From positions 124,001 to 188,000 of the forward strand of contig NZ_FNOK01000012.1 of NCBI RefSeq assembly GCF_900106995.1: a stretch of DNA of 64,000 nt. The letters run 5' to 3'. Under the pieces are notes generated by a model. That model was given only the letters and a program-made list of their open reading frames with translations. It was not told the origin of the DNA and did not search any database. Shown here piece after piece: positions 1-64,000 of the stretch. A program made the position numbers and the translations under genes. This DNA is from Saccharopolyspora shandongensis. Lineage in GTDB: Bacteria > Actinomycetota > Actinomycetes > Mycobacteriales > Pseudonocardiaceae. The number at the start of each line of letters is the position of its first letter. Position 1 is the first letter of the stretch.

Positions 1-1
1 G

Positions 2-964
2 CTGCCGATCCCCGGCCTCGCCGAGGAGGGCATCTCGCTGAAGACCGTTGGCGAAGCCACCTACCTGCGCAACCACGTGCTGGGCAAGATGGACGCCGCG
101 GCCAACACCGACGACCCCGAGCTGCGCGACCGGCTGCTGACGTTCACCTTCGTCGGCGGCGGCTTCGCAGGCGTCGAGGCGCTGGCGGAGCTGGAGGACA
201 TGGCCCGCTACGCCACGCGCTACTACGACAACATCAAGCCCGACGACATGTCCTGGGCGCTCGTCGAGGCCGCCGGCCGGGTGATGCCCGAGGTCAGCGA
301 GAAGATGGGCGTCTACGTCGTCAAGGCCCTCGAAGAGCGCGGCATCAAGGTCTACCTGAACACCTTCCTGAAGTCCGTCGAGGGCGGGCACGCGGTGCTC
401 TCCGACGGCACGGAGTTCGACACCGACACCCTGGTGTGGAACGCGGGTGTGAAGGCCAACCCGGTGCTGAAGAACACCGACCTGCCGCTGGACGAGCGCG
501 GCCGGGTCAAGGCCACCGCGCACCTGCAGGTCGAGGGTCTGCCCGGCGTGTGGGCGGCCGGTGACTGCGCCGCGGTCCCGGACCTGTCCAAGACCGAGGA
601 GAACCCCGGCGCCACCTGCGCGCCTTCCGCGCAGCACGCGGTGCGGCAGGCCAACCAGCTGGCCAAGAACGTGTTGGCCTCGCTGCGCGGCAAGTCGACC
701 AAGGAGTACCGCCACGCCTACGCCGGCTCGGTCGCCGGCATGGGGCTGTACAAGGGCGTCGCCGACGTCTACGGCTTCAAGGCCAAGGGCTTCATCGCGT
801 GGTTCATGCACCGCTCGTACCACGTGAGCCGGATGCCCACGTTCAACCGCAAGCTGCGCATCATCATCGACTGGACGCTGGCGTTCCTGTTCAAGCGCGA
901 AGTCGTGTCGATGGGTCAGATCCAGAACCCGCGGGCCGCGTTCGAGCGGGCCGCCGAGAGCTGA
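2..964 (+). CDS. ndh: type II NADH dehydrogenase (NDH-2), 3' part; 5' end outside window
   Basis: This is a single-subunit, non-proton-pumping NADH:quinone oxidoreductase that works at the inner face of the membrane and feeds electrons to menaquinone. The frame is open from the first bases of the window, so the N-terminal FAD-binding Rossmann motif is missing. What remains includes the second dinucleotide-binding motif, GGGFAGVE (about nt 155-178), which binds NADH, and the C-terminal FAD contact AAGDCAAVP (about nt 554-580). The tail after MHRSYHVSRMP is basic and hydrophobic, as in the membrane-anchoring C-terminus of NDH-2. A strong hairpin terminator follows directly. The family assignment is firm; only the 5' end is unknown. 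Confidence 0.93.
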   Translation: MPIPGLAEEGISLKTVGEATYLRNHVLGKMDAAANTDDPELRDRLLTFTFVGGGFAGVEALAELEDMARYATRYYDNIKPDDMSWALVEAAGRVMPEVSEKMGVYVVKALEERGIKVYLNTFLKSVEGGHAVLSDGTEFDTDTLVWNAGVKANPVLKNTDLPLDERGRVKATAHLQVEGLPGVWAAGDCAAVPDLSKTEENPGATCAPSAQHAVRQANQLAKNVLASLRGKSTKEYRHAYAGSVAGMGLYKGVADVYGFKAKGFIAWFMHRSYHVSRMPTFNRKLRIIIDWTLAFLFKREVVSMGQIQNPRAAFERAAES

Positions 965-997
965 CCGGCGCCAACGACCGGGCACTCGCAGCTACGG

Positions 998-1030
998 GGC
1001 CGCGTGCCGGAATGGGCACGCGGCCTTCTT
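998..1030 (+). terminator. rho-independent terminator after ndh
   Basis: A perfect 11-bp inverted repeat (GGCCGCGTGCC at 998-1008 and GGCACGCGGCC at 1015-1025) has a 6-nt loop and is followed by TTCTT. It closes the ndh transcript and separates it from the peptide/ATP-grasp pair. Confidence 0.85.
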
Positions 1031-1131
1031 GTCCCCGACGCCGTGCTCCGTGCGGGCTATCTGGAGGGCGGCTAACCTTGACAATCCGTAGCGGGAAATC
1101 GAAGACTATAGCGAGTTCGTCACCTGAAAGG

Positions 1132-1281
1132 ATGCGTCACACGGGGGAAGGGGTGAATCCCTTGACGCTGAAAGAACTTGCCGCCCTACTGCGGAGCGGT
1201 GCTGTTGAGGAAGGTCCGCTCGCGGACTTCGCGGAGGACTACCAGGAAGCATCTCGGGTCTTCCGGAAGAAGGACGACTGA
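1132..1281 (+). CDS. 49-aa peptide, possible RiPP precursor for the adjacent ATP-grasp ligase
   Basis: The reading frame encodes 49 residues from ATG 1132, or 42 from GTG 1153, which has a purine-rich GGGGGAAGG just upstream. The GTG start is equally credible. The peptide has a leader-like helix-forming N-terminal half (LTLKELAALLRSG) and a charged C-terminal half rich in Asp/Glu, Lys/Arg and one Ser (ADFAEDYQEASRVF, then RKKDD). It ends 2 nt before the start of an MvdD-like ATP-grasp protein, so the two are probably translationally coupled. Graspetide precursors are small, sit next to such ligases and carry acidic acceptor residues with Ser/Thr/Lys partners, which this tail has. There is no obvious repeated core motif. 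Precursor function is an inference from position and composition. Confidence 0.55.
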   Translation: MRHTGEGVNPLTLKELAALLRSGAVEEGPLADFAEDYQEASRVFRKKDD

Positions 1282-1283
1282 GC

Positions 1284-2420
1284 ATGGACGAGGCCGAGGA
1301 ACGGCCCGCCGACCTCGGAAACCCGCCCGGGGCGGCCGCGCAGCCGTTCCTCCGCCCGAGCCCGATGCTGTTGCAGGGGCAGGACTACTTCTTCCGCTCG
1401 CCGGACACGCTGCTGGACTTCCAGGAGCGGATGTTCGGCGCGGATCTCGTCGCCGATGAGCCCGGCGACCCGGTGCCGTGCGTGCTGGTGCTGGCGCGCG
1501 CCGCCGACATGGAGATGAACGAGCTGTCGCTGGCGCTGGCCGAGCACGACATCCGCATGGTGCGCATCGATGCCGACCGCTGCCTGGACCTCGCCCTCAC
1601 CATCTACACGGACACGCCGCTGATCGAGTTCCAGCGCTGGCTGCTGCGGCCGGTCCTGGTCTGGCGGCGGCACTTCGACATCACCGCTATCCCGGTCGAC
1701 CCGACCACGGTGCACGGCGCCTACGTCCGCGAGCAGTGGAGCGCGGTGGCGAACTGGCTGGCCTGCCGAGGTGACTGGGAGCAGGTGAATTCGGTGCATT
1801 CCACCGAACACCTCGACCGGCTGACGCAGCTGCAGGGCGCGTCGGCGGTCGGCCTGCGGGTGCCCCGGACCGCGGTGACCACCATGCCCGGGCGGAGCCG
1901 TCCGGGCGGCGGCCGGTGCATCGTCAAGACGGCCGGGCACCACCTCCTCGAACCCGAGCCGGGCGCGCTGCGCGGCCTCTTCCCGCGCCCGTTGGACATC
2001 CGGCTCAGCGGCGAGGCCCGCGAGCCGGCCCCGGTGCTGGTCCAGCAGTACCTCGACTCGGACCACGAGCTGCGCGTGTTCGTCATCGGCGATCGGGCGA
2101 TCGGCTTCCGGGTGCAAAAGCTGGACCCGGCGCAGCTGTGGGTGGACCCTGATTCGGTCGTGGTGGAACGAGTGGAGGTACCCGAGGACCTGGTCCAGCG
2201 GCTGCTGGCGCTGTGCCGGCAGTGGCGGCTGGACGTGGCCGGCTTCGACTTACTCGGAGTCGGCGACGAATGGGTGTTTCTCGAGGTCAACGTCAATTGC
2301 GACTGGCGCTGGTTCGAGCACCGGGCCGACTGCGCGGACGTCTCGACCGCCGTGCACGACTGGGTGCGGAGCCGCTTCGCCGAGCTCTCGACCGCGAAGA
2401 CCGGCTGGGGGAGCTGGTGA
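1284..2420 (+). CDS. MvdD/TgmB-like ATP-grasp ligase
   Basis: This 378-aa protein has the architecture of ATP-grasp ribosomal-peptide maturases. The N-terminal half is a pre-ATP-grasp domain containing a WRR motif (about residue 130) and, near residue 190, GLRVPRTAVTT, the family's hallmark linker (GL-x-VP-x-T-x-x-T). The C-terminal half is the ATP-grasp fold: IVKTA supplies a nucleotide-binding lysine, VLVQQYLDSDHELRVFVIG is the central strand pair, and FLEVNVNCDW (about residue 332) holds the Mg-binding Glu and Asn. Such enzymes form ester or amide bonds between peptide side chains using ATP. The tiny gene immediately upstream is the natural substrate candidate. No transporter or acetyltransferase of the known graspetide type is adjacent. 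Enzyme class is confident, substrate is inferred. Confidence 0.8.
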   Translation: MDEAEERPADLGNPPGAAAQPFLRPSPMLLQGQDYFFRSPDTLLDFQERMFGADLVADEPGDPVPCVLVLARAADMEMNELSLALAEHDIRMVRIDADRCLDLALTIYTDTPLIEFQRWLLRPVLVWRRHFDITAIPVDPTTVHGAYVREQWSAVANWLACRGDWEQVNSVHSTEHLDRLTQLQGASAVGLRVPRTAVTTMPGRSRPGGGRCIVKTAGHHLLEPEPGALRGLFPRPLDIRLSGEAREPAPVLVQQYLDSDHELRVFVIGDRAIGFRVQKLDPAQLWVDPDSVVVERVEVPEDLVQRLLALCRQWRLDVAGFDLLGVGDEWVFLEVNVNCDWRWFEHRADCADVSTAVHDWVRSRFAELSTAKTGWGSW

Positions 2421-2530
2421 CCGAGCGCCCGGCGGAACAACGAGGTGTCCTTCAGCAGTTCGAGGGAACCGAGCGAAGCGCCACTGCGTCGTAATCGGTG
2501 CGGCACCCGCCGCGACGAGCAGTGCTGACC

Positions 2531-2604
2531 GCCCCCGTAGCCCAACTGGCAGAGGCAGACGACTTAAAATCGTCCAAGTGTCGGTTCGAACCCGACCGGG
2601 GGCA
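2531..2604 (+). tRNA. tRNA with anticodon UAA (Leu by codon), class I fold
   Basis: The cloverleaf is complete: acceptor GCCCCCG/CGGGGGC with discriminator A, D arm closed by GCC/GGC, anticodon stem GACGA/TCGTC with a 7-nt loop reading CTTAAAA (anticodon TAA), five-base variable loop CAAGT, and T arm GTCGG-TTCGAAC-CCGAC. CCA is not encoded. The anticodon would read the leucine codon UUA, rare in GC-rich actinomycetes. Bacterial leucine tRNAs normally have a long class II variable arm, which this lacks. Decoding identity is therefore assigned by anticodon only, and charging specificity is uncertain. Confidence 0.88.
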
Positions 2605-2714
2605 CATATCTTCCCAGGTCAGCGACCTGGAGAGGCGTTTTCGGGGCTTGCGGGATGGTGGCGGTATCCATCGTCTGCTCATCGCTTTGGTCCTCGGCAA
2701 GGGAGTCGGAGATG

Positions 2715-2890
2715 GGTCGACCGCCCCTCCAGATCGGCAGGTTCTCCGACCGGCTCGGGCGCAAGCGGCTCTACCTCGGCGGGGTGGCCGTCGCCTTTTC
2801 GTTCTTCTTGCTGCTGGACACCCGGAGCGCCGTGCTGATCTGGGCCGCCATGATCGTCGGGCTGTCCATCGGCTGCACGGCCGGGCGCTC
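2715..2890 (+). pseudogene. remnant of an MFS (MHS-type) transporter
   Basis: A short stretch in one frame reads GRFSDRLGRKRLYLGG followed by two hydrophobic segments (VAVAFSFFLLLD and SAVLIWAAMIVGLSIG). This matches the loop 2-3 signature (G-x-L/F-SDRIGRR) and following helices of the metabolite:H+ symporter branch of the major facilitator superfamily. There is no start, no helices 1-2 and no remaining helices; the frame then runs antisense into the ABC gene downstream. It is a deletion remnant lying 3' of the tRNA, a common place for integration and excision scars. Confidence 0.6.
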
Positions 2891-2919
2891 AGAACAGGAA
2901 CGCTCGACCGGCGCGGTGA

Positions 2920-3768
2920 TCAGCGACTTCCCTGCCGAGCCCGCAGGTAGTCCGTCACGAGCCCTTCGAGCTCCGGCCGCTGCCCCTCCCAGCCCGCCGC
3001 GAGCGAGCCGGGGGTGCGCACAAGCGAGCGCTGCTGCCGGCCCGTTCGCCTCGTGTGGATCACCGTGCCGGTGACCGAGGATCCGTCGTCGGCCGGGCCG
3101 ATGACGTCGAGGTGGTCGTCGAGGATCTCCTCGACATCACCGTTGAGCAGCACCTGCCCGGCGTGCAGCAGCATGAGGTGATCGCACACGTCGCGCAGTT
3201 CACCGAGCGAGTGCGAGGACAGCACCACCGTCATCCCGCGCTCGGCGACATCGGTCATCACCAGCCGGAGGAAGTCCTCCCGGGCGAGCGGATCGAGATC
3301 CGACATTGGCTCGTCGAGCAGCAGCAGCTTCGGCAGCCGTCCGAGGCTGAGCGCGAGCGCGAGCTGGGTGCGCATGCCCTGCGACAACGAACTGACGCGG
3401 CTGTTGCGATCCATCTCCGGGTGCGCGGCCAGGGCCTCCTCCACCCGCTCCGGCGCCCACCGCTGGTTCACGGCGCCCACCGTCCGGATCATCTCCGCGA
3501 TGGTGAAGTCCTTGTACAGCGGGCGGTGCTGCGGCAGGTACGCCGCGTCCGGGTGCAGGCGGCCGCGCACCTCGTCGCCGAACACCCGCATCTGCCCGGC
3601 CGACGGCCGGATCAGTCCGGCCGCCAGCCCGAGGAAGGTGCTCTTGCCCCCGCCGTTCGCGCCGACCAGCCCGATCACCTTTCCCTCGGGCAGTTCGACG
3701 GTGCAGTCCCGGAGCGCCTGCTTCCGGCCGTAGTTCTTGGACAACCCGGTGGTGCGCAAAACGCTCAT
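2920..3768 (-). CDS. ABC transporter ATP-binding protein (YtrB-like)
   Basis: This 282-aa protein is the nucleotide-binding subunit of an ABC transporter. It has Walker A (GANGGGKST, residues 36-44), a Q-loop (YLPQHRPLY), a signature LSQGM instead of LSGGQ, Walker B LLLLDEP and the switch histidine in SSHSLGE. The C-terminal 60 residues form a tail without ATPase motifs. Its ATG overlaps the stop of the upstream GntR gene by 4 bp, so the two are co-translated. The order regulator, ATPase, with a second ATPase and permease upstream, is that of YtrA-type cassettes responding to cell-envelope stress. The substrate cannot be read from sequence. Confidence 0.9.
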   Translation of the reverse strand: MSVLRTTGLSKNYGRKQALRDCTVELPEGKVIGLVGANGGGKSTFLGLAAGLIRPSAGQMRVFGDEVRGRLHPDAAYLPQHRPLYKDFTIAEMIRTVGAVNQRWAPERVEEALAAHPEMDRNSRVSSLSQGMRTQLALALSLGRLPKLLLLDEPMSDLDPLAREDFLRLVMTDVAERGMTVVLSSHSLGELRDVCDHLMLLHAGQVLLNGDVEEILDDHLDVIGPADDGSSVTGTVIHTRRTGRQQRSLVRTPGSLAAGWEGQRPELEGLVTDYLRARQGSR

Positions 3769-4178
3769 GATGCGTTCGGCCCCTCAACGTGGAAGTGCTC
3801 GTCTCGGACGGCAACATAGACCGCGTCGACGGCCTCCACAGCGAGACCACCGCTCTTCGCGCGGCTCATCCAGTCCTCCAGATCGCGTCGCAACGGCGCT
3901 TCGACGGCGGTCAGCTCGCTCGCCAGCGAACGCGTCACGAAGGTTCCCACCCCGCGCCTGGCCTCGACCAGCCCGTCGCGTTCGAGTTCGCGGTAGGCCT
4001 TGAGCACCGTGTTCGGATTGACCGCCGTCGCCTCCACCACCTCACGCGCCGTGGGCAGCCGATCACCGGGCCCCAGCAGGCCCAATCGCATGGCCTGTTT
4101 GACCTGTTGGATGATCTGGACGTACGTGGAGACCCCGGAACGACGGTCGATCCGGAACTCGATCATACGGCCCAGCAT
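3765..4178 (-). CDS. GntR-family regulator, YtrA subfamily
   Basis: At 137 aa this is the short YtrA type: an N-terminal winged helix (residues about 10-80, with TAREVVEATAVNPNTVLKAYRELERDGLVEARRG split over helix 2, recognition helix and wing) and only a small C-terminal helical dimerisation extension. YtrA regulators repress the ABC operon they belong to. GGGGAGG lies just upstream of ATG 4178; an in-frame ATG at 4166 is an alternative. The gene lies 43 nt downstream of the permease and overlaps the following ATPase gene by 4 bp, placing all four genes in one operon. Confidence 0.88.
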   Translation of the reverse strand: MLGRMIEFRIDRRSGVSTYVQIIQQVKQAMRLGLLGPGDRLPTAREVVEATAVNPNTVLKAYRELERDGLVEARRGVGTFVTRSLASELTAVEAPLRRDLEDWMSRAKSGGLAVEAVDAVYVAVRDEHFHVEGPNAS

Positions 4179-4221
4179 AATCCTCCCCGCTCATCCGAGC
4201 GCGGAACCCGGCGCCGCCGGA

Positions 4222-5184
4222 TCAGTGCTGCCGTTGCAGCGTCCACGCGGTTCCCACCAGCAGCAAGACCGCGGCGAGGCCGAACACGGCGAACTCGGCC
4301 AGCTGCAGACCCGGCGCCGCGGACGGGTAGATCACGTCGGCGAAGCTCCCGGTCAGACCCTTCTCCGCGTAGCAGGCGCCAAAGTCCATACCGATCGGGC
4401 AGGAGGTCACGTCCGACGACTCAGGGCGCAGGAGCTGCCCGCCTTTACCGAGGAAACCGGAGTCCAGCACCATGGCCCCGGGCTCACTGGGCGTCGCACT
4501 GATCGTCGGGTCGGACGTGGTGAGGCGCTGCACCGGCAAGAAGTTCGGGGCGACGTTGGTCACCACGGCGCGCAGTACGACCAGCGTGCCGAGCGTGGTG
4601 GTCAAGGCCATCAACGAACGCCGCATGACCGCGCCCAGCAGCGCGCCCAGGGCGAAGCTGAACAGCAGGTGCGCGACCGGCATCGGCCCGATGGTGTCGA
4701 AGTTCAGCCACTGGAACGGGCTGCTCCGCAACGGGCCCAGCAGCCCGGCGGCCGCCACCCACCGGTCGACGAGCAACTGGAGCACCACCACCACGACGGC
4801 GGACGGCAGCAGCAGCACCGCCACCTTGGTGATCATCCAGCGGAGCCGGCTGACGGACTGGGTGAAGGCGAGCACGTGCGTGCCGTGCTCGATCTCGCGA
4901 GCGAACATCGGCGCGGCGCAGAACACACCCAGCAACACCGGGAGCGCGAAGACCACCCCTTGCCCGATCTTGATCAGATCGAACCATTCCTTCTGGAACT
5001 CCACCCGCGCCGGCGCGCAGCCGGGGGTCTTCTCGCGGATCGACAGGCACGCCTGCAGGCCGCGCTCCTCGATGTCACCGGTCATGCTGGAATGCAGCAG
5101 CAGCACGGTCGCACTACCGAGCAGCAGCAGGGCCGCCAGGGTTATCAGCTGTGCGCGATGTTGCCGCCAGGCGACCCAGATCAT
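4222..5184 (-). CDS. ABC transporter permease
   Basis: This 320-aa membrane protein begins MIWVAWRQHRAQL with an amphipathic start and a first helix (LITLAALLLLGSATVLLL). An extracytoplasmic loop with several Cys and charged residues follows, then five more hydrophobic segments. The motif MFAREIEHGTHVLAFTQSVSR is typical of ABC-2-like permeases of YtrA cassettes (EYRHGTA-x-x-A-x-TQS). The start codon overlaps the stop of the upstream ATPase gene (ATGA), so stoichiometric expression is expected. The longer open frame upstream of this ATG is only the overlap with that ATPase. Substrate unknown. Confidence 0.88.
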   Translation of the reverse strand: MIWVAWRQHRAQLITLAALLLLGSATVLLLHSSMTGDIEERGLQACLSIREKTPGCAPARVEFQKEWFDLIKIGQGVVFALPVLLGVFCAAPMFAREIEHGTHVLAFTQSVSRLRWMITKVAVLLLPSAVVVVVLQLLVDRWVAAAGLLGPLRSSPFQWLNFDTIGPMPVAHLLFSFALGALLGAVMRRSLMALTTTLGTLVVLRAVVTNVAPNFLPVQRLTTSDPTISATPSEPGAMVLDSGFLGKGGQLLRPESSDVTSCPIGMDFGACYAEKGLTGSFADVIYPSAAPGLQLAEFAVFGLAAVLLLVGTAWTLQRQH

Positions 5185-6056
5185 GCCGCCACCTCCGCGT
5201 TGTTGTTGTTGTTGCGCATGTAGGCCAGCGCGATGTCGTTGAGCCGGGGCGCGTGCTCGCGCCACCCGGATCCTGTCAACGGCCCGCGCCGCTTGGTGAT
5301 CAGGACCTGCTCCTGCCCGGAGTGCACGCTGTCCACGACGTCGCCCGGAGCAACGGGCAGCTGTCCGGCTCCCCGCAGAACGCGGTGCCCCGCCACGAGA
5401 TCGGCGACCGGCCCGTCCAACCGCACCCGGCCGTTGCCCAGCAGCACCAGGTGGTCGCAGACCGCTTCGAGCTCTTCCAGCACGTGCGAGGACAGCAGAA
5501 CCCCGATGCCGTGCTGCCGCGATTCCTCTTGCAGCGTGCGCAGAGTCGCCTGCCGGGCCAGCGGGTCCAGCTCGGCCAGGGGCTCATCGAGCATCAGCAG
5601 ACCGGGGCGTTTGCCCAGCGCCAGCACGAGCGCCACCCTGGTGCGCTGGCCGCCGGAGAGCTTGCCGACCTTGGCGTCGAACGGCACCTCCGCCGAGCGG
5701 ACGAGCTGCTCCGCGTATCCCTGGTCCCAGCGGGTGTTCATCCGAGCGGCGAAGCGCAGCGTCTCCGACACCGTCAGGCCGGGGTAGAGCGGCTTCTGCT
5801 GGGTCACGTAGGCCACTTCCTCGGGCGCACCGTTTCCGGTGGGGCGCCGCCCGAACACCTCGATGTCGCCCTCGGTCGGCTTGAGCAGGCCGGCGGTCAG
5901 GCCCATCAGAGTGCTCTTGCCCGCCCCGTTGTGGCCGACCAGCGCGACCACCCGGTTCGGGGGCAACGACAGTGAACAACCGCGCAGCGCCCACCCGCGG
6001 CGATATCTCTTGGCCAGCTGGTGCGTCCGCACCGCGGGCACCTCTCCTGCACTCAT
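5181..6056 (-). CDS. ABC transporter ATP-binding protein
   Basis: The 291-aa ATPase has Walker A GHNGAGKST (residues 41-49), Q-loop YVTQQKPLY, canonical signature LSGGQ, Walker B LLMLDEP and switch histidine SSHVLEE. ATG 6056 is chosen over an upstream in-frame ATG because GGGAAGGG sits 6-7 nt before it. The C-terminus holds a run of five asparagines encoded by a GTT/AAC trinucleotide repeat (around 5198-5214), directly before the coupled permease start. It is the first gene of the operon. The operon therefore carries two ATPases and one permease, so the ATPases may act as a heterodimer. Confidence 0.9.
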   Translation of the reverse strand: MSAGEVPAVRTHQLAKRYRRGWALRGCSLSLPPNRVVALVGHNGAGKSTLMGLTAGLLKPTEGDIEVFGRRPTGNGAPEEVAYVTQQKPLYPGLTVSETLRFAARMNTRWDQGYAEQLVRSAEVPFDAKVGKLSGGQRTRVALVLALGKRPGLLMLDEPLAELDPLARQATLRTLQEESRQHGIGVLLSSHVLEELEAVCDHLVLLGNGRVRLDGPVADLVAGHRVLRGAGQLPVAPGDVVDSVHSGQEQVLITKRRGPLTGSGWREHAPRLNDIALAYMRNNNNNAEVAA

Positions 6057-6082
6057 GATCGCCCTTCCCGGCCATATGACCA

Positions 6083-6104
6083 TTTCACCAGTTATCTAGT
6101 GAAA
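6083..6104. promoter_or_regulatory. putative YtrA/GntR operator
   Basis: An inverted repeat TTTCAC-N10-GTGAAA lies 27-48 bp upstream of the first ABC gene, in the right place for autoregulation by the operon's GntR protein. Half-site and spacing are read directly; the binding protein is inferred from proximity. Confidence 0.4.
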
Positions 6105-6481
6105 CAGTACACCAGGTGGGGGCGCGTTGTTCGCCGAACCGCCGAATCCCCGACCGGTCCCCGCGGAGCGGAAGCGGCAATCCCCTTCGCCACCAGCGGG
6201 ATCGACGTCCGTGAGGGAAAACCCTCCGCCGCGCGCACCGGCGGACACGGCTGCCGGAGACGAGGTGCCTGCCGGGCAGAACTCCCACGAGGTCGCGGCG
6301 TGGCCGCCCGGTGAGCCGGTCAAGGGTTCCGCGCCGTACGCATATGCGATCCGTGTGCGAGTACCGGATGTATGGGCCTTTTTCCGGCCAAGTGGCGGGC
6401 TAGGCTGTCGGGGCCCGCGCGGATCATGCGCTACAAGCGGATCTGTGGGGTGTGTCCACCTGGTCAACGAAAGAGTTGCCG
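6105..6481. other. divergent intergenic region
   Basis: About 375 bp separate the ABC operon from the next rightward gene. It must hold both promoters. A short hairpin GAGGG-AAAA-CCCTC (6213-6226) is visible; no convincing open frame, RNA gene or terminator was found. Confidence 0.5.
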
Positions 6482-7348
6482 ATGAACGAGCCGAGCGAAG
6501 TCAGACTCATTATCGTAGACCCTGATCCGAAAGGTCCCGGGTGGGTGGATATATGGTGGGCCGGGCAAATGTCCGCCTCCTGCGCTGTTCCCGTGCTGGA
6601 CGCTGTATCTCGGGCGCTTAATGCCACTGTGGACCTGAATTCCTGGCTGGGAGAATACTACGGCAGGCGCGATGTCACCATTTCTCTTGAATTTCCCTGG
6701 AAGGTGAGGCACGAGGACTTCATTAGTCCGGATGGTTATGTGATGAGCGGAGAATGGGGCTACTGGTGTTCGGTTCACGTGCCGCCGGCGGTGGCCGAAG
6801 AAACCGATCCCCGAGTCGTGTTCGGGTGGCTCTACTCCAAAGGGCTGGAAGCGCTCGAGTGCATAGGGAAGAAAACTCGGCTGGGCGGCCCTCTGTACGG
6901 GGACCGCGTGGATCTCCCGCTGGAATTCGCGCCCGAATCCGGTGCTGTCAGGCTCGTCGCACTTCCTCGGCTGGCGAATAAGATCGCAAATCTCGACGAC
7001 CAGCAGAAAGCGGTTCTTGAACCTGCCGGCAAAATGCGCGGTGTCGATGCGTGGGCGGTAGATGTCGGCGCTGTTTCCGGGGTGGTTCCTCGATCCGTGC
7101 GTGGGCGAGCGGAATTCGTCGAGCAGAGGATCAGGGCAAGCGGTGTGCTGCCGAAGGAAAAGGGTACCTGGGGGCATTTCCGGATCAACTCGGAAGGCTT
7201 GAGCTACCGATCTGTTGTGAAGGCCCTCAAGCTTCTGGAACGCTGGGCCATCTATCAGCTGTCCTGCGAGGTCGTTGATGTGGGCCGCGTCAACCACGTG
7301 TACTGGATGACGATCGCACCAAGCCGGGCGCCGCGTCCACGACCATGA
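6482..7348 (+). CDS. hypothetical protein, lower-GC orphan
   Basis: This 288-aa product is not recognised. It starts MNEPSEVRLIIVDPDP with GAAAGAG 6 nt upstream; an upstream in-frame ATG at 6452 has no better site. It is soluble, without signal peptide or membrane segments. The C-terminal third (GTWGHFRINSEGLSYRSVVKAL, then KLLERWAIYQL) could be a winged-helix-like module. Codon use is clearly less GC-biased than in flanking genes (many A/T third positions, for example ATTATCGTAGACCCTGATCC near the start), a sign of recent acquisition. It stands alone between divergent and convergent neighbours. Confidence 0.7.
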   Translation: MNEPSEVRLIIVDPDPKGPGWVDIWWAGQMSASCAVPVLDAVSRALNATVDLNSWLGEYYGRRDVTISLEFPWKVRHEDFISPDGYVMSGEWGYWCSVHVPPAVAEETDPRVVFGWLYSKGLEALECIGKKTRLGGPLYGDRVDLPLEFAPESGAVRLVALPRLANKIANLDDQQKAVLEPAGKMRGVDAWAVDVGAVSGVVPRSVRGRAEFVEQRIRASGVLPKEKGTWGHFRINSEGLSYRSVVKALKLLERWAIYQLSCEVVDVGRVNHVYWMTIAPSRAPRPRP

Positions 7349-7355
7349 ACGTCTC

Positions 7356-7943
7356 TCATGGCCACACGCCGGTCCTGAACCCCGTCCAACGCAGATCGGC
7401 CGGCAGGTGGCCCATGTCGTTGTACAGCAGCATCGTCGGTGCCGTGCCGTCGCGGTACTCGATCGCAGTCAGCGCCGTGTTCCCGCAGTTCAGACCGAGC
7501 CATCGCATGGGTGGCGCATCGAGTGCGTGCCGGACCAGCCAGGCCACCGGATAGGCATGGGTGATCAGGACCTCGTGAGTCTCGGTTTCGGCGGGGCGTG
7601 CGAACCTGCCGGTAAGGGCATCGGCGAGGCGTTCTGCCTCTGCGGCTTCCTCGGCGCCGTACCCGTCGAAGAACGCCGCCCAGGCCGGCGGCGCGTTGTC
7701 CGGTACGTGCGGTATGTGATCAACAAGCTCGGCCGCTTCCCGCACTGCGGCGTTCGGCAGGTACGTGCCTACGATCTGCGCGGATCGCACCGCCCTGGGA
7801 AGGGGCGAATGCCACACCGCGTCGATCGGAAGTCCGGCCAGGCGTTGCCCGACCAGTTCAGACTGCCGCTGCCCGACGTCGGTCAGTTCGCCGAACGGGT
7901 CCGCCGCTCCGTGCCGTACCAAGTACACGTGCCGAGTTGCCAT
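7356..7943 (-). CDS. histidine phosphatase (phosphoglycerate-mutase-like) family protein
   Basis: This 195-aa protein opens with YLVRHG (residues 7-12), the catalytic RHG motif of the branch 1 histidine phosphatases. A second catalytic histidine lies in VLITHAYPVAW near residue 142. After a ttttGELTDVGQRQ-type segment comes WHSPLPRAVRSAQIV, the conserved arginine loop. ATG 7943 is preferred over the earlier ATG because AAAGGGG lies 7 nt upstream. Members dephosphorylate small metabolites or act as cofactor-dependent mutases; the size fits a phosphatase. It is convergent with the orphan gene at 7348. Substrate unknown. Confidence 0.88.
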   Translation of the reverse strand: MATRHVYLVRHGAADPFGELTDVGQRQSELVGQRLAGLPIDAVWHSPLPRAVRSAQIVGTYLPNAAVREAAELVDHIPHVPDNAPPAWAAFFDGYGAEEAAEAERLADALTGRFARPAETETHEVLITHAYPVAWLVRHALDAPPMRWLGLNCGNTALTAIEYRDGTAPTMLLYNDMGHLPADLRWTGFRTGVWP

Positions 7944-8097
7944 CGCCGATCCCCTTTCAGGACTGGCTCGCAATGATGATTCATGCGGTATCTGATGGGG
8001 TTGAAGAGGAATGACGAAGGGCCCGCCCTTCTTCTGGGACTCCGTCCTCGTTGCCGCGGTCGGCAGCCTCCACGGGCCTGGTGCGGCTCACTCCGGA

Positions 8098-9726
8098 TCA
8101 GCGGTGGCGCAGTGCGGCATGGGCCGCATCGAGGCGCTCGGATTCGTCGCGTTCGGAGTGGTCACCCGAGACGTCATCGGCCCATTCGAGCAGTCGGTGG
8201 AGGTGATCATCGGCTGCGTTCGCGACGACGCGAGGGCTGCCGAGAGCGACCTCACCGCTGGTCCCGTCGATGGTGACGGGGGTGCCGTTCCTGACGGTGC
8301 GACCGCCGGCTGTTACCGAGCCGGTGTCGACGTCGATGGTGAGGTCGGCGACGCCCACGACCGCCGGCTTTCCCATGGCTCGCGCGACGACCGCGGCGTG
8401 GCTGGCCGGCCCGCCACGAGCGGTGACGATTCCGGTGGCGGCAGCAAGGCCATGCATGTCGTTCGGGGAGGTCTCCGGGCGTACCAAGATGACCGGGGCC
8501 TCCCGGGCCATTCGCACTGCTCCGTCCGCCGTGGTCGCCACTTTGCCGACAGCGACACCAGGACAGGCGCCGAGCCCTCGGGCGAAGATGTCGGCCTCCT
8601 CGGATGCCGCTATGCGTGGCGTGCGGGCGTGCCGGAGATGCTGCGATGAGACCCTGAGCAGCGCTTCGTGACGCTCGATGACCCGCTCGTAGACGAGTTC
8701 GGTGGCTACTCGTACCGCAGCACCTCCGACGAACCGACCGGGCCTGACCTGCAAGATCCAAAGCTCGCCGGCCTGGAACGTGAACTCGACGTAGCAGGCG
8801 TCGCGGTAGTGTCCTTCGATCCGGCTCAGGGCGTCGAGCAGTTCCGTCCACACTGCCGGCTCCCGCTCGGCGAGTTCGTGCAGAGGCCGGGTCATCGATC
8901 TACCGGAGACGACGTCTTCCCCCTGGTGCTCGAACAGGACTTCGCCGAACGGGATGTTCGCACCGGTGTTGGGATTGCGACTGAACGCGACTCCGGTGCC
9001 GCTGTGGTCGTCGCGGTTCCCGAACACCATCGTCTGGACGATCACAGCTGTGCCGAGGTCGTGCGGGATGTCGTGCACCGCGCGATAGGTCTGTGCGCGT
9101 GGCGCGTCCCAGGACGAGAACACCGCCTCGACCGCCAACTCCAACTGGCGGGTCGCGTCGTCCGGAATCGGCTGATCGCCTCGCGCTCGAACGAAGTTCT
9201 CGAATGCCCCTATCGCATCGGTGAGGCGCGCTTCCTCGTCCCCGGTTCCTCGCTCGTAAATTCCTCTGTGGACGGTGGCTCTCGCCCCGTCCGCGTTCGC
9301 GACCGCGGAGGCGAAGCTCGACAGGAACCGCAGCCGCGAATTCAATGCGAATGGCCGGTCGCCCGTCTCGATGGCCAGGCCCGCAGTGGCTTCGGTCGTG
9401 AGGCCGAGGTTGAGGATCGTGCTCATCATGCCGGGCATCGACACGCTGGCCCCGGAGCGAACAGACACTGCCAGCGGTTTCTGCGGTCCGCCGAAGGAGC
9501 GCTCGGTGGTGAGTTCGAGGTCGGCGATGGCCGTCGCGAGCTCGGCGTCGAGTCCGTCGGGAAGACGCCCTTGCCGCAAGAAAGCGCGGCATGCCGCTGT
9601 GGTGACAACGAATCCGGCCGGTACCCGCAATCCGAGACGGTGCAGGAGGACGAGGCCATGTGCCTTGCTGCCCAGCGTCTCCGCCGGCTCCTCGACCTGG
9701 GCGGAGATCGTGCGAATCCATCTCAT
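8098..9726 (-). CDS. PPDK-like protein: ATP-binding and phosphohistidine domains only
   Basis: The 542-aa product matches the first two domains of pyruvate, phosphate dikinase. The N-terminal nucleotide-binding domain contains VSVRSGASVSMPGMMSTIL (about residues 108-126). The swivelling phosphohistidine domain holds TARGGPASHAAVVAR with the phosphorylated His. Full PPDK is about 870-900 aa and ends in a PEP/pyruvate TIM barrel; here the protein stops just after the His domain with a clean end, so the barrel is absent rather than interrupted. It can be predicted to autophosphorylate from ATP and pass the phosphate to another partner. It is the last gene of a five-gene operon, overlapping the preceding gene by 4 bp, and probably uses that protein as a partner. 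Confidence 0.85.
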   Translation of the reverse strand: MRWIRTISAQVEEPAETLGSKAHGLVLLHRLGLRVPAGFVVTTAACRAFLRQGRLPDGLDAELATAIADLELTTERSFGGPQKPLAVSVRSGASVSMPGMMSTILNLGLTTEATAGLAIETGDRPFALNSRLRFLSSFASAVANADGARATVHRGIYERGTGDEEARLTDAIGAFENFVRARGDQPIPDDATRQLELAVEAVFSSWDAPRAQTYRAVHDIPHDLGTAVIVQTMVFGNRDDHSGTGVAFSRNPNTGANIPFGEVLFEHQGEDVVSGRSMTRPLHELAEREPAVWTELLDALSRIEGHYRDACYVEFTFQAGELWILQVRPGRFVGGAAVRVATELVYERVIERHEALLRVSSQHLRHARTPRIAASEEADIFARGLGACPGVAVGKVATTADGAVRMAREAPVILVRPETSPNDMHGLAAATGIVTARGGPASHAAVVARAMGKPAVVGVADLTIDVDTGSVTAGGRTVRNGTPVTIDGTSGEVALGSPRVVANAADDHLHRLLEWADDVSGDHSERDESERLDAAHAALRHR

Positions 9727-10349
9727 CGCTGCATCCCGAGTGTGGCGAGCAGGTCTTCGTGCAGTTCTGCCCACACGGTGTGGTAGGAGGCGGTGCTGTC
9801 GGTCACGTACTCCAGCGCGCCGGAGGCGGCGCGATCGAGGGCTCCGGCGAGGCGGTCGCGGTAGCGGCCGAATCGAGGCAGTGCCGCGGACAGCTCGGCG
9901 CAGACGGCGGCAGCGCGTCGGTCGAAATCGGCGAACCGGTCGAGGACTCGGGAGTCGTAGGCAGGGTCGCTGTGGTCGTTTGCGCGCATGATGCCGTCGA
10001 TGTTCCGGAGTTGCCATGCCGTGCAGAGGTCGAGCAGCTCCGGGTTGAGAACGAGAAACCGATCGAATGCCACCGTCACGGCGCTGCGGGCATTGGCTGA
10101 TTCGAGCTCGTCGGTGATTCGCCTGGCGTCTGCGGCGCGGCCGGCGTCCGTGAGCCACCAACCGGACATGTCGCCGGACATTCGCGTGACGAGACCGTCG
10201 GCCCCGAGATCGATGAGCTCGGACTCGATATCGGACTCGTCGAGGCCCGTAACAGTGTGGAGCCGGGCGAGGCTGGCGGCGCCGGCGCAGCGCAGGGCGT
10301 GCAGCACCAACAGGTTGGTGTCCGTCGCGTGGGTTTCGGGCCAGGTCAT
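9723..10349 (-). CDS. winged-helix-like protein partnered with PPDK fragment
   Basis: This 208-aa protein has an N-terminal segment (residues 10-75: LLVLHALRCAGAASLARL, then LDESDIESELIDLGADGLVTR) with the layout of a MarR/ROK-like winged helix. A helical domain follows (FLVLNPELLDLCTAWQLRN to the end). A good ribosome site (GAGGGGAC) lies 5 nt before ATG 10349. Its start overlaps the upstream HTH gene and its stop overlaps the PPDK-like gene, each by 4 bp. Small helical proteins encoded just before truncated PPDKs are known in actinomycete genomes, but I know of no assigned function. It may be an acceptor, adaptor or regulator for the phosphotransfer protein. Confidence 0.72.
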   Translation of the reverse strand: MTWPETHATDTNLLVLHALRCAGAASLARLHTVTGLDESDIESELIDLGADGLVTRMSGDMSGWWLTDAGRAADARRITDELESANARSAVTVAFDRFLVLNPELLDLCTAWQLRNIDGIMRANDHSDPAYDSRVLDRFADFDRRAAAVCAELSAALPRFGRYRDRLAGALDRAASGALEYVTDSTASYHTVWAELHEDLLATLGMQR

Positions 10350-10735
10350 GTCGTGTCCCCTCGGTGTGCGGTTCGGTTTGCGGGAAGGCTGTTCGTGACT
10401 CGCGGCACGAATCTTTTGTGCGCGGCCTGTTTTGACACGTCCAAGACCGCCGCGATCGCGCTCCACGGCCTTCCGTCGCGGCGCGCATTCTTGACGAAGT
10501 GCTCGACGAGTTGTCGGGCGGTGTGGTTCAGGGCTGCTGCGAGTGCGGTCGCCGTGGCGACGTGCTTGATTTCGGACGCTTCCGGGTTCTGCGAAACGAT
10601 TCCGGAAATCAGTTGACCGAGGGATGCCGATGCCGGGACGGGTGGTCGGTTGGTCGCGCGACACCGGCGATCCGGATTTCGATGATGCGCGGAACTGGTG
10701 CGCTCCGGCTGGGTGCCGTCGGTCGGCATCGTCAT
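10346..10735 (-). CDS. small helix-turn-helix protein
   Basis: The 129-aa protein carries near its C-terminus RPWSAIAAVLDVSKQAAHKRF, matching the HTH found in small actinomycete regulators (RPWSEIAAALGVSKQAAQ-x-RF). The N-terminal 45 residues are low-complexity; a helical region with many Ala (KHVATATALAAALNHTARQLVEHF) precedes the HTH. It overlaps by 4 bp with both the permease gene before it and the gene after it, so it is an integral operon member. It may regulate the operon in addition to the divergent TetR protein. HTH call is good, target unknown. Confidence 0.75.
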   Translation of the reverse strand: MTMPTDGTQPERTSSAHHRNPDRRCRATNRPPVPASASLGQLISGIVSQNPEASEIKHVATATALAAALNHTARQLVEHFVKNARRDGRPWSAIAAVLDVSKQAAHKRFVPRVTNSLPANRTAHRGDTT

Positions 10736-11529
10736 TCCGGGCGGCCGTAGGCACGGACTGAGAGTGGGCAGAAGATGACGAACAGGATGGCCGACCACAG
10801 CAGGGTGAGGTTGATGCTTGCGGTGTCCGGTGTCCCGTTCAGCAGAGCGCGGCAGGCGTTCATCACGTGGGTAACGGGGTTGATGTCCGCCCAGGCGTGC
10901 AGCCATCCGGGCAGGGTGTCGGTCGGGGCGGCCAGGCTGCTGCCCAGTTGGAGTGGCAGGAAGGCGATGAAGCTGAACGCCAGCACGGCGTCGGCGCTCT
11001 TGACCAGGACGCCGATGAAGACCGTGAGCCAGCTGAGGCAGAACCCGAACAGGATTGCGAGTCCGGCTGCTCCCAGTGCGGCGAGGACGCTCCCCTGGAT
11101 CCGAAACCCGAGCAGTGCGCCAATGGCGAAGAGGATCGCCACGGCGATCAGGTAACGGAGGATGTCGGCCATCACGGAGCCGAGCAGCGGCGCCGTGCGG
11201 CTGATCGGAAGGCTGCGGAACCGATCGGTGACGCCGTTCTTCAAGTCGAGGTTGATGGCCGACCCGGTGGAGATCATGCCGGCCAGCCCGGCGCCCATGA
11301 CGAGGATTCCGGGGAACAGGTACTGCAGATATCCGGCGGTGGAACCGGCGACCGGGCGGCCGAACAGGTAGAGGAACAGGATCATGAACAGTGCGGGGGT
11401 GATGAGGCCGTTCATGACCGGGCCCGGGTTCCGGGTGGTCTTGGCGAGGCTGCGCTGGGCGAGAACCACGCTGTGCCGGAGGGTGGCGAGCGGTCGGGGC
11501 CGGGCGGTTTCGGAGAGGGTCGTGGTCAT
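10732..11529 (-). CDS. ABC-2 type permease (DrrB-like)
   Basis: This 265-aa membrane protein has six hydrophobic segments and the ABC-2 permease pattern seen in daunorubicin-resistance DrrB: an N-terminal RSLAKTTRNPGPVMNGLITPALFMILF, a GI(L)VMGAGLAGMISTGSAINLDLKNGVTDRFRSLPIS loop (coupling region) and a conserved ADINPVTHVMNACRALL near the C-terminus. ATG 11529 overlaps the ATPase gene stop by 4 bp. It should pair with that ATPase as an exporter, probably of a hydrophobic drug-like compound. Substrate unknown. Confidence 0.9.
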   Translation of the reverse strand: MTTTLSETARPRPLATLRHSVVLAQRSLAKTTRNPGPVMNGLITPALFMILFLYLFGRPVAGSTAGYLQYLFPGILVMGAGLAGMISTGSAINLDLKNGVTDRFRSLPISRTAPLLGSVMADILRYLIAVAILFAIGALLGFRIQGSVLAALGAAGLAILFGFCLSWLTVFIGVLVKSADAVLAFSFIAFLPLQLGSSLAAPTDTLPGWLHAWADINPVTHVMNACRALLNGTPDTASINLTLLWSAILFVIFCPLSVRAYGRPE

Positions 11530-12482
11530 GCGACATCCTTGGCGTCGGTGGTGGAAGTCCCGGTCAGGGACAGGAAGACCTCGTCGAGGCTGGGAAGGCG
11601 GAACGCGAGCTCGCTGACCTCGATGCCGTGTCCCCGGAGCTGGGCGGTGATCTCGAAGAACTCCGCGTCGCCGGCCACCGGCACGATGAGTTCGTGGCGG
11701 CGTGATCGGTCGGGCTCCCGCCCCGCGACTCGGGCGACGATCGCGGCCGCAGGGTCGAGGTCGCTGACATCGGCCGGTCGGAGAACGATCGTGTGCCCGC
11801 CGACCTCGCGCTTGAGATCGGCGGGTGTGCCGGACGCGATCACTCGTCCGTTGCCGATGACGGTGATGTCGTCGGCGAGGGCGTCGGCCTCTTCGAGGTA
11901 CTGCGTCGTGAGCAGGACCGTGACACCGTCCTGGGCGAGCCCGCGGATCATCTGCCACAACTCGTCGCGCTTTCCGGGGTCCAACCCGACCGAGGGCTCG
12001 TCGAGGAACATGACCTCGGGCCGTCCCACCAGGCTGGCGGCGAGGTCGAGTCGGCGTCGCATCCCACCCGAGTAGGTGGCGACGGGCCGGTCGGCCGCAT
12101 CGTCGAGGCCGAAGCGGGACAGCAACTCGTCGGCCCGCCGGCGGGCGTCATGGCCACCGAGGTCGAGAAGTCGGCCGATCATGACCAGGTTGGACCGCCC
12201 GGACAGCTCGTTGTCGACGCTCGTGTGCTGCCCCGACAGCGCAATGCGCCGGCGGACCTGAGCCGGATCCCGCCGAACGTCGATCCCGGCCACGCGCACC
12301 TGGCCCGCGTCGGGGCGCAGCAGGGTCGCCAGCACGCGGACGATGGTCGTCTTACCGGCGCCGTTGGGTCCCAGCAGGCCCAGCACGTGTCCTCGGGGAG
12401 CCGAGAGGCTCACCCCGTCGGCCGCGGTCGTCCGGCCGAACCTCTTGACCAGTCCGTCGGTCTCGAACCCCTTGCCATCCAC
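11526..12482 (-). CDS. ABC transporter ATPase (DrrA-like)
   Basis: The ATPase has Walker A GPNGAGKTT, Q-loop LSGQHTSVD, signature YSGGM, Walker B VMFLDEP and H-loop TTQYLEEAD, the pattern of DrrA drug exporters. The C-terminal extension with LPSLDEVFLSLTG is also DrrA-like and mediates pairing. GTG 12482 is preferred (318 aa) because GGAG lies 7 nt upstream; longer starts (ATG 12524, 12572) fall in or beyond the palindromic operator. It is the first gene of the five-gene operon and diverges from a TetR gene that likely controls it. Confidence 0.9.
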   Translation of the reverse strand: MDGKGFETDGLVKRFGRTTAADGVSLSAPRGHVLGLLGPNGAGKTTIVRVLATLLRPDAGQVRVAGIDVRRDPAQVRRRIALSGQHTSVDNELSGRSNLVMIGRLLDLGGHDARRRADELLSRFGLDDAADRPVATYSGGMRRRLDLAASLVGRPEVMFLDEPSVGLDPGKRDELWQMIRGLAQDGVTVLLTTQYLEEADALADDITVIGNGRVIASGTPADLKREVGGHTIVLRPADVSDLDPAAAIVARVAGREPDRSRRHELIVPVAGDAEFFEITAQLRGHGIEVSELAFRLPSLDEVFLSLTGTSTTDAKDVA

Positions 12483-12493
12483 GATCAATCTCC

Positions 12494-12534
12494 GATGTTC
12501 GCGATTTTCCGATGTTCTCAACATCTGGATGTTG
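12494..12534. promoter_or_regulatory. triple GATGTT operator between ABC operon and TetR gene
   Basis: GATGTT occurs at 12494-12499, 12511-12516 and 12528-12533, and its complement AACATC at 12520-12525. This makes a perfect palindrome GATGTT-CTC-AACATC (12511-12525) and an overlapping inverted pair AACATC-TG-GATGTT (12520-12533). The position between divergent genes, one a TetR repressor, strongly suggests the TetR binding site controlling both promoters. Confidence 0.6.
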
Positions 12535-12573
12535 GTTGTATCATGGACCGGCAAACGAGCGGAAGGGGACACG

Positions 12574-13668
12574 ATGGCGAGGTTGACCCGCGCGCAGCAG
12601 CAGGAACGGACCCGCGCAGCTGTGCTGGTCGCGGCCCGGCAAGAGTTCGCCGAGCACGGCTATGTCGAGGCCAAGATCGACCGGATCGCCGAGCGAGCCG
12701 AACTGACCAGGGGCGCGGTCTACTCCAACTTCGCCGGCAAGCGCGCGCTCTACCTCGCAGTGCTTGCCGACGCCGCCGAACGGGCCCGAGTCTCTGCCGA
12801 ATCGCCGGGGGAATCGCCCGACTCCGCGGGGCGGGCACTCGGCGCGTTCGCCCGGGTCTGGCTCGAACGACTGCCCCTCGCCGGCGACACGCCGGGGAGC
12901 GGGCATCTTCAGCTGCGCTCGCTGTCCGGAGTGCTTGATACCGACTCGGCCAGGACCGCGCTGGCCGAACTCGTCCGGTTCGAAGCCCTGCTGCTCGCTC
13001 TGGCGCTCGAGCCGCGCACCGCAGTGCGCACCCGGACGGTGCGACTGGCCGATCTGGTGCTGACCCTGCTCCACGGCGCGGCCAGTCTCGCGGAGAACGC
13101 CCCCGGGGTCGGCGATCCGTTCGAACTGGCCCGCGCCGCCGAGCACCTGGCGAGCATCGCCGCCATCGACGATGCGGAGCCATCGCACCTGCCCTTCGTC
13201 GCTCCGGCACAGTCGGCGAAAGACCAGTGGGCGGCACCCCGCGGACTACGCGACGAGATCACCGGCCGCCAGGTCGACCTCGGTGACGATGGTGTGGTCG
13301 TCGTGTTGGGCGTGGGGCGTCTGTCCGCAGCCGAGGAGGCGGTGCGCTCAGCGCGGCTGCGCGACGAGGTGACGTTCGTCGTCGTGACAAGCGATCCTGC
13401 CGAGATCGGTCGGCTGGCCCGACTTCGGATCGTCGATCTGATCGGCTGTCTGCGGCGGGTGTTCGCGGCCGAGGAGCTACCGCGGCCGCGCATCGTGTTC
13501 GATGACGGCGGCACCGTTCCTGCGGCCATCGGCTGGAACTCGATCGACGACTTGACCGAGGTCGCGTTCCGGGTGCATGACGGGCTGATCGTGGCGCGCG
13601 CGGACGGACGTGGCGCCGGCCACGCCGCGGCCAGCTGCAGTGCCCATGAACGTCGTCGGCAGCGCTGA
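12574..13668 (+). CDS. TetR-family regulator with extra C-terminal domain
   Basis: The N-terminal 60 residues are a TetR DNA-binding domain (RAAVLVAARQEFAEHGYVEA, then DRIAERAELTRGAVYSNFAGKRALYLAVL). GGAAGGGG precedes ATG 12574. At 364 aa the protein is about 150 residues longer than a usual TetR regulator. After the ligand-binding domain (to about residue 215) a second domain follows (GLRDEITGRQVDLGDDGVVVVLGVGR to the end) with alternating beta-strands, ending GLIVARADGRGAGHAAASC. This arrangement looks like a small alpha/beta sensor module and possibly a thioredoxin-like fold, but I cannot name it. It diverges from the ABC/PPDK operon and is its likely repressor. Confidence 0.85.
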   Translation: MARLTRAQQQERTRAAVLVAARQEFAEHGYVEAKIDRIAERAELTRGAVYSNFAGKRALYLAVLADAAERARVSAESPGESPDSAGRALGAFARVWLERLPLAGDTPGSGHLQLRSLSGVLDTDSARTALAELVRFEALLLALALEPRTAVRTRTVRLADLVLTLLHGAASLAENAPGVGDPFELARAAEHLASIAAIDDAEPSHLPFVAPAQSAKDQWAAPRGLRDEITGRQVDLGDDGVVVVLGVGRLSAAEEAVRSARLRDEVTFVVVTSDPAEIGRLARLRIVDLIGCLRRVFAAEELPRPRIVFDDGGTVPAAIGWNSIDDLTEVAFRVHDGLIVARADGRGAGHAAASCSAHERRRQR

Positions 13669-13751
13669 CGGTCTGAATCCGGCGTTTGCGGGTGGGCCGT
13701 TGCCTGTGAGCGTCGGTTGACTTGGCGTCGGGCGGTCATCGTCTGCTGCGG

Positions 13752-13949
13752 TCATGCGGCTTCACCGTCCTCACTGGACGCCGCAGCGCGATGTTCGGCC
13801 CGAGCAAGAAGATCACGAGTGACAGCGGCGAACTCCCTACGCAGCCGGTTCCTCTCAGCGCCGCCAACAGTGTTGACGTGACCGGAAAATCTGCGTTCGC
13901 CGCTGCGGTTCGGCTGGTAAACAGGGTGTGCTGCGGCGACGTCGTTCAT
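13752..13949 (-). CDS. possible small protein (65 aa), uncertain
   Basis: A short frame beginning MNDVAAAHPVYQPNRSG and ending VTRDLLARAEHRAAASSEDGEAA has a plausible amphipathic helix (ERNRLRREFAAVTRDLLARAEHR). No clear ribosome site precedes the ATG. It might be a remnant of a mobile-element cargo gene. Composition is believable but not decisive. The rest of the 13669-14168 interval shows nothing else I can support. Confidence 0.3.
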   Translation of the reverse strand: MNDVAAAHPVYQPNRSGERRFSGHVNTVGGAERNRLRREFAAVTRDLLARAEHRAAASSEDGEAA

Positions 13950-14168
13950 CGTGCCAGGCCGGACAGAAGCAGCACCGTCTGGTCGCGTACGGGCAGCGTT
14001 GTGGTGTGTGTGACACTCGTCTGGATGCGGGACTTCCAATGAAGTTGATCTCGGAAGGGCCCTCTTCATGCCGAGGTTCCGCGTCTTCGTGCTGTACCGC
14101 ACCACCCTTCGGCGCGCCCTCAGTCGCTGTTACCCGACATCGCGACGGGTTACCCGGAAAGGCTCAGT

Positions 14169-14873
14169 GTGGCATCCGAACCTGGAACCAATCTGCTCGT
14201 CGTGGACGACGAACCCACGGTGCGAGAACTCCTGGCCGCCACACTGCGATTCGCTGGTTTTGCGGTGACCTCCGCTGCCAGTGGCGACGAAGGGCTGAAG
14301 CAGGCGCAACTCAGCCCCCCGGATCTGGTGCTGCTGGACGTGATGCTGCCGGACATGGACGGCTTCGAGGTGATCCAGCGACTCCGGAAGCAGGCCGGCA
14401 CGGGCGTTCCGGTGCCGGTGCTGTTCCTCAGCGCCCGCGACGATCCCGCGGACAAGATCAACGGGCTCAGCCTCGGCGGCGACGACTACATCACCAAGCC
14501 GTTCGACCCCGAGGAGCTGATCGCGCGGATCCACGCCGTGCTCCGGCGTTCCGGTGGCCCCGCGCTGCGCGACACGTTGCGCGTCGCGGACCTGGAACTC
14601 GACGTGGCCGGACACCAGGTGGTGCGCGCCGACACCCCGATCCGGTTGTCGCCGACCGAGTTCCGCCTGCTGCGCTACCTGATGCTCAACGCGGGCCGGG
14701 TGGTGTCCAAGCGGCAGATCCTCGACCAGGTCTGGGAGTACCACTTCGGCGGCGACCCCAGCATCGTCGACACCTACATCAGCTACCTGCGCCGCAAGAT
14801 CGACAAAACCGGCGCCAAGCTGCTGCACACGGTGCACGGCGTCGGCTACGTGCTCCGCGAGCCGCGGGCATGA
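14169..14873 (+). CDS. OmpR-family response regulator (TrcR-like)
   Basis: The 234-aa regulator has a receiver domain with acidic pocket D13-D14, phospho-acceptor D57 (LVLLDVMLP) and K110 (ITKPF). A C-terminal winged helix follows (SPTEFRLLRYLMLNAGRVVSK ... VDTYISYLRRKID ... VHGVGYVLRE). The start is GTG 14169, set by GGAAAGG at 14156-14162. The kinase gene overlaps its stop by 4 bp. The sequence resembles the TrcR/MtrA class of actinomycete regulators. It probably controls the small secreted-protein gene just after the kinase. Confidence 0.93.
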   Translation: MASEPGTNLLVVDDEPTVRELLAATLRFAGFAVTSAASGDEGLKQAQLSPPDLVLLDVMLPDMDGFEVIQRLRKQAGTGVPVPVLFLSARDDPADKINGLSLGGDDYITKPFDPEELIARIHAVLRRSGGPALRDTLRVADLELDVAGHQVVRADTPIRLSPTEFRLLRYLMLNAGRVVSKRQILDQVWEYHFGGDPSIVDTYISYLRRKIDKTGAKLLHTVHGVGYVLREPRA

Positions 14874-16384
14874 CGGATCGGCGGAGGCTGCGCGGCCTGT
14901 CGTTGCGCGCACGGGTGCTGCTGATCGCGAGCCTGCTGCTCGCCGTCGGGCTGACCGTGGGCAGTGCGGTCGTGACCGGTTTTCTGCACGGCTACCTGAT
15001 CAGCCGGATCGACGCGCAACTCCTCCCGATGGCGACGGGCATGGCGCAGCAGCCGTCCCCCGAGTCGTTCGCGAAGACGATCCCGGTCGGCGAGGGCGGC
15101 GGATTCTGGGACAACTACGCCGCGCTCCTGGATCCGGACGGCGGGCTGATCGTGGAGCAGCGCCCCCAGGGGCGGCCCAGTCCGACCGATCCCGCGCTGC
15201 CGCACCTGGACGTCGCCGCGGTCGACGCGCGTGGCGGTCGCCCGTTCGACGTGCCCAGCGAGGACGGTTCGGGCAGCTGGCGGGTACTCACCCTGACCTC
15301 GAACACCTTCGCGCTCAGCGACGGAGGTTCCAGCATGCAGATCCGCCGCGAGACGGTGGTGGTGGCGGCTTCGTTGGACGGGGTGCAGGCGACCATCACG
15401 CGGTTGAACGCCATCTCGCTGGCCACCGGTGCCGGTCTGCTGGTCGTGCTCACCGTGGTGGGGTCGTTCGCCATCCGGGGCGGGTTGCGACCGCTGCGGC
15501 GCATCGAGCGGACCCTGGCAGGCGTCGCCGACGGCGACCTCAGCCAGCGCGTGCCCGGACTGGCCGCGCCGAGCACCGAGATCGGCCGCTTGTCCGATGC
15601 GCTGAACAGCATGCTCGCGCAGAACGAGGCCGCGTTCGCGGCCAAGGAGCGGTCCGAGTCCAGGATGCGGCGGTTCGTCGCCGACGCGAGCCACGAGCTG
15701 CGCACCCCGCTGGTCGGGATCCGGGGATTCACCAAGCTGTTCCGGATGGGCGCGCTGACCGAGCAGGCGGACGTCGAGCGGACCATGGACCGCATCGAGC
15801 GCGAGTCGCTGCGATTGACCCGGCTCGTCGAGGACCTGCTGCTGCTCGCGCGGCTCGACGAGCAGCGCGATCCGGCGGACTCGTTGGAGCTGGCGCAGAT
15901 GGATCTGCGCACCGTGGCCGCCGACGCGCTGCACGACGTGCGCGCGCTCGATCCGTCCCGGCCGGTCGAGCTCACCGGGCCGAACGGCGAAGCACCGGCC
16001 GCCGCACCCGCGTACGCCGACGAGGCCCGGATGCGGCAGGTGGTCACCAATCTCGTCGGCAATGCCGTCCGGCACACTCCGGAGGGCACACGGATCCGCA
16101 TCGGTGTCGGCACTCTGGACGGTAAGGCCGTTCTGGAGGTCGCCGACGTTGGCCCGGGGCTGACCGATGAACAGCAGGCGCGCGTGTTCGACCGGTTCTA
16201 CCGCGCGGACGACTCGCGCAGCCGCGCCGACGGCGGCGGCGCTGGACTCGGCCTGGCCATCGTGCACTCCCTGGTCACCTCGCACGGCGGAACGATTTCC
16301 CTGGATACGGCACCCGGAGCCGGAGCGACGTTCCGGGTGCTGCTGCCGCTCGTCGATGATGCGAGCTCCGACGCAGCTGAGTGA
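14870..16384 (+). CDS. sensor histidine kinase (TrcS-like)
   Basis: The 504-aa kinase has an N-terminal membrane helix (VLLIASLLLAVGLTVGSAVV), an extracytoplasmic sensor segment of about 130 residues, a second helix (LLVVLTVVGSFAI) and then a HAMP linker. The dimerisation domain has ASHELRTPL with phospho-acceptor H275. The catalytic domain has N box NLVGNAVRHTP, G1 DVGPGL and G2 GGGAGLGLAIV. It phosphorylates the coupled regulator. The stimulus is not evident. A hairpin downstream ends the two-gene unit. Confidence 0.93.
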   Translation: MTDRRRLRGLSLRARVLLIASLLLAVGLTVGSAVVTGFLHGYLISRIDAQLLPMATGMAQQPSPESFAKTIPVGEGGGFWDNYAALLDPDGGLIVEQRPQGRPSPTDPALPHLDVAAVDARGGRPFDVPSEDGSGSWRVLTLTSNTFALSDGGSSMQIRRETVVVAASLDGVQATITRLNAISLATGAGLLVVLTVVGSFAIRGGLRPLRRIERTLAGVADGDLSQRVPGLAAPSTEIGRLSDALNSMLAQNEAAFAAKERSESRMRRFVADASHELRTPLVGIRGFTKLFRMGALTEQADVERTMDRIERESLRLTRLVEDLLLLARLDEQRDPADSLELAQMDLRTVAADALHDVRALDPSRPVELTGPNGEAPAAAPAYADEARMRQVVTNLVGNAVRHTPEGTRIRIGVGTLDGKAVLEVADVGPGLTDEQQARVFDRFYRADDSRSRADGGGAGLGLAIVHSLVTSHGGTISLDTAPGAGATFRVLLPLVDDASSDAAE

Positions 16385-16441
16385 AATCCCGGAAAATTCT
16401 GGGAGTTCCCTGAAAACCGGGCGGTGCTCTCCAGCGAGAAC

Positions 16442-16465
16442 GGGCTCGCCTCTCCCTGCGAGCCC
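16442..16465 (+). terminator. hairpin after the two-component pair
   Basis: An 8-bp perfect inverted repeat GGGCTCGC/GCGAGCCC with an 8-nt loop lies in the interval between the kinase and the secreted-protein gene. No T-run follows, so it may be a weak terminator or attenuator. Confidence 0.45.
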
Positions 16466-16578
16466 TCGGATTCTCAGAACTCTCCCAGATCTTCTCCGAG
16501 ATCGCTCAAACGGGGTGGGCAGGCTGTGTTCATCCGGTCCTCGAGGACCGGCGCACACGACACGAAAGGCAAAAAACC

Positions 16579-16980
16579 ATGTCTGCCAAGAGCACGCGCC
16601 GCGTCGGCGTTATCGCCGGCCTCGCCCTGCTGCCCGCCCTCGTCTTCGGTGGGACCGCCGTTGCCGCGTCCGCGGACGGCCAGGCCACGAAGAGCCACCC
16701 GAGCCAGACCCAGCAGGTGAAGCCGTCCGATGAGACGCACTTCATCGCGGTCGAGGGCGAGGTCAGCAAGATCGAGAAGCAGGTCGACGTCGTGTGGGGC
16801 GAAGTGACCGTGTTCTCCGTCGTCGCGCACCCGGGCGGCCCGGAGCTGGATTTCGTCGTGACCCCGGAAACCGTGGTCGAGCTCGAAAACGGCGCTCCCG
16901 AGGTCGGTGAGAAGGTGACCGCCTTCGGCCAGGTGAAGCAGGACGGGACCGTTAACGCCGCCCACATGGTCTTCCACTGA
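16579..16980 (+). CDS. small secreted protein (DUF5666-like)
   Basis: This 133-aa protein has a classical signal peptide (SAKSTRRVGVIAGLALLPALV, cleaving near AVAASA). The mature domain of about 100 residues has an all-beta pattern (FIAVEGEVSKIEKQ ... VFSVVAHPG ... TVVELENGAPEVGEKVTAFGQV) resembling DUF5666/OB-like repeats in which a beta strand pairs with G-x-V motifs. AAAGGC lies 8 nt before the ATG. It follows the two-component system in the same direction and is a likely target of it. Function unknown; export is predicted. Confidence 0.8.
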   Translation: MSAKSTRRVGVIAGLALLPALVFGGTAVAASADGQATKSHPSQTQQVKPSDETHFIAVEGEVSKIEKQVDVVWGEVTVFSVVAHPGGPELDFVVTPETVVELENGAPEVGEKVTAFGQVKQDGTVNAAHMVFH

Positions 16981-17099
16981 CACGAGTTCCTCCTGCCGCA
17001 GCCGGTGGACGGGGTGGGGACCGCCCACCGGCCGGGCAGTGTCAAGACGACTGATCGATTGGCTGCAGCAGGCTGGAGAGTCCGTCTTCGAAGCACCGA

Positions 17100-18218
17100 C
17101 TAGGTGCCGGAAACGAGCGCGCGCAAGGACTCTCTGTCGTAGGGCAGTCCGGTTTTGCCGAACCAGGACATCGGGTTGGCTACGCTGCCCCAGCACTCTT
17201 CGTTGTCCACGATCGCGGAGAGGAATTCCTGTTGCGCCGCGGTCAGGGCCTGGCCCTGTGCGTGGCGCGCCGGGAAAGCACGCTCCAGCAACGGGCCCCA
17301 GTCGGACTCGACCGTGTAGGCGTTGGTCATCCGGGCGATGGCCAGAGCCTCGGGCAAGATCTCCTCGAAGCTGCGCGTGCGCCGCAACAGCGCCTCGACC
17401 AGGGAAAATCGGAACTTTCCGGCCAGCTGCGGCAGGTGCTCCGCGAACCAGTCGTCCGCCGCGGCGGGGTCGACCAGAGCCCGCCTGATCTCGGCCAGCG
17501 CCTGCGGATCCGGGTCCAGCGCCGACGCCAGCGCGGCCGCGGCGCGCACCGACGGGTCCGGGTCGGCGAGAAATGCCTGCGGCACGAGACCCCAGCTGCC
17601 CAGGGTCAACGCGGCGGCCGCCCGCTCGGAGACGGTCGCGTCGTGCGCCAAGCGTCGCATCCGCTGGGCTTGCTCGCCCCGGAACTCGACGAGTTCGGGC
17701 GCGCGCATGAGGTACCCCATGGCACCGACTGCGGCCTTGCGCACGGCGTCGTCCGCATCGTCGAGGAAGGGCAGCACGGCGAAGTAGAGGTCGCGACGGA
17801 TCGCCCGGCATGCCGCAGCCGCCTGCGCGTCCTCGTCCTCTTCGTCTTCGTCCTCGTCGTCGTCCTCGTCGTCTTCGTCGATGTCTTCGTCTTCATCCCA
17901 GTAGAAGACCGACTCGGCGAGGGAACCGAGCCAGTCCAGAAGCGCGGCCCGCAGCGGACGTTCGCGGTCATCCCAAGGCAGGGCGCTCTCACAGCGGGTC
18001 ATCGTGCGTGGATCGTCGAGAATCCCTGCGACGAACAGAGCGGCCGGCGCTGTGACCGAGTAGAGCGAGCCCTGATGCAGCACGGCAGCGTCGAGGTATC
18101 CGAGCGCTGCGCCGCATCGCTGCGGATCCTCGCTCAGCAGGTCCAGCAACATGTTCGGTGCGTCTGCGGCATCGCCGTATGCGTGGTGCAGAGCGGCCCA
18201 GTCCGTGCTCCTGATCAT
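17100..18218 (-). CDS. HEAT-repeat protein with long acidic insert
   Basis: The 372-aa product (or 386 if ATG 18260 is used) consists of helical HEAT-like repeats: RDLYFAVLPFLDDADDAVRKAAV, SVRAAAALASALDPDPQALA and similar. Such solenoids mediate protein contacts. Between repeats near residue 110 sits an acidic insert of about 27 residues that is almost pure Asp/Glu, encoded by a GAC/GAG/GAA microsatellite-like run (about 17840-17925). MIRSTDWAALHHAYG is chosen as start because it fits the family's usual opening (DWAALDHAYG). No operon partner is visible. Role unknown. Confidence 0.78.
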   Translation of the reverse strand: MIRSTDWAALHHAYGDAADAPNMLLDLLSEDPQRCGAALGYLDAAVLHQGSLYSVTAPAALFVAGILDDPRTMTRCESALPWDDRERPLRAALLDWLGSLAESVFYWDEDEDIDEDDEDDDEDEDEEDEDAQAAAACRAIRRDLYFAVLPFLDDADDAVRKAAVGAMGYLMRAPELVEFRGEQAQRMRRLAHDATVSERAAAALTLGSWGLVPQAFLADPDPSVRAAAALASALDPDPQALAEIRRALVDPAAADDWFAEHLPQLAGKFRFSLVEALLRRTRSFEEILPEALAIARMTNAYTVESDWGPLLERAFPARHAQGQALTAAQQEFLSAIVDNEECWGSVANPMSWFGKTGLPYDRESLRALVSGT

Positions 18219-18459
18219 GGAGCGTGCGTCGATCACCCGATGAGCGTAGTCACAGGACATGAGCAGTTTCCAGCGAACACGGACCAGGTGCTCGACGCCT
18301 GCGCCTGATCACGCGTGACAGGCAGGGCGTCCGCGCGAATGCCCCACGCTGCAGCCCGAAACGGGTTCGGCGTGGGGTGCGTCTGTCGTTGTGAGCTCGT
18401 CGACCGGTCGCGGTCCCCGAATCGTCCGCTTTCCGGTGCTCGCCTGGCGGAATGTCGTG

Positions 18460-19041
18460 TCACTGGCGAACTTCTGCTCCGGAGATGGCCGCGTCGATCA
18501 TGCCGATGAGAGCTTCTTCGAGCTCCCGGCGAGCCGGTAGATCCAGGTCCGGCGGGGTCCAGATGGGTCGGGCGCTGATTCCGTCGGCTGCGGCCAGGAC
18601 GACCCTCTGGGTCGCGGTGGGGACGCCATCGGCGTCTATGTCGCTCTGCCATCGCCGCTCGTCCTCCCTGACGATGTCGAGAACCTCCGGCACCGCGAGG
18701 AGTTGGGCGATGAGGCTGAGCCGTTCGAGGGCTTCGTCGCCGCCCAGCGGGACGAGGCTTGCCCGGACGTAGGCGCGGGTGAGCCGTCCGGGGGTGCCCT
18801 CGGGGTCGGTGATCCGCGCGAGTACGGCGTCGCGGAAGGCGTCGATCTGTTCCTGGGCGAGTGCGACGAGCAGGGCCTGCTTGCTGGCGAAGTGGTACAC
18901 CAGGCCGCCCTTGGAGACGCCGGCGTGGCGGGCGATGGCGTCGAGTGTCGCGCCGACGCCTTGACGACTGATGACGTGTGCGGCGGCATCGAGCAGCAGC
19001 CGGCGAGTGTCCTCGGGCGTCCGTCCGGTTGTGCGACCCAT
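18460..19041 (-). CDS. TetR-family repressor of adjacent efflux pump
   Basis: The 193-aa protein has the TetR HTH in residues 10-55 (RRLLLDAAAHVISRQG ... IARHAGVSKGGLVYHFASKQALL). The ligand-binding domain resembles QacR/TetR_C_37-type regulators. It diverges from a 14-helix MFS pump gene, an arrangement in which the TetR protein represses the pump and is relieved by pump substrates. A near-palindrome in the gap (19097-19104 and flanks) is the likely operator. Confidence 0.92.
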   Translation of the reverse strand: MGRTTGRTPEDTRRLLLDAAAHVISRQGVGATLDAIARHAGVSKGGLVYHFASKQALLVALAQEQIDAFRDAVLARITDPEGTPGRLTRAYVRASLVPLGGDEALERLSLIAQLLAVPEVLDIVREDERRWQSDIDADGVPTATQRVVLAAADGISARPIWTPPDLDLPARRELEEALIGMIDAAISGAEVRQ

Positions 19042-19094
19042 GTGCCCATTCTTCCCGCCGCCCGTCAAGGGACCGGCACTACATGGAAACTGCA

Positions 19095-19107
19095 CCGACT
19101 AGTCAGT
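19095..19107. promoter_or_regulatory. putative TetR operator, CCGACTAGTCAGT
   Basis: GACTAGTC (19097-19104) is a perfect palindrome, and with flanks CC/AG it approaches the CTGACTAGTCAG type bound by TetR repressors. It sits between the divergent repressor and pump genes, 13-25 bp before the pump start, where binding would block transcription. Confidence 0.5.
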
Positions 19108-19119
19108 ACAGTATTGAGC

Positions 19120-20757
19120 ATGAGTACTGCCCCCGCAGCACGTGAGTGCCGGCTTTCGCCGCGTCGCCGCTGGGCGGCGCTGTCGATCCTGGCGATCGCC
19201 GTGTTCGTGCTCGCGATCGACAACACGGTCCTCTACCTCGCGGTTCCGTCGCTGACCGCAGACCTCGCACCAACGGCGACCCAGATCCTCTGGATCGGCG
19301 ACGTCTACTCCCTCGCGCTCGCCGGTCTGCTGATCGTCATGGGATCGCTGGCCGACCGGATCGGCCGCAAGCGCCTGCTGCTGATCGGCTCCGCCGCCTT
19401 CGGCGCGGCATCGCTGCTGGCGGCGCTGTCGACCAGCGCGGCCATGCTGATCGCCGCACGGCTGCTGCTCGGCATCGCCGGGGCAGCTCTGATGCCGTCG
19501 ACGCTGTCGTTGATCCGCAACATCTTCACCGACCGGAGCGAGCGGACCCGCGCGATCGCGATCTGGTCCGCTGCCGTCGGCGCCGGGGCGGCGATCGGCC
19601 CGTTGATGGGTGGTGCGCTGTTGGAGCACTTCTCCTGGGGTTCGGTGTTCCTGATCAACCTGCCGATCATGGCGGTGCTGATCGTGGGTGGTGCGTGGTT
19701 GCTGCCCGAGTCGCGCGACCCGGCCCCCGGCCCGTTCGACCCGGCATCCGCGCTGCTGTCGATGGCCGCGATCGTGCCGGTGGTGTGGGCGATCAAGCAC
19801 ACCTTGGCGAGCGGCATCGACCTCGCCGGCGTGGCCGCGCTGGTCGCCGGGATCGTCGCAGGGGTGGTGTTCGTGCGCCGCCAGCGCCGCCTGGACAGTC
19901 CGTTGATCGACGTCGCGCTGTTCGCACGTCCGGCGTTCAGCGGATCGGTCCTGTCCTGCTTCCTGGCCGTGTTCGCGCTGGTCGGGCTGCTGTTCTTCTT
20001 CTCCCAGTACCTGCAGCTGGTGCGCGGGTTCAGCCCGCTGCAGGCAGGGCTCGGGGAGCTGCCCACCACGCTGTCGGCGATCGCCGTCGTGGCCGTCGTC
20101 GGCCGGGTGACCCGGCGGTTGGGCGTCGGCCGGGCGATCGCGGTGAGCCTGCTGCTGGTCAGCGCCGGCCTGGTCGGCGTCGCCGTGGCCGAGGGCCTGC
20201 CCGGGTACGTCTGGCTGGCGCTCGCGCTGGTCGCGGTCGGGCTGGGGGTGGGTCTCGGCCAGACCGTCGCCACCGATGCGGTGGTCTCCTCGGTGCCGCC
20301 GCGCAAGGCCGGTGCGGCATCGGCGGTGGCGGAGACCGCGTTCGAGCTCAGTGCCGCGATGGGGATCGCGATCCTCGGCTCGATCGTCTCGCTGGTCTAC
20401 CGCGCGGGAATGACCCTGCCGGCCGAGCTGGACCCGCTGCAGCGGGAGGCGATCACCGAGTCGCTCGCCTCGGCGACCGCGGCGCTACCGCCGGACTCGC
20501 CCGTCCTCGACGCCGCCCGGCAGGCGTTCACCGAGGCCATGCAGACCACCTCGCTGATCGCCGCCGCGATCACCCTCGCCGCAGCCGTCGTCGCCTGGCG
20601 CACCATCCCATCCACCGTCGACGCCGAGCGCACACCCGCGAGCCCCGTGCACGAGGCACGGACCGGACGGCCGTCGGACCGCCTCGTCCAGAGCGAGCTT
20701 TCCCCATCCAGCAGCACAGGCGACTCACGACGTGGGTCCGAACGTGCTCACGGCTAG
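19120..20757 (+). CDS. MFS drug efflux transporter, DHA2 (EmrB/QacA) family
   Basis: The 545-aa protein has 14 predicted helices. The DHA2 motifs are present: AIDNTVLYLAVPSLTADL (motif D1 in helix 1), GSLADRIGRKRLLLIG (motif A, loop 2-3), LLGIAGAALMPSTLSLI (motif B region) and GAGAAIGPLMGGALLEH (motif C, antiporter). It exports hydrophobic cations or drugs by proton antiport. ATG 19120 follows the operator region by a short leader. The C-terminal tail of about 45 residues is hydrophilic. Regulation by the divergent TetR gene is expected. Confidence 0.94.
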   Translation: MSTAPAARECRLSPRRRWAALSILAIAVFVLAIDNTVLYLAVPSLTADLAPTATQILWIGDVYSLALAGLLIVMGSLADRIGRKRLLLIGSAAFGAASLLAALSTSAAMLIAARLLLGIAGAALMPSTLSLIRNIFTDRSERTRAIAIWSAAVGAGAAIGPLMGGALLEHFSWGSVFLINLPIMAVLIVGGAWLLPESRDPAPGPFDPASALLSMAAIVPVVWAIKHTLASGIDLAGVAALVAGIVAGVVFVRRQRRLDSPLIDVALFARPAFSGSVLSCFLAVFALVGLLFFFSQYLQLVRGFSPLQAGLGELPTTLSAIAVVAVVGRVTRRLGVGRAIAVSLLLVSAGLVGVAVAEGLPGYVWLALALVAVGLGVGLGQTVATDAVVSSVPPRKAGAASAVAETAFELSAAMGIAILGSIVSLVYRAGMTLPAELDPLQREAITESLASATAALPPDSPVLDAARQAFTEAMQTTSLIAAAITLAAAVVAWRTIPSTVDAERTPASPVHEARTGRPSDRLVQSELSPSSSTGDSRRGSERAHG

Positions 20758-20974
20758 ACGAAGGAGAAGACCGGATGTCGCAGTAGCAGCAGCCGCGGAA
20801 GATCATGCCCCTGAAGCGGTTCGTGTGTGGGTTTTCGTGACCACACCCATCTGATGGGTCGTTGACCTTGCCGCGCTTGGAGCGAGACGCGCACCGATTG
20901 AACACCTGAAATGAGCTGCCCTGGGTTTCGCAGAGCCCGATTAGAACAGTCGAATCGCGGCACTTGCGGCAACT

Positions 20975-21097
20975 TGCCGAACACGGCAGCGGATGACCAC
21001 GGGCGAACTCGCAACGGTCGGGCAGCAGTGCGGCGAATTGGTCCCACAAGGGGTTGGTCAGCCATGATGGCGGGGCAGGCACAATAGCGGTGACCAT
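20975..21097 (-). pseudogene. 5' remnant of an IS5-like transposase
   Basis: The frame starts MVTAIVPAPPSWLTNPLWDQ and continues FAALLPDRCEFARGHPLPC, matching the N-terminal DUF4096 region of IS5-group transposases (WLTDPLWDQFAALLP). After about 40 residues similarity is lost and no DDE motifs follow. It is a decayed insertion sequence. The start region lies inside a long hairpin, described separately. The remainder of the 20758-21250 interval shows no further gene. Confidence 0.6.
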
Positions 21098-21137
21098 GGG
21101 GCGTCAGCAGCCTCATGGTCACCGCTATTGTGCCTGC
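21075..21137. repeat. 63-bp near-perfect inverted repeat (long hairpin)
   Basis: Arms 21075-21098 and 21114-21137 are perfect 24-nt complements. After one G-T position the stem continues for three more pairs (GGC/GCC), leaving a 7-nt loop. The left arm is the 5' end of the transposase remnant, and the right arm repeats the same coding start on the opposite strand. It could form a very stable RNA hairpin or cruciform and would isolate the regulator gene downstream from transcription through the IS. Confidence 0.9.
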
Positions 21138-21252
21138 GTCACATCCCCGGGCGTCCCGCCACCAATGGCTTGCCCCCTAAACCAATATGTGATGCAATTC
21201 ACATTGCGGTCGGATACGATGACGTTGAACTGCTGACAAGGAGGTCAGCCTA

Positions 21253-23019
21253 ATGCTCCGGGGGCATGACCGCGGTATCCTCTCGCTTGAGGCTGCTCAC
21301 GACCGGTTCTTCGAGGTTGGCGAGGTCTCCCAGGATGCGGTACGGCGAGCGATCACGGAATCCTGGCGCAGGTCGCAGGCCTACGGCGTCGACATTGACG
21401 ATCTTCGGCCACCGTACAACTGCGATATCGATGTTGAAAGTCGGCTCCTGCGCTCCGCGCAGCCGGTGCTCGACCGCCTCGAACAGGAGCTGTCCGGTGT
21501 TTCCATGAGCGTGATACTCACGGACGCGAACGCGTGGGTAATCGCGCGCCGCACTGGCGACCGACTCCTCGACCGGAAGTTGGACCGTATTCAGTTGGCC
21601 CCGGGATTCAGCTACGCCGAACAACATGTCGGCACCAACGGGATCGGATCGGCGATTGAAGCGGGTCGAGCATTCCACGTATTCGGGAGTGAGCATTTCT
21701 CTGGGTCATTGCGGAACTTTTCCTGCTCGGGCGCACCGATCCGCAATCCGCTCACCGGTCAACTAATCGGCATTATTGATGTCACCTGCAAGAGTCCCGA
21801 CGCGACGCCGTTGATGAGCGCGCTGGTCCAGGAAGCGGCCAGGGACATCGAGCAGCGGCTGCTGGATCTTGCTGGTGAGAGCGAGCGTGTACTGCTGAAC
21901 GAATTCCTCGCGGCCCACCATCGCAAAGGCAAGGCGATTGTGACGATCAGCAATGATGTGGTCATCAGCAACGCGGCGGCAGCCCAGATGCTGGACCCCA
22001 GCGACCACGTCCTGCTTCGCGAGAAGGTGGCCGAACTAACCAGTTCTGGTCACGACGCTGTCGGTCATGCCACCCTCAACCGCGGACACGACGTGACTCT
22101 GCGTTGCCGGCCGATCTTTTTCTCTTCTGAGCGGGCTGGGGCGGTGCTCGAGATCAGCCACAAGACCGACATCAGGAAGTCCAAGCTACAAGCGCGTCCA
22201 ACCCTGCCCCAGCTCGGTCTCAAGGGCAGCAGCCCGGTGTTTCGCAATGTGTGCTCGGAAGTCGAAGAGCACTGTTGGCAACGGTCGTGGGTGTTGATCA
22301 CGGGGGAGCCTGGCGTGGGCAAGCTTGCGCTCGCCCAGGCCGCCCACCGATGCTGTTTCCCGGCCGCTCGACTGGTCGTTGTCGATGCGGTCGACCTGAC
22401 CCGGTCCGACGGGGATCAGAGGAGAAGCCTGGGCGTCGAGCTCGGGGAGTGCGGCACCCTGGTGTTTCGCCATGTCGACCGCTTGAGCCCGGCAATGGCG
22501 CGTGAGCTCGTGGAGATCGCCAGCTCGGTGAAGGGGCAGGCCGGTGGCTCGTGGGGCGTTGCGACAGCGAACAATCCGGGAGCGGTTGACGCTGATTTGA
22601 TGCGGATGTTCTCGGCCACTGTCACGGTGCCGCCCCTTCGGCACCGAGCCGACGACATTGCTGAGCTTGTTCCGGAACTCCTGCGTCGCCTCGCTGGCAG
22701 AGACAACGTCACCTGTGGCGCGCCGGCGATGCGGATTCTGCAGCGAGCGCTGTGGCCCAACAACGTCACTGAACTCGCAGAAGCGCTGCGCGCGGCGCTG
22801 AAGAGGCGGCGTGCCGGCGAGATCGCACCGCGAGATCTACCGGAGTCCTGCCAGGCGGTCACTCACCGAGTGCTCACCAACTGGGAAGCGCTCGAACGTG
22901 ACGCTCTCGTCCGAGCGCTGAACGAGGTGGACGGCGACAAGATGCGCGCGGCCTCGCTGCTGGGCATCTCGCGAGCGACCATCTACCGAAAGATCAAGTT
23001 GTACGGCATCTCGGCATGA
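21253..23019 (+). CDS. GAF/AAA+/Fis-type transcriptional regulator (AcoR-like)
   Basis: The 588-aa protein starts after AAGGAGG (about 21238-21244). A GAF-like sensor domain (about residues 60-210, with AEQHVGTNGIGSAIEAGRAFHVFGSEHF) is typical of AcoR-type regulators of alcohol/acetoin genes. A PAS-like middle region follows (AIVTISNDVVISNAAAAQML). The AAA+ domain is degenerate: Walker A reads GEPGVGKL, lacking the Ser/Thr after Lys, and there is no GAFTGA loop, so sigma-54 activation is not expected. A Fis HTH ends the protein (MRAASLLGISRATIYRKIK). Actinomycetes generally lack sigma-54 and use such proteins with vegetative RNA polymerase. No target dehydrogenase gene is adjacent. Confidence 0.88.
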   Translation: MLRGHDRGILSLEAAHDRFFEVGEVSQDAVRRAITESWRRSQAYGVDIDDLRPPYNCDIDVESRLLRSAQPVLDRLEQELSGVSMSVILTDANAWVIARRTGDRLLDRKLDRIQLAPGFSYAEQHVGTNGIGSAIEAGRAFHVFGSEHFSGSLRNFSCSGAPIRNPLTGQLIGIIDVTCKSPDATPLMSALVQEAARDIEQRLLDLAGESERVLLNEFLAAHHRKGKAIVTISNDVVISNAAAAQMLDPSDHVLLREKVAELTSSGHDAVGHATLNRGHDVTLRCRPIFFSSERAGAVLEISHKTDIRKSKLQARPTLPQLGLKGSSPVFRNVCSEVEEHCWQRSWVLITGEPGVGKLALAQAAHRCCFPAARLVVVDAVDLTRSDGDQRRSLGVELGECGTLVFRHVDRLSPAMARELVEIASSVKGQAGGSWGVATANNPGAVDADLMRMFSATVTVPPLRHRADDIAELVPELLRRLAGRDNVTCGAPAMRILQRALWPNNVTELAEALRAALKRRRAGEIAPRDLPESCQAVTHRVLTNWEALERDALVRALNEVDGDKMRAASLLGISRATIYRKIKLYGISA

Positions 23020-23316
23020 TGCGCGCCGTTGGCGGGTGGCCCGTGGCTCTGTTGGGATCGAGCGCCTAGCGGTCGTTGGTGGACGTCGGGACTCCCAGGA
23101 GTCATGAGCGCTGCCGACAGTCGGGGCAGCAAGATCGCCCTGGTGGCCGGCAATGATGTATCGGCCCTGCTCTTGGTTCGCCGCTGCGGCTGGGCGCCCG
23201 TCGCAAAGTGAGACGACGACGTGGGTCCTACGGCCCTAGCGTCATTTGCGTCGACCCCGGAGAAACCCCGGACAAGGCGACGATGGTCAACCCGAATTAC
23301 GCCCAAGGTGATCAAG

Positions 23317-23628
23317 GTGAGCACGATTCCCCGAGTAACCTTCACCGAAGCCCGATACAGGGTGCTGAGCGCCGTGTCAGAAGGCGAGATCTGCTACCAC
23401 AACGGTCTCACTCAACCCGCCCTGGGATATGACTGGGTGGCGGGCCTATCCCGACGAATGGCCGACGACGTTCGTCACGACCTGCACAGTCTGTGGGCTG
23501 CGGATCTGATCAACATCGACACGCACCGCCTGTTCGTGGGACCGGGCCACAGGGTCGTGATCACGCCCAAGGGGTACCAGGTGTTCCGCCAGTGGGCGGC
23601 GGCTGCCAGTCATGATCGCGCGACGTAG
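23317..23628 (+). CDS. hypothetical small protein
   Basis: The frame gives 103 aa from GTG 23317, with AAGG about 8 nt upstream. The product opens VSTIPRVTFTEARYRVLSAV and has VRHDLHSLWAADLINIDTH followed by HRVVITPKGYQVF, a layout compatible with a winged helix (helix-helix-strand-strand). I do not recognise the family. It precedes a Cys-rich gene by 27 nt, so the two probably form an operon. Such pairs occur in actinomycete integrative elements, but no integrase is present here. Confidence 0.6.
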   Translation: MSTIPRVTFTEARYRVLSAVSEGEICYHNGLTQPALGYDWVAGLSRRMADDVRHDLHSLWAADLINIDTHRLFVGPGHRVVITPKGYQVFRQWAAAASHDRAT

Positions 23629-23655
23629 CGACAAAGATCGCCAAAGGAAACAGAG

Positions 23656-24150
23656 ATGGAGGTGAAACCGGTGCTGGTCCGCACCCGGCCGGAACGAGCC
23701 GATGGCCCGCGACACCGACGCTACCCGGGGGCTTCCCCGTCCGGGGCGACGGAGGTTTTGCGGTTCGGTCAGCGCTATGCGGACCTCTGCGATCGTCGCC
23801 TGGCGGACAGGCTGATCCTCGAGGATGCGGCAGAGGAGAGCGGGGAGCTCTCGGTTCACGAACGCATCACATGCCACTTCCACCGGCGCTGGGTGCACGA
23901 GTGCATCAGCTCGCCAGTGCACGTGATCATCCTGACCGGACATCGATGGTGTCGGCACTGTGAGGCCGAGGCCTCGGTCGCGGTCGACGAACTGACGGGT
24001 TCGGTCGCCGTAACCTGCACGCGTTGCCGCCGGTCCCCCGGCACGGCGGCAACGCGGCAGATCCTTCGCACCTGCCACGCCAGCCTGGTCGCCGCCAGGG
24101 AGAGCCGCCGCGCGCAGGCGGCAGAGAAGCGTACAACGACGGCAGCCTGA
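23656..24150 (+). CDS. hypothetical protein with zinc-ribbon-like Cys pairs
   Basis: The 164-aa protein contains C-x2-C (RWCRHCEAE) and, 18 residues later, a second C-x2-C (VTCTRCRR), the arrangement of a zinc ribbon. The rest is helical and charged. GGAAACAGAG precedes the ATG; a GTG 12 nt downstream is possible. The HxxxRWVHE segment before the zinc site may extend metal binding. It follows the small hypothetical gene closely. Function unknown; nucleic-acid binding is a guess from the ribbon. Confidence 0.62.
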   Translation: MEVKPVLVRTRPERADGPRHRRYPGASPSGATEVLRFGQRYADLCDRRLADRLILEDAAEESGELSVHERITCHFHRRWVHECISSPVHVIILTGHRWCRHCEAEASVAVDELTGSVAVTCTRCRRSPGTAATRQILRTCHASLVAARESRRAQAAEKRTTTAA

Positions 24151-24298
24151 CGGTTGCCCTGTGCCATCCGCAATCGATTCGTTCAGCGAACGCCGTGGTC
24201 GTGGTGTCCGTTTCTGCCGTAGTGGGTGTCCAGCTGAGACCATCAGCTTCGTGGGACGCCGCCTACCTACGCCCGGAAGCGAGGCTGCCTCGTGAAGT

Positions 24299-25171
24299 TC
24301 ACGCGCCCGCGTAGCGGAGACCGGTCCGGCGCAGCACGACCCACTGCTCGCCGGGCCGGTCCACGACGACCGGGTACCAGCGCGGCTGCAGCACCGCGTG
24401 CAACTCCTCGCCCCGGCTGATCAGCGAGCTCACCGCGGGTTCGCCCACGACGATCAGGGCCGACCAGTCGATGTGCGCCATGAGGTAGTCCTCGGTGACG
24501 CCGAACCGGGATTCCAGGAGCGTGACCACGTCGTGGCCGGTGTCCGGGCCTGACTGGACATCGCTGATGTCGGGCACCTCGACGTCCTCGTCCTCTTCTT
24601 CCTCGTCGACGATGTGCTCGCTGACTTCTTCCTCGCCGGCGGCGTCGTCTTCCTCGTCGGCGGTGTACTCGTCGTCTTCGTCTTCGTCGCGCTGCTCGGA
24701 CCACACGTACTTGTCGAGTTTGTAAATGCGCTCGCACACGTCGAAAGCCTGGTCATCGGAGAGGATCAGCGTCACCGTGCGGCCGTTGACCAGGGTGAAC
24801 GTCAGTTCCGCTTCCGGGGTTCCGCTGGTGCCGGGTTCGGCCTCGACGTTCCCGGCGACTTCCTCGCAGAGATCGGAATCGGCGGGGCTCTCGCTTCCCA
24901 CGCCCAGCGAGGGGAGGTTCGCGGCCATCTCCACCACGCAGCGCGCGGCGGTCCAGAACGCCTCCTTGTCCCGGAATTCCTTGCGGCTGCTGGTCAGCGT
25001 CCGGCCGAATCCCAACGTCTCGACGCGCGCATCCACCGTGCCGGTGCTGGTCTCGTTCTCCCAGATGGCGGTGACCGTGACGTTGTTGGCCAGCCGCTTC
25101 CGGTAGTTCTCGATGTGACCGTGCTGGGCGAGCTCCCAGCCGCGAACCTTCTGAGGCCAAGCGTCTTTCAC
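24299..25171 (-). CDS. hypothetical protein with acidic spacer
   Basis: This 290-aa product starts at GTG 25171 with AAGGGA 8 nt upstream; an open frame extends further but lacks a site. Its N-terminal part (about 160 aa) has YRKRLANNVTVTAIWENETSTGTVDARVETLG. The C-terminal part has LESRFGVTEDYLMAHIDWSALIVVG and an ending RPGEQWVVLRRTGLR. Between them lies an acidic linker near residues 165-215, mostly Asp and Glu. No family is recognised. It is intracellular by prediction. The antisense strand over the acidic tract gives poly-Ser/Val open frames that are artefacts. Confidence 0.7.
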   Translation of the reverse strand: MKDAWPQKVRGWELAQHGHIENYRKRLANNVTVTAIWENETSTGTVDARVETLGFGRTLTSSRKEFRDKEAFWTAARCVVEMAANLPSLGVGSESPADSDLCEEVAGNVEAEPGTSGTPEAELTFTLVNGRTVTLILSDDQAFDVCERIYKLDKYVWSEQRDEDEDDEYTADEEDDAAGEEEVSEHIVDEEEEDEDVEVPDISDVQSGPDTGHDVVTLLESRFGVTEDYLMAHIDWSALIVVGEPAVSSLISRGEELHAVLQPRWYPVVVDRPGEQWVVLRRTGLRYAGA

Positions 25172-25493
25172 CGCGGGATTCCCTTCGGACGACCGGTACG
25201 TCGTTCCGTTCGACGTGCCGCGAACCGCGATCGTTCCCGCGGACTCCCACCGTCCACAGTGGTCAGATCTCGGTCCGGTCAACCGGCGCGCTGGACGGGA
25301 CCGGATCTCCTGGGGGATCCCCATCAGGCGGTAGGCGCTCTCGCGCAAGCACTCCGGGCGCACCACGATCCGCAGCGGAGCGGCCTCGACCGAGGCGGCG
25401 GTAGGTGGTGCCTTCCAGCTTCAGGGCCGTGGCGCGTTCCGGCAGGATGCCGAGAGGCGGCCGGGGCGACAAGCGCGGCCACCCCTCTGCCCG
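25172..25493. other. region without a confident gene
   Basis: The interval upstream of the acidic-linker gene carries only broken open frames. A leftward open frame continues upstream of GTG 25171 but its codon pattern is unconvincing and no ribosome site supports it. I see no RNA gene or repeat. Confidence 0.4.
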
Positions 25494-25640
25494 TCACGCT
25501 GGGTGTGCCGAGGGGACGGCCTGTCGTTCCGGCGAACCTTCGGGCTGCCGCCGGTCACGATACGTGGCCAGCAGTGCCAGCGCGACGACGGCTTGCACCG
25601 CCACGGCCGCTGCCTGCAGCTTGAGCAGTCGCTCTAACAC
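25494..25640 (-). CDS. possible 48-aa single-span membrane peptide
   Basis: From GTG 25640 the frame reads VLERLLKLQAAAVAVQAVVA and continues LALLATYRDRRQPEGSP, a single transmembrane helix with a basic, Pro-rich cytoplasmic tail of about 20 residues, then a TGA stop. There is no strong ribosome site. Composition is very typical of a small membrane protein, but I cannot rule out chance. Confidence 0.33.
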   Translation of the reverse strand: MLERLLKLQAAAVAVQAVVALALLATYRDRRQPEGSPERQAVPSAHPA

Positions 25641-25730
25641 GGTCGATGTCACTGCTCGTGATCGGTTCGTGGCTTTCAGGAGTGGGCGAAAGGCGTTGTG
25701 GGGCTTGGGGATTTTGGCGGCGGCGAAGTA

Positions 25731-25766
25731 TTGGAAACTTACTTCGGATGCCGTATAAAGTTACGC
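25731..25766 (+). promoter_or_regulatory. promoter of the ROK gene, leaderless
   Basis: TTGGAA (25731-25736) and TATAAA (25754-25759) are separated by exactly 17 bp. Transcription would begin about 7 bp after the -10 box, on or next to ATG 25767, so the mRNA would be leaderless. An AACTT/AAGTT inverted pair overlaps the core promoter and could be a ROK operator. Confidence 0.65.
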
Positions 25767-26933
25767 ATGTCCGAGGTCAACGAGCGTTCGGCGCCCACCG
25801 GGAACGAGGCCCTGCGTCGCATCCGCACCGATGCGGTGCTGGCCGCGCTTCGCGAGCACGGCCCCGTTTCCCGCACCGAGCTCGCCGGGCTGACCGGATA
25901 CCGGCCCTCTTCGCTGACCGAGATCGTGCGCGAGCTGATGGCCTCCGGGCACGTCGTCGAGGTCGGTGCCGGCGACTCCTCCGGTGGTCGCCGGCCGCGG
26001 ATGCTGGAGTTCAACCCGGCCGCCGAATCGCTGATCGCCGTTTCCCTGGAGGGCGAGCAGGCGCACGTTTCCGTGGTCGACCTGGCCGGTGAGCTGCTCG
26101 GCGCGCACAGCCGCGCCGTTGATCCGCACGAGCCGCTGGACGGGTTGGTCGCCGTCATCGACCAGGCGCTGAAGGAACATCCGCGGCCTCGCCCCGGGCG
26201 CGTGGTGTTCTCGCTTCCGGGCGTCGCCACCGCGGCCGGCGCCGTGACGCTCTCACCCGTGCTGGAGGCGCTCGGCGGGCGGTCGCTCACCGACGCGCTG
26301 ACCGAGCGGGTCGGGCTGCCCGTGCAGGTTTCCAACGACGTCAACCTCATCGCGCTGGGGGAGCGCGAGCGGGGCGCCGCCGCCGACGTCGACGACCTGG
26401 TGCTGATCTACGTCGGCTACGGCATCGGCGCCGCCGTGGTCTCCGGCGGCACGCTCTGCCGGGGCGCCGCCGGGTTCGCCGGTGAGATCGGCTTCCTGCC
26501 CGCCGGGCTGCCGCCCACGCCGCACACCGGCGGGCGCGGTGAGTTCGAACGGCGCTGGAGCGTGCCGGGAATCCGGCAGGCGCTGTCCGAAATAGACGGT
26601 GGATCGGCCGGTGCGCCCGTCGCCGAACTGGCCGACCGGGCCGGTGAGCCCGCCGTCGCCGCGCTGCGCAGGCAGGTCATCGAGGCCTGGGCCTACGCCG
26701 CCATCGTCTGCGCGTGCGTGGTCAACCCGGCACGCGTGGTCTTCGCCGGTGCCGCGACCGAACTCGGTCCGGACGGACTCGCCGAACTCGCCGAACTGGT
26801 CGGCTCGGCGGCGCCGTCCGCGCCCGAGGTCGTGTTCGCCGAACTGGGCGCGCAGGCGCTGCACATCGGCGCCGTTTCCCCGTCCCTGATGTCCCCCGCT
26901 GCGAACACCACGCAGCCTTCGCGCGAAGGGTAG
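25767..26933 (+). CDS. ROK-family transcriptional regulator
   Basis: The 388-aa protein has an N-terminal winged helix (IRTDAVLAALREHGPVSRTE, then LAGLTGYRPSSLTEIVRELMASG) and a ROK kinase-like sugar-binding domain. The ATP motif is degraded (VSLEGEQAHVSVVDLAGE). ROK regulators sense sugars or sugar phosphates; the zinc-binding Cys cluster (CxCGxxGC) usual for the family is missing, and the region around residues 235-250 reads GFAGEIGFLPAG. ATG 25767 coincides with the promoter's predicted start point. It is the first gene of the catabolic cluster and overlaps the ribosome site of the lipoprotein gene. It likely controls the whole cluster. Confidence 0.9.
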   Translation: MSEVNERSAPTGNEALRRIRTDAVLAALREHGPVSRTELAGLTGYRPSSLTEIVRELMASGHVVEVGAGDSSGGRRPRMLEFNPAAESLIAVSLEGEQAHVSVVDLAGELLGAHSRAVDPHEPLDGLVAVIDQALKEHPRPRPGRVVFSLPGVATAAGAVTLSPVLEALGGRSLTDALTERVGLPVQVSNDVNLIALGERERGAAADVDDLVLIYVGYGIGAAVVSGGTLCRGAAGFAGEIGFLPAGLPPTPHTGGRGEFERRWSVPGIRQALSEIDGGSAGAPVAELADRAGEPAVAALRRQVIEAWAYAAIVCACVVNPARVVFAGAATELGPDGLAELAELVGSAAPSAPEVVFAELGAQALHIGAVSPSLMSPAANTTQPSREG

Positions 26934-26935
26934 CC

Positions 26936-27964
26936 ATGCGCAGAATCCTCTCCATCGTCGCCGGCGTGCTGATGCTCGCCGGCGTGACCGCCGGCTGCGG
27001 CCTGACCCCGGCCGGCGGCGATTCCGGCCTCACCATCTACACCGCCCGCGACAAGGCGCTCGCCGAGAGCGTGGTCAAGGACTTCGAGGCCGCCTATCCC
27101 GAATACCAGGGCAAGGTCCGGATCCTGACGCTCGGCGCGCAGGAGGCGTCCGAGCGGGTGTCCGCCGAGAAGGGCCGCCCGCAGGCCGACATCTGGTGGG
27201 GCGGCTCGCAGCAGCAGTTCACCCAGGCCGCGAACGCCGACCTGCTCGCTCCCGTGCCGGACCAGGTGCGCGACCGCGTTCCGGAGCGCTACCGCGACGC
27301 GCAGGGCCGCTGGGTCGGCGAGATGGTGCTCGCCGAGGTCGTCTTCTACAACGACCAGATGCTCACCCCCGAGCAGGCCCCGAAGGACTGGGACGACCTG
27401 ATCAAGCCCGAGTACCGGGACAAGATCGTCGTCCGCGACGTGGCCGCCTCCGGCACGATGCGCAGCATCTACTCGGCGATGATCACCCGCAACGGCGGCG
27501 AGAACCCCGAGCCGGGCTACGAGTGGCTGCGCAAGCTCGACGCCAACACGAAGGTCTACGCGGCCAACCCGACCGACCTGTACCTGCGCATCCAGCGGCA
27601 GGAGGCGCCGGTCAGCGTGTGGAACCTGCAGGACGTCATGCTGCAGCAGAAGAAGACCGGCGCGCCGTTCAAGCCGGTGGCGACCACCTCGGGCGTCCCG
27701 CAGCTGATCGACGGCATCGCCAAGGTCAAGGGCGGCCCCAACGCCGCCGCTGCCGACAAGTTCCTCGACTTCCTGCTCGGCGTCGAGAAGCAGAAGCAGC
27801 TGGCCGAGGAGTACTTCCAGATCCCGACCGTCGAGCAGGCCGGGCAGCCGAGCTGGCTGGCGCCGCTGAACCTGCACGAGATGCCGGTCGACTGGAGCCT
27901 GGCCGCCGAGAAGGAGACCGAGTGGATCTCCTACTGGAGCGAGCACATCAAGAACAAGAACTAA
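26936..27964 (+). CDS. ABC transporter substrate-binding lipoprotein (Fe3+/small-anion type)
   Basis: The 342-aa protein has a lipoprotein signal peptide ending VTAGC (lipobox, Cys about residue 21). The mature part starts LTIYTARDKALAESVVKDFE, the opening of class F iron(III)/putrescine/aminoethylphosphonate-type binding proteins (TxYT/SxRx). DIWWGGSQQQF and VPQLIDGIAKVKGGPN are further family motifs. GAAGGG precedes the ATG and overlaps the ROK stop codon. It should capture the substrate outside the membrane for the ATPase and fused permease downstream. Because it is linked to sugar/amine catabolic genes, an organic anion or phosphorylated sugar is more likely than iron. Confidence 0.9.
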   Translation: MRRILSIVAGVLMLAGVTAGCGLTPAGGDSGLTIYTARDKALAESVVKDFEAAYPEYQGKVRILTLGAQEASERVSAEKGRPQADIWWGGSQQQFTQAANADLLAPVPDQVRDRVPERYRDAQGRWVGEMVLAEVVFYNDQMLTPEQAPKDWDDLIKPEYRDKIVVRDVAASGTMRSIYSAMITRNGGENPEPGYEWLRKLDANTKVYAANPTDLYLRIQRQEAPVSVWNLQDVMLQQKKTGAPFKPVATTSGVPQLIDGIAKVKGGPNAAAADKFLDFLLGVEKQKQLAEEYFQIPTVEQAGQPSWLAPLNLHEMPVDWSLAAEKETEWISYWSEHIKNKN

Positions 27965-27971
27965 AGATTTT

Positions 27972-28200
27972 CTTGTAAGCAGCTTGCGTTGCGGTGCGGG
28001 TAGCGGAACCTCAGAGGCCTTCTCGCTGTGGGATCCCCGACATCATGAATGACCAATTCACCACGTCGGGGCTGTCCTCGCGAGAAGACCTCTGAGAACC
28101 CGCGGCGGTGCGAGTTGCGGGGGTGGGCTAAGCGGCTGCGCCGCTTCAAAGACAACAACCCCGCGCTGCCACACCTCACACCACGACATTCAAAACAGCC
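27972..28200 (-). repeat. structured repeat family, copy A
   Basis: This copy lies between the lipoprotein and ATPase genes, in inverse orientation to the three other copies in the window. It contains the core outer stem (CTCAGAGG-type arm around 28010-28030 and its complement around 28080-28100), the apical CCCCGAC/GTCGGGG stem and the AAGCGGC/GCCGCTT hairpin (about 28131-28150). It also has the flank ending CATTCAAAACAG shared with copy B. As RNA it would fold into a branched hairpin within the operon transcript. Confidence 0.85.
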
Positions 28201-28285
28201 GCTATAGCACCCCGAAGCACTCACGGGTCGCCTCGGCCGCCGCTTGCACGGAAAGCCATTCCTCGCCCAGCACGGAGAGTTCAGC

Positions 28286-29353
28286 ATGATCCCCGTTCGC
28301 CTCGACCGCGTCAGCAAGAGCTACGGCTCTGCCTCGCCGGTCGTGCACGACATCGACGTGACGATCGAGTCCGGCGAGTTCTTCACGCTCCTGGGCCCTT
28401 CCGGGTGCGGCAAGTCGACCACGCTGCGCATGATCGCCGGGTTCGTCACGCCCACCAGCGGCCGAATCCTGTTCGGCGACCGCGACATCACCGCCACGCC
28501 GCCGAACAAGCGGGGCACCGGCATGGTGTTCCAGAACTACGCCCTGTTCCCGCACTACGACGTCGCGCAGAACGTCGCCTACGGGCTGGTCACGCGCAAG
28601 GTGGCCAAGGGCGAGCGCAACGAGCGGGTGGCCGCCGCGCTCGCCTCGGTGGGGCTCGACGGCTACGCCGACCGGCGGATCGACCAGCTCTCCGGCGGCC
28701 AGCAGCAGCGCGTCGCGCTGGCCCGGGCGCTGGTCATCTCGCCCTCGGTGCTGCTCCTCGACGAGCCGCTGTCCAATTTGGACGCCAAGCTGCGCGAGGA
28801 GACCCGCGTCGAGATCCGCCGCGCGCAGCGGGAAGCCGGGATCACCAGCGTCTACGTCACGCACGACCAGGCCGAGGCGATGGCGATGAGCGACCGGATC
28901 GCCGTGCTCGAATCCGGCAAGCTGCACCAGGTCGGCACCCCGCGCGAGGTCTACCACCAGCCCGCCACCGCCTTCGTGGCCAAGTTCATCGGCGGCAGCA
29001 ACGTCCTCGACGCCGAGGTCGTCGAGAGCTCCGGCGAGCAGGCCGTGGTGGAGCTGGCGGACTCCGGGGCGAAGTTCGCCGCCGGTCGTTCCGCGGAGTT
29101 CGCGGCCGCCGTGGGCGACCGGGTCGCGGTGTCGGTCCGGCCGGAGCACCTGACGATCACCGAGGCCGGCGAGGGCAGCTTCGACGCCGTCGTGCGCGCG
29201 GTGGAGTTCACCGGCGCCACCTGCGAGTACGAGGTCACCGCGGGCGATCTGGAGCTGTCGGTCGCGGTGCCCGACCAGCCCGGCCTGCCGAAGCCCGGCG
29301 ACGTCGTCGGGCTCCGCCCCGAGTCCCGGCACGCCTGGCTGGTGCGGCCATGA
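28286..29353 (+). CDS. ABC transporter ATP-binding protein (PotA/FbpC family)
   Basis: The 355-aa importer ATPase has Walker A GPSGCGKST, Q-loop VFQNYALFPHYDV, signature LSGGQQQRVALARAL, Walker B LLLDEPLSNLD and H-loop VTHDQAEA. A C-terminal OB-type regulatory domain (TOBE) follows with SVRPEHL. GGAGAG lies before ATG 28286. The permease gene overlaps its stop by 4 bp. The long structured repeat before it separates it from the lipoprotein gene and may lower its expression relative to the binding protein. Transport direction is inward. Confidence 0.94.
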   Translation: MIPVRLDRVSKSYGSASPVVHDIDVTIESGEFFTLLGPSGCGKSTTLRMIAGFVTPTSGRILFGDRDITATPPNKRGTGMVFQNYALFPHYDVAQNVAYGLVTRKVAKGERNERVAAALASVGLDGYADRRIDQLSGGQQQRVALARALVISPSVLLLDEPLSNLDAKLREETRVEIRRAQREAGITSVYVTHDQAEAMAMSDRIAVLESGKLHQVGTPREVYHQPATAFVAKFIGGSNVLDAEVVESSGEQAVVELADSGAKFAAGRSAEFAAAVGDRVAVSVRPEHLTITEAGEGSFDAVVRAVEFTGATCEYEVTAGDLELSVAVPDQPGLPKPGDVVGLRPESRHAWLVRP

Positions 29354-31074
29354 GCGCCCCGGCGGTGGCGCCGCGACGCCGCAGGTTGCCCGCTTCCGAC
29401 GGCGATCGCTTCGTCTACGTGCTGGCCATCCCGGTCGTGCTGGTCCTGTTGTTCCTCGTCGTCATCCCGATGGCGACCACCGCGTTCACCTCGGCGGGCG
29501 GGAACGGCCTCGCGGACAACTACGGCAGCCTGTTCGGCGGGTCTTCGGGCCAGGCGCTGCTGCTGTCGTTGGTGAGTTCGCTCGTCTCCGTGTTCTTCTG
29601 CGGCGTGCTCGGCACGCTGCTGGCCGTGCTGCTGCACCGCTTCGACTTCCCCGGCCGCCGGGCGCTTTCGGTGTTCGCCGTGCTGCCGATGGCCTTGCCG
29701 CCGCTGATCGGCGCCGTGTCGTTCGTGCTCCTCTACAGCGAGACCGGGATCGTGCCCCGGACGCTGAACGCCCTGCTCGGCATTTCGCCCGCGAGCACGT
29801 CGGTGAGCGGGCTGGCCGGCGTCGTCCTGGTCCACGCGTTCACCATGTACCCGTACTTCTACCTGTCGGTTTCGGCCGCGCTGGCGGGGCTGGACGGTTC
29901 GCTGGAGGAGGCCGCCACCAACCTCGGCGCGGGTCGCGCGCGGGTGTGGCGGACCGTGCTGCTGCCGATGCTCACCCCGGCGCTGGTTTCCGGCGCGCTG
30001 CTGACGTTCATGATGTCGATGGCGTCGTTCACCGCGCCGCAGCTCTACAACGTGCAGACGCTGACCATGGAGATCGTGTCGGCGCGCACCTCGGGCAACG
30101 CCGCGCTCGCGGCCACCCAGTCGACGGCGCTCTCGGTGGTGTCCATCGCCTTCCTGATGAGCATGCGCTGGTACCAGGGCCGCCGCGTGCACCGCAGCCT
30201 GTCGAAGGGCACGCCGAGCGCGCGCCGCGCGCCGGGCTCCGCCGCCGCGAGGCTCGCCGCCGCGCTGGGCAGCCTGCTGCTCACGGTGGTGCTGCTGGCG
30301 CCGGTGCTGGTGATCGTGCTCGTGTCGTTCTCGGTGGACGGCGCATGGACGACGCAGGTGCTGCCGCCCGAGTACACGTTGGACAACTACCTGCGGATCT
30401 TCGCCGAGCCGCAGAGCCTGCTGCCGATCTCGGTGAGCGTGCAGACCGCACTGCTGGCCACCCTGGCCGCGATCGTCATCGGCGCGGCGGCCTCGTGGGT
30501 CGTCGCCCGCTGGAAGGGCCCGGGGCGCGGCGTGCTGGACGTGATCATCATGCTGCCGTGGGCGCTGCCCGGCACGGTCATCGGCGTGAACCTGGTGACC
30601 GCGTTCAACGAACCCGGCGTCGGCAACCTCGGCCTGACGCTGGTCGGGACGCTGTGGATCCTGCCGGTCGCCTACTTCGTCCGGTTCGTGCCGCTGGTGT
30701 TCCGCTCGACCAGCGCCTCCCTGGAGCAGCTCGACCCGTCGCTGGAGGAGGCGGCGCGCAATCTCGGCGCCGGTCCGCTGCGGGTCCTGCGCACGGTCAC
30801 GCTGCCGCTCGTGCTGCGCGGCGTGCTCGCCGGCGCGTTGCTGGCCTTCGTGGACGGCGTCGGCGAATACGTCGCCTCGGTGGTGATCTACCCGCCCGGC
30901 CTGCCGCCGATGTCGGTGGAGATCTACAACCGCATCTACTCCTCGGAGTTCGGCACGGCGGCCGCCTACGGCGCGCTGCAGATCGTGCTGATCTTGGTCG
31001 TCCTCGCGGTGTCGAACCGCCTCGGCCAGGGCCCGCGCCAGAAGCGCTCACCGGCGGTGATCCCCGCCGCCTAG
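29350..31074 (+). CDS. fused ABC permease (FbpB-like, two permease domains)
   Basis: The 574-aa protein holds two inner-membrane permease modules in one chain. Each has an EAA loop for ATPase contact: SLEEAATNLGAGRARVWRTV (about residue 180) and SLEEAARNLGAGPLRVLRTV (about residue 465). Twelve hydrophobic segments are visible. This fused form is characteristic of iron(III), 2-aminoethylphosphonate and related importers. It couples to the ATPase gene by ATGA. The following lyase gene starts after a 43-nt gap. Confidence 0.92.
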   Translation: MSAPAVAPRRRRLPASDGDRFVYVLAIPVVLVLLFLVVIPMATTAFTSAGGNGLADNYGSLFGGSSGQALLLSLVSSLVSVFFCGVLGTLLAVLLHRFDFPGRRALSVFAVLPMALPPLIGAVSFVLLYSETGIVPRTLNALLGISPASTSVSGLAGVVLVHAFTMYPYFYLSVSAALAGLDGSLEEAATNLGAGRARVWRTVLLPMLTPALVSGALLTFMMSMASFTAPQLYNVQTLTMEIVSARTSGNAALAATQSTALSVVSIAFLMSMRWYQGRRVHRSLSKGTPSARRAPGSAAARLAAALGSLLLTVVLLAPVLVIVLVSFSVDGAWTTQVLPPEYTLDNYLRIFAEPQSLLPISVSVQTALLATLAAIVIGAAASWVVARWKGPGRGVLDVIIMLPWALPGTVIGVNLVTAFNEPGVGNLGLTLVGTLWILPVAYFVRFVPLVFRSTSASLEQLDPSLEEAARNLGAGPLRVLRTVTLPLVLRGVLAGALLAFVDGVGEYVASVVIYPPGLPPMSVEIYNRIYSSEFGTAAAYGALQIVLILVVLAVSNRLGQGPRQKRSPAVIPAA

Positions 31075-31117
31075 CGCGCCACGTCCACGACCATCCACAG
31101 TGGAAAGAGCTGTTCAC

Positions 31118-32590
31118 ATGACCCAGCCTCCGGAACTGTCCAACTACTGGCAGAACCACCTCCGGGTGGCCTTCGAGAAGTCCGCGCCGCAGCTGTACCG
31201 GCCGATGCTGCACGCCAGCCTCGCGCACGTGGTGATGCTCGCCGAACAGGGCCTGCTGCCCGCCGCCCGGGCCCGGCAGCTGCTCGGCGGGCTGCGCGAG
31301 CTGCTCGCGGCCGACGACGACCGGTTCGCCTTCGACGGCAGCGTCGAGGACGTCTACTACCTCGTCGAGCAGCGGCTCGCCGCGGCCGCCGGCATCCGGC
31401 CGTCCGAGCTGGACGTGCAGCTGGCCCGCTCCCGCAACGACCTCGACGCCGGCGTGTTCCGCATGGTGCTGCGGGAGAACGTGCTCGACCAGGCCCGTCA
31501 GGCCTGCGCCGCCGCCGAGGCCGCCGCGGCCCAGGCGGACCGCCATGCCGACGTCCTGATCACCGGGTTCACCCACCGCAGGCCCGCCCAGCCGACCACG
31601 CTCGGGCACGTGCTGGTCGGCTACGCCGAGGCGCTGCTCAGCCAGGCCGAGGAGCTGCTGTCGGTCTACGACGAGCTCGACGTCAACCCGCTCGGTTCGT
31701 GCGCGTTCGCCGGCACCGACCTGCCGATCGCCCCGCCGCGGCTCGCCGAGCTGCTCGGCTTCCGGGAGACCTTCACCTCCAGCTACGAGGCGGTGGCCGG
31801 GGCCGAGCACCTGATGCGCACCGCCGCGGTGCAGGCCCGCATCCTGGCCACCGGCGCCCGGATGGCCCGCACGATGCTGGACTGGATGACGTTCGGCTGG
31901 ATCGCCACCCCGGACTCGTACTGCCAGGGCTCCAGCATCATGCCGCAGAAGAAGAACCCGGTGGTGCTGGAGCACATGTGCTCGATGGCCGGAGCGGCGG
32001 CGGCCGACCTGGCCGCGACGATGAACAACGTCGGCGCCGCCTGGTACGAGGACTCCAACAACGCCACCACGGACGTCCAGGAGCACCTCTGGCGGGCCGG
32101 TGACCGTTCCGTGCGGTTCCTTACGCTGATGCGCGGCCTGCTGGAGGAGCTGAGCCCGCAGAACCCGCCTTCGCCGGAGGAGGTGGTGGCCACCGGCGCG
32201 ACTACCACGGCGATCGCCGAAGCGCTGGCGGGCGCTGGAATCCCCTGGCGGGGCGCGCATTCCGTGGTCGGCGCGCTCGTCCGGCAGGCGCCGCCGGCGG
32301 AGTGGACCGCGGCCGTCGTCGCCGCCGCGATCGCCGAGGCCGGACTGGGCACTGTGGACGATTCGGTGGTGGAGGCGGCACTCGCCGCAGGGCTTCGCCC
32401 GCAGCAGGTGCTCGACCGTCCCCAGGACGGCGGCCCCGGCGCCGCGGCGGTGCGCCGCACGGCGGAGCTCGCGGTGGCCCGCGCCCGGGTGCTGGCCAGT
32501 GCGTTCGCCGACCGCAGGGCCACCCTGGGTGAGGCCGAGCGCAAGCTCGACGCGGCCGTGGACGCCGTGCTGGCCGGAGGCCGCGGGTGA
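31118..32590 (+). CDS. argininosuccinate-lyase-like (fumarase superfamily) enzyme
   Basis: The 490-aa protein has the superfamily signature GSSIMPQKKNP (about residues 271-281), containing the catalytic serine loop. It also has conserved region 1 (DVQLARSRNDLDAGVFRMVL) and region 2 (TGFTHRRPAQPTTLGH; argininosuccinate lyase has T-x-x-Q-A-Q-P-x-T). Enzymes of this fold eliminate fumarate from C-N or C-O bonds. It is not in an arginine operon but in a transport/catabolic cluster with a PfkB kinase, amidohydrolase and SIS enzyme, so it probably splits an N-succinyl-type or related bond in the imported compound. Substrate is inferred only. Confidence 0.85.
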   Translation: MTQPPELSNYWQNHLRVAFEKSAPQLYRPMLHASLAHVVMLAEQGLLPAARARQLLGGLRELLAADDDRFAFDGSVEDVYYLVEQRLAAAAGIRPSELDVQLARSRNDLDAGVFRMVLRENVLDQARQACAAAEAAAAQADRHADVLITGFTHRRPAQPTTLGHVLVGYAEALLSQAEELLSVYDELDVNPLGSCAFAGTDLPIAPPRLAELLGFRETFTSSYEAVAGAEHLMRTAAVQARILATGARMARTMLDWMTFGWIATPDSYCQGSSIMPQKKNPVVLEHMCSMAGAAAADLAATMNNVGAAWYEDSNNATTDVQEHLWRAGDRSVRFLTLMRGLLEELSPQNPPSPEEVVATGATTTAIAEALAGAGIPWRGAHSVVGALVRQAPPAEWTAAVVAAAIAEAGLGTVDDSVVEAALAAGLRPQQVLDRPQDGGPGAAAVRRTAELAVARARVLASAFADRRATLGEAERKLDAAVDAVLAGGRG

Positions 32591-33525
32591 GCCATCCAGC
32601 TCCCGACGACCGAATCACCGTTGTTGGCAACGTGAACCTCGACGTCCTGGTCGCCGGGGCGGCGGAGCTCCCGCCGCCGGGCACCGAGCAGATCGTGCCG
32701 TCGATCGTGCTGCGGCCCGGCGGTTCGGCTGCGAACACGGCGATCGTGCTGGCCCGGCTCGGCAGGCCGACGGTGCTGGCCGGGCGGGTCGGTGACGACG
32801 GGACCGCGCGGCTGCTCGCCGACCAGCTGGACATCCCCGGCCTGCGGTTGGAGCTGGTCCGGGTGCCCGGCGAGCACACCGGCGTGACCGTCGCCGCTGA
32901 GGCACCGGGCCGGGATCGCGCGTTCCTCTCGGCGCTCGGGGCGATGGCCGATCTGGACGTGTCGGTCGTGCCCACGGCGGCGCTGGCGGCCCGGTTCGTG
33001 TTGCTGTCCGGCTATTTCCTGCTCCCGGCACTGCAGGGTGAGCCCGCCCGCGACCTGCTGGCGCAGGCGCGGCAGGCCGGGGCGCGCACCGCGCTGGACA
33101 CCGGTTGGGATCCTGCGGGCTGGGACGCCGGAACCCGCGCGGACGTCCTGCGGTTGCTGCGCGAGGTCGACGTGTTCCTGCCCAACGACGACGAGCTGCA
33201 CGCACTGCACGGCGATCGGTGCGACGACGAGGTCGCGGCCCGCAGCATCGCCGATGCGACCGGGGCGACCGTCGTGGTCAAGCGCGGCGCACGCGGCGCC
33301 CTCGTCGCCCGGCCAGGCCAGCCGCACAGCACCCATCCGGCGCCCGAGGTGCAGGTCCGGGACTCCACCGGCGCCGGCGACGCCTTCAACGCCGGACTGC
33401 TGCACCGGCTCGCCGACGGCGCGTCCAGCGACGACGCCGCCGACTACGCCGTCCGGGTCGCGGCGACCGTGATCAGCAGGCCCTCGCACGACCGGGCCTT
33501 CGCACTGGAGGACGTGGACCGATGA
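32587..33525 (+). CDS. PfkB-family carbohydrate kinase
   Basis: The 312-aa kinase has PfkB signature 1 near residue 40 (PGGSAANTAIVLARLG) and signature 2 at residues 259-267 (DSTGAGDAF) with the catalytic Asp. GTG 32587 overlaps the lyase stop (GTGA). Family members phosphorylate sugars and nucleosides; FrlD-type members act on fructosamines. The SIS enzyme downstream makes an amino sugar or Amadori compound a reasonable substrate guess. The next gene overlaps its stop by 4 bp. Confidence 0.92.
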   Translation: MSHPAPDDRITVVGNVNLDVLVAGAAELPPPGTEQIVPSIVLRPGGSAANTAIVLARLGRPTVLAGRVGDDGTARLLADQLDIPGLRLELVRVPGEHTGVTVAAEAPGRDRAFLSALGAMADLDVSVVPTAALAARFVLLSGYFLLPALQGEPARDLLAQARQAGARTALDTGWDPAGWDAGTRADVLRLLREVDVFLPNDDELHALHGDRCDDEVAARSIADATGATVVVKRGARGALVARPGQPHSTHPAPEVQVRDSTGAGDAFNAGLLHRLADGASSDDAADYAVRVAATVISRPSHDRAFALEDVDR

Positions 33526-34505
33526 CCGAAGCGGCGCGCGGCATCCCGATCGTCGACTTCCACCTGCACTTCCGGATCGAGCACGACGAGGCGACCAGGG
33601 ACCTCTCCGGCGGCCAGTTCGGCTGCGCCGACCACGACGAGGCGGCCCAGCGCCGCCGCGCCGAGCAGGTGGCGGAGCAGTCCCGGCGCTGGCGACGGGC
33701 CTGGGACTTCCCCGATCCGCAGCCGGATCCCGAGCGGACCTGGCAGACCGAAGCGGACATGTGGCTGGCCGAGCTCGACCGCTACGAGATCGCCCACGCG
33801 GCGTTCGTCACCGGCTGCGGCGACGAGCGGGTCGCCGAGCTCGTCGCCCGCGCACCGGAGCGGTTCTCCGGGATGGCGAACCTGCGCGACCTCACCGCCC
33901 CGGACGCCGCCGAGCGCCTGGCACGAGCGATCGACGAGTTCGGCCTGCGCGGGCTGAAGCTGTTCGCCCCGCTGCTGCCGCACCGCATCGACGACCCGGC
34001 CGCCGACCCGGTGTGGCGGGTGGCCGCCGACCGCGGCATCCCCGTGCTGATCCACTTCGGACACTGCGGCTCCAGCGGGGGAGTGGCGCACAACGCGCAC
34101 ATCGAACCCGCCTGGCTGGAGCCGGTCGCCAAGCGGTTCCCGGGAATCCCGTTCGTGGTCCCGCACTTCGGCGTGCAGCACGTGCAGCAGGTCCTGTTCC
34201 TGTGCTGGGCCTGCCCGAACGTGCTGGTGGACACCTCGGGCTCGAACCAGTGGGTGCGCTGGATGCCCTACAAGCTGACGCTGGAAGACCTGTTCCGGCG
34301 CTGCTACGAAACGATCGGCCCGGAGCGCATCGTCTTCGGCAGCGACTCCTCCTGGTTCCCGCGCGGCTACTGCCACCGGTACCTGGCCGACCAGCTGCGG
34401 GTGTGCCACGAGATGGGCATGCCGGAGGCGGACCTGCGCGCGATCTTCGGCGGGAACGCCGCACGAATGCTGGGGATTCCCGGCCTCGGGAGGGGAACGG
34501 AATGA
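33522..34505 (+). CDS. amidohydrolase (amidohydrolase 2 family)
   Basis: The 327-aa TIM-barrel hydrolase has the metal motif HLH (H14, H16) in IVDFHLHF, further likely ligands in LIHFGHCG and VPHFGVQH, and the catalytic Asp in IVFGSDSSWFP. The family includes aminocarboxymuconate decarboxylase-like and lactone-hydrolysing enzymes. It is coupled by 4-bp overlaps to both the kinase and the SIS gene. It probably performs a hydrolysis or decarboxylation step on an intermediate of the imported substrate; which one cannot be read. Confidence 0.88.
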   Translation: MTEAARGIPIVDFHLHFRIEHDEATRDLSGGQFGCADHDEAAQRRRAEQVAEQSRRWRRAWDFPDPQPDPERTWQTEADMWLAELDRYEIAHAAFVTGCGDERVAELVARAPERFSGMANLRDLTAPDAAERLARAIDEFGLRGLKLFAPLLPHRIDDPAADPVWRVAADRGIPVLIHFGHCGSSGGVAHNAHIEPAWLEPVAKRFPGIPFVVPHFGVQHVQQVLFLCWACPNVLVDTSGSNQWVRWMPYKLTLEDLFRRCYETIGPERIVFGSDSSWFPRGYCHRYLADQLRVCHEMGMPEADLRAIFGGNAARMLGIPGLGRGTE

Positions 34506-35515
34506 CGACGGAAGCGGGCACCTGGATGGCCGCGGAGATCGCCGAACAACCGCGGGTGCTGGCCGACCTGGCCCGGCGCGCGGGGGAGTTCCGGGAGGTG
34601 GCGGAGCGGCTCGAACGCAGCCGCCCGCGGTTCGTGCTGTTCGCCGCGCGCGGCTCCAGCGACAACGCGGCGCTGTACGGCAAGTACCTGGTGGAGGTGC
34701 TGCTCGGACTGCCCGCCGGGCTGGTGTCGCCGTCGACCACCACGCTGTACCGGGCGGAGCCCGACCTCACCGACGTCGCGCTGATCGCGGTCAGCCAGAG
34801 CGGCGGCTCACCGGACCTCGTGGAGGTGACCGAGCAGGCGGCCAAGCGCGGGGCCTTCACGGTGGCGGTGACGAACACGCCGGACTCGCCCCTCGGCGCG
34901 GCGGCGCAGCACACGCTGGACATCGGAGCGGGCGTGGAGCGGGCGGTCGCGGCGACCAAGACCTACACCGCGACGCTGCTCGCCCTGCACCTGCTGCTGG
35001 CCGGTGGCGGTGCGGCCGTCGACCGCATCGGCGAGCTCGCGCAGTCCTGCCTGGACGAGAACGCGGACCGGATCGGCGCGGTGGCGCAACGACTGCGCTT
35101 CGCCGACCAGGTCGTCACCACGGCGCGCGGGTATTCGCTTGCCACCGCGCAGGAAGCGGCGCTGAAGCTGGCGGAGACCAGCTACCTGGTCACCCGCGCC
35201 TACAGCGGCGCGGACCTGCTGCACGGGCCGATCGCGGCGGTGGGCCAGGAGACGGCGGTGCTGGCGGTGACCGGAACCGGCCCGGGCGGCGCGGCGATGG
35301 CGGAGCCGCTGGCCCGCCTCGCGCAGCAAGGCGCGGAGGTCCTGCGGGTCGGCGCGGGCGACGACGCCCAGCTGCGGATCCCGGACCTGCCGGAAGAGCT
35401 GTCGCCGGTCGTGGAGGCCCTGCCGCTCCAGCGCCTCGCGTGGGCGCTGGCCACCGCGCGCGGCTACGACCCGGACCGCCCGGCCGGGCTGCGCAAGGTC
35501 ACCGAAACCCGCTGA
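34502..35515 (+). CDS. SIS-domain isomerase/deaminase (NagB-II/FrlB-like)
   Basis: The 337-aa protein has two SIS domains, as in the isomerase half of glucosamine-6-phosphate synthase. It opens with M-x-x-EI-x-EQP (residues 9-17), seen in GlmS and NagB-II. Sugar-phosphate loops are GSSDNA (residues 51-56) and SQSGGSPD (about residue 98). ERAVAATKTYTA and ALKLAETSYL are typical of the C-terminal SIS domain. No glutaminase domain is present, so it should release ammonia or an amine from a 6-phosphorylated aminosugar or Amadori compound. It ends the cluster. Confidence 0.9.
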   Translation: MTTEAGTWMAAEIAEQPRVLADLARRAGEFREVAERLERSRPRFVLFAARGSSDNAALYGKYLVEVLLGLPAGLVSPSTTTLYRAEPDLTDVALIAVSQSGGSPDLVEVTEQAAKRGAFTVAVTNTPDSPLGAAAQHTLDIGAGVERAVAATKTYTATLLALHLLLAGGGAAVDRIGELAQSCLDENADRIGAVAQRLRFADQVVTTARGYSLATAQEAALKLAETSYLVTRAYSGADLLHGPIAAVGQETAVLAVTGTGPGGAAMAEPLARLAQQGAEVLRVGAGDDAQLRIPDLPEELSPVVEALPLQRLAWALATARGYDPDRPAGLRKVTETR

Positions 35516-35526
35516 TGGCACCGGGT

Positions 35527-35646
35527 TCAGCCCAGGCCGTCGTACTCCTCCGGAGGCACGACCAGCTCGGGGTGGCGGTGCGGGTAGCCCTCGCCGTGCA
35601 GGTACTGCACGTACTCGTTCTCGCTCCGCATCTCGTCGTCCGCCAC
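35527..35646 (-). CDS. possible small acidic protein (39 aa)
   Basis: From GTG 35646 the frame reads VADDEMRSENEYVQYLHGEG and continues YPHRHPELVVPPEEYDGLG. The high Tyr, His and Glu content and regular pattern look like a genuine conserved small protein rather than noise. The ribosome site is weak. It faces the SIS gene convergently, 11 bp from its stop. Confidence 0.4.
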   Translation of the reverse strand: MADDEMRSENEYVQYLHGEGYPHRHPELVVPPEEYDGLG

Positions 35647-35725
35647 CGGGGCACCCTGAGCGGTCGTTCGCCGGAAAGGCTCGGAGCAAGCTCGTCCTTG
35701 CAGGTGCCCGGTGCCTGACACAGGT

Positions 35726-35747
35726 GGCGATCTCGCGCGAAATCGCC
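35726..35747. repeat. 22-bp palindromic repeat, copy 1
   Basis: GGCGATCTCGCGCGAAATCGCC is a near-perfect palindrome with one mismatch (C/A). A second copy lies 21 bp further on and a third at 41001. The shared core is GGCG-A/T-TTTCGCGCGAAA-T/A-CGCC. Confidence 0.8.
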
Positions 35748-35767
35748 ATCCGCTCCTCACATGGAGC

Positions 35768-35789
35768 GGCGATTTCGCGCGAAATCGTC
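35768..35789. repeat. 22-bp palindromic repeat, copy 2
   Basis: GGCGATTTCGCGCGAAATCGTC differs from a perfect palindrome only at one outer position. With copy 1 it forms a tandem pair of hairpins in the gap between the small acidic gene and the cupin remnant. Confidence 0.8.
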
Positions 35790-35866
35790 CTCCTGCGTTT
35801 CAGGCGATCGCGTCGACGACCTCGGCGGCAGGGCTTCAGCGTCAGCGCTGGTGAATGCGGTGCTGG

Positions 35867-36087
35867 TCAGCGGGTGTGGGCGGCGGCGTATTGCTCGTCG
35901 GTGACGGGTTCGAGCCAGGTGGTGCCGTCTCCGTCTTCGGTCCCTCGATCATCGCGATGTGGCTCATGCAGGTGCTGTTGGTGCCGCCGTGTCAGTTCTC
36001 CTCTCCCGGCGGGGTCCACACCGCGTCGCCAGCCCTCATGCGGATGACGTCGCCATTGCGGACCGGCACGACGCCAAGACCGTCCTA
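35867..36087 (-). pseudogene. cupin-domain protein remnant
   Basis: Reading leftward from about 36087, NGDVIRMRAGDAVWTPPGEEN is followed by a TGA (35992-35994) where the family has Trp (EHWHG), then HGGTNSTCMSHIAMIEG. A frame change then leads to EDGDGTTWLEPVTDEQYAAA. This is the metal-binding beta-barrel of a small quercetinase-like cupin, broken by a nonsense mutation and a frameshift. The metal motif HGG is preserved, so decay looks recent. It sits just downstream of a frameshifted esterase gene. Confidence 0.72.
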
Positions 36088-37261
36088 AGTGGTCGTGGTG
36101 GGGACGCAGGCGATCGCGTTGAAGGCCCTGAAGATCGGCGCCGCCATGAAGTCGCCTTCTGTCCGGACCTTCCGGTAGGCGCCGAACTCGGGGCCTAGTG
36201 CCGCGATCGTCAGCGGTGCGTCGCCGGTGAAGGCCGTTTCTATGCAGTCTGGCTCCAGCGGCGGCAACGGAACTTCCCGTGTTTCCAAGCCGTCCGGGGT
36301 CAGCGCGCCCTCCACGGCTCGGCCGCCGATGCTCGTCGCGGCGATCGCCACGTAGTCGTCGCCCAGCGCCTCGGCCAGGTGGTAGCCCGCCGGGAACAGG
36401 CCGAAGGCGCCTTCGTGCTCGACCGGGGTCCGCCGGAGGTGCGTGTTGTGCATGGCGAAGACGATCCGGCGTTCCGCGGCCAGCACGTCCAGGGCGGTTT
36501 CGGCCGCGTAGCGGTCGAGTTCGGCCGTGCCGACAGACAGGCCCGCGCCGCTGAGATCGCGCTGGAAGTGGTCCAGGTGCCAGGCGCTGCGCAGGTGCCG
36601 CGTCGCCTCGGCGTGCTCGCGACCGCGGCCCTCGCAGCGGTGATGGGCGGCCATGCACTCCATGCGCGCCAGCAACCGGCTCAGCGCCGCCGTCGCGGCG
36701 TCGCGGTCCGCGACGCCAACGTCCGGCGTAGAGCTGGAAGGCCCGCAGTGAGTCGGCGTCGAAACGCTCCGCCACCTCGATGGCCTTCGTGAGCAGCGGC
36801 AACGCGTCCGGGTCGGCTCGGTGGAGAAACCGTTCGAACTCGGTGAGCGCCGGGAGCGGCGAGCCGGTGGAGACCGGCAGGGCGCCGACGAAGCGCAGCG
36901 GCCGCTCGGCGTGCTCGTTGTGCCGGCGCATCAAGGTCAGGTGGGCGTGCATCTCCGGGTGATCGCCCAGACCGAGCGCGGTGCCCGCGGCGCTGATCGT
37001 CGCGACGTCGCCCGGCCCGCCCCGCACCCAGTCGTCGATGACGTGCGCCTCGGTGAACGGGGCCTCGAAGACGTAGGCGGTGAATCCGCAGCGCTCGGCG
37101 AGGAAGCGCAGCAACCGGTGCCGCAGGCGGTAGAACTCCGCGGCGTGGTGGGTGCTTTCGCCGATCCCCACAACGCGAGCATCGCCGATCACGTCCCGCA
37201 GCGGCTCAAGGTCGTCCAGCGGTGCCTCCGGATCCAACGAGGCCGACACCGCCCGCGTCAC
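36085..37261 (-). pseudogene. erythromycin-esterase-like protein, frameshifted
   Basis: The N-terminal part from GTG 37261 (VTRAVSASLDPEAPLDDLEP, then VVGIGESTHHAAEFYRLRHRLLRFLAERCGFTA) contains the GE(S/N)-x-H catalytic motif of the EreA/Ere-like family. The frame breaks near 36705-36735. A second frame then supplies the rest (LARMECMAAHHRCEGRG..., FAMHNTHLRR with a second conserved His, and a C-terminus ending at 36085). Together they make about 390 aa, the normal length, so a single-nucleotide indel is the only defect. It may be a pseudogene or an assembly error. The start overlaps the stop of the DUF1772 gene (GTGA). Confidence 0.78.
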
Positions 37262-37737
37262 CGGCGGGCTCCGGTCAGGCCAGCGGTGATGATCACCAGG
37301 ACGAAGGCGGCGAGCGCCGTGGCCACCCGGATGTCGTTGAACGTGCCCCACACCGCGAGCCGGTCCAGGTGGTCGGGGGCGAGCTCACCGGCGGCCCAGC
37401 GCTTCATCTCCTGGTTGATCGGCACGTTGCCGAACCTGGTCACCAGGAACGAGGCCACCGCGAAGGTGGTGGCGGCGATCGCCGGGATGCGCGCCCGGCC
37501 GCGGGTGCTGATGGCCAGCCAGCCGGTGGTCGCCACCGCCGCCGCCATCAGGAGCTGCATGACGACGCCGTTGACCTTCATCAACTCGGTGCGGAACGCG
37601 AGGTGCACGTCCAGCGGCACGGCCGAGAACGTCGGCGTCACGTTGGCCCAGCCGTAGAAGAACGCCCCGGCGAGCACCCCGGTCGCCAGCAGCGCGAAGC
37701 CCGCGGCGAGCCGCGCGGTGATCGATTTCGCAGACAT
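37258..37737 (-). CDS. DUF1772-type integral membrane protein
   Basis: The 159-aa protein has four hydrophobic segments (LAAGFALLATGVLAGAFFYGW, LMAAAVATTGWLAIS, IAATTFAVASFLV, VATALAAFVLVIITAG). Between segments 3 and 4 it has RFGNVPINQEMKRW, the conserved N-x-P-x-N motif of DUF1772 (anthrone-oxygenase-like) proteins. The start lies back to back with the AfsR-type gene, about 110 bp away. It is coupled to the esterase-like gene downstream. Some relatives act in polyketide oxidation, but most have no known function. Confidence 0.85.
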   Translation of the reverse strand: MSAKSITARLAAGFALLATGVLAGAFFYGWANVTPTFSAVPLDVHLAFRTELMKVNGVVMQLLMAAAVATTGWLAISTRGRARIPAIAATTFAVASFLVTRFGNVPINQEMKRWAAGELAPDHLDRLAVWGTFNDIRVATALAAFVLVIITAGLTGARR

Positions 37738-37845
37738 GGGGCGAGGTTGCGGTGCGGCGCTCGCAAATCGCACACAGCCCGCTCTCGGGCGGCTTGTCCG
37801 CATTCTCGCTTTCTCCGTGGCCCGAACCGCTGGCAGGGTGGGCGC

Positions 37846-40800
37846 ATGCGGATAGGAGTCCTCGGGCCGCTGGAGATCAGCGCCGGTGGTGAGAAGGTCG
37901 TCGTGGGCGGCGTTCGACTGCGCACGCTGCTTGGTCGGCTCGCGCTGGACTCCGGGCACACCGTGTCGGTGGAGGCGCTGACCGAGGCCCTGTGGCCCGG
38001 TGCCGACGGGCCCATCGACCGCGTGCACGCGCTGCACTCGCTGGTGACGAGGCTGCGGCGGCTCCTGCCGGACGCCGTGCTGCGCGAGTCCAGCGGATAC
38101 CGGCTGAGCGCGGAATCGGTGGACTGCAGGCAATTCGAGGAACTCGCCCGCGACGGCCGCCAAGCCCTGCACGACGGGCACATCGAGCAGGCGGGCCGGT
38201 TGCTGCGCGAAGCGTTGGCGCTGTGGCGCGGAGTCGCGTTCGAGGACGTCCCGGACGCGCCGTTCGCCGTGGCGGCGCGGGTGCGGTTGGCCGAGCTGCG
38301 GCTCGCCGCGATCGAGGACCGGGCGCAGGTCGACCTGCAGACCGGGGCCGAATCCCCGCAACTGGTAACCGCAGGCCCTGACCGCGGCGCATCCCGACCG
38401 CGAGCGCGCCCGGGCGCTGCTGCTGCGCGCGCTCCAGTCGACCGGGCGAACGGCCGAAGCGCTGAGCAGCTACGAGGAATTCCGCGTGGCGCTGGCGGAA
38501 AAGCTCGGCGCCGACCCGTCTCCGGAGCTGCGCGAAGCGCATCTGGCCGTGCTCCGCGAGGAAACGACCCGGCTGCGCGGCAGCAACCTGCGCGCCGCGC
38601 TGACGAGCTTCGTCGGCCGCGATGCCGAGCTGGCCCTGGTCGATCGGAGGCTGGCCGAACACCGGCTGGTCACGCTGACCGGCCCGGGAGGTGTGGGCAA
38701 GACGCGGCTGGCGACGACGGCGGCCTCCGCCCTGGCCGGTGAGCAGGCGGTCTGGTTCGCGGAACTGGCATCGGTTTCCGACCCGGCGGACGTTCCGCAG
38801 GCGGTTCTCGACGCTCTCGGGCACCGGACGGCGCCGCACGGGCGGGACGCGCTGGATCGGCTGACCGACGCGCTGTCGCCGGCCCCGGCCGTGCTGGTGC
38901 TGGACAACTGCGAGCACCACCTGGACGCGGTCGCGTCCCTCGCGGACGGGCTGCTCGGCAGCTGCCCGGACCTGCGGCTGCTCGCCACTAGCCGGGAACC
39001 GCTGGGCCTGCTCGGCGAAGCGCTGGTGCCGGTGCCGCCGCTGGGCCTCGCGTCGACGGGCGCCGATGCCGCAGGCGTGCTGGTCAGCCCCGCAGGGCGG
39101 CTGTTCGTGGACCGGGCGAGGGCGGCGAACCCGGATTTCGCCGTGACGGCGGGGAACGCGGGCGTGGTCGCCGAGATCTGCCGGCGGCTGGACGGCCTGC
39201 CGCTGGCCATCGAACTCGCCGGCGCGCGGATCCGGTCGTTGCCGGTGGATCGCGTCCTCGCGCTGCTCGACGACCGGTTCCAGCTGCTCAACCAGGGAAA
39301 CCGGGCCGCGCTGCCCCGGCACCGCACGTTGCGCGCGGTGGTCGACTGGAGCTGGGACCTGCTCGACGAGGCGGAACGGTCGGTCGCCGCTGCGCTGGCG
39401 GTGTTCGGCGGTTCGATGACCGCGGCGGCCGTCGACCGCGTCTGCCCCGGCGACCTGCCCGCGGCGGTGGTCCTGTCCGCGCTGGTGGACAAGTCGCTGC
39501 TGGCCGTCGATTCGGTCCACGATGGACGGTCGATCCGATACCGGATGCCGGACACGATCCGCGAATACGGCCTGGAGAAGCTGGCCGACGCCGACCGGGT
39601 CCGGGCCGCCCACGCGCGCTACTTCCGCGAGATCGCCGAGCAGGCCGCGCCGCACCTGCGCGGACCGGAACAGCTGGAATGGGCGCCCCGGCTCGCCGCG
39701 GACCGCGACAACTTCCGCGTCGCGCTGCGCTTCGCCTGCGGTGCGGGTGACGCCGACACGGCGATCCGGCTCGCGACGGCGCTCGCCTACTACCTGACCA
39801 TGCACGGTGATCACGCCGAGGCGGCCCGGCTCCTGCGGATGGCGCTGGAGCTCCCGGCCGGCGCCACCGAGGCGAACCGCGTCCCGGCCACGGCCGCCTA
39901 CCTGCTGAACGCGGTGCTCTCCGGCGAAGTCGTTCCCGAGGCGATCGGCAGATGCCGGGAATCCGCCGGCAGCGAGCACCCTTCCGGAGCGGTGGTCGAG
40001 CCGCTCATCGCGCTGCTCACCGGGGATTTCGACGCGGCCCTGGCGGCGATCGACCGGCGGCAGCCGCACCCGGCGCCGCTGGCGCGGGCGATGCTGTCGT
40101 TCGTGCGGGCGCTGGTGAACGGCAACCGCGGTGCCCTGCGGCAGACCTGCGACGACCTCGCCGCGGCCGCCGAGCGGTTCCGGGCGCTCGGCGAGCGGTG
40201 GGGGATGGTCAGCTCGCTGACCTACCTCGGGATCACGCGGACGATGCTCGGCGATCCCGACGCGGCGATCGCGGCCCTGCGGTGCTCGATGGCCCCGGCC
40301 CGCGAGCTCGGCGACGACCACCACCAGCGGATCTGGCTGGCGACCGCGTACGCGCACGCCGGGGACGCCGAACGCGCGGGAGCCGAACTGCGCGGCGTGA
40401 TCGGGTCCGAACCGGCAGCCCAGCACCTCGCCCTCGCCCGGCTGAAGCTCGGCGATCTGGCACGCGGCGACGGCGACCTGCGGGCCGCGGACGAGCAGTA
40501 CGACCTCGCGTGGTGGGCGGTCGGGCCGCGCCGCGACGTCGACCCGGTCTTCCGATCGCTGCACGGCATGGCCCGGGCGCGGCTCGCCTTGGCCCGCGGC
40601 GCCTGCGAGGAGGCCCGGCGCGACCTGCGATCGGCGCTCGCCGCGGCGTCGAAGACGTCGGACCTGGTCCTGGTGGCGGCGATCGGCAGCGCGATCGCCG
40701 AACTACCGGCCAGAACAGGGCAATTCGCGGCGGCAGCGGAACTCCTCGGAGCGGCCGGAGCGCTGCGAGGCTCGCCGGATGCGCTGAACCCGGACATCGC

Positions 40801-40942
40801 GCGCCTGACGGGCGAACTGCGCGCAGCGCTGGGCGACCCGGCCGCCGTCGAAGCAACGGCCCGCGGAAACGACCTGAACCACCACGAGATCCTCGGCCTC
40901 TTCGAGCACCACCTCGCAGCCCCGGCGGACACGGGTCGATGA
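37846..40942 (+). pseudogene. AfsR/SARP-type regulator, frameshifted
   Basis: The N-terminus is a SARP DNA-binding domain (MRIGVLGPLEIS ... EALTEALWPG ... LHSLVTRLRRLLPD) with a bacterial transcriptional activation domain. Near 38340-38375 the frame breaks, and the second frame takes over at QALTAAHPDRERARALLLRA. The rest holds an NB-ARC ATPase (P-loop GPGGVGKTRL, LVLDNCEHHLDAV, LLATSREPLGL, GLPLAIELAGARI) and TPR-like helical repeats to the C-terminus. Total length would be about 1030 aa. An in-frame TAA at 38366-38368 blocks the downstream frame, so simple translation fails. It is either a decayed regulator or a sequencing error. It diverges from the DUF1772/esterase genes, its probable targets. 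Confidence 0.82.
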
Positions 40943-41000
40943 GCCCCCGGAGCAGCGGCGGAGGCTGACCCGGAAGTGGCGATGCCTTTCGGGTGAAGGT

Positions 41001-41022
41001 GGCGTTTTCGCGCGAAAACGCC
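41001..41022. repeat. 22-bp perfect palindrome, copy 3
   Basis: GGCGTTTTCGCGCGAAAACG plus CC is a perfect palindrome sharing the TTTCGCGCGAAA core with the copies at 35726 and 35768. It lies 58 bp after the AfsR-type gene. It could be a transcript-end hairpin, but no T-run follows. Confidence 0.82.
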
Positions 41023-41236
41023 GGGCAACAAGCGCCCGACACATCCCCGGCGGACACCTCGGCAAGTGCACTGCGGTGATCCCCGGGCCGGTGCGGGCGT
41101 TCGTCCCGATAGACGAGGCGACCGGTCCGTTCGCTCCAACCGGGGCGTTTCCGGTGGGTGTTGTGGTGCTTCTCATCGGCTGGGCGCGGCGCGGGGGGTT
41201 TCGTCCCGGGGCGATCAACCGGGACAATGCGCGGCC

Positions 41237-42418
41237 ATGGCCTATGAGCGCGCAGATCCCCGAGCCGGTGATCCAGGGCGGCCGGGACCCGGACAGCCCC
41301 CCGAGCGGCCGGGGCCGCCACCCGGCGCACCGCAGGGCGGACCGCCGCCGGGACGGCCTCCGCAGCCGCCGGGCCAGCCGCCGCAAGGCCAGATGCCACC
41401 CGGCCAGGTGCCGCCGGGGCAACCCGGGCCGCCCCGGCAGGGGCCGGGTCAGCCGATGCCACCCCAGCAGGGCCCGCCGCCGGGCCAGCCGGGACCGCAC
41501 CAGGGCCCGCCCGGTCAGCCGGGGGGCGTGCAGGGCCCGCCAGGAGGTCAGCCTGGACCGCCGCCCGGCCAGCAGCAGGGTCCGCCAGGAGGCCAGCCGA
41601 CGCAGGTGGTGCCGCAAGGCCCGCCACCAGGAGGTCAGCCGTCACAGGCAGGCCAGCCGACGCAGGTCGTGCCGCAGGGCCCGCCCCCGGGCGGTCAGCC
41701 GATGTCGCCTGGCGGTCCGCAGGGCGCTGCGCCGTCCGGGACGGTGCCGATGGGCCAGTCGACGCCGGTCCAGCAGCACCCGGTCCAGCAGCCGCCCGCC
41801 AACCAGTACCCGGCGACGCGCATCCAGCAGCGCATGGAGCCCGCGGAACCCGAGCCGTACCAGGATCGCTATCGCGACGACCAGTACGACGACCGCTACC
41901 GCGACCCCTACCAGGACCGCTACCGCGACGACCAGTACGACGACCGCTACCGCGACGACCCGTACCGGGATCACTACCGCGACGACCCGTACCGGGATCA
42001 CTACCGCGACGACCCGTACCGGGATCACCACCGCGACGACCAGTACCGGGAGCCGGAGCGCGACCGCTACCGGGAGTCCCGCGCGGACCGGCAGCGGGAC
42101 CGGGACCACGACGACCGCCGCGACCGCGGGCCGCGCTTCCAGGGGCCCAGCGCGGACACGATCGGCCGCGTGATCCAGGTGTTCACGGCGCTGATCGCGC
42201 TGGTCTTCGTGCTGCACATCATCTTCTCGGTCGTCGGCGCCAACCAGGACAACGACTTCGTCGCGTTCACCTACGGCACGGCGAAGTTCTTCGTGTTCGG
42301 CCTCGGCGACGTGTTCACCCCGGACGACGCGACGATCGGCTTGATCCTGAACTACGGCCTCGCGGCGCTGATCTACCTGTTCGCGGGCCGGATCATCGCC
42401 CGCGCGCTGAAGCGCTGA
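41237..42418 (+). CDS. proline/glutamine-rich membrane protein with YRDD repeats
   Basis: The 393-aa protein has three parts. Residues 1-205 are low-complexity Pro/Gly/Gln (PPGQ and PGGQP motifs). Residues about 210-290 hold tandem repeats built on YRDDPYRDH and YRDDQYDD, encoded by near-identical 27-bp units around 41953-42035. Residues 305-393 contain two hydrophobic segments (VIQVFTALIALVFVLHIIFSVVG and LILNYGLAALIYLFAG), the second followed by a basic end. The N-terminal region would be a long disordered cytoplasmic tail. Similar Pro-rich membrane proteins (YggT-like C-terminus) occur in actinomycetes; function unknown. The ribosome site is poor. Confidence 0.78.
   Translation: MAYERADPRAGDPGRPGPGQPPERPGPPPGAPQGGPPPGRPPQPPGQPPQGQMPPGQVPPGQPGPPRQGPGQPMPPQQGPPPGQPGPHQGPPGQPGGVQGPPGGQPGPPPGQQQGPPGGQPTQVVPQGPPPGGQPSQAGQPTQVVPQGPPPGGQPMSPGGPQGAAPSGTVPMGQSTPVQQHPVQQPPANQYPATRIQQRMEPAEPEPYQDRYRDDQYDDRYRDPYQDRYRDDQYDDRYRDDPYRDHYRDDPYRDHYRDDPYRDHHRDDQYREPERDRYRESRADRQRDRDHDDRRDRGPRFQGPSADTIGRVIQVFTALIALVFVLHIIFSVVGANQDNDFVAFTYGTAKFFVFGLGDVFTPDDATIGLILNYGLAALIYLFAGRIIARALKR
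41870..42060 (+). repeat. in-gene tandem repeats encoding YRDD units
   Basis: Units such as GACGACCCGTACCGGGATCA occur three times in tandem with a 27-bp period, preceded by related units with CAG instead of CCG. The array is in frame and maintains the reading frame. It is a likely site of length variation. Confidence 0.85.
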
Positions 42419-42480
42419 GCGTCGTGAGCGGCTTTGGATCGCCGTCGCAGTCCAAAGCGCTCCCGACCACGCTAGAGAGA

Positions 42481-42706
42481 GCCTGTTTTGGATGTCGTGG
42501 TGTTGAGGTGCGGTAGGGCGGGTTGTTGTCTTTGAAGCGGCGCAGCCGCTTAGCCCGCCCTCGCAGCTTGCACCGCCGCGGGTTCTCAGGGGTCTTCTCG
42601 CGAGGACAGCCCCGACGTGGTGAATTGGCATTCATGATGTCGGGGATCCCACAGCGAGAAGGCACCTGAGGTTCCGCCACCCGCACCGCCACGCAGAGCA
42701 AGTTTG
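42481..42706 (+). repeat. structured repeat family, copy B
   Basis: The longest, forward-oriented copy begins CCTGTTTTGGATGTCGTGG and includes AAGCGGCGCAGCCGCTTAGC (42535-42554). It then has the outer stem arm with GCGGGTTCTCAGGGG, the apical stem CCCCGAC...GTCGGGG and the returning arm to GGTTCCGCC. It fills the gap between the YRDD protein and the CDF gene, which converge. Confidence 0.88.
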
Positions 42707-42716
42707 GAAACAGGTC

Positions 42717-43694
42717 CTAGAGCGGGTGGCCGTAGCGGGCGAGGACCCGGGCGCGCAGCTCCGGGTCCTCACGCGGCACCGGTTCCAGGAACACCTCGTC
42801 CAGTTCCGCGAATTCGGCGCGCAGCATCGAGTCGATGCGCACCACGGCGCGTTCCAGCTCGGTGGAGTCGAGCGTCGCGGCGAAGTCCAGGCGGGCGCAG
42901 AACAGCACCCGGTCGGTCCCGGTGTTCATGGACAGCACGTCCACGACGAAGTCCACCTCGGGCTGCTCCGCGAGCCTGCTCCGCACGGCCGCGAGCAGCC
43001 GCCGGTCGGCCTGCTGGCCGATCAGCAGCCCCAGGTTGGTGCGGGCCATGGTGTAGGCGACCGCGGCCAGCAGCGCGCCGATCGCGAGCGAGGCGAGCCC
43101 GTCCCAGGCGCTCGACCCGGTGAGCTGGTGCAGCCCGAGCCCGGCGAACGCGAGCAGCAGCCCGGCCAGCGCGGCGCTGTCCTCCAGCAGCACCGTCTTG
43201 ACCGTCGGATCGTCGGAAATCCGCAGGTGGTGGAGGATCGTGTCGCCGCTCTCGGCGGCCTCGGCCCGCACCTGCCGCATCGCGCGCAGCCAGGACACGC
43301 CCTCCAGGACGAACGCGAGCGCGAGGACGACGTATCCGACCAGGGGCTGGGTCTGCTCCTCCGGCGGGCCGAGCAGGGTGCGGAAGCCCTCGATGAAGGC
43401 GAAGACGGCGCCGGAGACGAAGATGCTCATCGCGGCGATCAGCGACCAGAAGTACCGCTCCTTGCCGTAGCCGAACGGATGGCGGGCGTCGGCGGGCTTG
43501 CCGGAGCGCCGCAGCGCGGTCAGCAGGAAAACCTCGGTGCACGTGTCGGCCACCGAGTGCGCGGCCTCGGAGAGCATCGCGGCCGATCCGGTGATCACGC
43601 CGGCGAACGCCTTCATGACCGCGATGGCCAGGTTGATGCCCAGCGCCACCAGCACCGTGAGCGTGCTCTCGCCGCCCTTGTCCGCGTCCACCAT
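42717..43694 (-). CDS. cation diffusion facilitator transporter
   Basis: The 325-aa protein has six hydrophobic segments and the CDF metal-site residues. Helix 2 carries SEAAHSVADTCTE (H-x-x-x-D), preceded by the N-terminal INLAIAVMKAFAGVITGSAAMLSE. RHPFGYGKERYFW is the family loop. Helix 5 reads LLEDSAALAGLLLAF, with ED instead of the usual H-x-x-x-D, pointing to selectivity other than classical Zn. The cytoplasmic C-terminal domain (VDFVVDVLSMNTGTDRVLFCARLDF) dimerises. GGGAG lies 6 nt before the start. It exports divalent cations such as Zn2+, Mn2+ or Fe2+ by proton antiport. Confidence 0.92.
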   Translation of the reverse strand: MVDADKGGESTLTVLVALGINLAIAVMKAFAGVITGSAAMLSEAAHSVADTCTEVFLLTALRRSGKPADARHPFGYGKERYFWSLIAAMSIFVSGAVFAFIEGFRTLLGPPEEQTQPLVGYVVLALAFVLEGVSWLRAMRQVRAEAAESGDTILHHLRISDDPTVKTVLLEDSAALAGLLLAFAGLGLHQLTGSSAWDGLASLAIGALLAAVAYTMARTNLGLLIGQQADRRLLAAVRSRLAEQPEVDFVVDVLSMNTGTDRVLFCARLDFAATLDSTELERAVVRIDSMLRAEFAELDEVFLEPVPREDPELRARVLARYGHPL

Positions 43695-44065
43695 CGTCGA
43701 CTCCCGGTCCTCGTCGCTCCGGCGAACACGCTAGGCGCGCCGAGGTGGCAGGGCCCAGCAAAGCCGGTCGCACCGCGAGTCTGGCGCGGCATCCGCAGCG
43801 ACAGCGAATATGTATTGCGACTACATATCGAATCCGGCGAGATGCGCGGCCGTGGCTCCCGTCACCTGACCGGGTGAGCAGGTGAAATGGGGTCCGTCCC
43901 ACCGGCCCGACGGCTTGGGTCGCGCCACATTTCCAGGGGGCGGCGGCCGTGTTATGCCCGGGCATGGCACCCTTGGGTTGGCTGTTCCTGCATTTCGCAC
44001 GGGTATGGCTGCGCACGTACGCCCCGGTAGCGCCGGATAGCCGGGCCATGACCAGGAGTGGCTGA
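43695..44065. other. divergent intergenic region with a 7-bp inverted repeat
   Basis: The gap between the CDF and YidC genes contains ATATGTA-TTGCGAC-TACATAT (43808-43828), an AT-rich inverted repeat in a GC-rich gap. It is a good operator candidate, perhaps metal-responsive for the CDF gene. No gene or terminator is seen in the rest. Confidence 0.5.
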
Positions 44066-45112
44066 GTGGAAAGTTTTTTCTCCTTCATCCTCTACCCGGT
44101 GTCGGCGATCTTGTGGTTCTGGCACAAGGTCTTCGGCGCCGTGCTCGGGCCGGACAACGGATTCGCCTGGGCACTTTCGGTGTTCTTCCTGGTGTTCTCG
44201 TTGCGCGTGGTGCTGCTGAAGCCGGCGATCAGCCAGCTGCGCGCCGGCCGGAAGATGGCGAAGTTCGCGCCGCAGATCCAGAAGCTGCGTGAGAAGTACA
44301 AGAACGACCGCCAGCGCATGGCGCAGGAGATGCAGAAGCTGCAGTCCGAGCACGGGGTCAACCCGCTCGGCGGCTGCCTGCCCGCGCTGCTGCAGATCCC
44401 GGTCTTCCTGAGCCTTTACCACGTCCTGCGGGGCTTCACGCCGGGCGCGCAGAGCAACTTCGTCTTCGACCATGCGGGCGTCGAGTCGTTCGTCAACGCC
44501 AACATCTTCGGCGCCAAGCTTTCGAACTGGATCACCCAGCCCGAGGCTGAGCTCGCGCTGTTCGGCACCGACCGGACGTCCATGATGATCGTCGGCATCC
44601 CGCTGATGCTCATCGCGTCGGTGGCCACGTTCTTCACCATGCGGCTGTCGGTCAAGAAGCAGACCGACGCCGCGATGGCCAACCCGCAGTCGGCCATGAT
44701 GGCCAAGTTCATGATGTACATCGCGCCGGTCGGCGCGATCATCTCCGGTTGGTTCCTGCCGATCGCGGTGCTGCTGTACTGGCTGGCGAACAACGTCTGG
44801 ACGCTCGGTCAGCAGCACTTCCTGACCAAGAAGATCGACCGCGAGCAGGAGCGCGAGAAGGCCAAGGAGATCGAGGCCAAGAAGGCGGCGCCGCGGCCGA
44901 AGCCCGGGCAGAAGCCGGTGCGCGCCGAGGCCAAGAACGACGAAGAGGACGCGGAGCCGGCCGCCGCGACGACGGGCGGCACTACGCAGCCCGGTGGCGC
45001 CAAGCAGGCGGGCGGCACCAACGGCCAGCGGCCGGGCACCAGGCCGGGGGGCAAGAAGAACCGGCCGGGCAAGCAGGCGGCGTCGGCCAAGAAGGGCAAG
45101 AAACGCCGTTAG
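44066..45112 (+). CDS. yidC: YidC/Oxa1-family membrane insertase
   Basis: The 348-aa protein starts at GTG 44066 after AGGAG (44054-44058). The YidC core has five membrane segments including FSFILYPVSAILWFWHKVF, FAWALSVFFLVFSLRVVLL and, after the cytoplasmic coiled hairpin (FAPQIQKLREKYKNDRQRMAQEMQKLQ), GGCLPALLQIPVFLSLYHVL. The hydrophilic-groove arginine is in FSLRVVLLKP. The C-terminal 90 residues are Lys/Arg/Gly/Thr-rich and may contact ribosomes. It is not beside rpmH/rnpA, so it is probably an additional paralogue. A strong terminator follows. Confidence 0.92.
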   Translation: MESFFSFILYPVSAILWFWHKVFGAVLGPDNGFAWALSVFFLVFSLRVVLLKPAISQLRAGRKMAKFAPQIQKLREKYKNDRQRMAQEMQKLQSEHGVNPLGGCLPALLQIPVFLSLYHVLRGFTPGAQSNFVFDHAGVESFVNANIFGAKLSNWITQPEAELALFGTDRTSMMIVGIPLMLIASVATFFTMRLSVKKQTDAAMANPQSAMMAKFMMYIAPVGAIISGWFLPIAVLLYWLANNVWTLGQQHFLTKKIDREQEREKAKEIEAKKAAPRPKPGQKPVRAEAKNDEEDAEPAAATTGGTTQPGGAKQAGGTNGQRPGTRPGGKKNRPGKQAASAKKGKKRR

Positions 45113-45124
45113 ACCAGCAAAGGT

Positions 45125-45159
45125 GAAAGGGCCGGTGGAGAAGATCCACCGGCCCTTTC
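45125..45159. terminator. bidirectional terminator between yidC and sortase gene
   Basis: GAAAGGGCCGGTGGA and TCCACCGGCCCTTTC form a 15-bp perfect stem with a GAAGA loop. Both strands end in a stretch suitable for a convergent pair of genes (yidC rightward, sortase leftward). Confidence 0.9.
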
Positions 45160-45175
45160 GCTTGCTCCGGTCCGG

Positions 45176-45823
45176 CTACTCCGGGGTGGCCACGACGATG
45201 CGGTTCTCGTCGTAGCCGAGGTCACCGCCGACGTAGCGCCCGCCGCAGGTCACCAGCACCAGGCGATGCGCGCCGCCCTGGCCGAACAGCTCGCGGGCCC
45301 GGCCGGGCAGCTCGTCCTTGTCCACCGTGACGACCTCCGAGACCCGGTACCGGTGCTCCCGGCCGGCGTCGTCGACGACGGTGACCGGCTCGCCGGTCCG
45401 CGATTCCCACAGCTCGGCGAACGGCCCGACGGTGCCCTTCCAGTTGACGTGCCCGGCGAGCACCGTCGCGCCCTTCGGCGCGTCCAGCCCGGCGCCCCAC
45501 CAGGTCGCCTCGCCGACGCCGTCCGGCACCGGCAGGGTTCCCGAGCGGTCGATCTCCTTGCGCACGAGCTCCGCCGTGCCGCCCTGCGGCAGCCGGATCG
45601 TGCCCGGCGGCTGCCCGGCCGGCACGTGCACCGGCTGGGCGGGCAGCGCCTGCGGGGCGACCGCCGCGGCGTGCGGTGTCGGTTCGGCCGGCGCGACCGG
45701 GACGGTCAGGGCGGTCGGCTGATCGCCGCCGAACAGGCCGCCGGCGATCAGGACGACCGCCGCGACCAGTCCGATGACCCCGGCCGCCACCAGCGCGAAC
45801 AGGGAACGTCGAGACTTTCTCAC
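45176..45823 (-). CDS. class F-type sortase
   Basis: The 215-aa enzyme has an N-terminal membrane anchor (LFALVAAGVIGLVAAVVLIAGG). A Pro/Ala linker follows, then the sortase barrel with catalytic His in TVLAGHVNW, Cys in LVLVTCGG and Arg in GYDENRIVV. The short form without class A or C features fits class F, which is common in actinomycetes. The start overlaps the stop of the preceding surface-protein gene by 4 bp, so that protein is its likely substrate. It transpeptidates a C-terminal sorting motif to cell-wall peptide or another protein. Confidence 0.92.
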   Translation of the reverse strand: MRKSRRSLFALVAAGVIGLVAAVVLIAGGLFGGDQPTALTVPVAPAEPTPHAAAVAPQALPAQPVHVPAGQPPGTIRLPQGGTAELVRKEIDRSGTLPVPDGVGEATWWGAGLDAPKGATVLAGHVNWKGTVGPFAELWESRTGEPVTVVDDAGREHRYRVSEVVTVDKDELPGRARELFGQGGAHRLVLVTCGGRYVGGDLGYDENRIVVATPE

Positions 45824-47229
45824 TGCTGCCGCCCCGCCCCGATCCGGCGGCGCACCGCCACCGCGCCGAAGGCCGCGACCAGGGTCAGGCCCGCCAGGCC
45901 GCCGATCAGTCCGGCGGGAGTCCCGCCGTCAGCCGGGGTCGGGTCACCGGCCGGGATGTGGATCGGCACGGTCGGGGTGTTCGGCGTGTTGGCCAGGCTC
46001 AGCTGCAGCGTCTCGCCGGGCTGGACCGTGCCGGACACCGACGGCGGGTTCGCCTCGTCGAAGGCCTCCTCGTAGCCCTTGGCGGGCGCGATCTCGGTGA
46101 GCTTGATCTCCTGCGGGGTGCGCAGGTCGGGGATGGTGGCGGTGCCGTCCTCGCCGGTCACCACCACGAGGGGCTGCCCGTCCTCGCCGAGCAGCGGGCT
46201 GCCGTCCTGGCGCACCGCGGGCGAGCCGTCCGCGGCGGTCACGCGCAGCGAGACGCCGGCGATGCCCGCCTGGCTCTCCGCGTCGACCTTGCCGACGTGC
46301 ACCACGCCGGGCGCGGTCACCGCGGTGGCGGTGGCCTCGACGGAGAGCTCCTGCTCGCCGCCGGTGGACACGACGCGCTGGGTCGTGTCGGGCTGGTTGA
46401 CGGCCTGCCGCACGTACGGCCGCTCGGCCGGGGCGGAGAGCTTGCCGGTGATCTTCGGGTTCGGGCCGGTCGGCGTGACCTTCAGCGCCAGCGGGCTGCC
46501 GTCCTCCGGCGTGGTGACGGTGCCGTCGGCGTCCAGGCCCTCGACCGTCGCGTCGGTCAGCGCGAGCTCGACCGGGACGCCGCCGACGCCCTTGCCGTCC
46601 GCGCGCTGCACGACGAGCTTCCACTCAGCGGCCTGGCCGATCGTCTGCTCGCCCTCGGGCGCGGTGAGCTCGGCCTTCCAGGGGCCGCGGTTCGCCGCGG
46701 CTTCCGCCTTGAGCTCGGTGACCGTGGCCTGCGCGCCCTGCGGCAGCTTGGCGAAGTGGGCGTCGGCGTCGTAGCCGATGCGCTTGAAGTCGTTCTGCGG
46801 GTCGAGGTCGGCCTGGCTGCGCGGCGCGGCGGTCCACGAGTGCAGCAGGTGCGCCAGCGCGGCGGCCTCGTCCGGCGACTGCGTGTTGCCGTAGCGCAGC
46901 AGCAGGTACGAGATGTTCGCCGCCACGTCGTCCGGGAGCTTCGTGCCCCACTTGGTCTTGAGCTCGTCGCCCGGCTCGTACTCCTCGCCGCTGTCCGGGG
47001 CGGTCAGCGCGAACTGCACGCACCAGACCTGCTGGCCGTTGACGAGGTAGGAACCCAGCCAGTCGCGGTCCGGTTCCGGGTTGCCCCGGTACGGCTGCCC
47101 GGGCCGGGTCTCGTGGCCGATCGCCTCCTGCGGGTCGGCGCTAGCGGCGCCGGGGGTGGCGAGCAAACTGCCCCCCGCGAGCACGGCGGTGCCGAGCACC
47201 GCCGTGAGCCATTTCCTGAACATGCGCAT
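45820..47229 (-). CDS. secreted surface protein with SpaA-like domains
   Basis: The 469-aa protein has a signal peptide (MRMFRKWLTAVLGTAVLAGG ... GAASA). Near residue 70 is VWCVQFALTAPDSG, a Cys-Gln pair like thioester adhesin domains, with an unproven match. Immunoglobulin-like repeats and a SpaA/prealbumin-like module (GVVHVGKVDAESQAGIAGVS, then LRTPQEIKLTEIAPAKGY) follow. The C-terminus has a hydrophobic helix (LIGGLAGLTLVAAFGAVAV) and RRRIGAGRQQ. No LPxTG is present; LANTP, about 50 residues before the end, or a variant could be the sorting motif. Coupled to a sortase, it is a probable cell-wall anchored protein. Confidence 0.82.
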   Translation of the reverse strand: MRMFRKWLTAVLGTAVLAGGSLLATPGAASADPQEAIGHETRPGQPYRGNPEPDRDWLGSYLVNGQQVWCVQFALTAPDSGEEYEPGDELKTKWGTKLPDDVAANISYLLLRYGNTQSPDEAAALAHLLHSWTAAPRSQADLDPQNDFKRIGYDADAHFAKLPQGAQATVTELKAEAAANRGPWKAELTAPEGEQTIGQAAEWKLVVQRADGKGVGGVPVELALTDATVEGLDADGTVTTPEDGSPLALKVTPTGPNPKITGKLSAPAERPYVRQAVNQPDTTQRVVSTGGEQELSVEATATAVTAPGVVHVGKVDAESQAGIAGVSLRVTAADGSPAVRQDGSPLLGEDGQPLVVVTGEDGTATIPDLRTPQEIKLTEIAPAKGYEEAFDEANPPSVSGTVQPGETLQLSLANTPNTPTVPIHIPAGDPTPADGGTPAGLIGGLAGLTLVAAFGAVAVRRRIGAGRQQ

Positions 47230-47652
47230 GCAGCTCCAGTTCCGGTGGTGGAGGTGAGAGACGCCACGTGCTCGTTCTCCGAACCCCGACCAGGAGCACG
47301 GGTCGCCTCACGCGATGATTTCGATCACGGAGCGTGTCCACAAGAGGTCATTAGGTGGACCTTTCCGGTTACTTCGCGCCGACGGTCGCGCACGTACCGT
47401 TCGATTCGATCACCCGTTGGGCCGCACCGCGGGCGTCCCGGCCTCGTCCGGTGCCTACCGGTCGCAGCGCCGGTGATCGGTTGGCGACCTGATGCGATCG
47501 TTACTGTTCGCGAAATCGATACCCAGTAGTGCCCCGCCTCGATGGGGAGCGGCGAGATCGAACGGTAAAGTCGGTTTTACCGAAACGGGAACCGGTCAAC
47601 GCCCCCGATCGTTGTTCCGAGTGACGGCGTAAGCACGCCCCAGGAGGATGAG
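47230..47652. other. divergent intergenic region
   Basis: The gap of about 420 bp between the surface-protein gene and the Bax inhibitor-like gene holds both promoters. Two inverted repeats are visible: GTCCAC/GTGGAC (47336-47360) and CGGTAAA-GTCGGT-TTTACCG (47563-47582), the latter about 70 bp before the rightward start. No RNA gene or small frame is convincing. Confidence 0.5.
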
Positions 47653-48447
47653 TTGCGCACAACGAGCAACCCAGCGTTCCGCAACCTGCCGACCACCGGC
47701 GGTTACGCGAACTTCAACTACGGCCAGGGGCAGCCTGCTGCTCCCTTCGGCCAGGCGCCGGCTGCGCCGCCGCAGACCGCGCGACCGATGACCATCGACG
47801 ACGTGGTCACCAAGACCGCGATCACGCTCGGCCTGGCGGTGATCACCGGCGCCCTGACCTACCTGGTCGGTCCGCCGGCCGTCGCGCTGGCGCTGCCGGC
47901 CGCGATCGTCGGCCTGGTGATCTCGCTGGTCATCATCTTCAAGAAGAAGGTCAGCCCGGCGCTGGTCATCGCCTACTCGGCGGTCGAGGGCGTGTTCCTC
48001 GGCGGCATCAGCTACGTGATCGCCCTGGCGGTCGGCAACCCGGGGATCATCATCCAGGCCATCGCGGGCACCGTCGGTGTCTTCGCGGCCATGCTGGTGG
48101 TCTACAAGACGGGCGCCATCCGCGTCACCCCGAAGCTGACCAAGTGGATCATCGGCGCGGTCGCCGGTGTCGCGGTGCTGATGCTGGTCAACATGATCGC
48201 CAGCTTCTTCACCCCGGGCGGACTGGGCCTGCGCGACGGCGGCGGGCTCGCGATCGCGTTCAGCCTGCTGTGCATCGGCATCGCGGCGTTCAGTTTCCTG
48301 CTCGACTTCGACGCCGCGGACCAGGCGATCAAGGGCGGCGTGGACGCCAAGTTCGCGTGGTACATCGCGTTCGGCCTGATGACCACCCTGGTCTGGCTCT
48401 ACCTGGAGATCCTCCGCCTGCTCTCCTACTTCCAGAGCAGCGACTGA
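47653..48447 (+). CDS. Bax inhibitor-1/YccA family membrane protein
   Basis: The 264-aa protein starts at TTG 47653, fixed by AGGAGG (47642-47647); a nearby ATG is in another frame. The N-terminal 40 residues are disordered (NPAFRNLPTTGGYANF is a family opening in actinomycetes). Seven hydrophobic segments follow, with AIVGLVISLVIIFKKKVSPALVIAYSAVEGVFLGG in segments 2-3 and a C-terminal FDAADQAIKGGVDAKFAWYIAFGLM, the UPF0005/BI-1 hallmark. Members are predicted pH-sensitive calcium channels. A terminator follows. Confidence 0.92.
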   Translation: MRTTSNPAFRNLPTTGGYANFNYGQGQPAAPFGQAPAAPPQTARPMTIDDVVTKTAITLGLAVITGALTYLVGPPAVALALPAAIVGLVISLVIIFKKKVSPALVIAYSAVEGVFLGGISYVIALAVGNPGIIIQAIAGTVGVFAAMLVVYKTGAIRVTPKLTKWIIGAVAGVAVLMLVNMIASFFTPGGLGLRDGGGLAIAFSLLCIGIAAFSFLLDFDAADQAIKGGVDAKFAWYIAFGLMTTLVWLYLEILRLLSYFQSSD

Positions 48448-48464
48448 CACCAGGTCCCTGACCT

Positions 48465-48508
48465 GAAACGGGGCACCATCGTCCAACGGACTGGTGGTGC
48501 CCCGTTTC
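48465..48508 (+). terminator. terminator after the Bax inhibitor-like gene
   Basis: GAAACGGGGCACCA (48465-48478) pairs perfectly with TGGTGCCCCGTTTC (48495-48508), a 14-bp stem with a 16-nt loop. Confidence 0.85.
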
Positions 48509-48647
48509 GCGTTCGGGTTCTTGGGTCTCACGACGCCGATTAGTAGTGACCTGGCCGGAGGTCCGGATGGCGTCAGGCAAGCGGCGACGCCGCTTCCTGC
48601 GGTGAACCGTTACCGCGAGGTTCAAGGCGGTGTGCGCAGAAGTCACC

Positions 48648-48825
48648 GCAAGCGGCGCAGCCGCTTAGCCCACGCACGAAACTTGCACCGCCGCGGGTTC
48701 TCAGAGGCCTTCTCGCGAGGACAGCCCCGCCACGACGTATTGGTCATACGTGTGCCGGGGATCCCGGAGTCGAGAAGGCCTCTGAGGTTCCGCTACTCGC
48801 ACCGCTACGGAAAACGAGCCTGGAA
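48648..48825 (+). repeat. structured repeat family, copy C
   Basis: This copy shows the family's structure best. After AAGCGGCGCAGCCGCTTAGC comes CTCAGAGGCCTTCTCG at 48700-48715, which pairs perfectly over 16 bp with CGAGAAGGCCTCTGAG at 48771-48786. The outer flanks (GCACCGCCGCGGGTT and GGTTCCGCTACTCGCACCGC) continue the stem imperfectly. The apex holds short stems such as CGTAT/ATACG. It lies between convergent genes. Confidence 0.9.
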
Positions 48826-48836
48826 CCGAAAAGGGA

Positions 48837-50057
48837 TCAGGAGAGGCGCTCTAGGACCATGGCCATGCCTTGGCCGCCGCCGACGCACATCGTCTCCAGG
48901 CCGAACTGCTTGTCGTGCCACTGCAGGGAGTTGATCAGCGTCGTCGTGATCCGGGCGCCCGTCATGCCGAACGGGTGGCCCACCGCGATCGCGCCGCCGT
49001 TGACGTTCAGCTTCTCCAGCGGGATGCCCAGGTCCTGGTAGGACGGGATCACCTGGGCGGCGAAGGCCTCGTTGATCTCCACCAGGTCGATGTCGCCGAT
49101 GCCCAGCCCCGCGCGCTTGAGCGCCTGCTTGGACGCCTCCACCGGACCGAGGCCCATGATCTCCGGCGACAGGCCGGAGACGCCGGTCGACACGACCCGC
49201 GCCAGCGGGGTCAGGCCGAGCTGCTTGGCCTTCGTGTCGCTCATGATCACCAGGGCGGCGGCGCCGTCGTTGAGCGGGCAGCAGTTGGCCGCGGTGATCC
49301 GGCCGTCCGGGCGGAACACCGGCTTGAGCCCGGAGACGCCTTCCTTGGTCACGCCGGCCCGCGGCCCGTCGTCGGCGTCGACGACCTTGCCGTCGGGGGT
49401 GGTGACCGGGGTGATCTCGCGGCTCCAGAAGCCGTTGGCGATCGCCTTCTCGGCCAGGTTCTGCGAGCGGACGCCGAAGTCGTCCATCTCGTCGCGGCTG
49501 ATGCCCTTGAGCCGGGCGAGGTTCTCGGCCGTCTGCCCCATCGGGATGTAGACGTCCGGGATCACGTCGAGGGTGCGCGGGTCGGTCCAGGAGTCCGCGC
49601 CCTGCTCGGCGGTCTGCTGGGTGCGCGCCTGGGCCTCGGCGAACAGCGGGTTCTTGGTGTCCTCCAGCGAGTCGGAGTTGCCCTTGGCGAACCGCGACAC
49701 CATTTCGACGCCGGCGCTGATGAACACGTCGCCCTCGCCGGCCTTGATCGCGTGCAGCGCCATCCGGGTGGTCTGCAGGCTCGACGAGCAGTAGCGGGTG
49801 ACGGTGGTGCCGGGCAGCTGGTCGTGGCCGAGCAGCACGGCGACCACGCGCGCCATGTTGTAGCCCTGCTCGCCGCCGGGCAGGCCGCAGCCGAGCATCA
49901 GGTCGTCGATCTCGGCCGGGTCCAGCTCGGGCACCTTGTCCAGGGCGGCGCGGATGATCTGCGCGGTGAGGTCGTCGGGCCGGAGGTCCTTCAGCGAGCC
50001 CTTGCCTGCTCGGCCGATGGGGGAGCGCGCGGTGGAGACGATGACTGCTTCGGGCAT
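48837..50057 (-). CDS. fadA: acetyl-CoA acetyltransferase (thiolase)
   Basis: The 406-aa enzyme has the thiolase catalytic residues: acylated Cys90 in [10 protein letters not shown], His in [18 protein letters not shown] and the C-terminal Cys in [15 protein letters not shown] 50057 follows AAGGAG with a 6-nt spacer. It condenses or cleaves acyl-CoA in fatty-acid breakdown or acetoacetyl-CoA synthesis. Its neighbours match the M. tuberculosis Rv1074c (fadA3) region, in which the thiolase precedes an SGNH hydrolase. A leftward single-gene unit is likely. Confidence 0.93.
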
Positions 50058-50219
50058 GAGAACTCCTTTGTTCGCGGCCGCGGAAACGCCGTGCGACCGC
50101 CTCGGGGCGACATGGCCGTACCAAGCGGTCACTTTAGATCCGGTACCGCCATCTTCGCGGTGATGACGGTCACCGGGCAAGACCCAAACCGACCGGTCAG
50201 TACGCCGTTTCGGGTGAGG

Positions 50220-51146
50220 TCAGGAGTTCCCGCGGCGGTGCAGCCTGCGGTTGAGCCGGGCCACGATCCGGCTGGTCGGGCGGCGTGCCTCGGCGGCCTT
50301 CGACCTGGTCGGGGCGGGCGGCAGCGGGCCGCCCCGCCATTCGCCGATCACCGAGCACATCGCGGGCAGCAGGATCGCCGCCGCCGCCTCGTAGCCCGCC
50401 GCCGAGGGGTGGAACCGGTCCGGGCTGAAGAACTCGCCCGGCCGCGCCAGGAACTCCGGCGACAGCAGGTCCGCCAGCGGCACCGCGCGCCCGCCGGCCG
50501 CCTCCACGACGCGCCGCTGCGCGCGGCCGAGCGCGAGGCTCCAGTGCCGCGCGATGGAACGCAGCGGCTGCGGGATCGGCCGGATCGCGCCCAAGTCCGG
50601 GCAGGTGCCGACGACGACCGCGACATCCGCGTCGGCCAGCCGCCGCACCGCGCCGCCGAGCAACTCCGCGCAGGCCGACACGGGCAGCTTCGAGGTGACG
50701 TCGTTGGCCCCGATGATGATCAGCGCCAGCTTCGGCGGGCGCAGCAGCGCGGCGTCCACCTGCGCGGCCAGCTCCTGCGACGTGGTCCCGACGATCGCGT
50801 GCGTGGTCAGCGCGACCGGCCGGTCGAGCTCCTCGGCCAGGCCGCGGGCCAGCCGCACGCCGGGCAGGTCCGCCTGGAAGTCGACGCCGAGCCCCGCCGC
50901 GGCGGAGTCGCCGAGCACGGCGAACTCCAGCGGCTCGAAGCCGTCGGCGAGTTCTCCGCGCGGCACCGGGCCGATGCCGCTGGGCAGGTGGATGCCGTCG
51001 GCGCGCAGGGGATCGTTGGCGGGTGGGCCGATCACCCGTCGTGCGTACCCGGCCTGCCCGTTGAGCAGCCCGTACGCCGCGCCGGAAAGTCCGCCGGCGG
51101 TGCCCGCCGCCAGCAGTGCGAGCCGGAATGCCTTCGCCGCGATCAT
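50220..51146 (-). CDS. SGNH/GDSL-type hydrolase, exported or membrane-anchored
   Basis: The 308-aa protein has an N-terminal hydrophobic segment (FRLALLAAGTAGGLSGAAYGLL) acting as signal or anchor. The hydrolase blocks are I GDSAAAGLG (nucleophile Ser), III GANDV and V DRFHPS (Asp-His). ATG 51146 with GGGAGG 5 nt upstream is preferred to an earlier ATG. It corresponds in place to M. tuberculosis Rv1075c, an esterase-like GDSL protein. It likely deacylates an envelope lipid or polysaccharide. It diverges from cbs. Confidence 0.9.
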   Translation of the reverse strand: MIAAKAFRLALLAAGTAGGLSGAAYGLLNGQAGYARRVIGPPANDPLRADGIHLPSGIGPVPRGELADGFEPLEFAVLGDSAAAGLGVDFQADLPGVRLARGLAEELDRPVALTTHAIVGTTSQELAAQVDAALLRPPKLALIIIGANDVTSKLPVSACAELLGGAVRRLADADVAVVVGTCPDLGAIRPIPQPLRSIARHWSLALGRAQRRVVEAAGGRAVPLADLLSPEFLARPGEFFSPDRFHPSAAGYEAAAAILLPAMCSVIGEWRGGPLPPAPTRSKAAEARRPTSRIVARLNRRLHRRGNS

Positions 51147-51393
51147 TCGGCCCTCCCTCACCAGTCCTGCGGCCGGTTACCGGCCGCGCCAACGGGGGAT
51201 GGGAAATGGTCACCCACATCGCCCCGGATCCGCGCGGCGAATTTCCCCGTCACTGGCAAGACGCGGCGCGGACCGAAATCGTTCCCTGCCGGTGTGTCGC
51301 GTTCCAGGTCCCTTGGGTTAGCCGGTGACCAGGCTATTAGGCTCGACGTCACACACCCGGCGAGCAGCAGTTACGAAGGATCGAGGACCGGAC

Positions 51394-52761
51394 GTGGACT
51401 ACGTCGAGCACGTCACCGAACTGGTGGGCAACACACCCCTGGTGCGGCTTAACGCGGTGGCCACCGGGCAAACCCCGGTGCTGGCCAAGGTCGAGTACCT
51501 GAACCCCGGCGGCAGCGTGAAGGACCGCATCGCGCTGCGCATGATCGAGGCCGCCGAGGCATCCGGCGAGCTGCGCCCCGGTGGCACCATCGTGGAGCCC
51601 ACCTCCGGCAACACCGGCGTGGGCCTGGCGATGGTCGCCCAGCGCAGGGGCTACCGCTGCGTGTTCGTCTGCCCGGACAAGGTCAGCGAGGACAAGCGAA
51701 ACGTCCTCAAGGCCTACGGCGCGGAGGTCGTGGTGTGCCCGACGGCGGTGCCGCCGGAGCACCCGGACTCCTACTACAACGTCTCCGACCGCCTGGTCCG
51801 GGAGATCGACGGCGCCTGGAAGCCGAACCAGTACGCCAACCCGGCCAACCCGGAGTCGCACGTGCACTCCACCGGCCCGGAGATCTGGGAGCAGACCGAC
51901 GGTAAGGTGACGCACTTCGTGGCGGGCATCGGCACCGGCGGCACCATCTCCGGCACCGGGTCGTACCTGAAGAAGGTCTCCGACGGCCGCGTGCAGGTCA
52001 TCGGCGCCGACCCGGAGGGTTCGGTCTACTCCGGCGGCAACGGGCGGCCTTACCTGGTCGAAGGCGTCGGCGAGGACTTCTGGCCCACCACCTACGACCG
52101 GGACGTCTGCGACCAGATCATCGCGGTCTCCGACGCCGACTCGTTCGAGATGACCCGCCGCCTGGCCCGCGAGGAGGCGCTGCTGGTCGGCGGCTCCTGC
52201 GGGATGGCGGTCGCGGCGGCGCTGAAGCTCGCCGAGACGACCGACCCGGACGACGTGATCGTCGTGCTGCTGCCCGACGGCGGCCGCGGCTACCTGACCA
52301 AGGTCTTCAACGACTCGTGGATGGCGTCCTACGGCTTCCTCTCGCCGGACCACGGCGGCGGGTCGGTCGGCGACGTGCTGCGCCGCAAGGACGGCACCAT
52401 CCCGGACCTGGTGCACGTGCACCCGAGTGAAACCGTGGCCGACGCCGTCGCGATCCTCCGCGAGTTCGGCGTCTCGCAGATGCCCGTGGTCAGCGCGGAG
52501 CCGCCGATCATGGCCGCCGAGGTCGTCGGCGCGGTCAACGAGCGGGACCTGCTCGACGCGCTGTTCGCCGGCCGCGCGAACCTCGCGGACCGGGTGGAAC
52601 TGCACATGTCGCCGCCGCTGCCGACGATCGGCGCGGGCGAGGAGATCAGCGCGGCGATGTCCGCGCTGGCCGGTGCCGACGGGGCCATGGTGTTGATCGA
52701 CGGCAAGCCCGCGGGCGTGGTGACCCGGCAGGATGTGCTTGGATTCATCGCTGGCCGATGA
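51394..52761 (+). CDS. cbs: cystathionine beta-synthase
   Basis: The 455-aa enzyme starts at GTG 51394 with GAGGA 7 nt upstream. The fold II PLP domain has the Schiff-base lysine K43 in GGSVKDR, the phosphate-binding GTGGT loop (GIGTGGTISGTG) and SGNTG for substrate. Two CBS domains follow residue 335 (HPSETVADAVAILREFGVSQMPV ... AMSALAGADGAMVLIDG), a regulatory Bateman module. It makes cystathionine from serine and homocysteine, the first step of reverse transsulfuration. Together with metB it interconverts methionine and cysteine sulfur for mycothiol. Position equals Rv1077. Confidence 0.95.
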   Translation: MDYVEHVTELVGNTPLVRLNAVATGQTPVLAKVEYLNPGGSVKDRIALRMIEAAEASGELRPGGTIVEPTSGNTGVGLAMVAQRRGYRCVFVCPDKVSEDKRNVLKAYGAEVVVCPTAVPPEHPDSYYNVSDRLVREIDGAWKPNQYANPANPESHVHSTGPEIWEQTDGKVTHFVAGIGTGGTISGTGSYLKKVSDGRVQVIGADPEGSVYSGGNGRPYLVEGVGEDFWPTTYDRDVCDQIIAVSDADSFEMTRRLAREEALLVGGSCGMAVAAALKLAETTDPDDVIVVLLPDGGRGYLTKVFNDSWMASYGFLSPDHGGGSVGDVLRRKDGTIPDLVHVHPSETVADAVAILREFGVSQMPVVSAEPPIMAAEVVGAVNERDLLDALFAGRANLADRVELHMSPPLPTIGAGEEISAAMSALAGADGAMVLIDGKPAGVVTRQDVLGFIAGR

Positions 52762-52863
52762 CGACTTGTTACGGAACGACACTACGCTGCAGGTCGATCA
52801 GCTAGCGTGTGTGATCGCATGCCCCAGACTTCGCATTACGCCCCAAGGGAGTAGGACACCCCG

Positions 52864-53922
52864 ATGAGCTCTCCGCAGCCGCCGGACGGCGGTCAGCAGG
52901 GTTCGGACCCCATCTCGAACCGGATGGACCCGCAGGACCCCAACCAGGCCGGCAGCGACGCGACGCAGGTCGTGAGGCCTGTCCAGCCGCAGGGCCAGCA
53001 GCTGCCGTCCGACTCGACCCAGGTCGTGCCGCCGTCGATGCAGCCGCCGCAGCCGATGTACCAGCAGCCCGGCCTGGCCGGCCAGGGCGCCGGCGCCGAG
53101 GCGACCGCGATGGTGCCGCCGTCGATGCAGCCGCCGCAGCCGATGTACCAGCAGCCGGGCACCCAGAGCCAGCCGGGCGGCTTCCCGTCACAGCCGCAGG
53201 GCACGCCCAGCGGCGGTTTCCCGGCCCCGCAGGCCCAGGGCGGCTTCGGCGCCCCGCCGCCGCAGGCCGGCTACGGCCAGCCCGCGGGCCAGGGCCAGGG
53301 CAGCAAGGGCCTCGCCCTGACCGCCGGTTGGGTCGCGACGGTCATCGGTGGCCTCGGCCTGATCTTCAACCTGATCGGCGTGATCACCCTTAGTGCGACG
53401 TACTCGTACCTGGAGACCCAGACTGCCGAGCTGGAGCAGTACAAGGAATACGGCATCGAGATGCCGGAGATCAACCTCCCGCCGTACGGCCTGATGATCA
53501 CCCTGTACATCGGGTTCCTGATCGCCAGCCTCGTGCTGCTGGCCGGCGGGATCATGGTCATCCTCAAGAAGAACGTCGGCCCGATCCTGGTCGTCGCCGC
53601 TTCGGGTCTGTACGCCATCTGCCAGCTGGTGACCCTCTTCACCGGCTTCGTCACCGGCATCTCCATCGCCGGCACCATCGTGGCCATCCTGATCGCAGCC
53701 GCTATCGGTGTGCTGGCGTTCCTGCCGGGCACCCGGCAGTACATCGCCGCCGCCGGTTCCGGTGCGCCGGCTCCGGCCGCCGTCGGTGGCTACGGCCAGC
53801 CCGGTCAGCAGGGTGGCTTCGGCCAGCCGGGCCAGCCGCAGCAGTTCGGCCAGCCGGGCCAGCAGCCCGGTGGTTTCCCGCCCGCCGGCGGGCAGCAGCC
53901 GCCGCAGCCCCCGCAGTGGTGA
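52864..53922 (+). CDS. proline-rich membrane protein (Pra-like, Rv1078 position)
   Basis: The 352-aa protein has a Gln/Pro/Gly-rich N-terminal half of about 140 residues containing a duplicated VPPSMQPPQPMYQQPG (53027 and 53112 regions). The hydrophobic core comprises four segments (LALTAGWVATVIGGLGLIFN, YGLMITLYIGFLIASLVLLAGG, GPILVVAASGLYAICQL, ISIAGTIVAILIAAAIGVLAF). A Gln/Gly/Pro-rich tail follows. The gene lies between cbs and metB, where M. tuberculosis has the proline-rich antigen Pra (Rv1078). Pra is a surface-exposed antigen of unknown function. A terminator follows. Confidence 0.85.
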   Translation: MSSPQPPDGGQQGSDPISNRMDPQDPNQAGSDATQVVRPVQPQGQQLPSDSTQVVPPSMQPPQPMYQQPGLAGQGAGAEATAMVPPSMQPPQPMYQQPGTQSQPGGFPSQPQGTPSGGFPAPQAQGGFGAPPPQAGYGQPAGQGQGSKGLALTAGWVATVIGGLGLIFNLIGVITLSATYSYLETQTAELEQYKEYGIEMPEINLPPYGLMITLYIGFLIASLVLLAGGIMVILKKNVGPILVVAASGLYAICQLVTLFTGFVTGISIAGTIVAILIAAAIGVLAFLPGTRQYIAAAGSGAPAPAAVGGYGQPGQQGGFGQPGQPQQFGQPGQQPGGFPPAGGQQPPQPPQW

Positions 53923-53937
53923 CGCGTTGATCCACGG

Positions 53938-53972
53938 AAGCGGCCCCCGACCTGCCCGGTCGGGGGCCGCTT
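53938..53972 (+). terminator. terminator after the Pra-like gene
   Basis: AAGCGGCCCCCGACC and GGTCGGGGGCCGCTT form a 15-bp perfect stem with a TGCCC loop, isolating metB from the upstream gene. Confidence 0.88.
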
Positions 53973-54025
53973 CACATCGCGGGCCGGAGTCGGCGGATCG
54001 GCCGCCAGGTCGTACGCTGCTCCAC

Positions 54026-55165
54026 ATGAGTGACGGCTTCGCCACCCGCGCCATTCACGCGGGCCAGGAGGCAGACCCGACGACCGGTTCGGTGATCGTG
54101 CCGATCCACGCCACGTCGACCTACGCGCAGGACGGCGTGGGCGGCATGCGCGGCGGCTACGAGTACTCCCGCACCGGCAATCCGACCCGCACCGCGCTGG
54201 AGGAATGTCTGGCCGCGCTGGAGGGTGGCCGGCACGGGCGCGCGTTCGCCTCGGGCATGGCGGCCACCGACGCGGTGCTGCGCGCCACCCTGAAGCCGGG
54301 TGACCACCTGGTCATCCCGGACGACGCCTACGGCGGCACGTTCCGCCTGGTGGACAAGGTGCTCACCGCCTGGGGCGTCGAGTACACGCCCGCCCCGGTG
54401 TCCGATGTGGACGCGGTGCGGGCGGCGATCCGGCCGAACACCAAGGTGATCTGGGTCGAGACGCCCACCAACCCGCTGCTCAACATCGGCGACATCGCCG
54501 CCCTGGCGCAGGTCTCCCGCGACGCCGGCACGAAGCTGGTCGTGGACAACACCTTCGCCTCGCCGTACCTGCAGCAGCCGCTGGAGCTCGGCGCGAACGT
54601 CGTGGTGCACTCGACCACCAAGTACCTGGGCGGGCACTCCGACGTGGTCGGCGGCGCGGTGATCACCTCCGACGACGAGCTCGCCGAGCAGGTCGCGTTC
54701 CTGCAGAACGGGGCGGGCGCGGTGCCCGGGCCGTTCGACGTGTTCCTGACGCTGCGCGGCATCAAGACCCTCGCGGTGCGGATGGAGCGGCACAGCGCCA
54801 ACGCCGAGCGCATCGTCGCCGCGCTGACCGGCCACCCGAAGGTCGCGAAGGTGCTCTACCCGGGCCTGCCGGAGCACCCCGGCCACGAGGTGGCGGCGAA
54901 GCAGATGCGCCACTTCGGCGGGATGATCTCCTTCCTGCACGCCGACGGCGAGGAGGCGGCGTTGGAGGTCTGCTCGCGCACCCGGCTGTTCACCCTGGCC
55001 GAGTCGCTGGGCGGGGTGGAGTCGCTGATCGAGCACCCGGGCCGGATGACGCACGCGAGCACGGCCGGCTCGATGCTGCAGGTCCCGTCCGACCTGGTGC
55101 GGCTGTCGGTCGGCATCGAAGAGGCGGACGACCTGGTCGAGGACCTCCTCTCGGCCCTCGGCTGA
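54026..55165 (+). CDS. metB: cystathionine gamma-synthase (or gamma-lyase)
   Basis: The 379-aa PLP enzyme of the Cys/Met metabolism family has the Schiff-base lysine K199 in VHSTTKYLGGHSD, the cofactor motif YEYSRTGNPTR near residue 48 and SVGIEEADDLVEDL at the C-terminus. The ATG is close to the Pra terminator and the promoter must lie in a 50-bp gap. It makes cystathionine from O-succinylhomoserine and cysteine; in actinomycetes the same enzyme often also has gamma-lyase activity. The adjacency of cbs and metB supports transsulfuration. Confidence 0.93.
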   Translation: MSDGFATRAIHAGQEADPTTGSVIVPIHATSTYAQDGVGGMRGGYEYSRTGNPTRTALEECLAALEGGRHGRAFASGMAATDAVLRATLKPGDHLVIPDDAYGGTFRLVDKVLTAWGVEYTPAPVSDVDAVRAAIRPNTKVIWVETPTNPLLNIGDIAALAQVSRDAGTKLVVDNTFASPYLQQPLELGANVVVHSTTKYLGGHSDVVGGAVITSDDELAEQVAFLQNGAGAVPGPFDVFLTLRGIKTLAVRMERHSANAERIVAALTGHPKVAKVLYPGLPEHPGHEVAAKQMRHFGGMISFLHADGEEAALEVCSRTRLFTLAESLGGVESLIEHPGRMTHASTAGSMLQVPSDLVRLSVGIEEADDLVEDLLSALG

Positions 55166-55175
55166 CGACGGATAC

Positions 55176-55217
55176 CCGGGGAGGGCGCGATTCCACGTGG
55201 GATCGCGCCCTCCCCGG
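55176..55217. terminator. bidirectional terminator after metB
   Basis: CCGGGGAGGGCGCGAT (55176-55191) and ATCGCGCCCTCCCCGG (55202-55217) form a 16-bp stem whose loop itself contains CCACGTGG. It serves metB and the convergent small gene. Confidence 0.9.
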
Positions 55218-55469
55218 TCAGCGTTCCAGGGCCGGATCGCCGCTGCCGAGCGGGCGGGTGTCGGCCGGTTGGCGGGGGTTGACCGGGAGGTCGTCCGGTT
55301 TCAGGCAGCCGCCGATCAGCTCCACCGCGCCGTCGCGAGATCGGTAGGAGCCCGGTTCGTCGCAGCCGGATTGGAACACCGCGAACACCGCCACGCCGGA
55401 CAGGGCCGCGGCCGTGACGAATCCGGTGACCAGCGGGATCGCGCCACTCGTAGGCATCAGCCGCGCCAT
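55218..55469 (-). CDS. small membrane or secreted protein
   Basis: The 83-aa product starts at ATG 55469 with GGGAGGAAGC immediately upstream, a strong ribosome site. One hydrophobic stretch (SGAIPLVTGFVTAAALSGVAVFAVF) is followed by CDEPGSYRSRDGAVELIGGCLKPDD, with two Cys that could form a disulfide outside the membrane. No family is recognised. It converges on metB across a shared terminator and diverges from the threonine dehydratase gene. Confidence 0.7.
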   Translation of the reverse strand: MARLMPTSGAIPLVTGFVTAAALSGVAVFAVFQSGCDEPGSYRSRDGAVELIGGCLKPDDLPVNPRQPADTRPLGSGDPALER

Positions 55470-55693
55470 GCTTCCTCCCGTGTGCAGCCCCGGCACCGAC
55501 GTCGGGCAGCGGACCGCGCTACACCTGGCCGGTGTACGCCGATGATCGCTGATCGTTCGAATCCCCGCCGCGACAGCTCGCCCCCACCAGCCTTCGTCGC
55601 GGTGCCGTCCGGTTGCGGGTGACCGGCCGCTCCTCCGAGGGTACCGAAGGTGTAACCCGGGTCGCCCGCGTTTTGCGGTGGCACGATTGGCCC

Positions 55694-56905
55694 ATGCGGC
55701 TGGTCGATCTGGACCGAATCCGCGGCGCCGGCGAGCAGCTCGCCGGGATCGCGCGGTGCACGCCGCTGGAGCACTCCCGGGTGCTCGGCGAGCACTGCGG
55801 CGGTGAAGTCTTCCTGAAGTGCGAAAACCTCCAGCGCACCGGCTCGTTCAAGCTCCGCGGCGCCTACGTGCGGCTGCTGGCGTTGGACGAGGTGCGCCGG
55901 GCCGCCGGGGTCGTCGCGGCGAGCGCCGGGAACCACGCGCAGGGCGTTGCGCTCGCGGCATCGTTGCTCGGCATCCACGCCACGGTGTTCATGCCGGTGC
56001 GCGTGCCGCTGCCGAAGCTCGCGGCCACCAAGTCCTACGGCGCCGACGTCCGGCTGCACGGCGCGGTGCTGGAGGAGACGCTCGCCGCGGCGCAGGAGCA
56101 CGCGCGGCAGACCGGGGCGGAGTTCATCCACCCCTACGACCATCCCGACATCGTCGCCGGTCAGGGCACCGTCGGGCTGGAGATCCTGGCACAGTTGCCG
56201 GAGGTCCGCAGCATCGTGGTGCCCACCGGGGGCGGCGGGCTGGTCGCGGGCATCGCCGCGGCGGTGAAGGCGGAGCACCCGCACGTCAGGGTGCTGGCGG
56301 TGCAGGCCGAGCAGGCCGCGGCGTGGCCGGTTTCGCTGGCGGCGGGCAAGCCGGTGCGGCTGGCCGAAACCCAGACGATGGCCGACGGGATCGCGGTCGG
56401 CGAGCCCGGCCCGGTGACGTTCGCGCACGTGGCGGAGCTGGTCGATGGGGTTTTGACGGTCAGCGAGGAGGCCCTGTCGAGGGCCCTGCTGCTGTGCCTG
56501 GAGCGGGCGAAGCTGGTGGCCGAGCCCGCCGGTGTCGCCTCGGTCGCGGCGCTGCTGGAGCACCCCGAGCAGGTCCGGTCGCCGACCGTGGCGGTGCTTT
56601 CCGGCGGCAACATCGACCCACTGCTGCTGCTCCAGCTGATCCAGCACGGCATGGGCTCGGCGGGCCGCTACCTGTCGCTGCGGGTGCGGCTGCCGGATCG
56701 GCCCGGCTCGCTGGCGGGCCTGCTGGCGAAGCTGGGCGAGCTGTCGGCGAACGTGCTGGACATCGAGCACTCCCGGATCTCCGGCGCCCTCGCGCTGGGC
56801 GAGGTGGACGTGGAGATATCCCTGGAAACCCGCGGCCCCGAGCACTGCCACTACGTGGTCGAGGAGCTCGGGGCCGCAGGCTTCACCGTCGTCGCCGAAG
56901 GCTGA
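55694..56905 (+). CDS. threonine dehydratase (threonine ammonia-lyase) with ACT domain
   Basis: The 403-aa fold II PLP enzyme has the Schiff-base lysine K53 in TGSFKLRGA, the SAGNHAQG substrate loop (about residue 77), the glycine-rich PTGGGGLVAG phosphate loop and SGGNIDP. A C-terminal ACT domain of about 75 residues (LSLRVRLPDRPGSLAGLLAKLGELSANVLD) suggests regulation by an amino acid. It deaminates threonine to 2-oxobutanoate. The single ACT domain and length are like TdcB/SdsL-type rather than the longer IlvA with two ACT-like domains, so the symbol is not assigned. Confidence 0.92.
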   Translation: MRLVDLDRIRGAGEQLAGIARCTPLEHSRVLGEHCGGEVFLKCENLQRTGSFKLRGAYVRLLALDEVRRAAGVVAASAGNHAQGVALAASLLGIHATVFMPVRVPLPKLAATKSYGADVRLHGAVLEETLAAAQEHARQTGAEFIHPYDHPDIVAGQGTVGLEILAQLPEVRSIVVPTGGGGLVAGIAAAVKAEHPHVRVLAVQAEQAAAWPVSLAAGKPVRLAETQTMADGIAVGEPGPVTFAHVAELVDGVLTVSEEALSRALLLCLERAKLVAEPAGVASVAALLEHPEQVRSPTVAVLSGGNIDPLLLLQLIQHGMGSAGRYLSLRVRLPDRPGSLAGLLAKLGELSANVLDIEHSRISGALALGEVDVEISLETRGPEHCHYVVEELGAAGFTVVAEG

Positions 56906-57052
56906 CGCCGGGCCACGGGTGCGGTGGGTCGCCCGGGTCGGCCTTCGGCGACGTTCCGGCAGGCCCGCCGGCCGCGAGTCCTTTGGGGCGCTATCGCGGC
57001 CCAAAGGACTCACGGCTTCGTGGCCAGCGGAAACATCGAGCCGCGGAACGGA

Positions 57053-59190
<2,138 letters not shown>

Positions 59191-59207
59191 CGAGCAGACT
59201 CTTGGGC

Positions 59208-59696
59208 TCAGCCGGCGAAGGGCTCGGCCTTGACCAGCGTCACCGACATGGTGCCGCCGTTGGGGAGCTCGTACTCCCGGGTCTCGCCCTCCTTGGCGTC
59301 CAGCAGCGCGCGGCCCAGCGGCGAGTTCGGGGAGTAGACCTCCAGCTCGCCGTGCGCGCCCTCCTCGCGGGTGGCCAGCAGGAACATCTCGGTCTCGTCC
59401 TCGCCGTCGTAGCGGACCGTCAGCACCGAGCCGGGCCGGGCGATGCCGGATTCGGTGGGCACGTCGCCGACCTTGGCGGTGCGCAGCAGTTCCTGCAGCT
59501 GGCGGATGCGGGCCTCGATCTGCCCCTGCTCCTCGCGGGCCGCGTGGTAGCCGCCGTTCTCCCGCAGGTCGCCTTCCTCGCGGGCCTCGTTGATCTTCGC
59601 GGCGATCGCCGGGCGGTTGGCCACGAGCTCGTCCAGCTCTCCCTTGAGCCGGTCGTAAGCATCCTGGGTCAGCCAGGTCACCTGGGTCTCGCTCAC
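59208..59696 (-). CDS. greA: transcription elongation factor GreA
   Basis: The 162-aa protein has the N-terminal coiled coil with the acidic tip [19 protein letters not shown] (the family has GDLSENAEYHAAKE), which enters the RNA polymerase secondary channel. The C-terminal FKBP-like domain includes [17 protein letters not shown]. The start is GTG 59696 ([17 protein letters not shown]); GAGGAG lies about 10 nt upstream. It stimulates cleavage of backtracked RNA. Order greA, DUF4307 protein, mca is conserved in mycobacteria (Rv1080c-Rv1082). Confidence 0.95.
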
Positions 59697-59890
59697 GGTC
59701 ACCACTCCTCGTCGACTGCGGCCCGCGTTTTCCCACGGGCGAATTGCATTTCCGCGCATTTGATTTCTCGGCCTTTGGCCAAGTAACGGAAAAACACGGC
59801 CCGCGCGGGACCGTGCTGAAGTCGACAATAGCACGAAGCACCACACCCCGGGCCGGGATTTTCCCAGCACCCGGCGTGGTACGCCGGTGT

Positions 59891-60328
59891 TCACCCAGTT
59901 GGCCGTAGGTGGGTGGACAAATATTCAGGAACGTTGTAAGTGCAGCCGTACACCTCCCCGATGTTCGCTCGGGCGGAGGTACGCAGCACAGTCTCCTGCC
60001 TGGTGGTGCCGTCCGCAGGTTGGATCAGAACTTCTTTGCGACCGACTTCCTCGCCGGATTTGGCTCGGGCGCGCACGACGCAGTCGGCGGGCCGCTGCGG
60101 CTCGTCGCGCTGGACCTCGAGCACGATCGTCACGGACTGGTCGTCGAGCACCTCGAAGGCGATCTGCTTCCCCTGGATCGGGGCGCTGCCGAGGTTGCGG
60201 TAGCCGACGATCGCCACGCCCACCAGTGCGACCAGCACGACCGAGATCAGCACCCAGCGGAGGGCCGGGCGCGGGCGCGTGCGGGCACGCGATCCGTACC
60301 GGTCCTGCGGGATCTGCTGGTTCGTCAC
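59891..60328 (-). CDS. DUF4307 membrane protein
   Basis: From GTG 60328 the product is 145 aa, opening [20 protein letters not shown], the usual start of the family; an upstream ATG at 60436 would add 36 Pro/Arg-rich residues. GAAAGG precedes the GTG. A single membrane helix ([20 protein letters not shown]) is followed by an extracytoplasmic beta domain ([45 protein letters not shown]). It lies beside greA and diverges from mca. Its conserved place is as Rv1081c. Function unknown. Confidence 0.88.
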
Positions 60329-60527
60329 CGGGGTGGACGGCCTTTCGCCTTCGGGCTTCGCCGCCGCCCGCGGACGGGTGTTGCGGGGGCTGGCGCCGAG
60401 CAAGTCGGACCCACCGGGAACAATGGGACCCGACATCCACGTTAAGTATCCCTAGGGTGTCCCGCGGCCTGTCAGCGGGGCCGTGTTCATGAGAGATGCT
60501 TGCAAAGCAAGAGGGGATTACCCGGCG

Positions 60528-61409
60528 ATGGCGGACAAGCTGCGGCTGATGACGGTGCACGCGCACCCGGATGACGAGTCCAGCAAGGGTGCCGCGACGA
60601 CCGCGCGTTACGTGGCCGACGGGCACGAAGTGATGGTTGTCACCTGCACCGGCGGCGAGGCGGGCAGCATCCTCAACCCGGCCATGGACCGGCCGGAGGT
60701 CGTCGAGAACCTGACGGAGGTCCGCCGCGCGGAGATGGCCGAGGCGGCCAAGATCCTCGGGGTGCAGCACCGGTGGCTGGGCTTCGTCGACTCCGGGCTC
60801 CCGGAGGGCGACCCGCTGCCCGCGCTGCCGGAGGGCGTCTTCGCCACCGTGCCGATGGAGGTCTCGACCCGCGAGCTGGTCGAGGTGATGCGGGAGTTCC
60901 GCCCGCACGTCGTGATCACCTACGACGAGAACGGCGGCTACCCGCACCCGGACCACATCCGGTGCCACGAGATCTCGGTGGCGGCGTTCGACGCGGCCGG
61001 TGACCCCGACCTGTACCAAGACGCGGGCGAGCCGTGGCAGCCGCTGAAGCTGTACTACTCGCACGGCTTCTCCCGCAAGCGCATGCAGCTGTTCCACGAG
61101 GCGCTGCTGGCCAGGGACATGGAGTCCCCGTACGGCGAGTGGCTGGCCAAGTGGGACTCGACCCGCCCCGACCCGGACGAGCGGGTCACCACGCGGGTCG
61201 AGTGCGGGCAGTACTTCGAGCAGCGCGACGACGCGTTGCGCGCCCACGCGACCCAGATCGACCCGACCAGCCGCTGGTTCGCGGTCCCGCTCGACATCCA
61301 GCGCGAGCTGTGGCCGACCGAGGACTACGAACTGGTGCGCTCGCTGGTCGACACCACGTTGCCGGAGGACGACCTGTTCTCCGGCGTGCAGGAGAAGGTG
61401 TGCGCATGA
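60528..61409 (+). CDS. mca: mycothiol S-conjugate amidase
   Basis: The 293-aa zinc hydrolase has the metal motif AHPDDE (residues 12-17) and a second ligand in GYPHPDH (about residue 141), the LmbE/Mca fold. It matches Mca rather than MshB in length and in the segment [11 protein letters not shown]. It splits mycothiol S-conjugates of drugs and electrophiles into mercapturic acid for export and glucosamine-inositol for recycling. GAGGGG lies about 11 nt before ATG 60528. It is coupled to the small membrane protein downstream (ATGA). Confidence 0.95.
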
Positions 61410-61720
61410 GTGCCACGGAAGCGGTCACCTACGTGCTCGCGCAGACGCCCGTCCCCGTGACGCCGGACCCGGGCGGCCAGGGCGAGGACTTCGGCAAGTC
61501 CTCCCCGGTGGGCCTGGTGCTGCTGGTGGTGTTCGCCATCGCGGTGGTGTTCCTGATCCGCTCGATGACCAAGCACCTGAAGAAGGTGCCGGTGGTCTTC
61601 GACGAGCAGAAGGCAGCGGCGGCGGCCCCGGCGAGGGTGAAGCGAGCCGAAGCGGAGCCGGCGGAGGAACCCGAAGCCGAGCAGGGCGAGGCGAAGCCGG
61701 GCAAGGGCGAAGCCTCCTAG
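61406..61720 (+). CDS. small conserved membrane protein linked to mca
   Basis: The 104-aa protein has an N-terminal short extracytoplasmic part ([17 protein letters not shown]), one membrane helix ([17 protein letters not shown]) and a Lys/Glu/Ala-rich cytoplasmic tail ([20 protein letters not shown]). It overlaps mca by 4 bp and holds the same place as Rv1083. It may attach Mca to the membrane or to an exporter, but that is not shown. A terminator follows. Confidence 0.88.
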
Positions 61721-61736
61721 CGAGGCGAAAAGCGAG

Positions 61737-61766
61737 CGGGGCCATCCGGAGTGCCGGATGGCCCCG
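61737..61766. terminator. terminator between mca unit and eccC
   Basis: CGGGGCCATCCGG and CCGGATGGCCCCG form a 13-bp perfect stem with AGTG loop between the convergent mca unit and eccC. Confidence 0.88.
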
Positions 61767-61783
61767 ACTGCGTTTCGGGGACG

Positions 61784-64000
61784 TCAGGTTTCCAGCGGGT
61801 GCGGGATCCAGGCCACGCGGAGGCTGGTGTCGGCTCCGATCCTCCGGTCCAGGCGTGCCTCGCCTGCGTCGCGCGGGCGCTCGCCGAGGCTGCCCCACGT
61901 GACCCCGGGCGCGTCCTTCAGGATCAACCGGTACGCGTCGTGGCCGAGCCTTGAGGCGATTTGGTTCCGGTCTCGTTCGAAGTCCGCGTTGTAGGCGAGG
62001 ACCACGTGGAGGCCGATCTGCTCGGCGTGCGGCAGCAACTCGTCCAGACCGCACAGCATGTTCAAGCCCTCCTCGTGGCGGACCAGGTCGAAGTCGTCCA
62101 CCACGAGGAACGCCTTCGGCCCGACCCACGACTTGGTATTGCCGTCCGCATCTGGAAGTCGTTTGCGCAGCGCTGCGGTGAAGTCCTTCAGGTCGCTCCT
62201 CGCCTGGCTCGCCGCTCGGGCGTAGGACAGGGTGTGGCTGTCGGGGAGGAGGGCGTGGTGGTGCTCGCGCCGGTAGTCGACCACCAGCGCCATGGCTTCC
62301 TTCGCCGGATACGCCGCGATTCCCCGCAGCACGTTGCGGATCACGGTGCTCTTGCCGGATTCGCGCCCACCCGCGATCAGCACGTGGCGGTGGCGGTCTC
62401 CGTTCAACGTCAGGATGACAGGGTTGCCGTGGCCGTCGATGCCGATGGGGATGGCGTCCGGCTCGGCCTCGGGGAGCTCGTCGTAGCCGACGAACTCCGG
62501 TGGGCGGCGCAGTTGGGCAGGTCGGTCGCCGGGCCAGGACTTGCTGATGTGCTGGACTAGCTCGCGGGTCTTCGCGTCGAGGTCCTCCGGAAGGGGCTCG
62601 TCGGCGTAGGCCGGTAGCTCGTCGCCCAGCACCGGGACGTTGATCGCGCATCGGAGTCCATTGTGGAGTCCGCTGCCGGGCTTGTCCGGCAGGACGGAGT
62701 CGGCGTGCTCGGGGGAGATCAGCGAGTCCCGCGGATCCGCCAGCCGCAGCTCGATGCGGCCGCCCGCGAGGTCGCGCAGCTCGCGGGGCAGGTCGTCCCA
62801 GCGATTGGCGGTGACGACCACGTGGATGGCGTAGGACAGGCCGCGCCGGGCGAGGCGCAAGACCCGATCGGCGAGGCCGGGGTGCTGGTGCACCTCGGGC
62901 CAGCCGTCGACGACGAGGAAGTGGTCGGTCGCGACCTCGTCGAGCGGCTCTTCGCGGCGTCGGCGGAACTCGTCGACCGAGTCGATGCCGTGCTGTGCGA
63001 AGGACTTCTCCCGCTCGGCGAGCAGCGTTTCGAGTTCCTCGACGGCAAGCGCCACGAAGTCCGAGTCGTGGCTGGCGGTCACCACCCTGGTGTGCGGCAG
63101 GTCGCGCAGTGCGGCCAGCCCGCCGCCGCCGAAGTCCAGGCAGCGGAAGCGGACCTCGGCCGGGGTGTGGGTGAGCGCCAAGGTCAGCAGGGTCGTTCGC
63201 ACGGCGGTCGACTTCCCGCTGCGCGGGCGGCCGACGATCGCGAGGTTGCCATCCGAGCCGGCGAAGTCCAGCAGCAGCGGCTCGTGCCGGTGGTGGAAGG
63301 GGTTGTCGAGCACGCCGACCGGAACGCTCAGCGAAGTTTCCGGCTTGGCGTTGAAGCCCCGGTCCTCGGTGACCTTCAGCGGCAGGTCGATTCCGGCCGG
63401 GGGTTCGCCCGGCGGTGGCAGGATGAGCTGCCGGGCGGGTGGGCCCTGGCCCCGGATCCGCTCGGCGAAGATCTGGGGAATCGTCTGGAAGTAGTCGCTC
63501 TGGGGCGTCCCGTGCGGCAGGTCGGTGTAGGCGGCGCGGAAGCGGAGCGGCTCCTGGTGCGGACGAGCCAGGTGTCCGTGGCCCGGGGAATCGGGCAGTT
63601 CGCGAGCGCGGCCGATGAGCTTGACCGCGTCCGCTTCGCTGGTCCGCAGCACGATGCGGGTCGCGGTTGCGCCCGCGAGCTCCGGGAGCTGCTCCGTCGC
63701 GGTCGCGGTGTACACCAGCTTGATCCCCGAGTGCCGGTGGCGGATCAGCTGCTCGATGGCGGCGGCGAACCCGGGCCGGTCGCGGAGAACGCCCGGCAGG
63801 TCGTCGATCGCGACCAGCAGCATCGGCATCGGCTCGGCATCGGCCTCCGGCTGGAGGCGTTGGTAATCAGCGAAGTTCTTGACCTCCCACCGATTGAACT
63901 GCTCGACCTGCCAGGCGAGCAGGCCGGTCAGCGCCTCGTCGAACCGCCGGCCGGTGAGGTCGTTCGAGCGCATCGGTTCGGCGAGCGCAGTGTGCGGGAT
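61784..64000 (-). CDS. eccC: EccC-type type VII secretion ATPase, C-terminal part
   Basis: The frame is open to the window edge; a start would lie beyond it. The visible 738 residues hold the last FtsK/SpoIIIE domains of EccC. ATPase domain 2 has GRPRSGKST (about nt 63215-63245) and Walker B FLVVDGWPEV. Domain 3 has GGRESGKST (about nt 62345-62375) and LVVDDFDLV. An upstream part (MPMLLVAIDDLPGVLRDRPG) belongs to domain 1. EccC drives export of WXG100 substrates by the ESX/type VII system and recognises their C-terminal tails. The second-domain Walker B has DG and the third DD. It converges with the mca unit. Confidence 0.92.
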   Translation of the reverse strand: MPHTALAEPMRSNDLTGRRFDEALTGLLAWQVEQFNRWEVKNFADYQRLQPEADAEPMPMLLVAIDDLPGVLRDRPGFAAAIEQLIRHRHSGIKLVYTATATEQLPELAGATATRIVLRTSEADAVKLIGRARELPDSPGHGHLARPHQEPLRFRAAYTDLPHGTPQSDYFQTIPQIFAERIRGQGPPARQLILPPPGEPPAGIDLPLKVTEDRGFNAKPETSLSVPVGVLDNPFHHRHEPLLLDFAGSDGNLAIVGRPRSGKSTAVRTTLLTLALTHTPAEVRFRCLDFGGGGLAALRDLPHTRVVTASHDSDFVALAVEELETLLAEREKSFAQHGIDSVDEFRRRREEPLDEVATDHFLVVDGWPEVHQHPGLADRVLRLARRGLSYAIHVVVTANRWDDLPRELRDLAGGRIELRLADPRDSLISPEHADSVLPDKPGSGLHNGLRCAINVPVLGDELPAYADEPLPEDLDAKTRELVQHISKSWPGDRPAQLRRPPEFVGYDELPEAEPDAIPIGIDGHGNPVILTLNGDRHRHVLIAGGRESGKSTVIRNVLRGIAAYPAKEAMALVVDYRREHHHALLPDSHTLSYARAASQARSDLKDFTAALRKRLPDADGNTKSWVGPKAFLVVDDFDLVRHEEGLNMLCGLDELLPHAEQIGLHVVLAYNADFERDRNQIASRLGHDAYRLILKDAPGVTWGSLGERPRDAGEARLDRRIGADTSLRVAWIPHPLET

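Follow-up and report, generated by a model that had tools for sequence, protein, structure and literature searches.

A multi-copy family of covarying, MITE-like elements in Saccharopolyspora that probably targets terminator-like palindromes at gene ends

Results

Four copies of a structured repeat

The window (the whole 64,000-nucleotide stretch of Saccharopolyspora shandongensis DNA analysed here) contains four copies of a large structured repeat, A to D, which lie where a sequence-only reading had placed them and align with one another across the entire core. Their features are as follows.

27965–28201, minus strand: copy A, a type I element whose left end adjoins CTATAG, next to one of the arms of palindrome A
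42472–42477, no strand: left direct repeat of copy B, CTAGAG; apparent target duplication
42478–42716, plus strand: copy B, a type I element of 239 bp from one direct repeat to the other; core covariance-model score 147.5 bits
42535–42551, plus strand: AAGCGGC hairpin of copy B (AAGCGGCGCAGCCGCTT); from sequence reading and folding
42570–42689, plus strand: core hairpin of copy B; from folding and covariance-model match
42717–42722, no strand: right direct repeat of copy B, CTAGAG; contains the stop codon of the minus-strand gene 42717–43694
48648–48825, plus strand: copy C, left module of type III; about 70 bp further left there is another AAGCGGC-type hairpin
48700–48786, plus strand: outer stem of copy C, a perfect 16 bp (48700–48715 pairs with 48771–48786), with the apical stem that it encloses
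58997–59190, plus strand: copy D; orthologous copy in the relative G017, none in G005 or G006

Copies B, C and D lie between convergent genes, the arrangement that had been proposed for three of the four, and copy A lies in a tandem gap (genes called by codon bias). The core of copy A is 27 nt from the stop of the upstream gene and its right end reaches the stop codon of gene 26936–27964, a boundary that is approximate because the right terminal repeat is degenerate. For copy B the location held but the bounds did not: the flanking CTAGAG repeats give 42478–42716 rather than 42481–42706. This direct repeat is up to 6 bp long, and shorter if GAG/CTC is assigned to the terminal repeat. The gene upstream of copy B carries a coding tandem repeat of its own (41824–42063), with a spacing of mostly 27 and sub-steps of 12/15.

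The element is built of terminal inverted repeats around an AAGCGGC hairpin and a long hairpin that is bulged and has a conserved loop of TTGGNCA type. A 120-nt core hairpin is common to all four copies (alignment over the whole core), and the parts they have in common are the AAGCGGC hairpin, the long hairpin, an asymmetric bulge and, at the apex, a stem capped by a TTGG(T)CA loop. The outer arms of the long hairpin read CTCAGNGG..CTTCTCG and its complement, with copy D deviating mid-arm. Both the perfect 16-bp stem described for copy C and the extended (left) end described for A and B are seen in the alignment. Folded singly as RNA, the three copies B, C and D gave minimum-free-energy z-scores of -6.8, -4.1 and -2.5, respectively. 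A search of the window against Rfam at gathering score returned tRNA only, and copy B searched at E up to 10 returned only matches far below gathering, so we rejected a known Rfam family. A phage or plasmid origin was also rejected, the core region of copy B (171 bases) having no match in phage or plasmid collections.

Covariation of the core

Covariation was scored in an alignment from 76 chosen sources in the S. shandongensis genome and its relatives (matches up to E 2e-7), which gave 92 rows, 91 of them distinct. Paired cells made up 93.9%, versus 81.2% in shuffled alignments, and 25 of the 33 pairs had changed on both sides (13.9 in shuffles), including all 12 pairs of the main outer helix. 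Double-change cells numbered 340, compared with 84.8 in shuffles (sd 12.3) and at most 57 in slid structures; relatedness among copies inflates such counts, an inflation that the slid controls share, and the reference structure is favoured because it was taken from one of the copies. Stems without compensatory changes, which would have spoken against the sequence-only reading, are thus not what we found: the stems covary as it had claimed. A compensatory change can even be followed inside one orthologous copy. At site D, S. shandongensis has CTCAGACT..AGTCTGAG and G017 has CTCAGACG..CGTCTGAG, with flanking genes that are 97–99% identical. Likewise, right-end hairpins of the forms GAGCCTGGAAACAGGCTC and GAGGTTGGAAAAACCTC differ by a compensated change while their GGAAA loop is constant.

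Arms are rearranged in 26 of the 92 copies (the 5' arm in 20, the 3' arm in 11). With these 26 rows dropped, 65 distinct rows were kept for counts of conservation and pair type. Mean conservation was 0.88 in unpaired and 0.84 in paired columns, some stem columns falling to about 0.44 (figures without a significance test). G-U cells outnumbered A-C cells by 87 to 34, or 50 to 34 when one mostly U-G pair is left out; counted by pairs the figures are 16 versus 6. This excess leans towards RNA pairing over DNA pairing or arm correction, with the caveat that the model which selected the rows may itself favour G-U.

Could the covariation be a mutational artefact, left by template switching between the arms of imperfect palindromes with no selection on structure? 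Arm-to-arm correction is known for quasipalindromes, and in some copies the outer arms complement each other almost perfectly despite differing between copies. Correction alone, however, does not explain why conservation in loops and bulges equals or exceeds that in stems, and the G-U excess also speaks against it, to the extent that it is independent of the model's choice of rows. We consider such an artefact unlikely.

Copy number and distribution

To count copies we used a covariance model of the core built from 30 of them. It gave at least 150 core matches in the S. shandongensis genome; a first search had given at least 42. On three contigs (C49, C43 and C51; 825,797 bases), chosen with the match list in view, the model finds 35 copies in the sense direction (E up to 3e-8), a count from which the antisense matches that a near-palindromic core also gives were excluded; scaled by contig this density corresponds to 600, 287 and 453 copies per genome, and to 430 when pooled. 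A fixed-position sample (bases 20,001–40,000 of 20 contigs, 400 kb in all) contained 13 copies with E no higher than 5e-10, plus a single weak match, for 330–355 per genome. The 10.15-Mb genome therefore has about 330–430 copies, in keeping with the hundreds that had been predicted from four in 64 kb.

The family extends well beyond this species. Stretches of 400 kb from two relatives held 17 copies (G013) and 8 copies (G003), densities that may be high as the stretches were chosen with the match lists in view, and whole-genome searches, from 150 scored places, gave at least 148 and at least 107 matches, respectively. The core was present in 25 of 61 genomes, namely that of S. shandongensis, 20 of 21 others of the genus and 4 of 15 from other genera of the family, so that copies are not limited to the window, as they might have been had the earlier claim been wrong. 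It was absent from all 24 genomes taken from elsewhere in the order, in searches whose filters lose weak matches. Among named species, an exact 35-base piece of the core was found only in Saccharopolyspora elongata (26 stretches), in a search that possibly left out near records.

Position relative to genes

Genes around 60 copies in three genomes (S. shandongensis, G013 and G003) were called with a purpose-written caller based on codon bias. None of the 60 lies inside a called gene; 30 are in convergent, 26 in tandem and 4 in divergent gaps (18/16/1 in S. shandongensis, 5/9/3 in G013 and 7/1/0 in G003). Convergent gaps make up about 20%, 17% and 15% of intergenic length in the three genomes, counting gaps of 150 bp or more. 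In the S. shandongensis sample, convergent gaps are enriched (18 of 35 copies versus 20% of gap length, p=3e-5) and divergent gaps depleted (1 of 35 versus 25%, p=5e-4); the skew is weaker in G013, where 3 of 17 copies are divergent. The copies had been described as always at gene 3' ends, and 56 of the 60 do adjoin at least one; the word "always" fails for the other 4.

In tandem gaps the orientation is unbiased (right end toward the upstream stop in 14 copies, opposite in 12), so no single sense RNA is indicated. The right end is frequently only a few bases away from a stop codon, an observation that depends on how long the left arm is taken to be. As a targeting rule we rejected it: the effect is strong with a 60-bp left arm and weak with a 125-bp one (p=0.02), for which the left-right comparison of stop abutment gives 13 of 30.

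Empty sites and target palindromes

Precise empty sites with short direct repeats were found at both of the two loci examined. At C43:211779 a type II copy of 240 bp has CATTGA on each flank, and G017, G005 and G006 all have an empty site at this place. The G017 site is an inverted repeat, CCGCAATTTCAATGGAAATC..GATTTCCATTGAAATTGCGG, and the element is inserted inside one arm of this repeat, which has a CATTGA-type palindrome (palindrome B). The type I copy at C127:152731 is absent from G017, where a whole palindrome A (CTCGTGAGCGTTTTGATCCGCTATGGCGATCCAAAGTACTCACGAG) stands in its place; the element sits at the centre of that palindrome (GTGAGNNCTTTGG..GCTATAGC..CCAAAGNNCTCAC) with a direct repeat of CTAT to CTATAG. 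Since the targets are palindromic, duplication lengths from 3 to 6 bp are indistinguishable. These two loci, one of each type, set the element length at about 240 bp, and together with the CTAGAG repeats of copy B they provide the target-site duplications and empty sites that a mobile element was expected to leave.

Both target palindromes also occur free of the element in gene-end gaps. In the 826-kb sample palindrome A (GTGAG..CTATAG..CTCAC) has 5 places, of which 3 are convergent, 2 tandem and 0 divergent. Palindrome B (CAGTTTCAATTGAAACTG) has 14 on the same three contigs of S. shandongensis, 4 of them near an element; 6 are in convergent and 7 in tandem gaps, one is called inside a gene and none is divergent. 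The outer arms of palindrome B are variable yet often mutually complementary. The two palindromes are likely terminator-like repeat families of their own.

Complementarity between the flanks of inserted copies points in the same direction. For type II, 16 of 23 loci score 8 or more, versus 2.3% in shuffles, and 53% still do so when flanks are swapped between copies, because the palindrome is shared. Among 14 distinct type I loci (two of which were first counted on both strands), 5 score 8 or more and 4 of these 15 or more, compared with 8.5% at 8 or more in shuffles; a marked flank palindrome is lacking at the remaining 9.

At sites A–D the relatives have a gap without the element, or other palindromes, truncated copies or copies in opposite orientation, and whole intergenic regions differ between sister genomes. 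This last observation, together with the convergent enrichment and the covariation, would fit bidirectional terminators or 3' stabilisers that the host maintains and that spread mainly by recombination and gene conversion. We nevertheless judge that explanation improbable, given the precise empty sites, which lie inside palindromes and show short direct repeats, and the opposite-orientation copies found in the same gap of relatives (G003 at site B; G005 and G017 at site C).

Ends and partner insertion sequences

Left ends among the 35 sampled copies are of type I in 4, type II in 11 and the type III module in 3, and the other 17 have a hairpin only, a right end only, or neither. Evidence for transposition is limited to copies with recognised ends, with type I or II left repeats in 15 of 35 and a type III module in 3 more. 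A right-end hairpin with a GGAAA loop occurs in many copies. That one core is found with different ends (types I, II and III) suggests that it is a module of its own.

In S. shandongensis, the type I left end TATAGAGGCTGTTTTGGA also stands ahead of an IS5-family transposase gene (PF13340), at loci L143, L145 and L186; as this IS is cut at contig ends, the comparison covers the left terminal repeat. L145 adjoins the left arm of palindrome A, while L143 and L186 do not. A homologous 1039-bp IS of G013, whose protein belongs to the IS5 family (NCBIfam), lies at the centre of palindrome A in all three copies examined, among 6 matches listed. At about 240 bp the elements are too short for a 300-residue IS5-type transposase, which the related ISs carry. 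For type I, then, the transposase is no longer wholly unknown, as the sequence-only reading had it, and the mobility it proposed is supported by the two empty sites. For the commoner type II, a search with the left end (up to 3 mismatches) gave 36 places, none of them a partner. Core matches account for 17 of these, and the other 19 (18 loci) each proved to be an element; L129 is truncated, and L125 and L132 are interrupted by an IS630-type element. Beside the IS5-family element at L143 there is also a second miniature element (L143:1022–1277) with the same TATAGAGGCTGTTT ends and different inner palindromes.

The core is itself a target for insertion. Of four ends of an IS630-type element found in a family search, three (L148, L149 and L158; not L147) lie in the apical loop, at CATACA/TA; the other 8 matches of that search have no element adjoining. 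Two further such ends, L125 (C133 end) and L132 (C94 end), had been fetched for their type II left ends. We rejected the IS630-type element as the autonomous partner of type II, as it has its own ends and one of them is elsewhere (L147), and take it to be a nested insertion; these insertions point to the hairpin loop as a favoured target. In G003 a related IS lies inside the core stem at CTGAG or CTCAG (L162 and L175, among 10 matches listed), and in G033 one copy (L163) has a left flank resembling the same IS5-family core-stem insertion.

REP-like repeats moved by a RAYT-type (Y1) transposase would also be palindromic, extragenic and present in hundreds of copies. REPs are much shorter than these elements of about 240 bp, and the presence of terminal inverted repeats, short direct repeats and a match to the IS5 family points away from them, which makes such an origin very improbable.

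A far more serious alternative is that the copies are purely selfish MITEs without host function, whose 3'-end bias reflects purifying selection against insertions into genes and promoters and whose core structure is needed for transposition as a DNA hairpin or cruciform. Empty sites and terminal repeats agree with this, as do the unbiased orientation in tandem gaps and the identity of the type I left repeat with that of an IS5-family IS, and the IS630-type element in the apical loop would be expected if the loop extrudes or is a preferred target. Yet the same core occurs with ends of types I, II and III and so is not bound to a single transposase, the 3'-end bias is also seen in target palindromes that lack an element, and an excess of G-U pairs over A-C mismatches is not favoured by DNA pairing alone. 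We regard the purely selfish account as quite possible, if not the one we would choose.

Discussion

The reading we prefer, and think probable, is that the family consists of non-autonomous, structured MITE-like elements that target terminator-like palindromes and whose core persists as a predicted end-of-transcript structure. Like MITEs they are short, with terminal inverted repeats, target-site duplications and empty sites. The earlier proposal had offered either selection on an RNA or cruciform structure or a MITE-like element; covariation argues for the first and the empty sites for the second, so that both parts are supported.

A mechanism can be outlined on this basis. An IS5-family transposase may move type I copies in trans, as the common left terminal repeat suggests, and elements with IS5-type ends would integrate in terminator-like palindromes. 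Insertion would split the palindrome and at the same time bring in the element's own hairpin, leaving the gene end structured. Because a replacement end structure is supplied, splitting a terminator would cost the host little. The core would then be kept as an RNA read from either side, serving as a replacement terminator or as a 3'-end stabiliser. The 3'-end bias may thus be due largely to the targeting of terminator-like palindromes, a source that was absent from the earlier proposal and that would be simpler than selection alone.

The core may act as a bidirectional terminator. A scan of 42400–42800, the copy B region and the sole region scanned, found no T-tract terminator; this, the rearranged arms in 26 of 92 copies and the unbiased orientation weigh against this, and any host role would have to work in both directions. 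More tentatively, we put forward the possibility that different transposable ends carry the core as a portable, bidirectional end-of-transcript module, that its insertion is self-neutralising, and that nested insertions into palindromes build modular, covarying 3'-end structures across the genus. If true, this would explain how hundreds of transposon-derived hairpins can sit at gene ends without obvious damage. Several hundred comparable insertions would also form a natural set for testing the effect of mobile DNA on actinobacterial transcript ends, and mobility should be examined before covarying 3' structures present in many copies are called functional RNAs.

Comparison with known systems

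The titles and abstract openings surveyed, with most subscription papers outside the coverage, gave no description of this element family. Bacterial MITEs such as MITEAba12 resemble it in being short, with terminal inverted repeats, short target duplications and many copies, and in having a candidate autonomous IS with one terminal repeat in common. Unlike them, the present family has a long covarying internal hairpin common to different ends, reaches hundreds of copies and lies inside terminator-like palindromes. REP/BIME and REPIN sequences are likewise extragenic, palindromic and of high copy number; what sets our elements apart is their terminal repeats and empty sites. Intrinsic terminators of high-GC bacteria are stable GC-rich hairpins between convergent genes, and our elements too are stable GC-rich hairpins in convergent gaps, but copy B has no T-tract and the family is mobile, multi-copy and conserved in its loops.

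Two systems come closer in their choice of target. Tobes and Pareja (2006, PMC1525189) describe autonomous ISs inserted in REP palindromes, which, like our elements, prefer repeated extragenic palindromes; our family differs in being mostly non-autonomous and in residing in palindromes A and B. IS1272 (PMC5678879) also takes inverted-repeat structures as targets, replacing the inverted repeat and making no target duplication, whereas insertion of the elements described here keeps palindrome arms on both sides, together with a short direct repeat.
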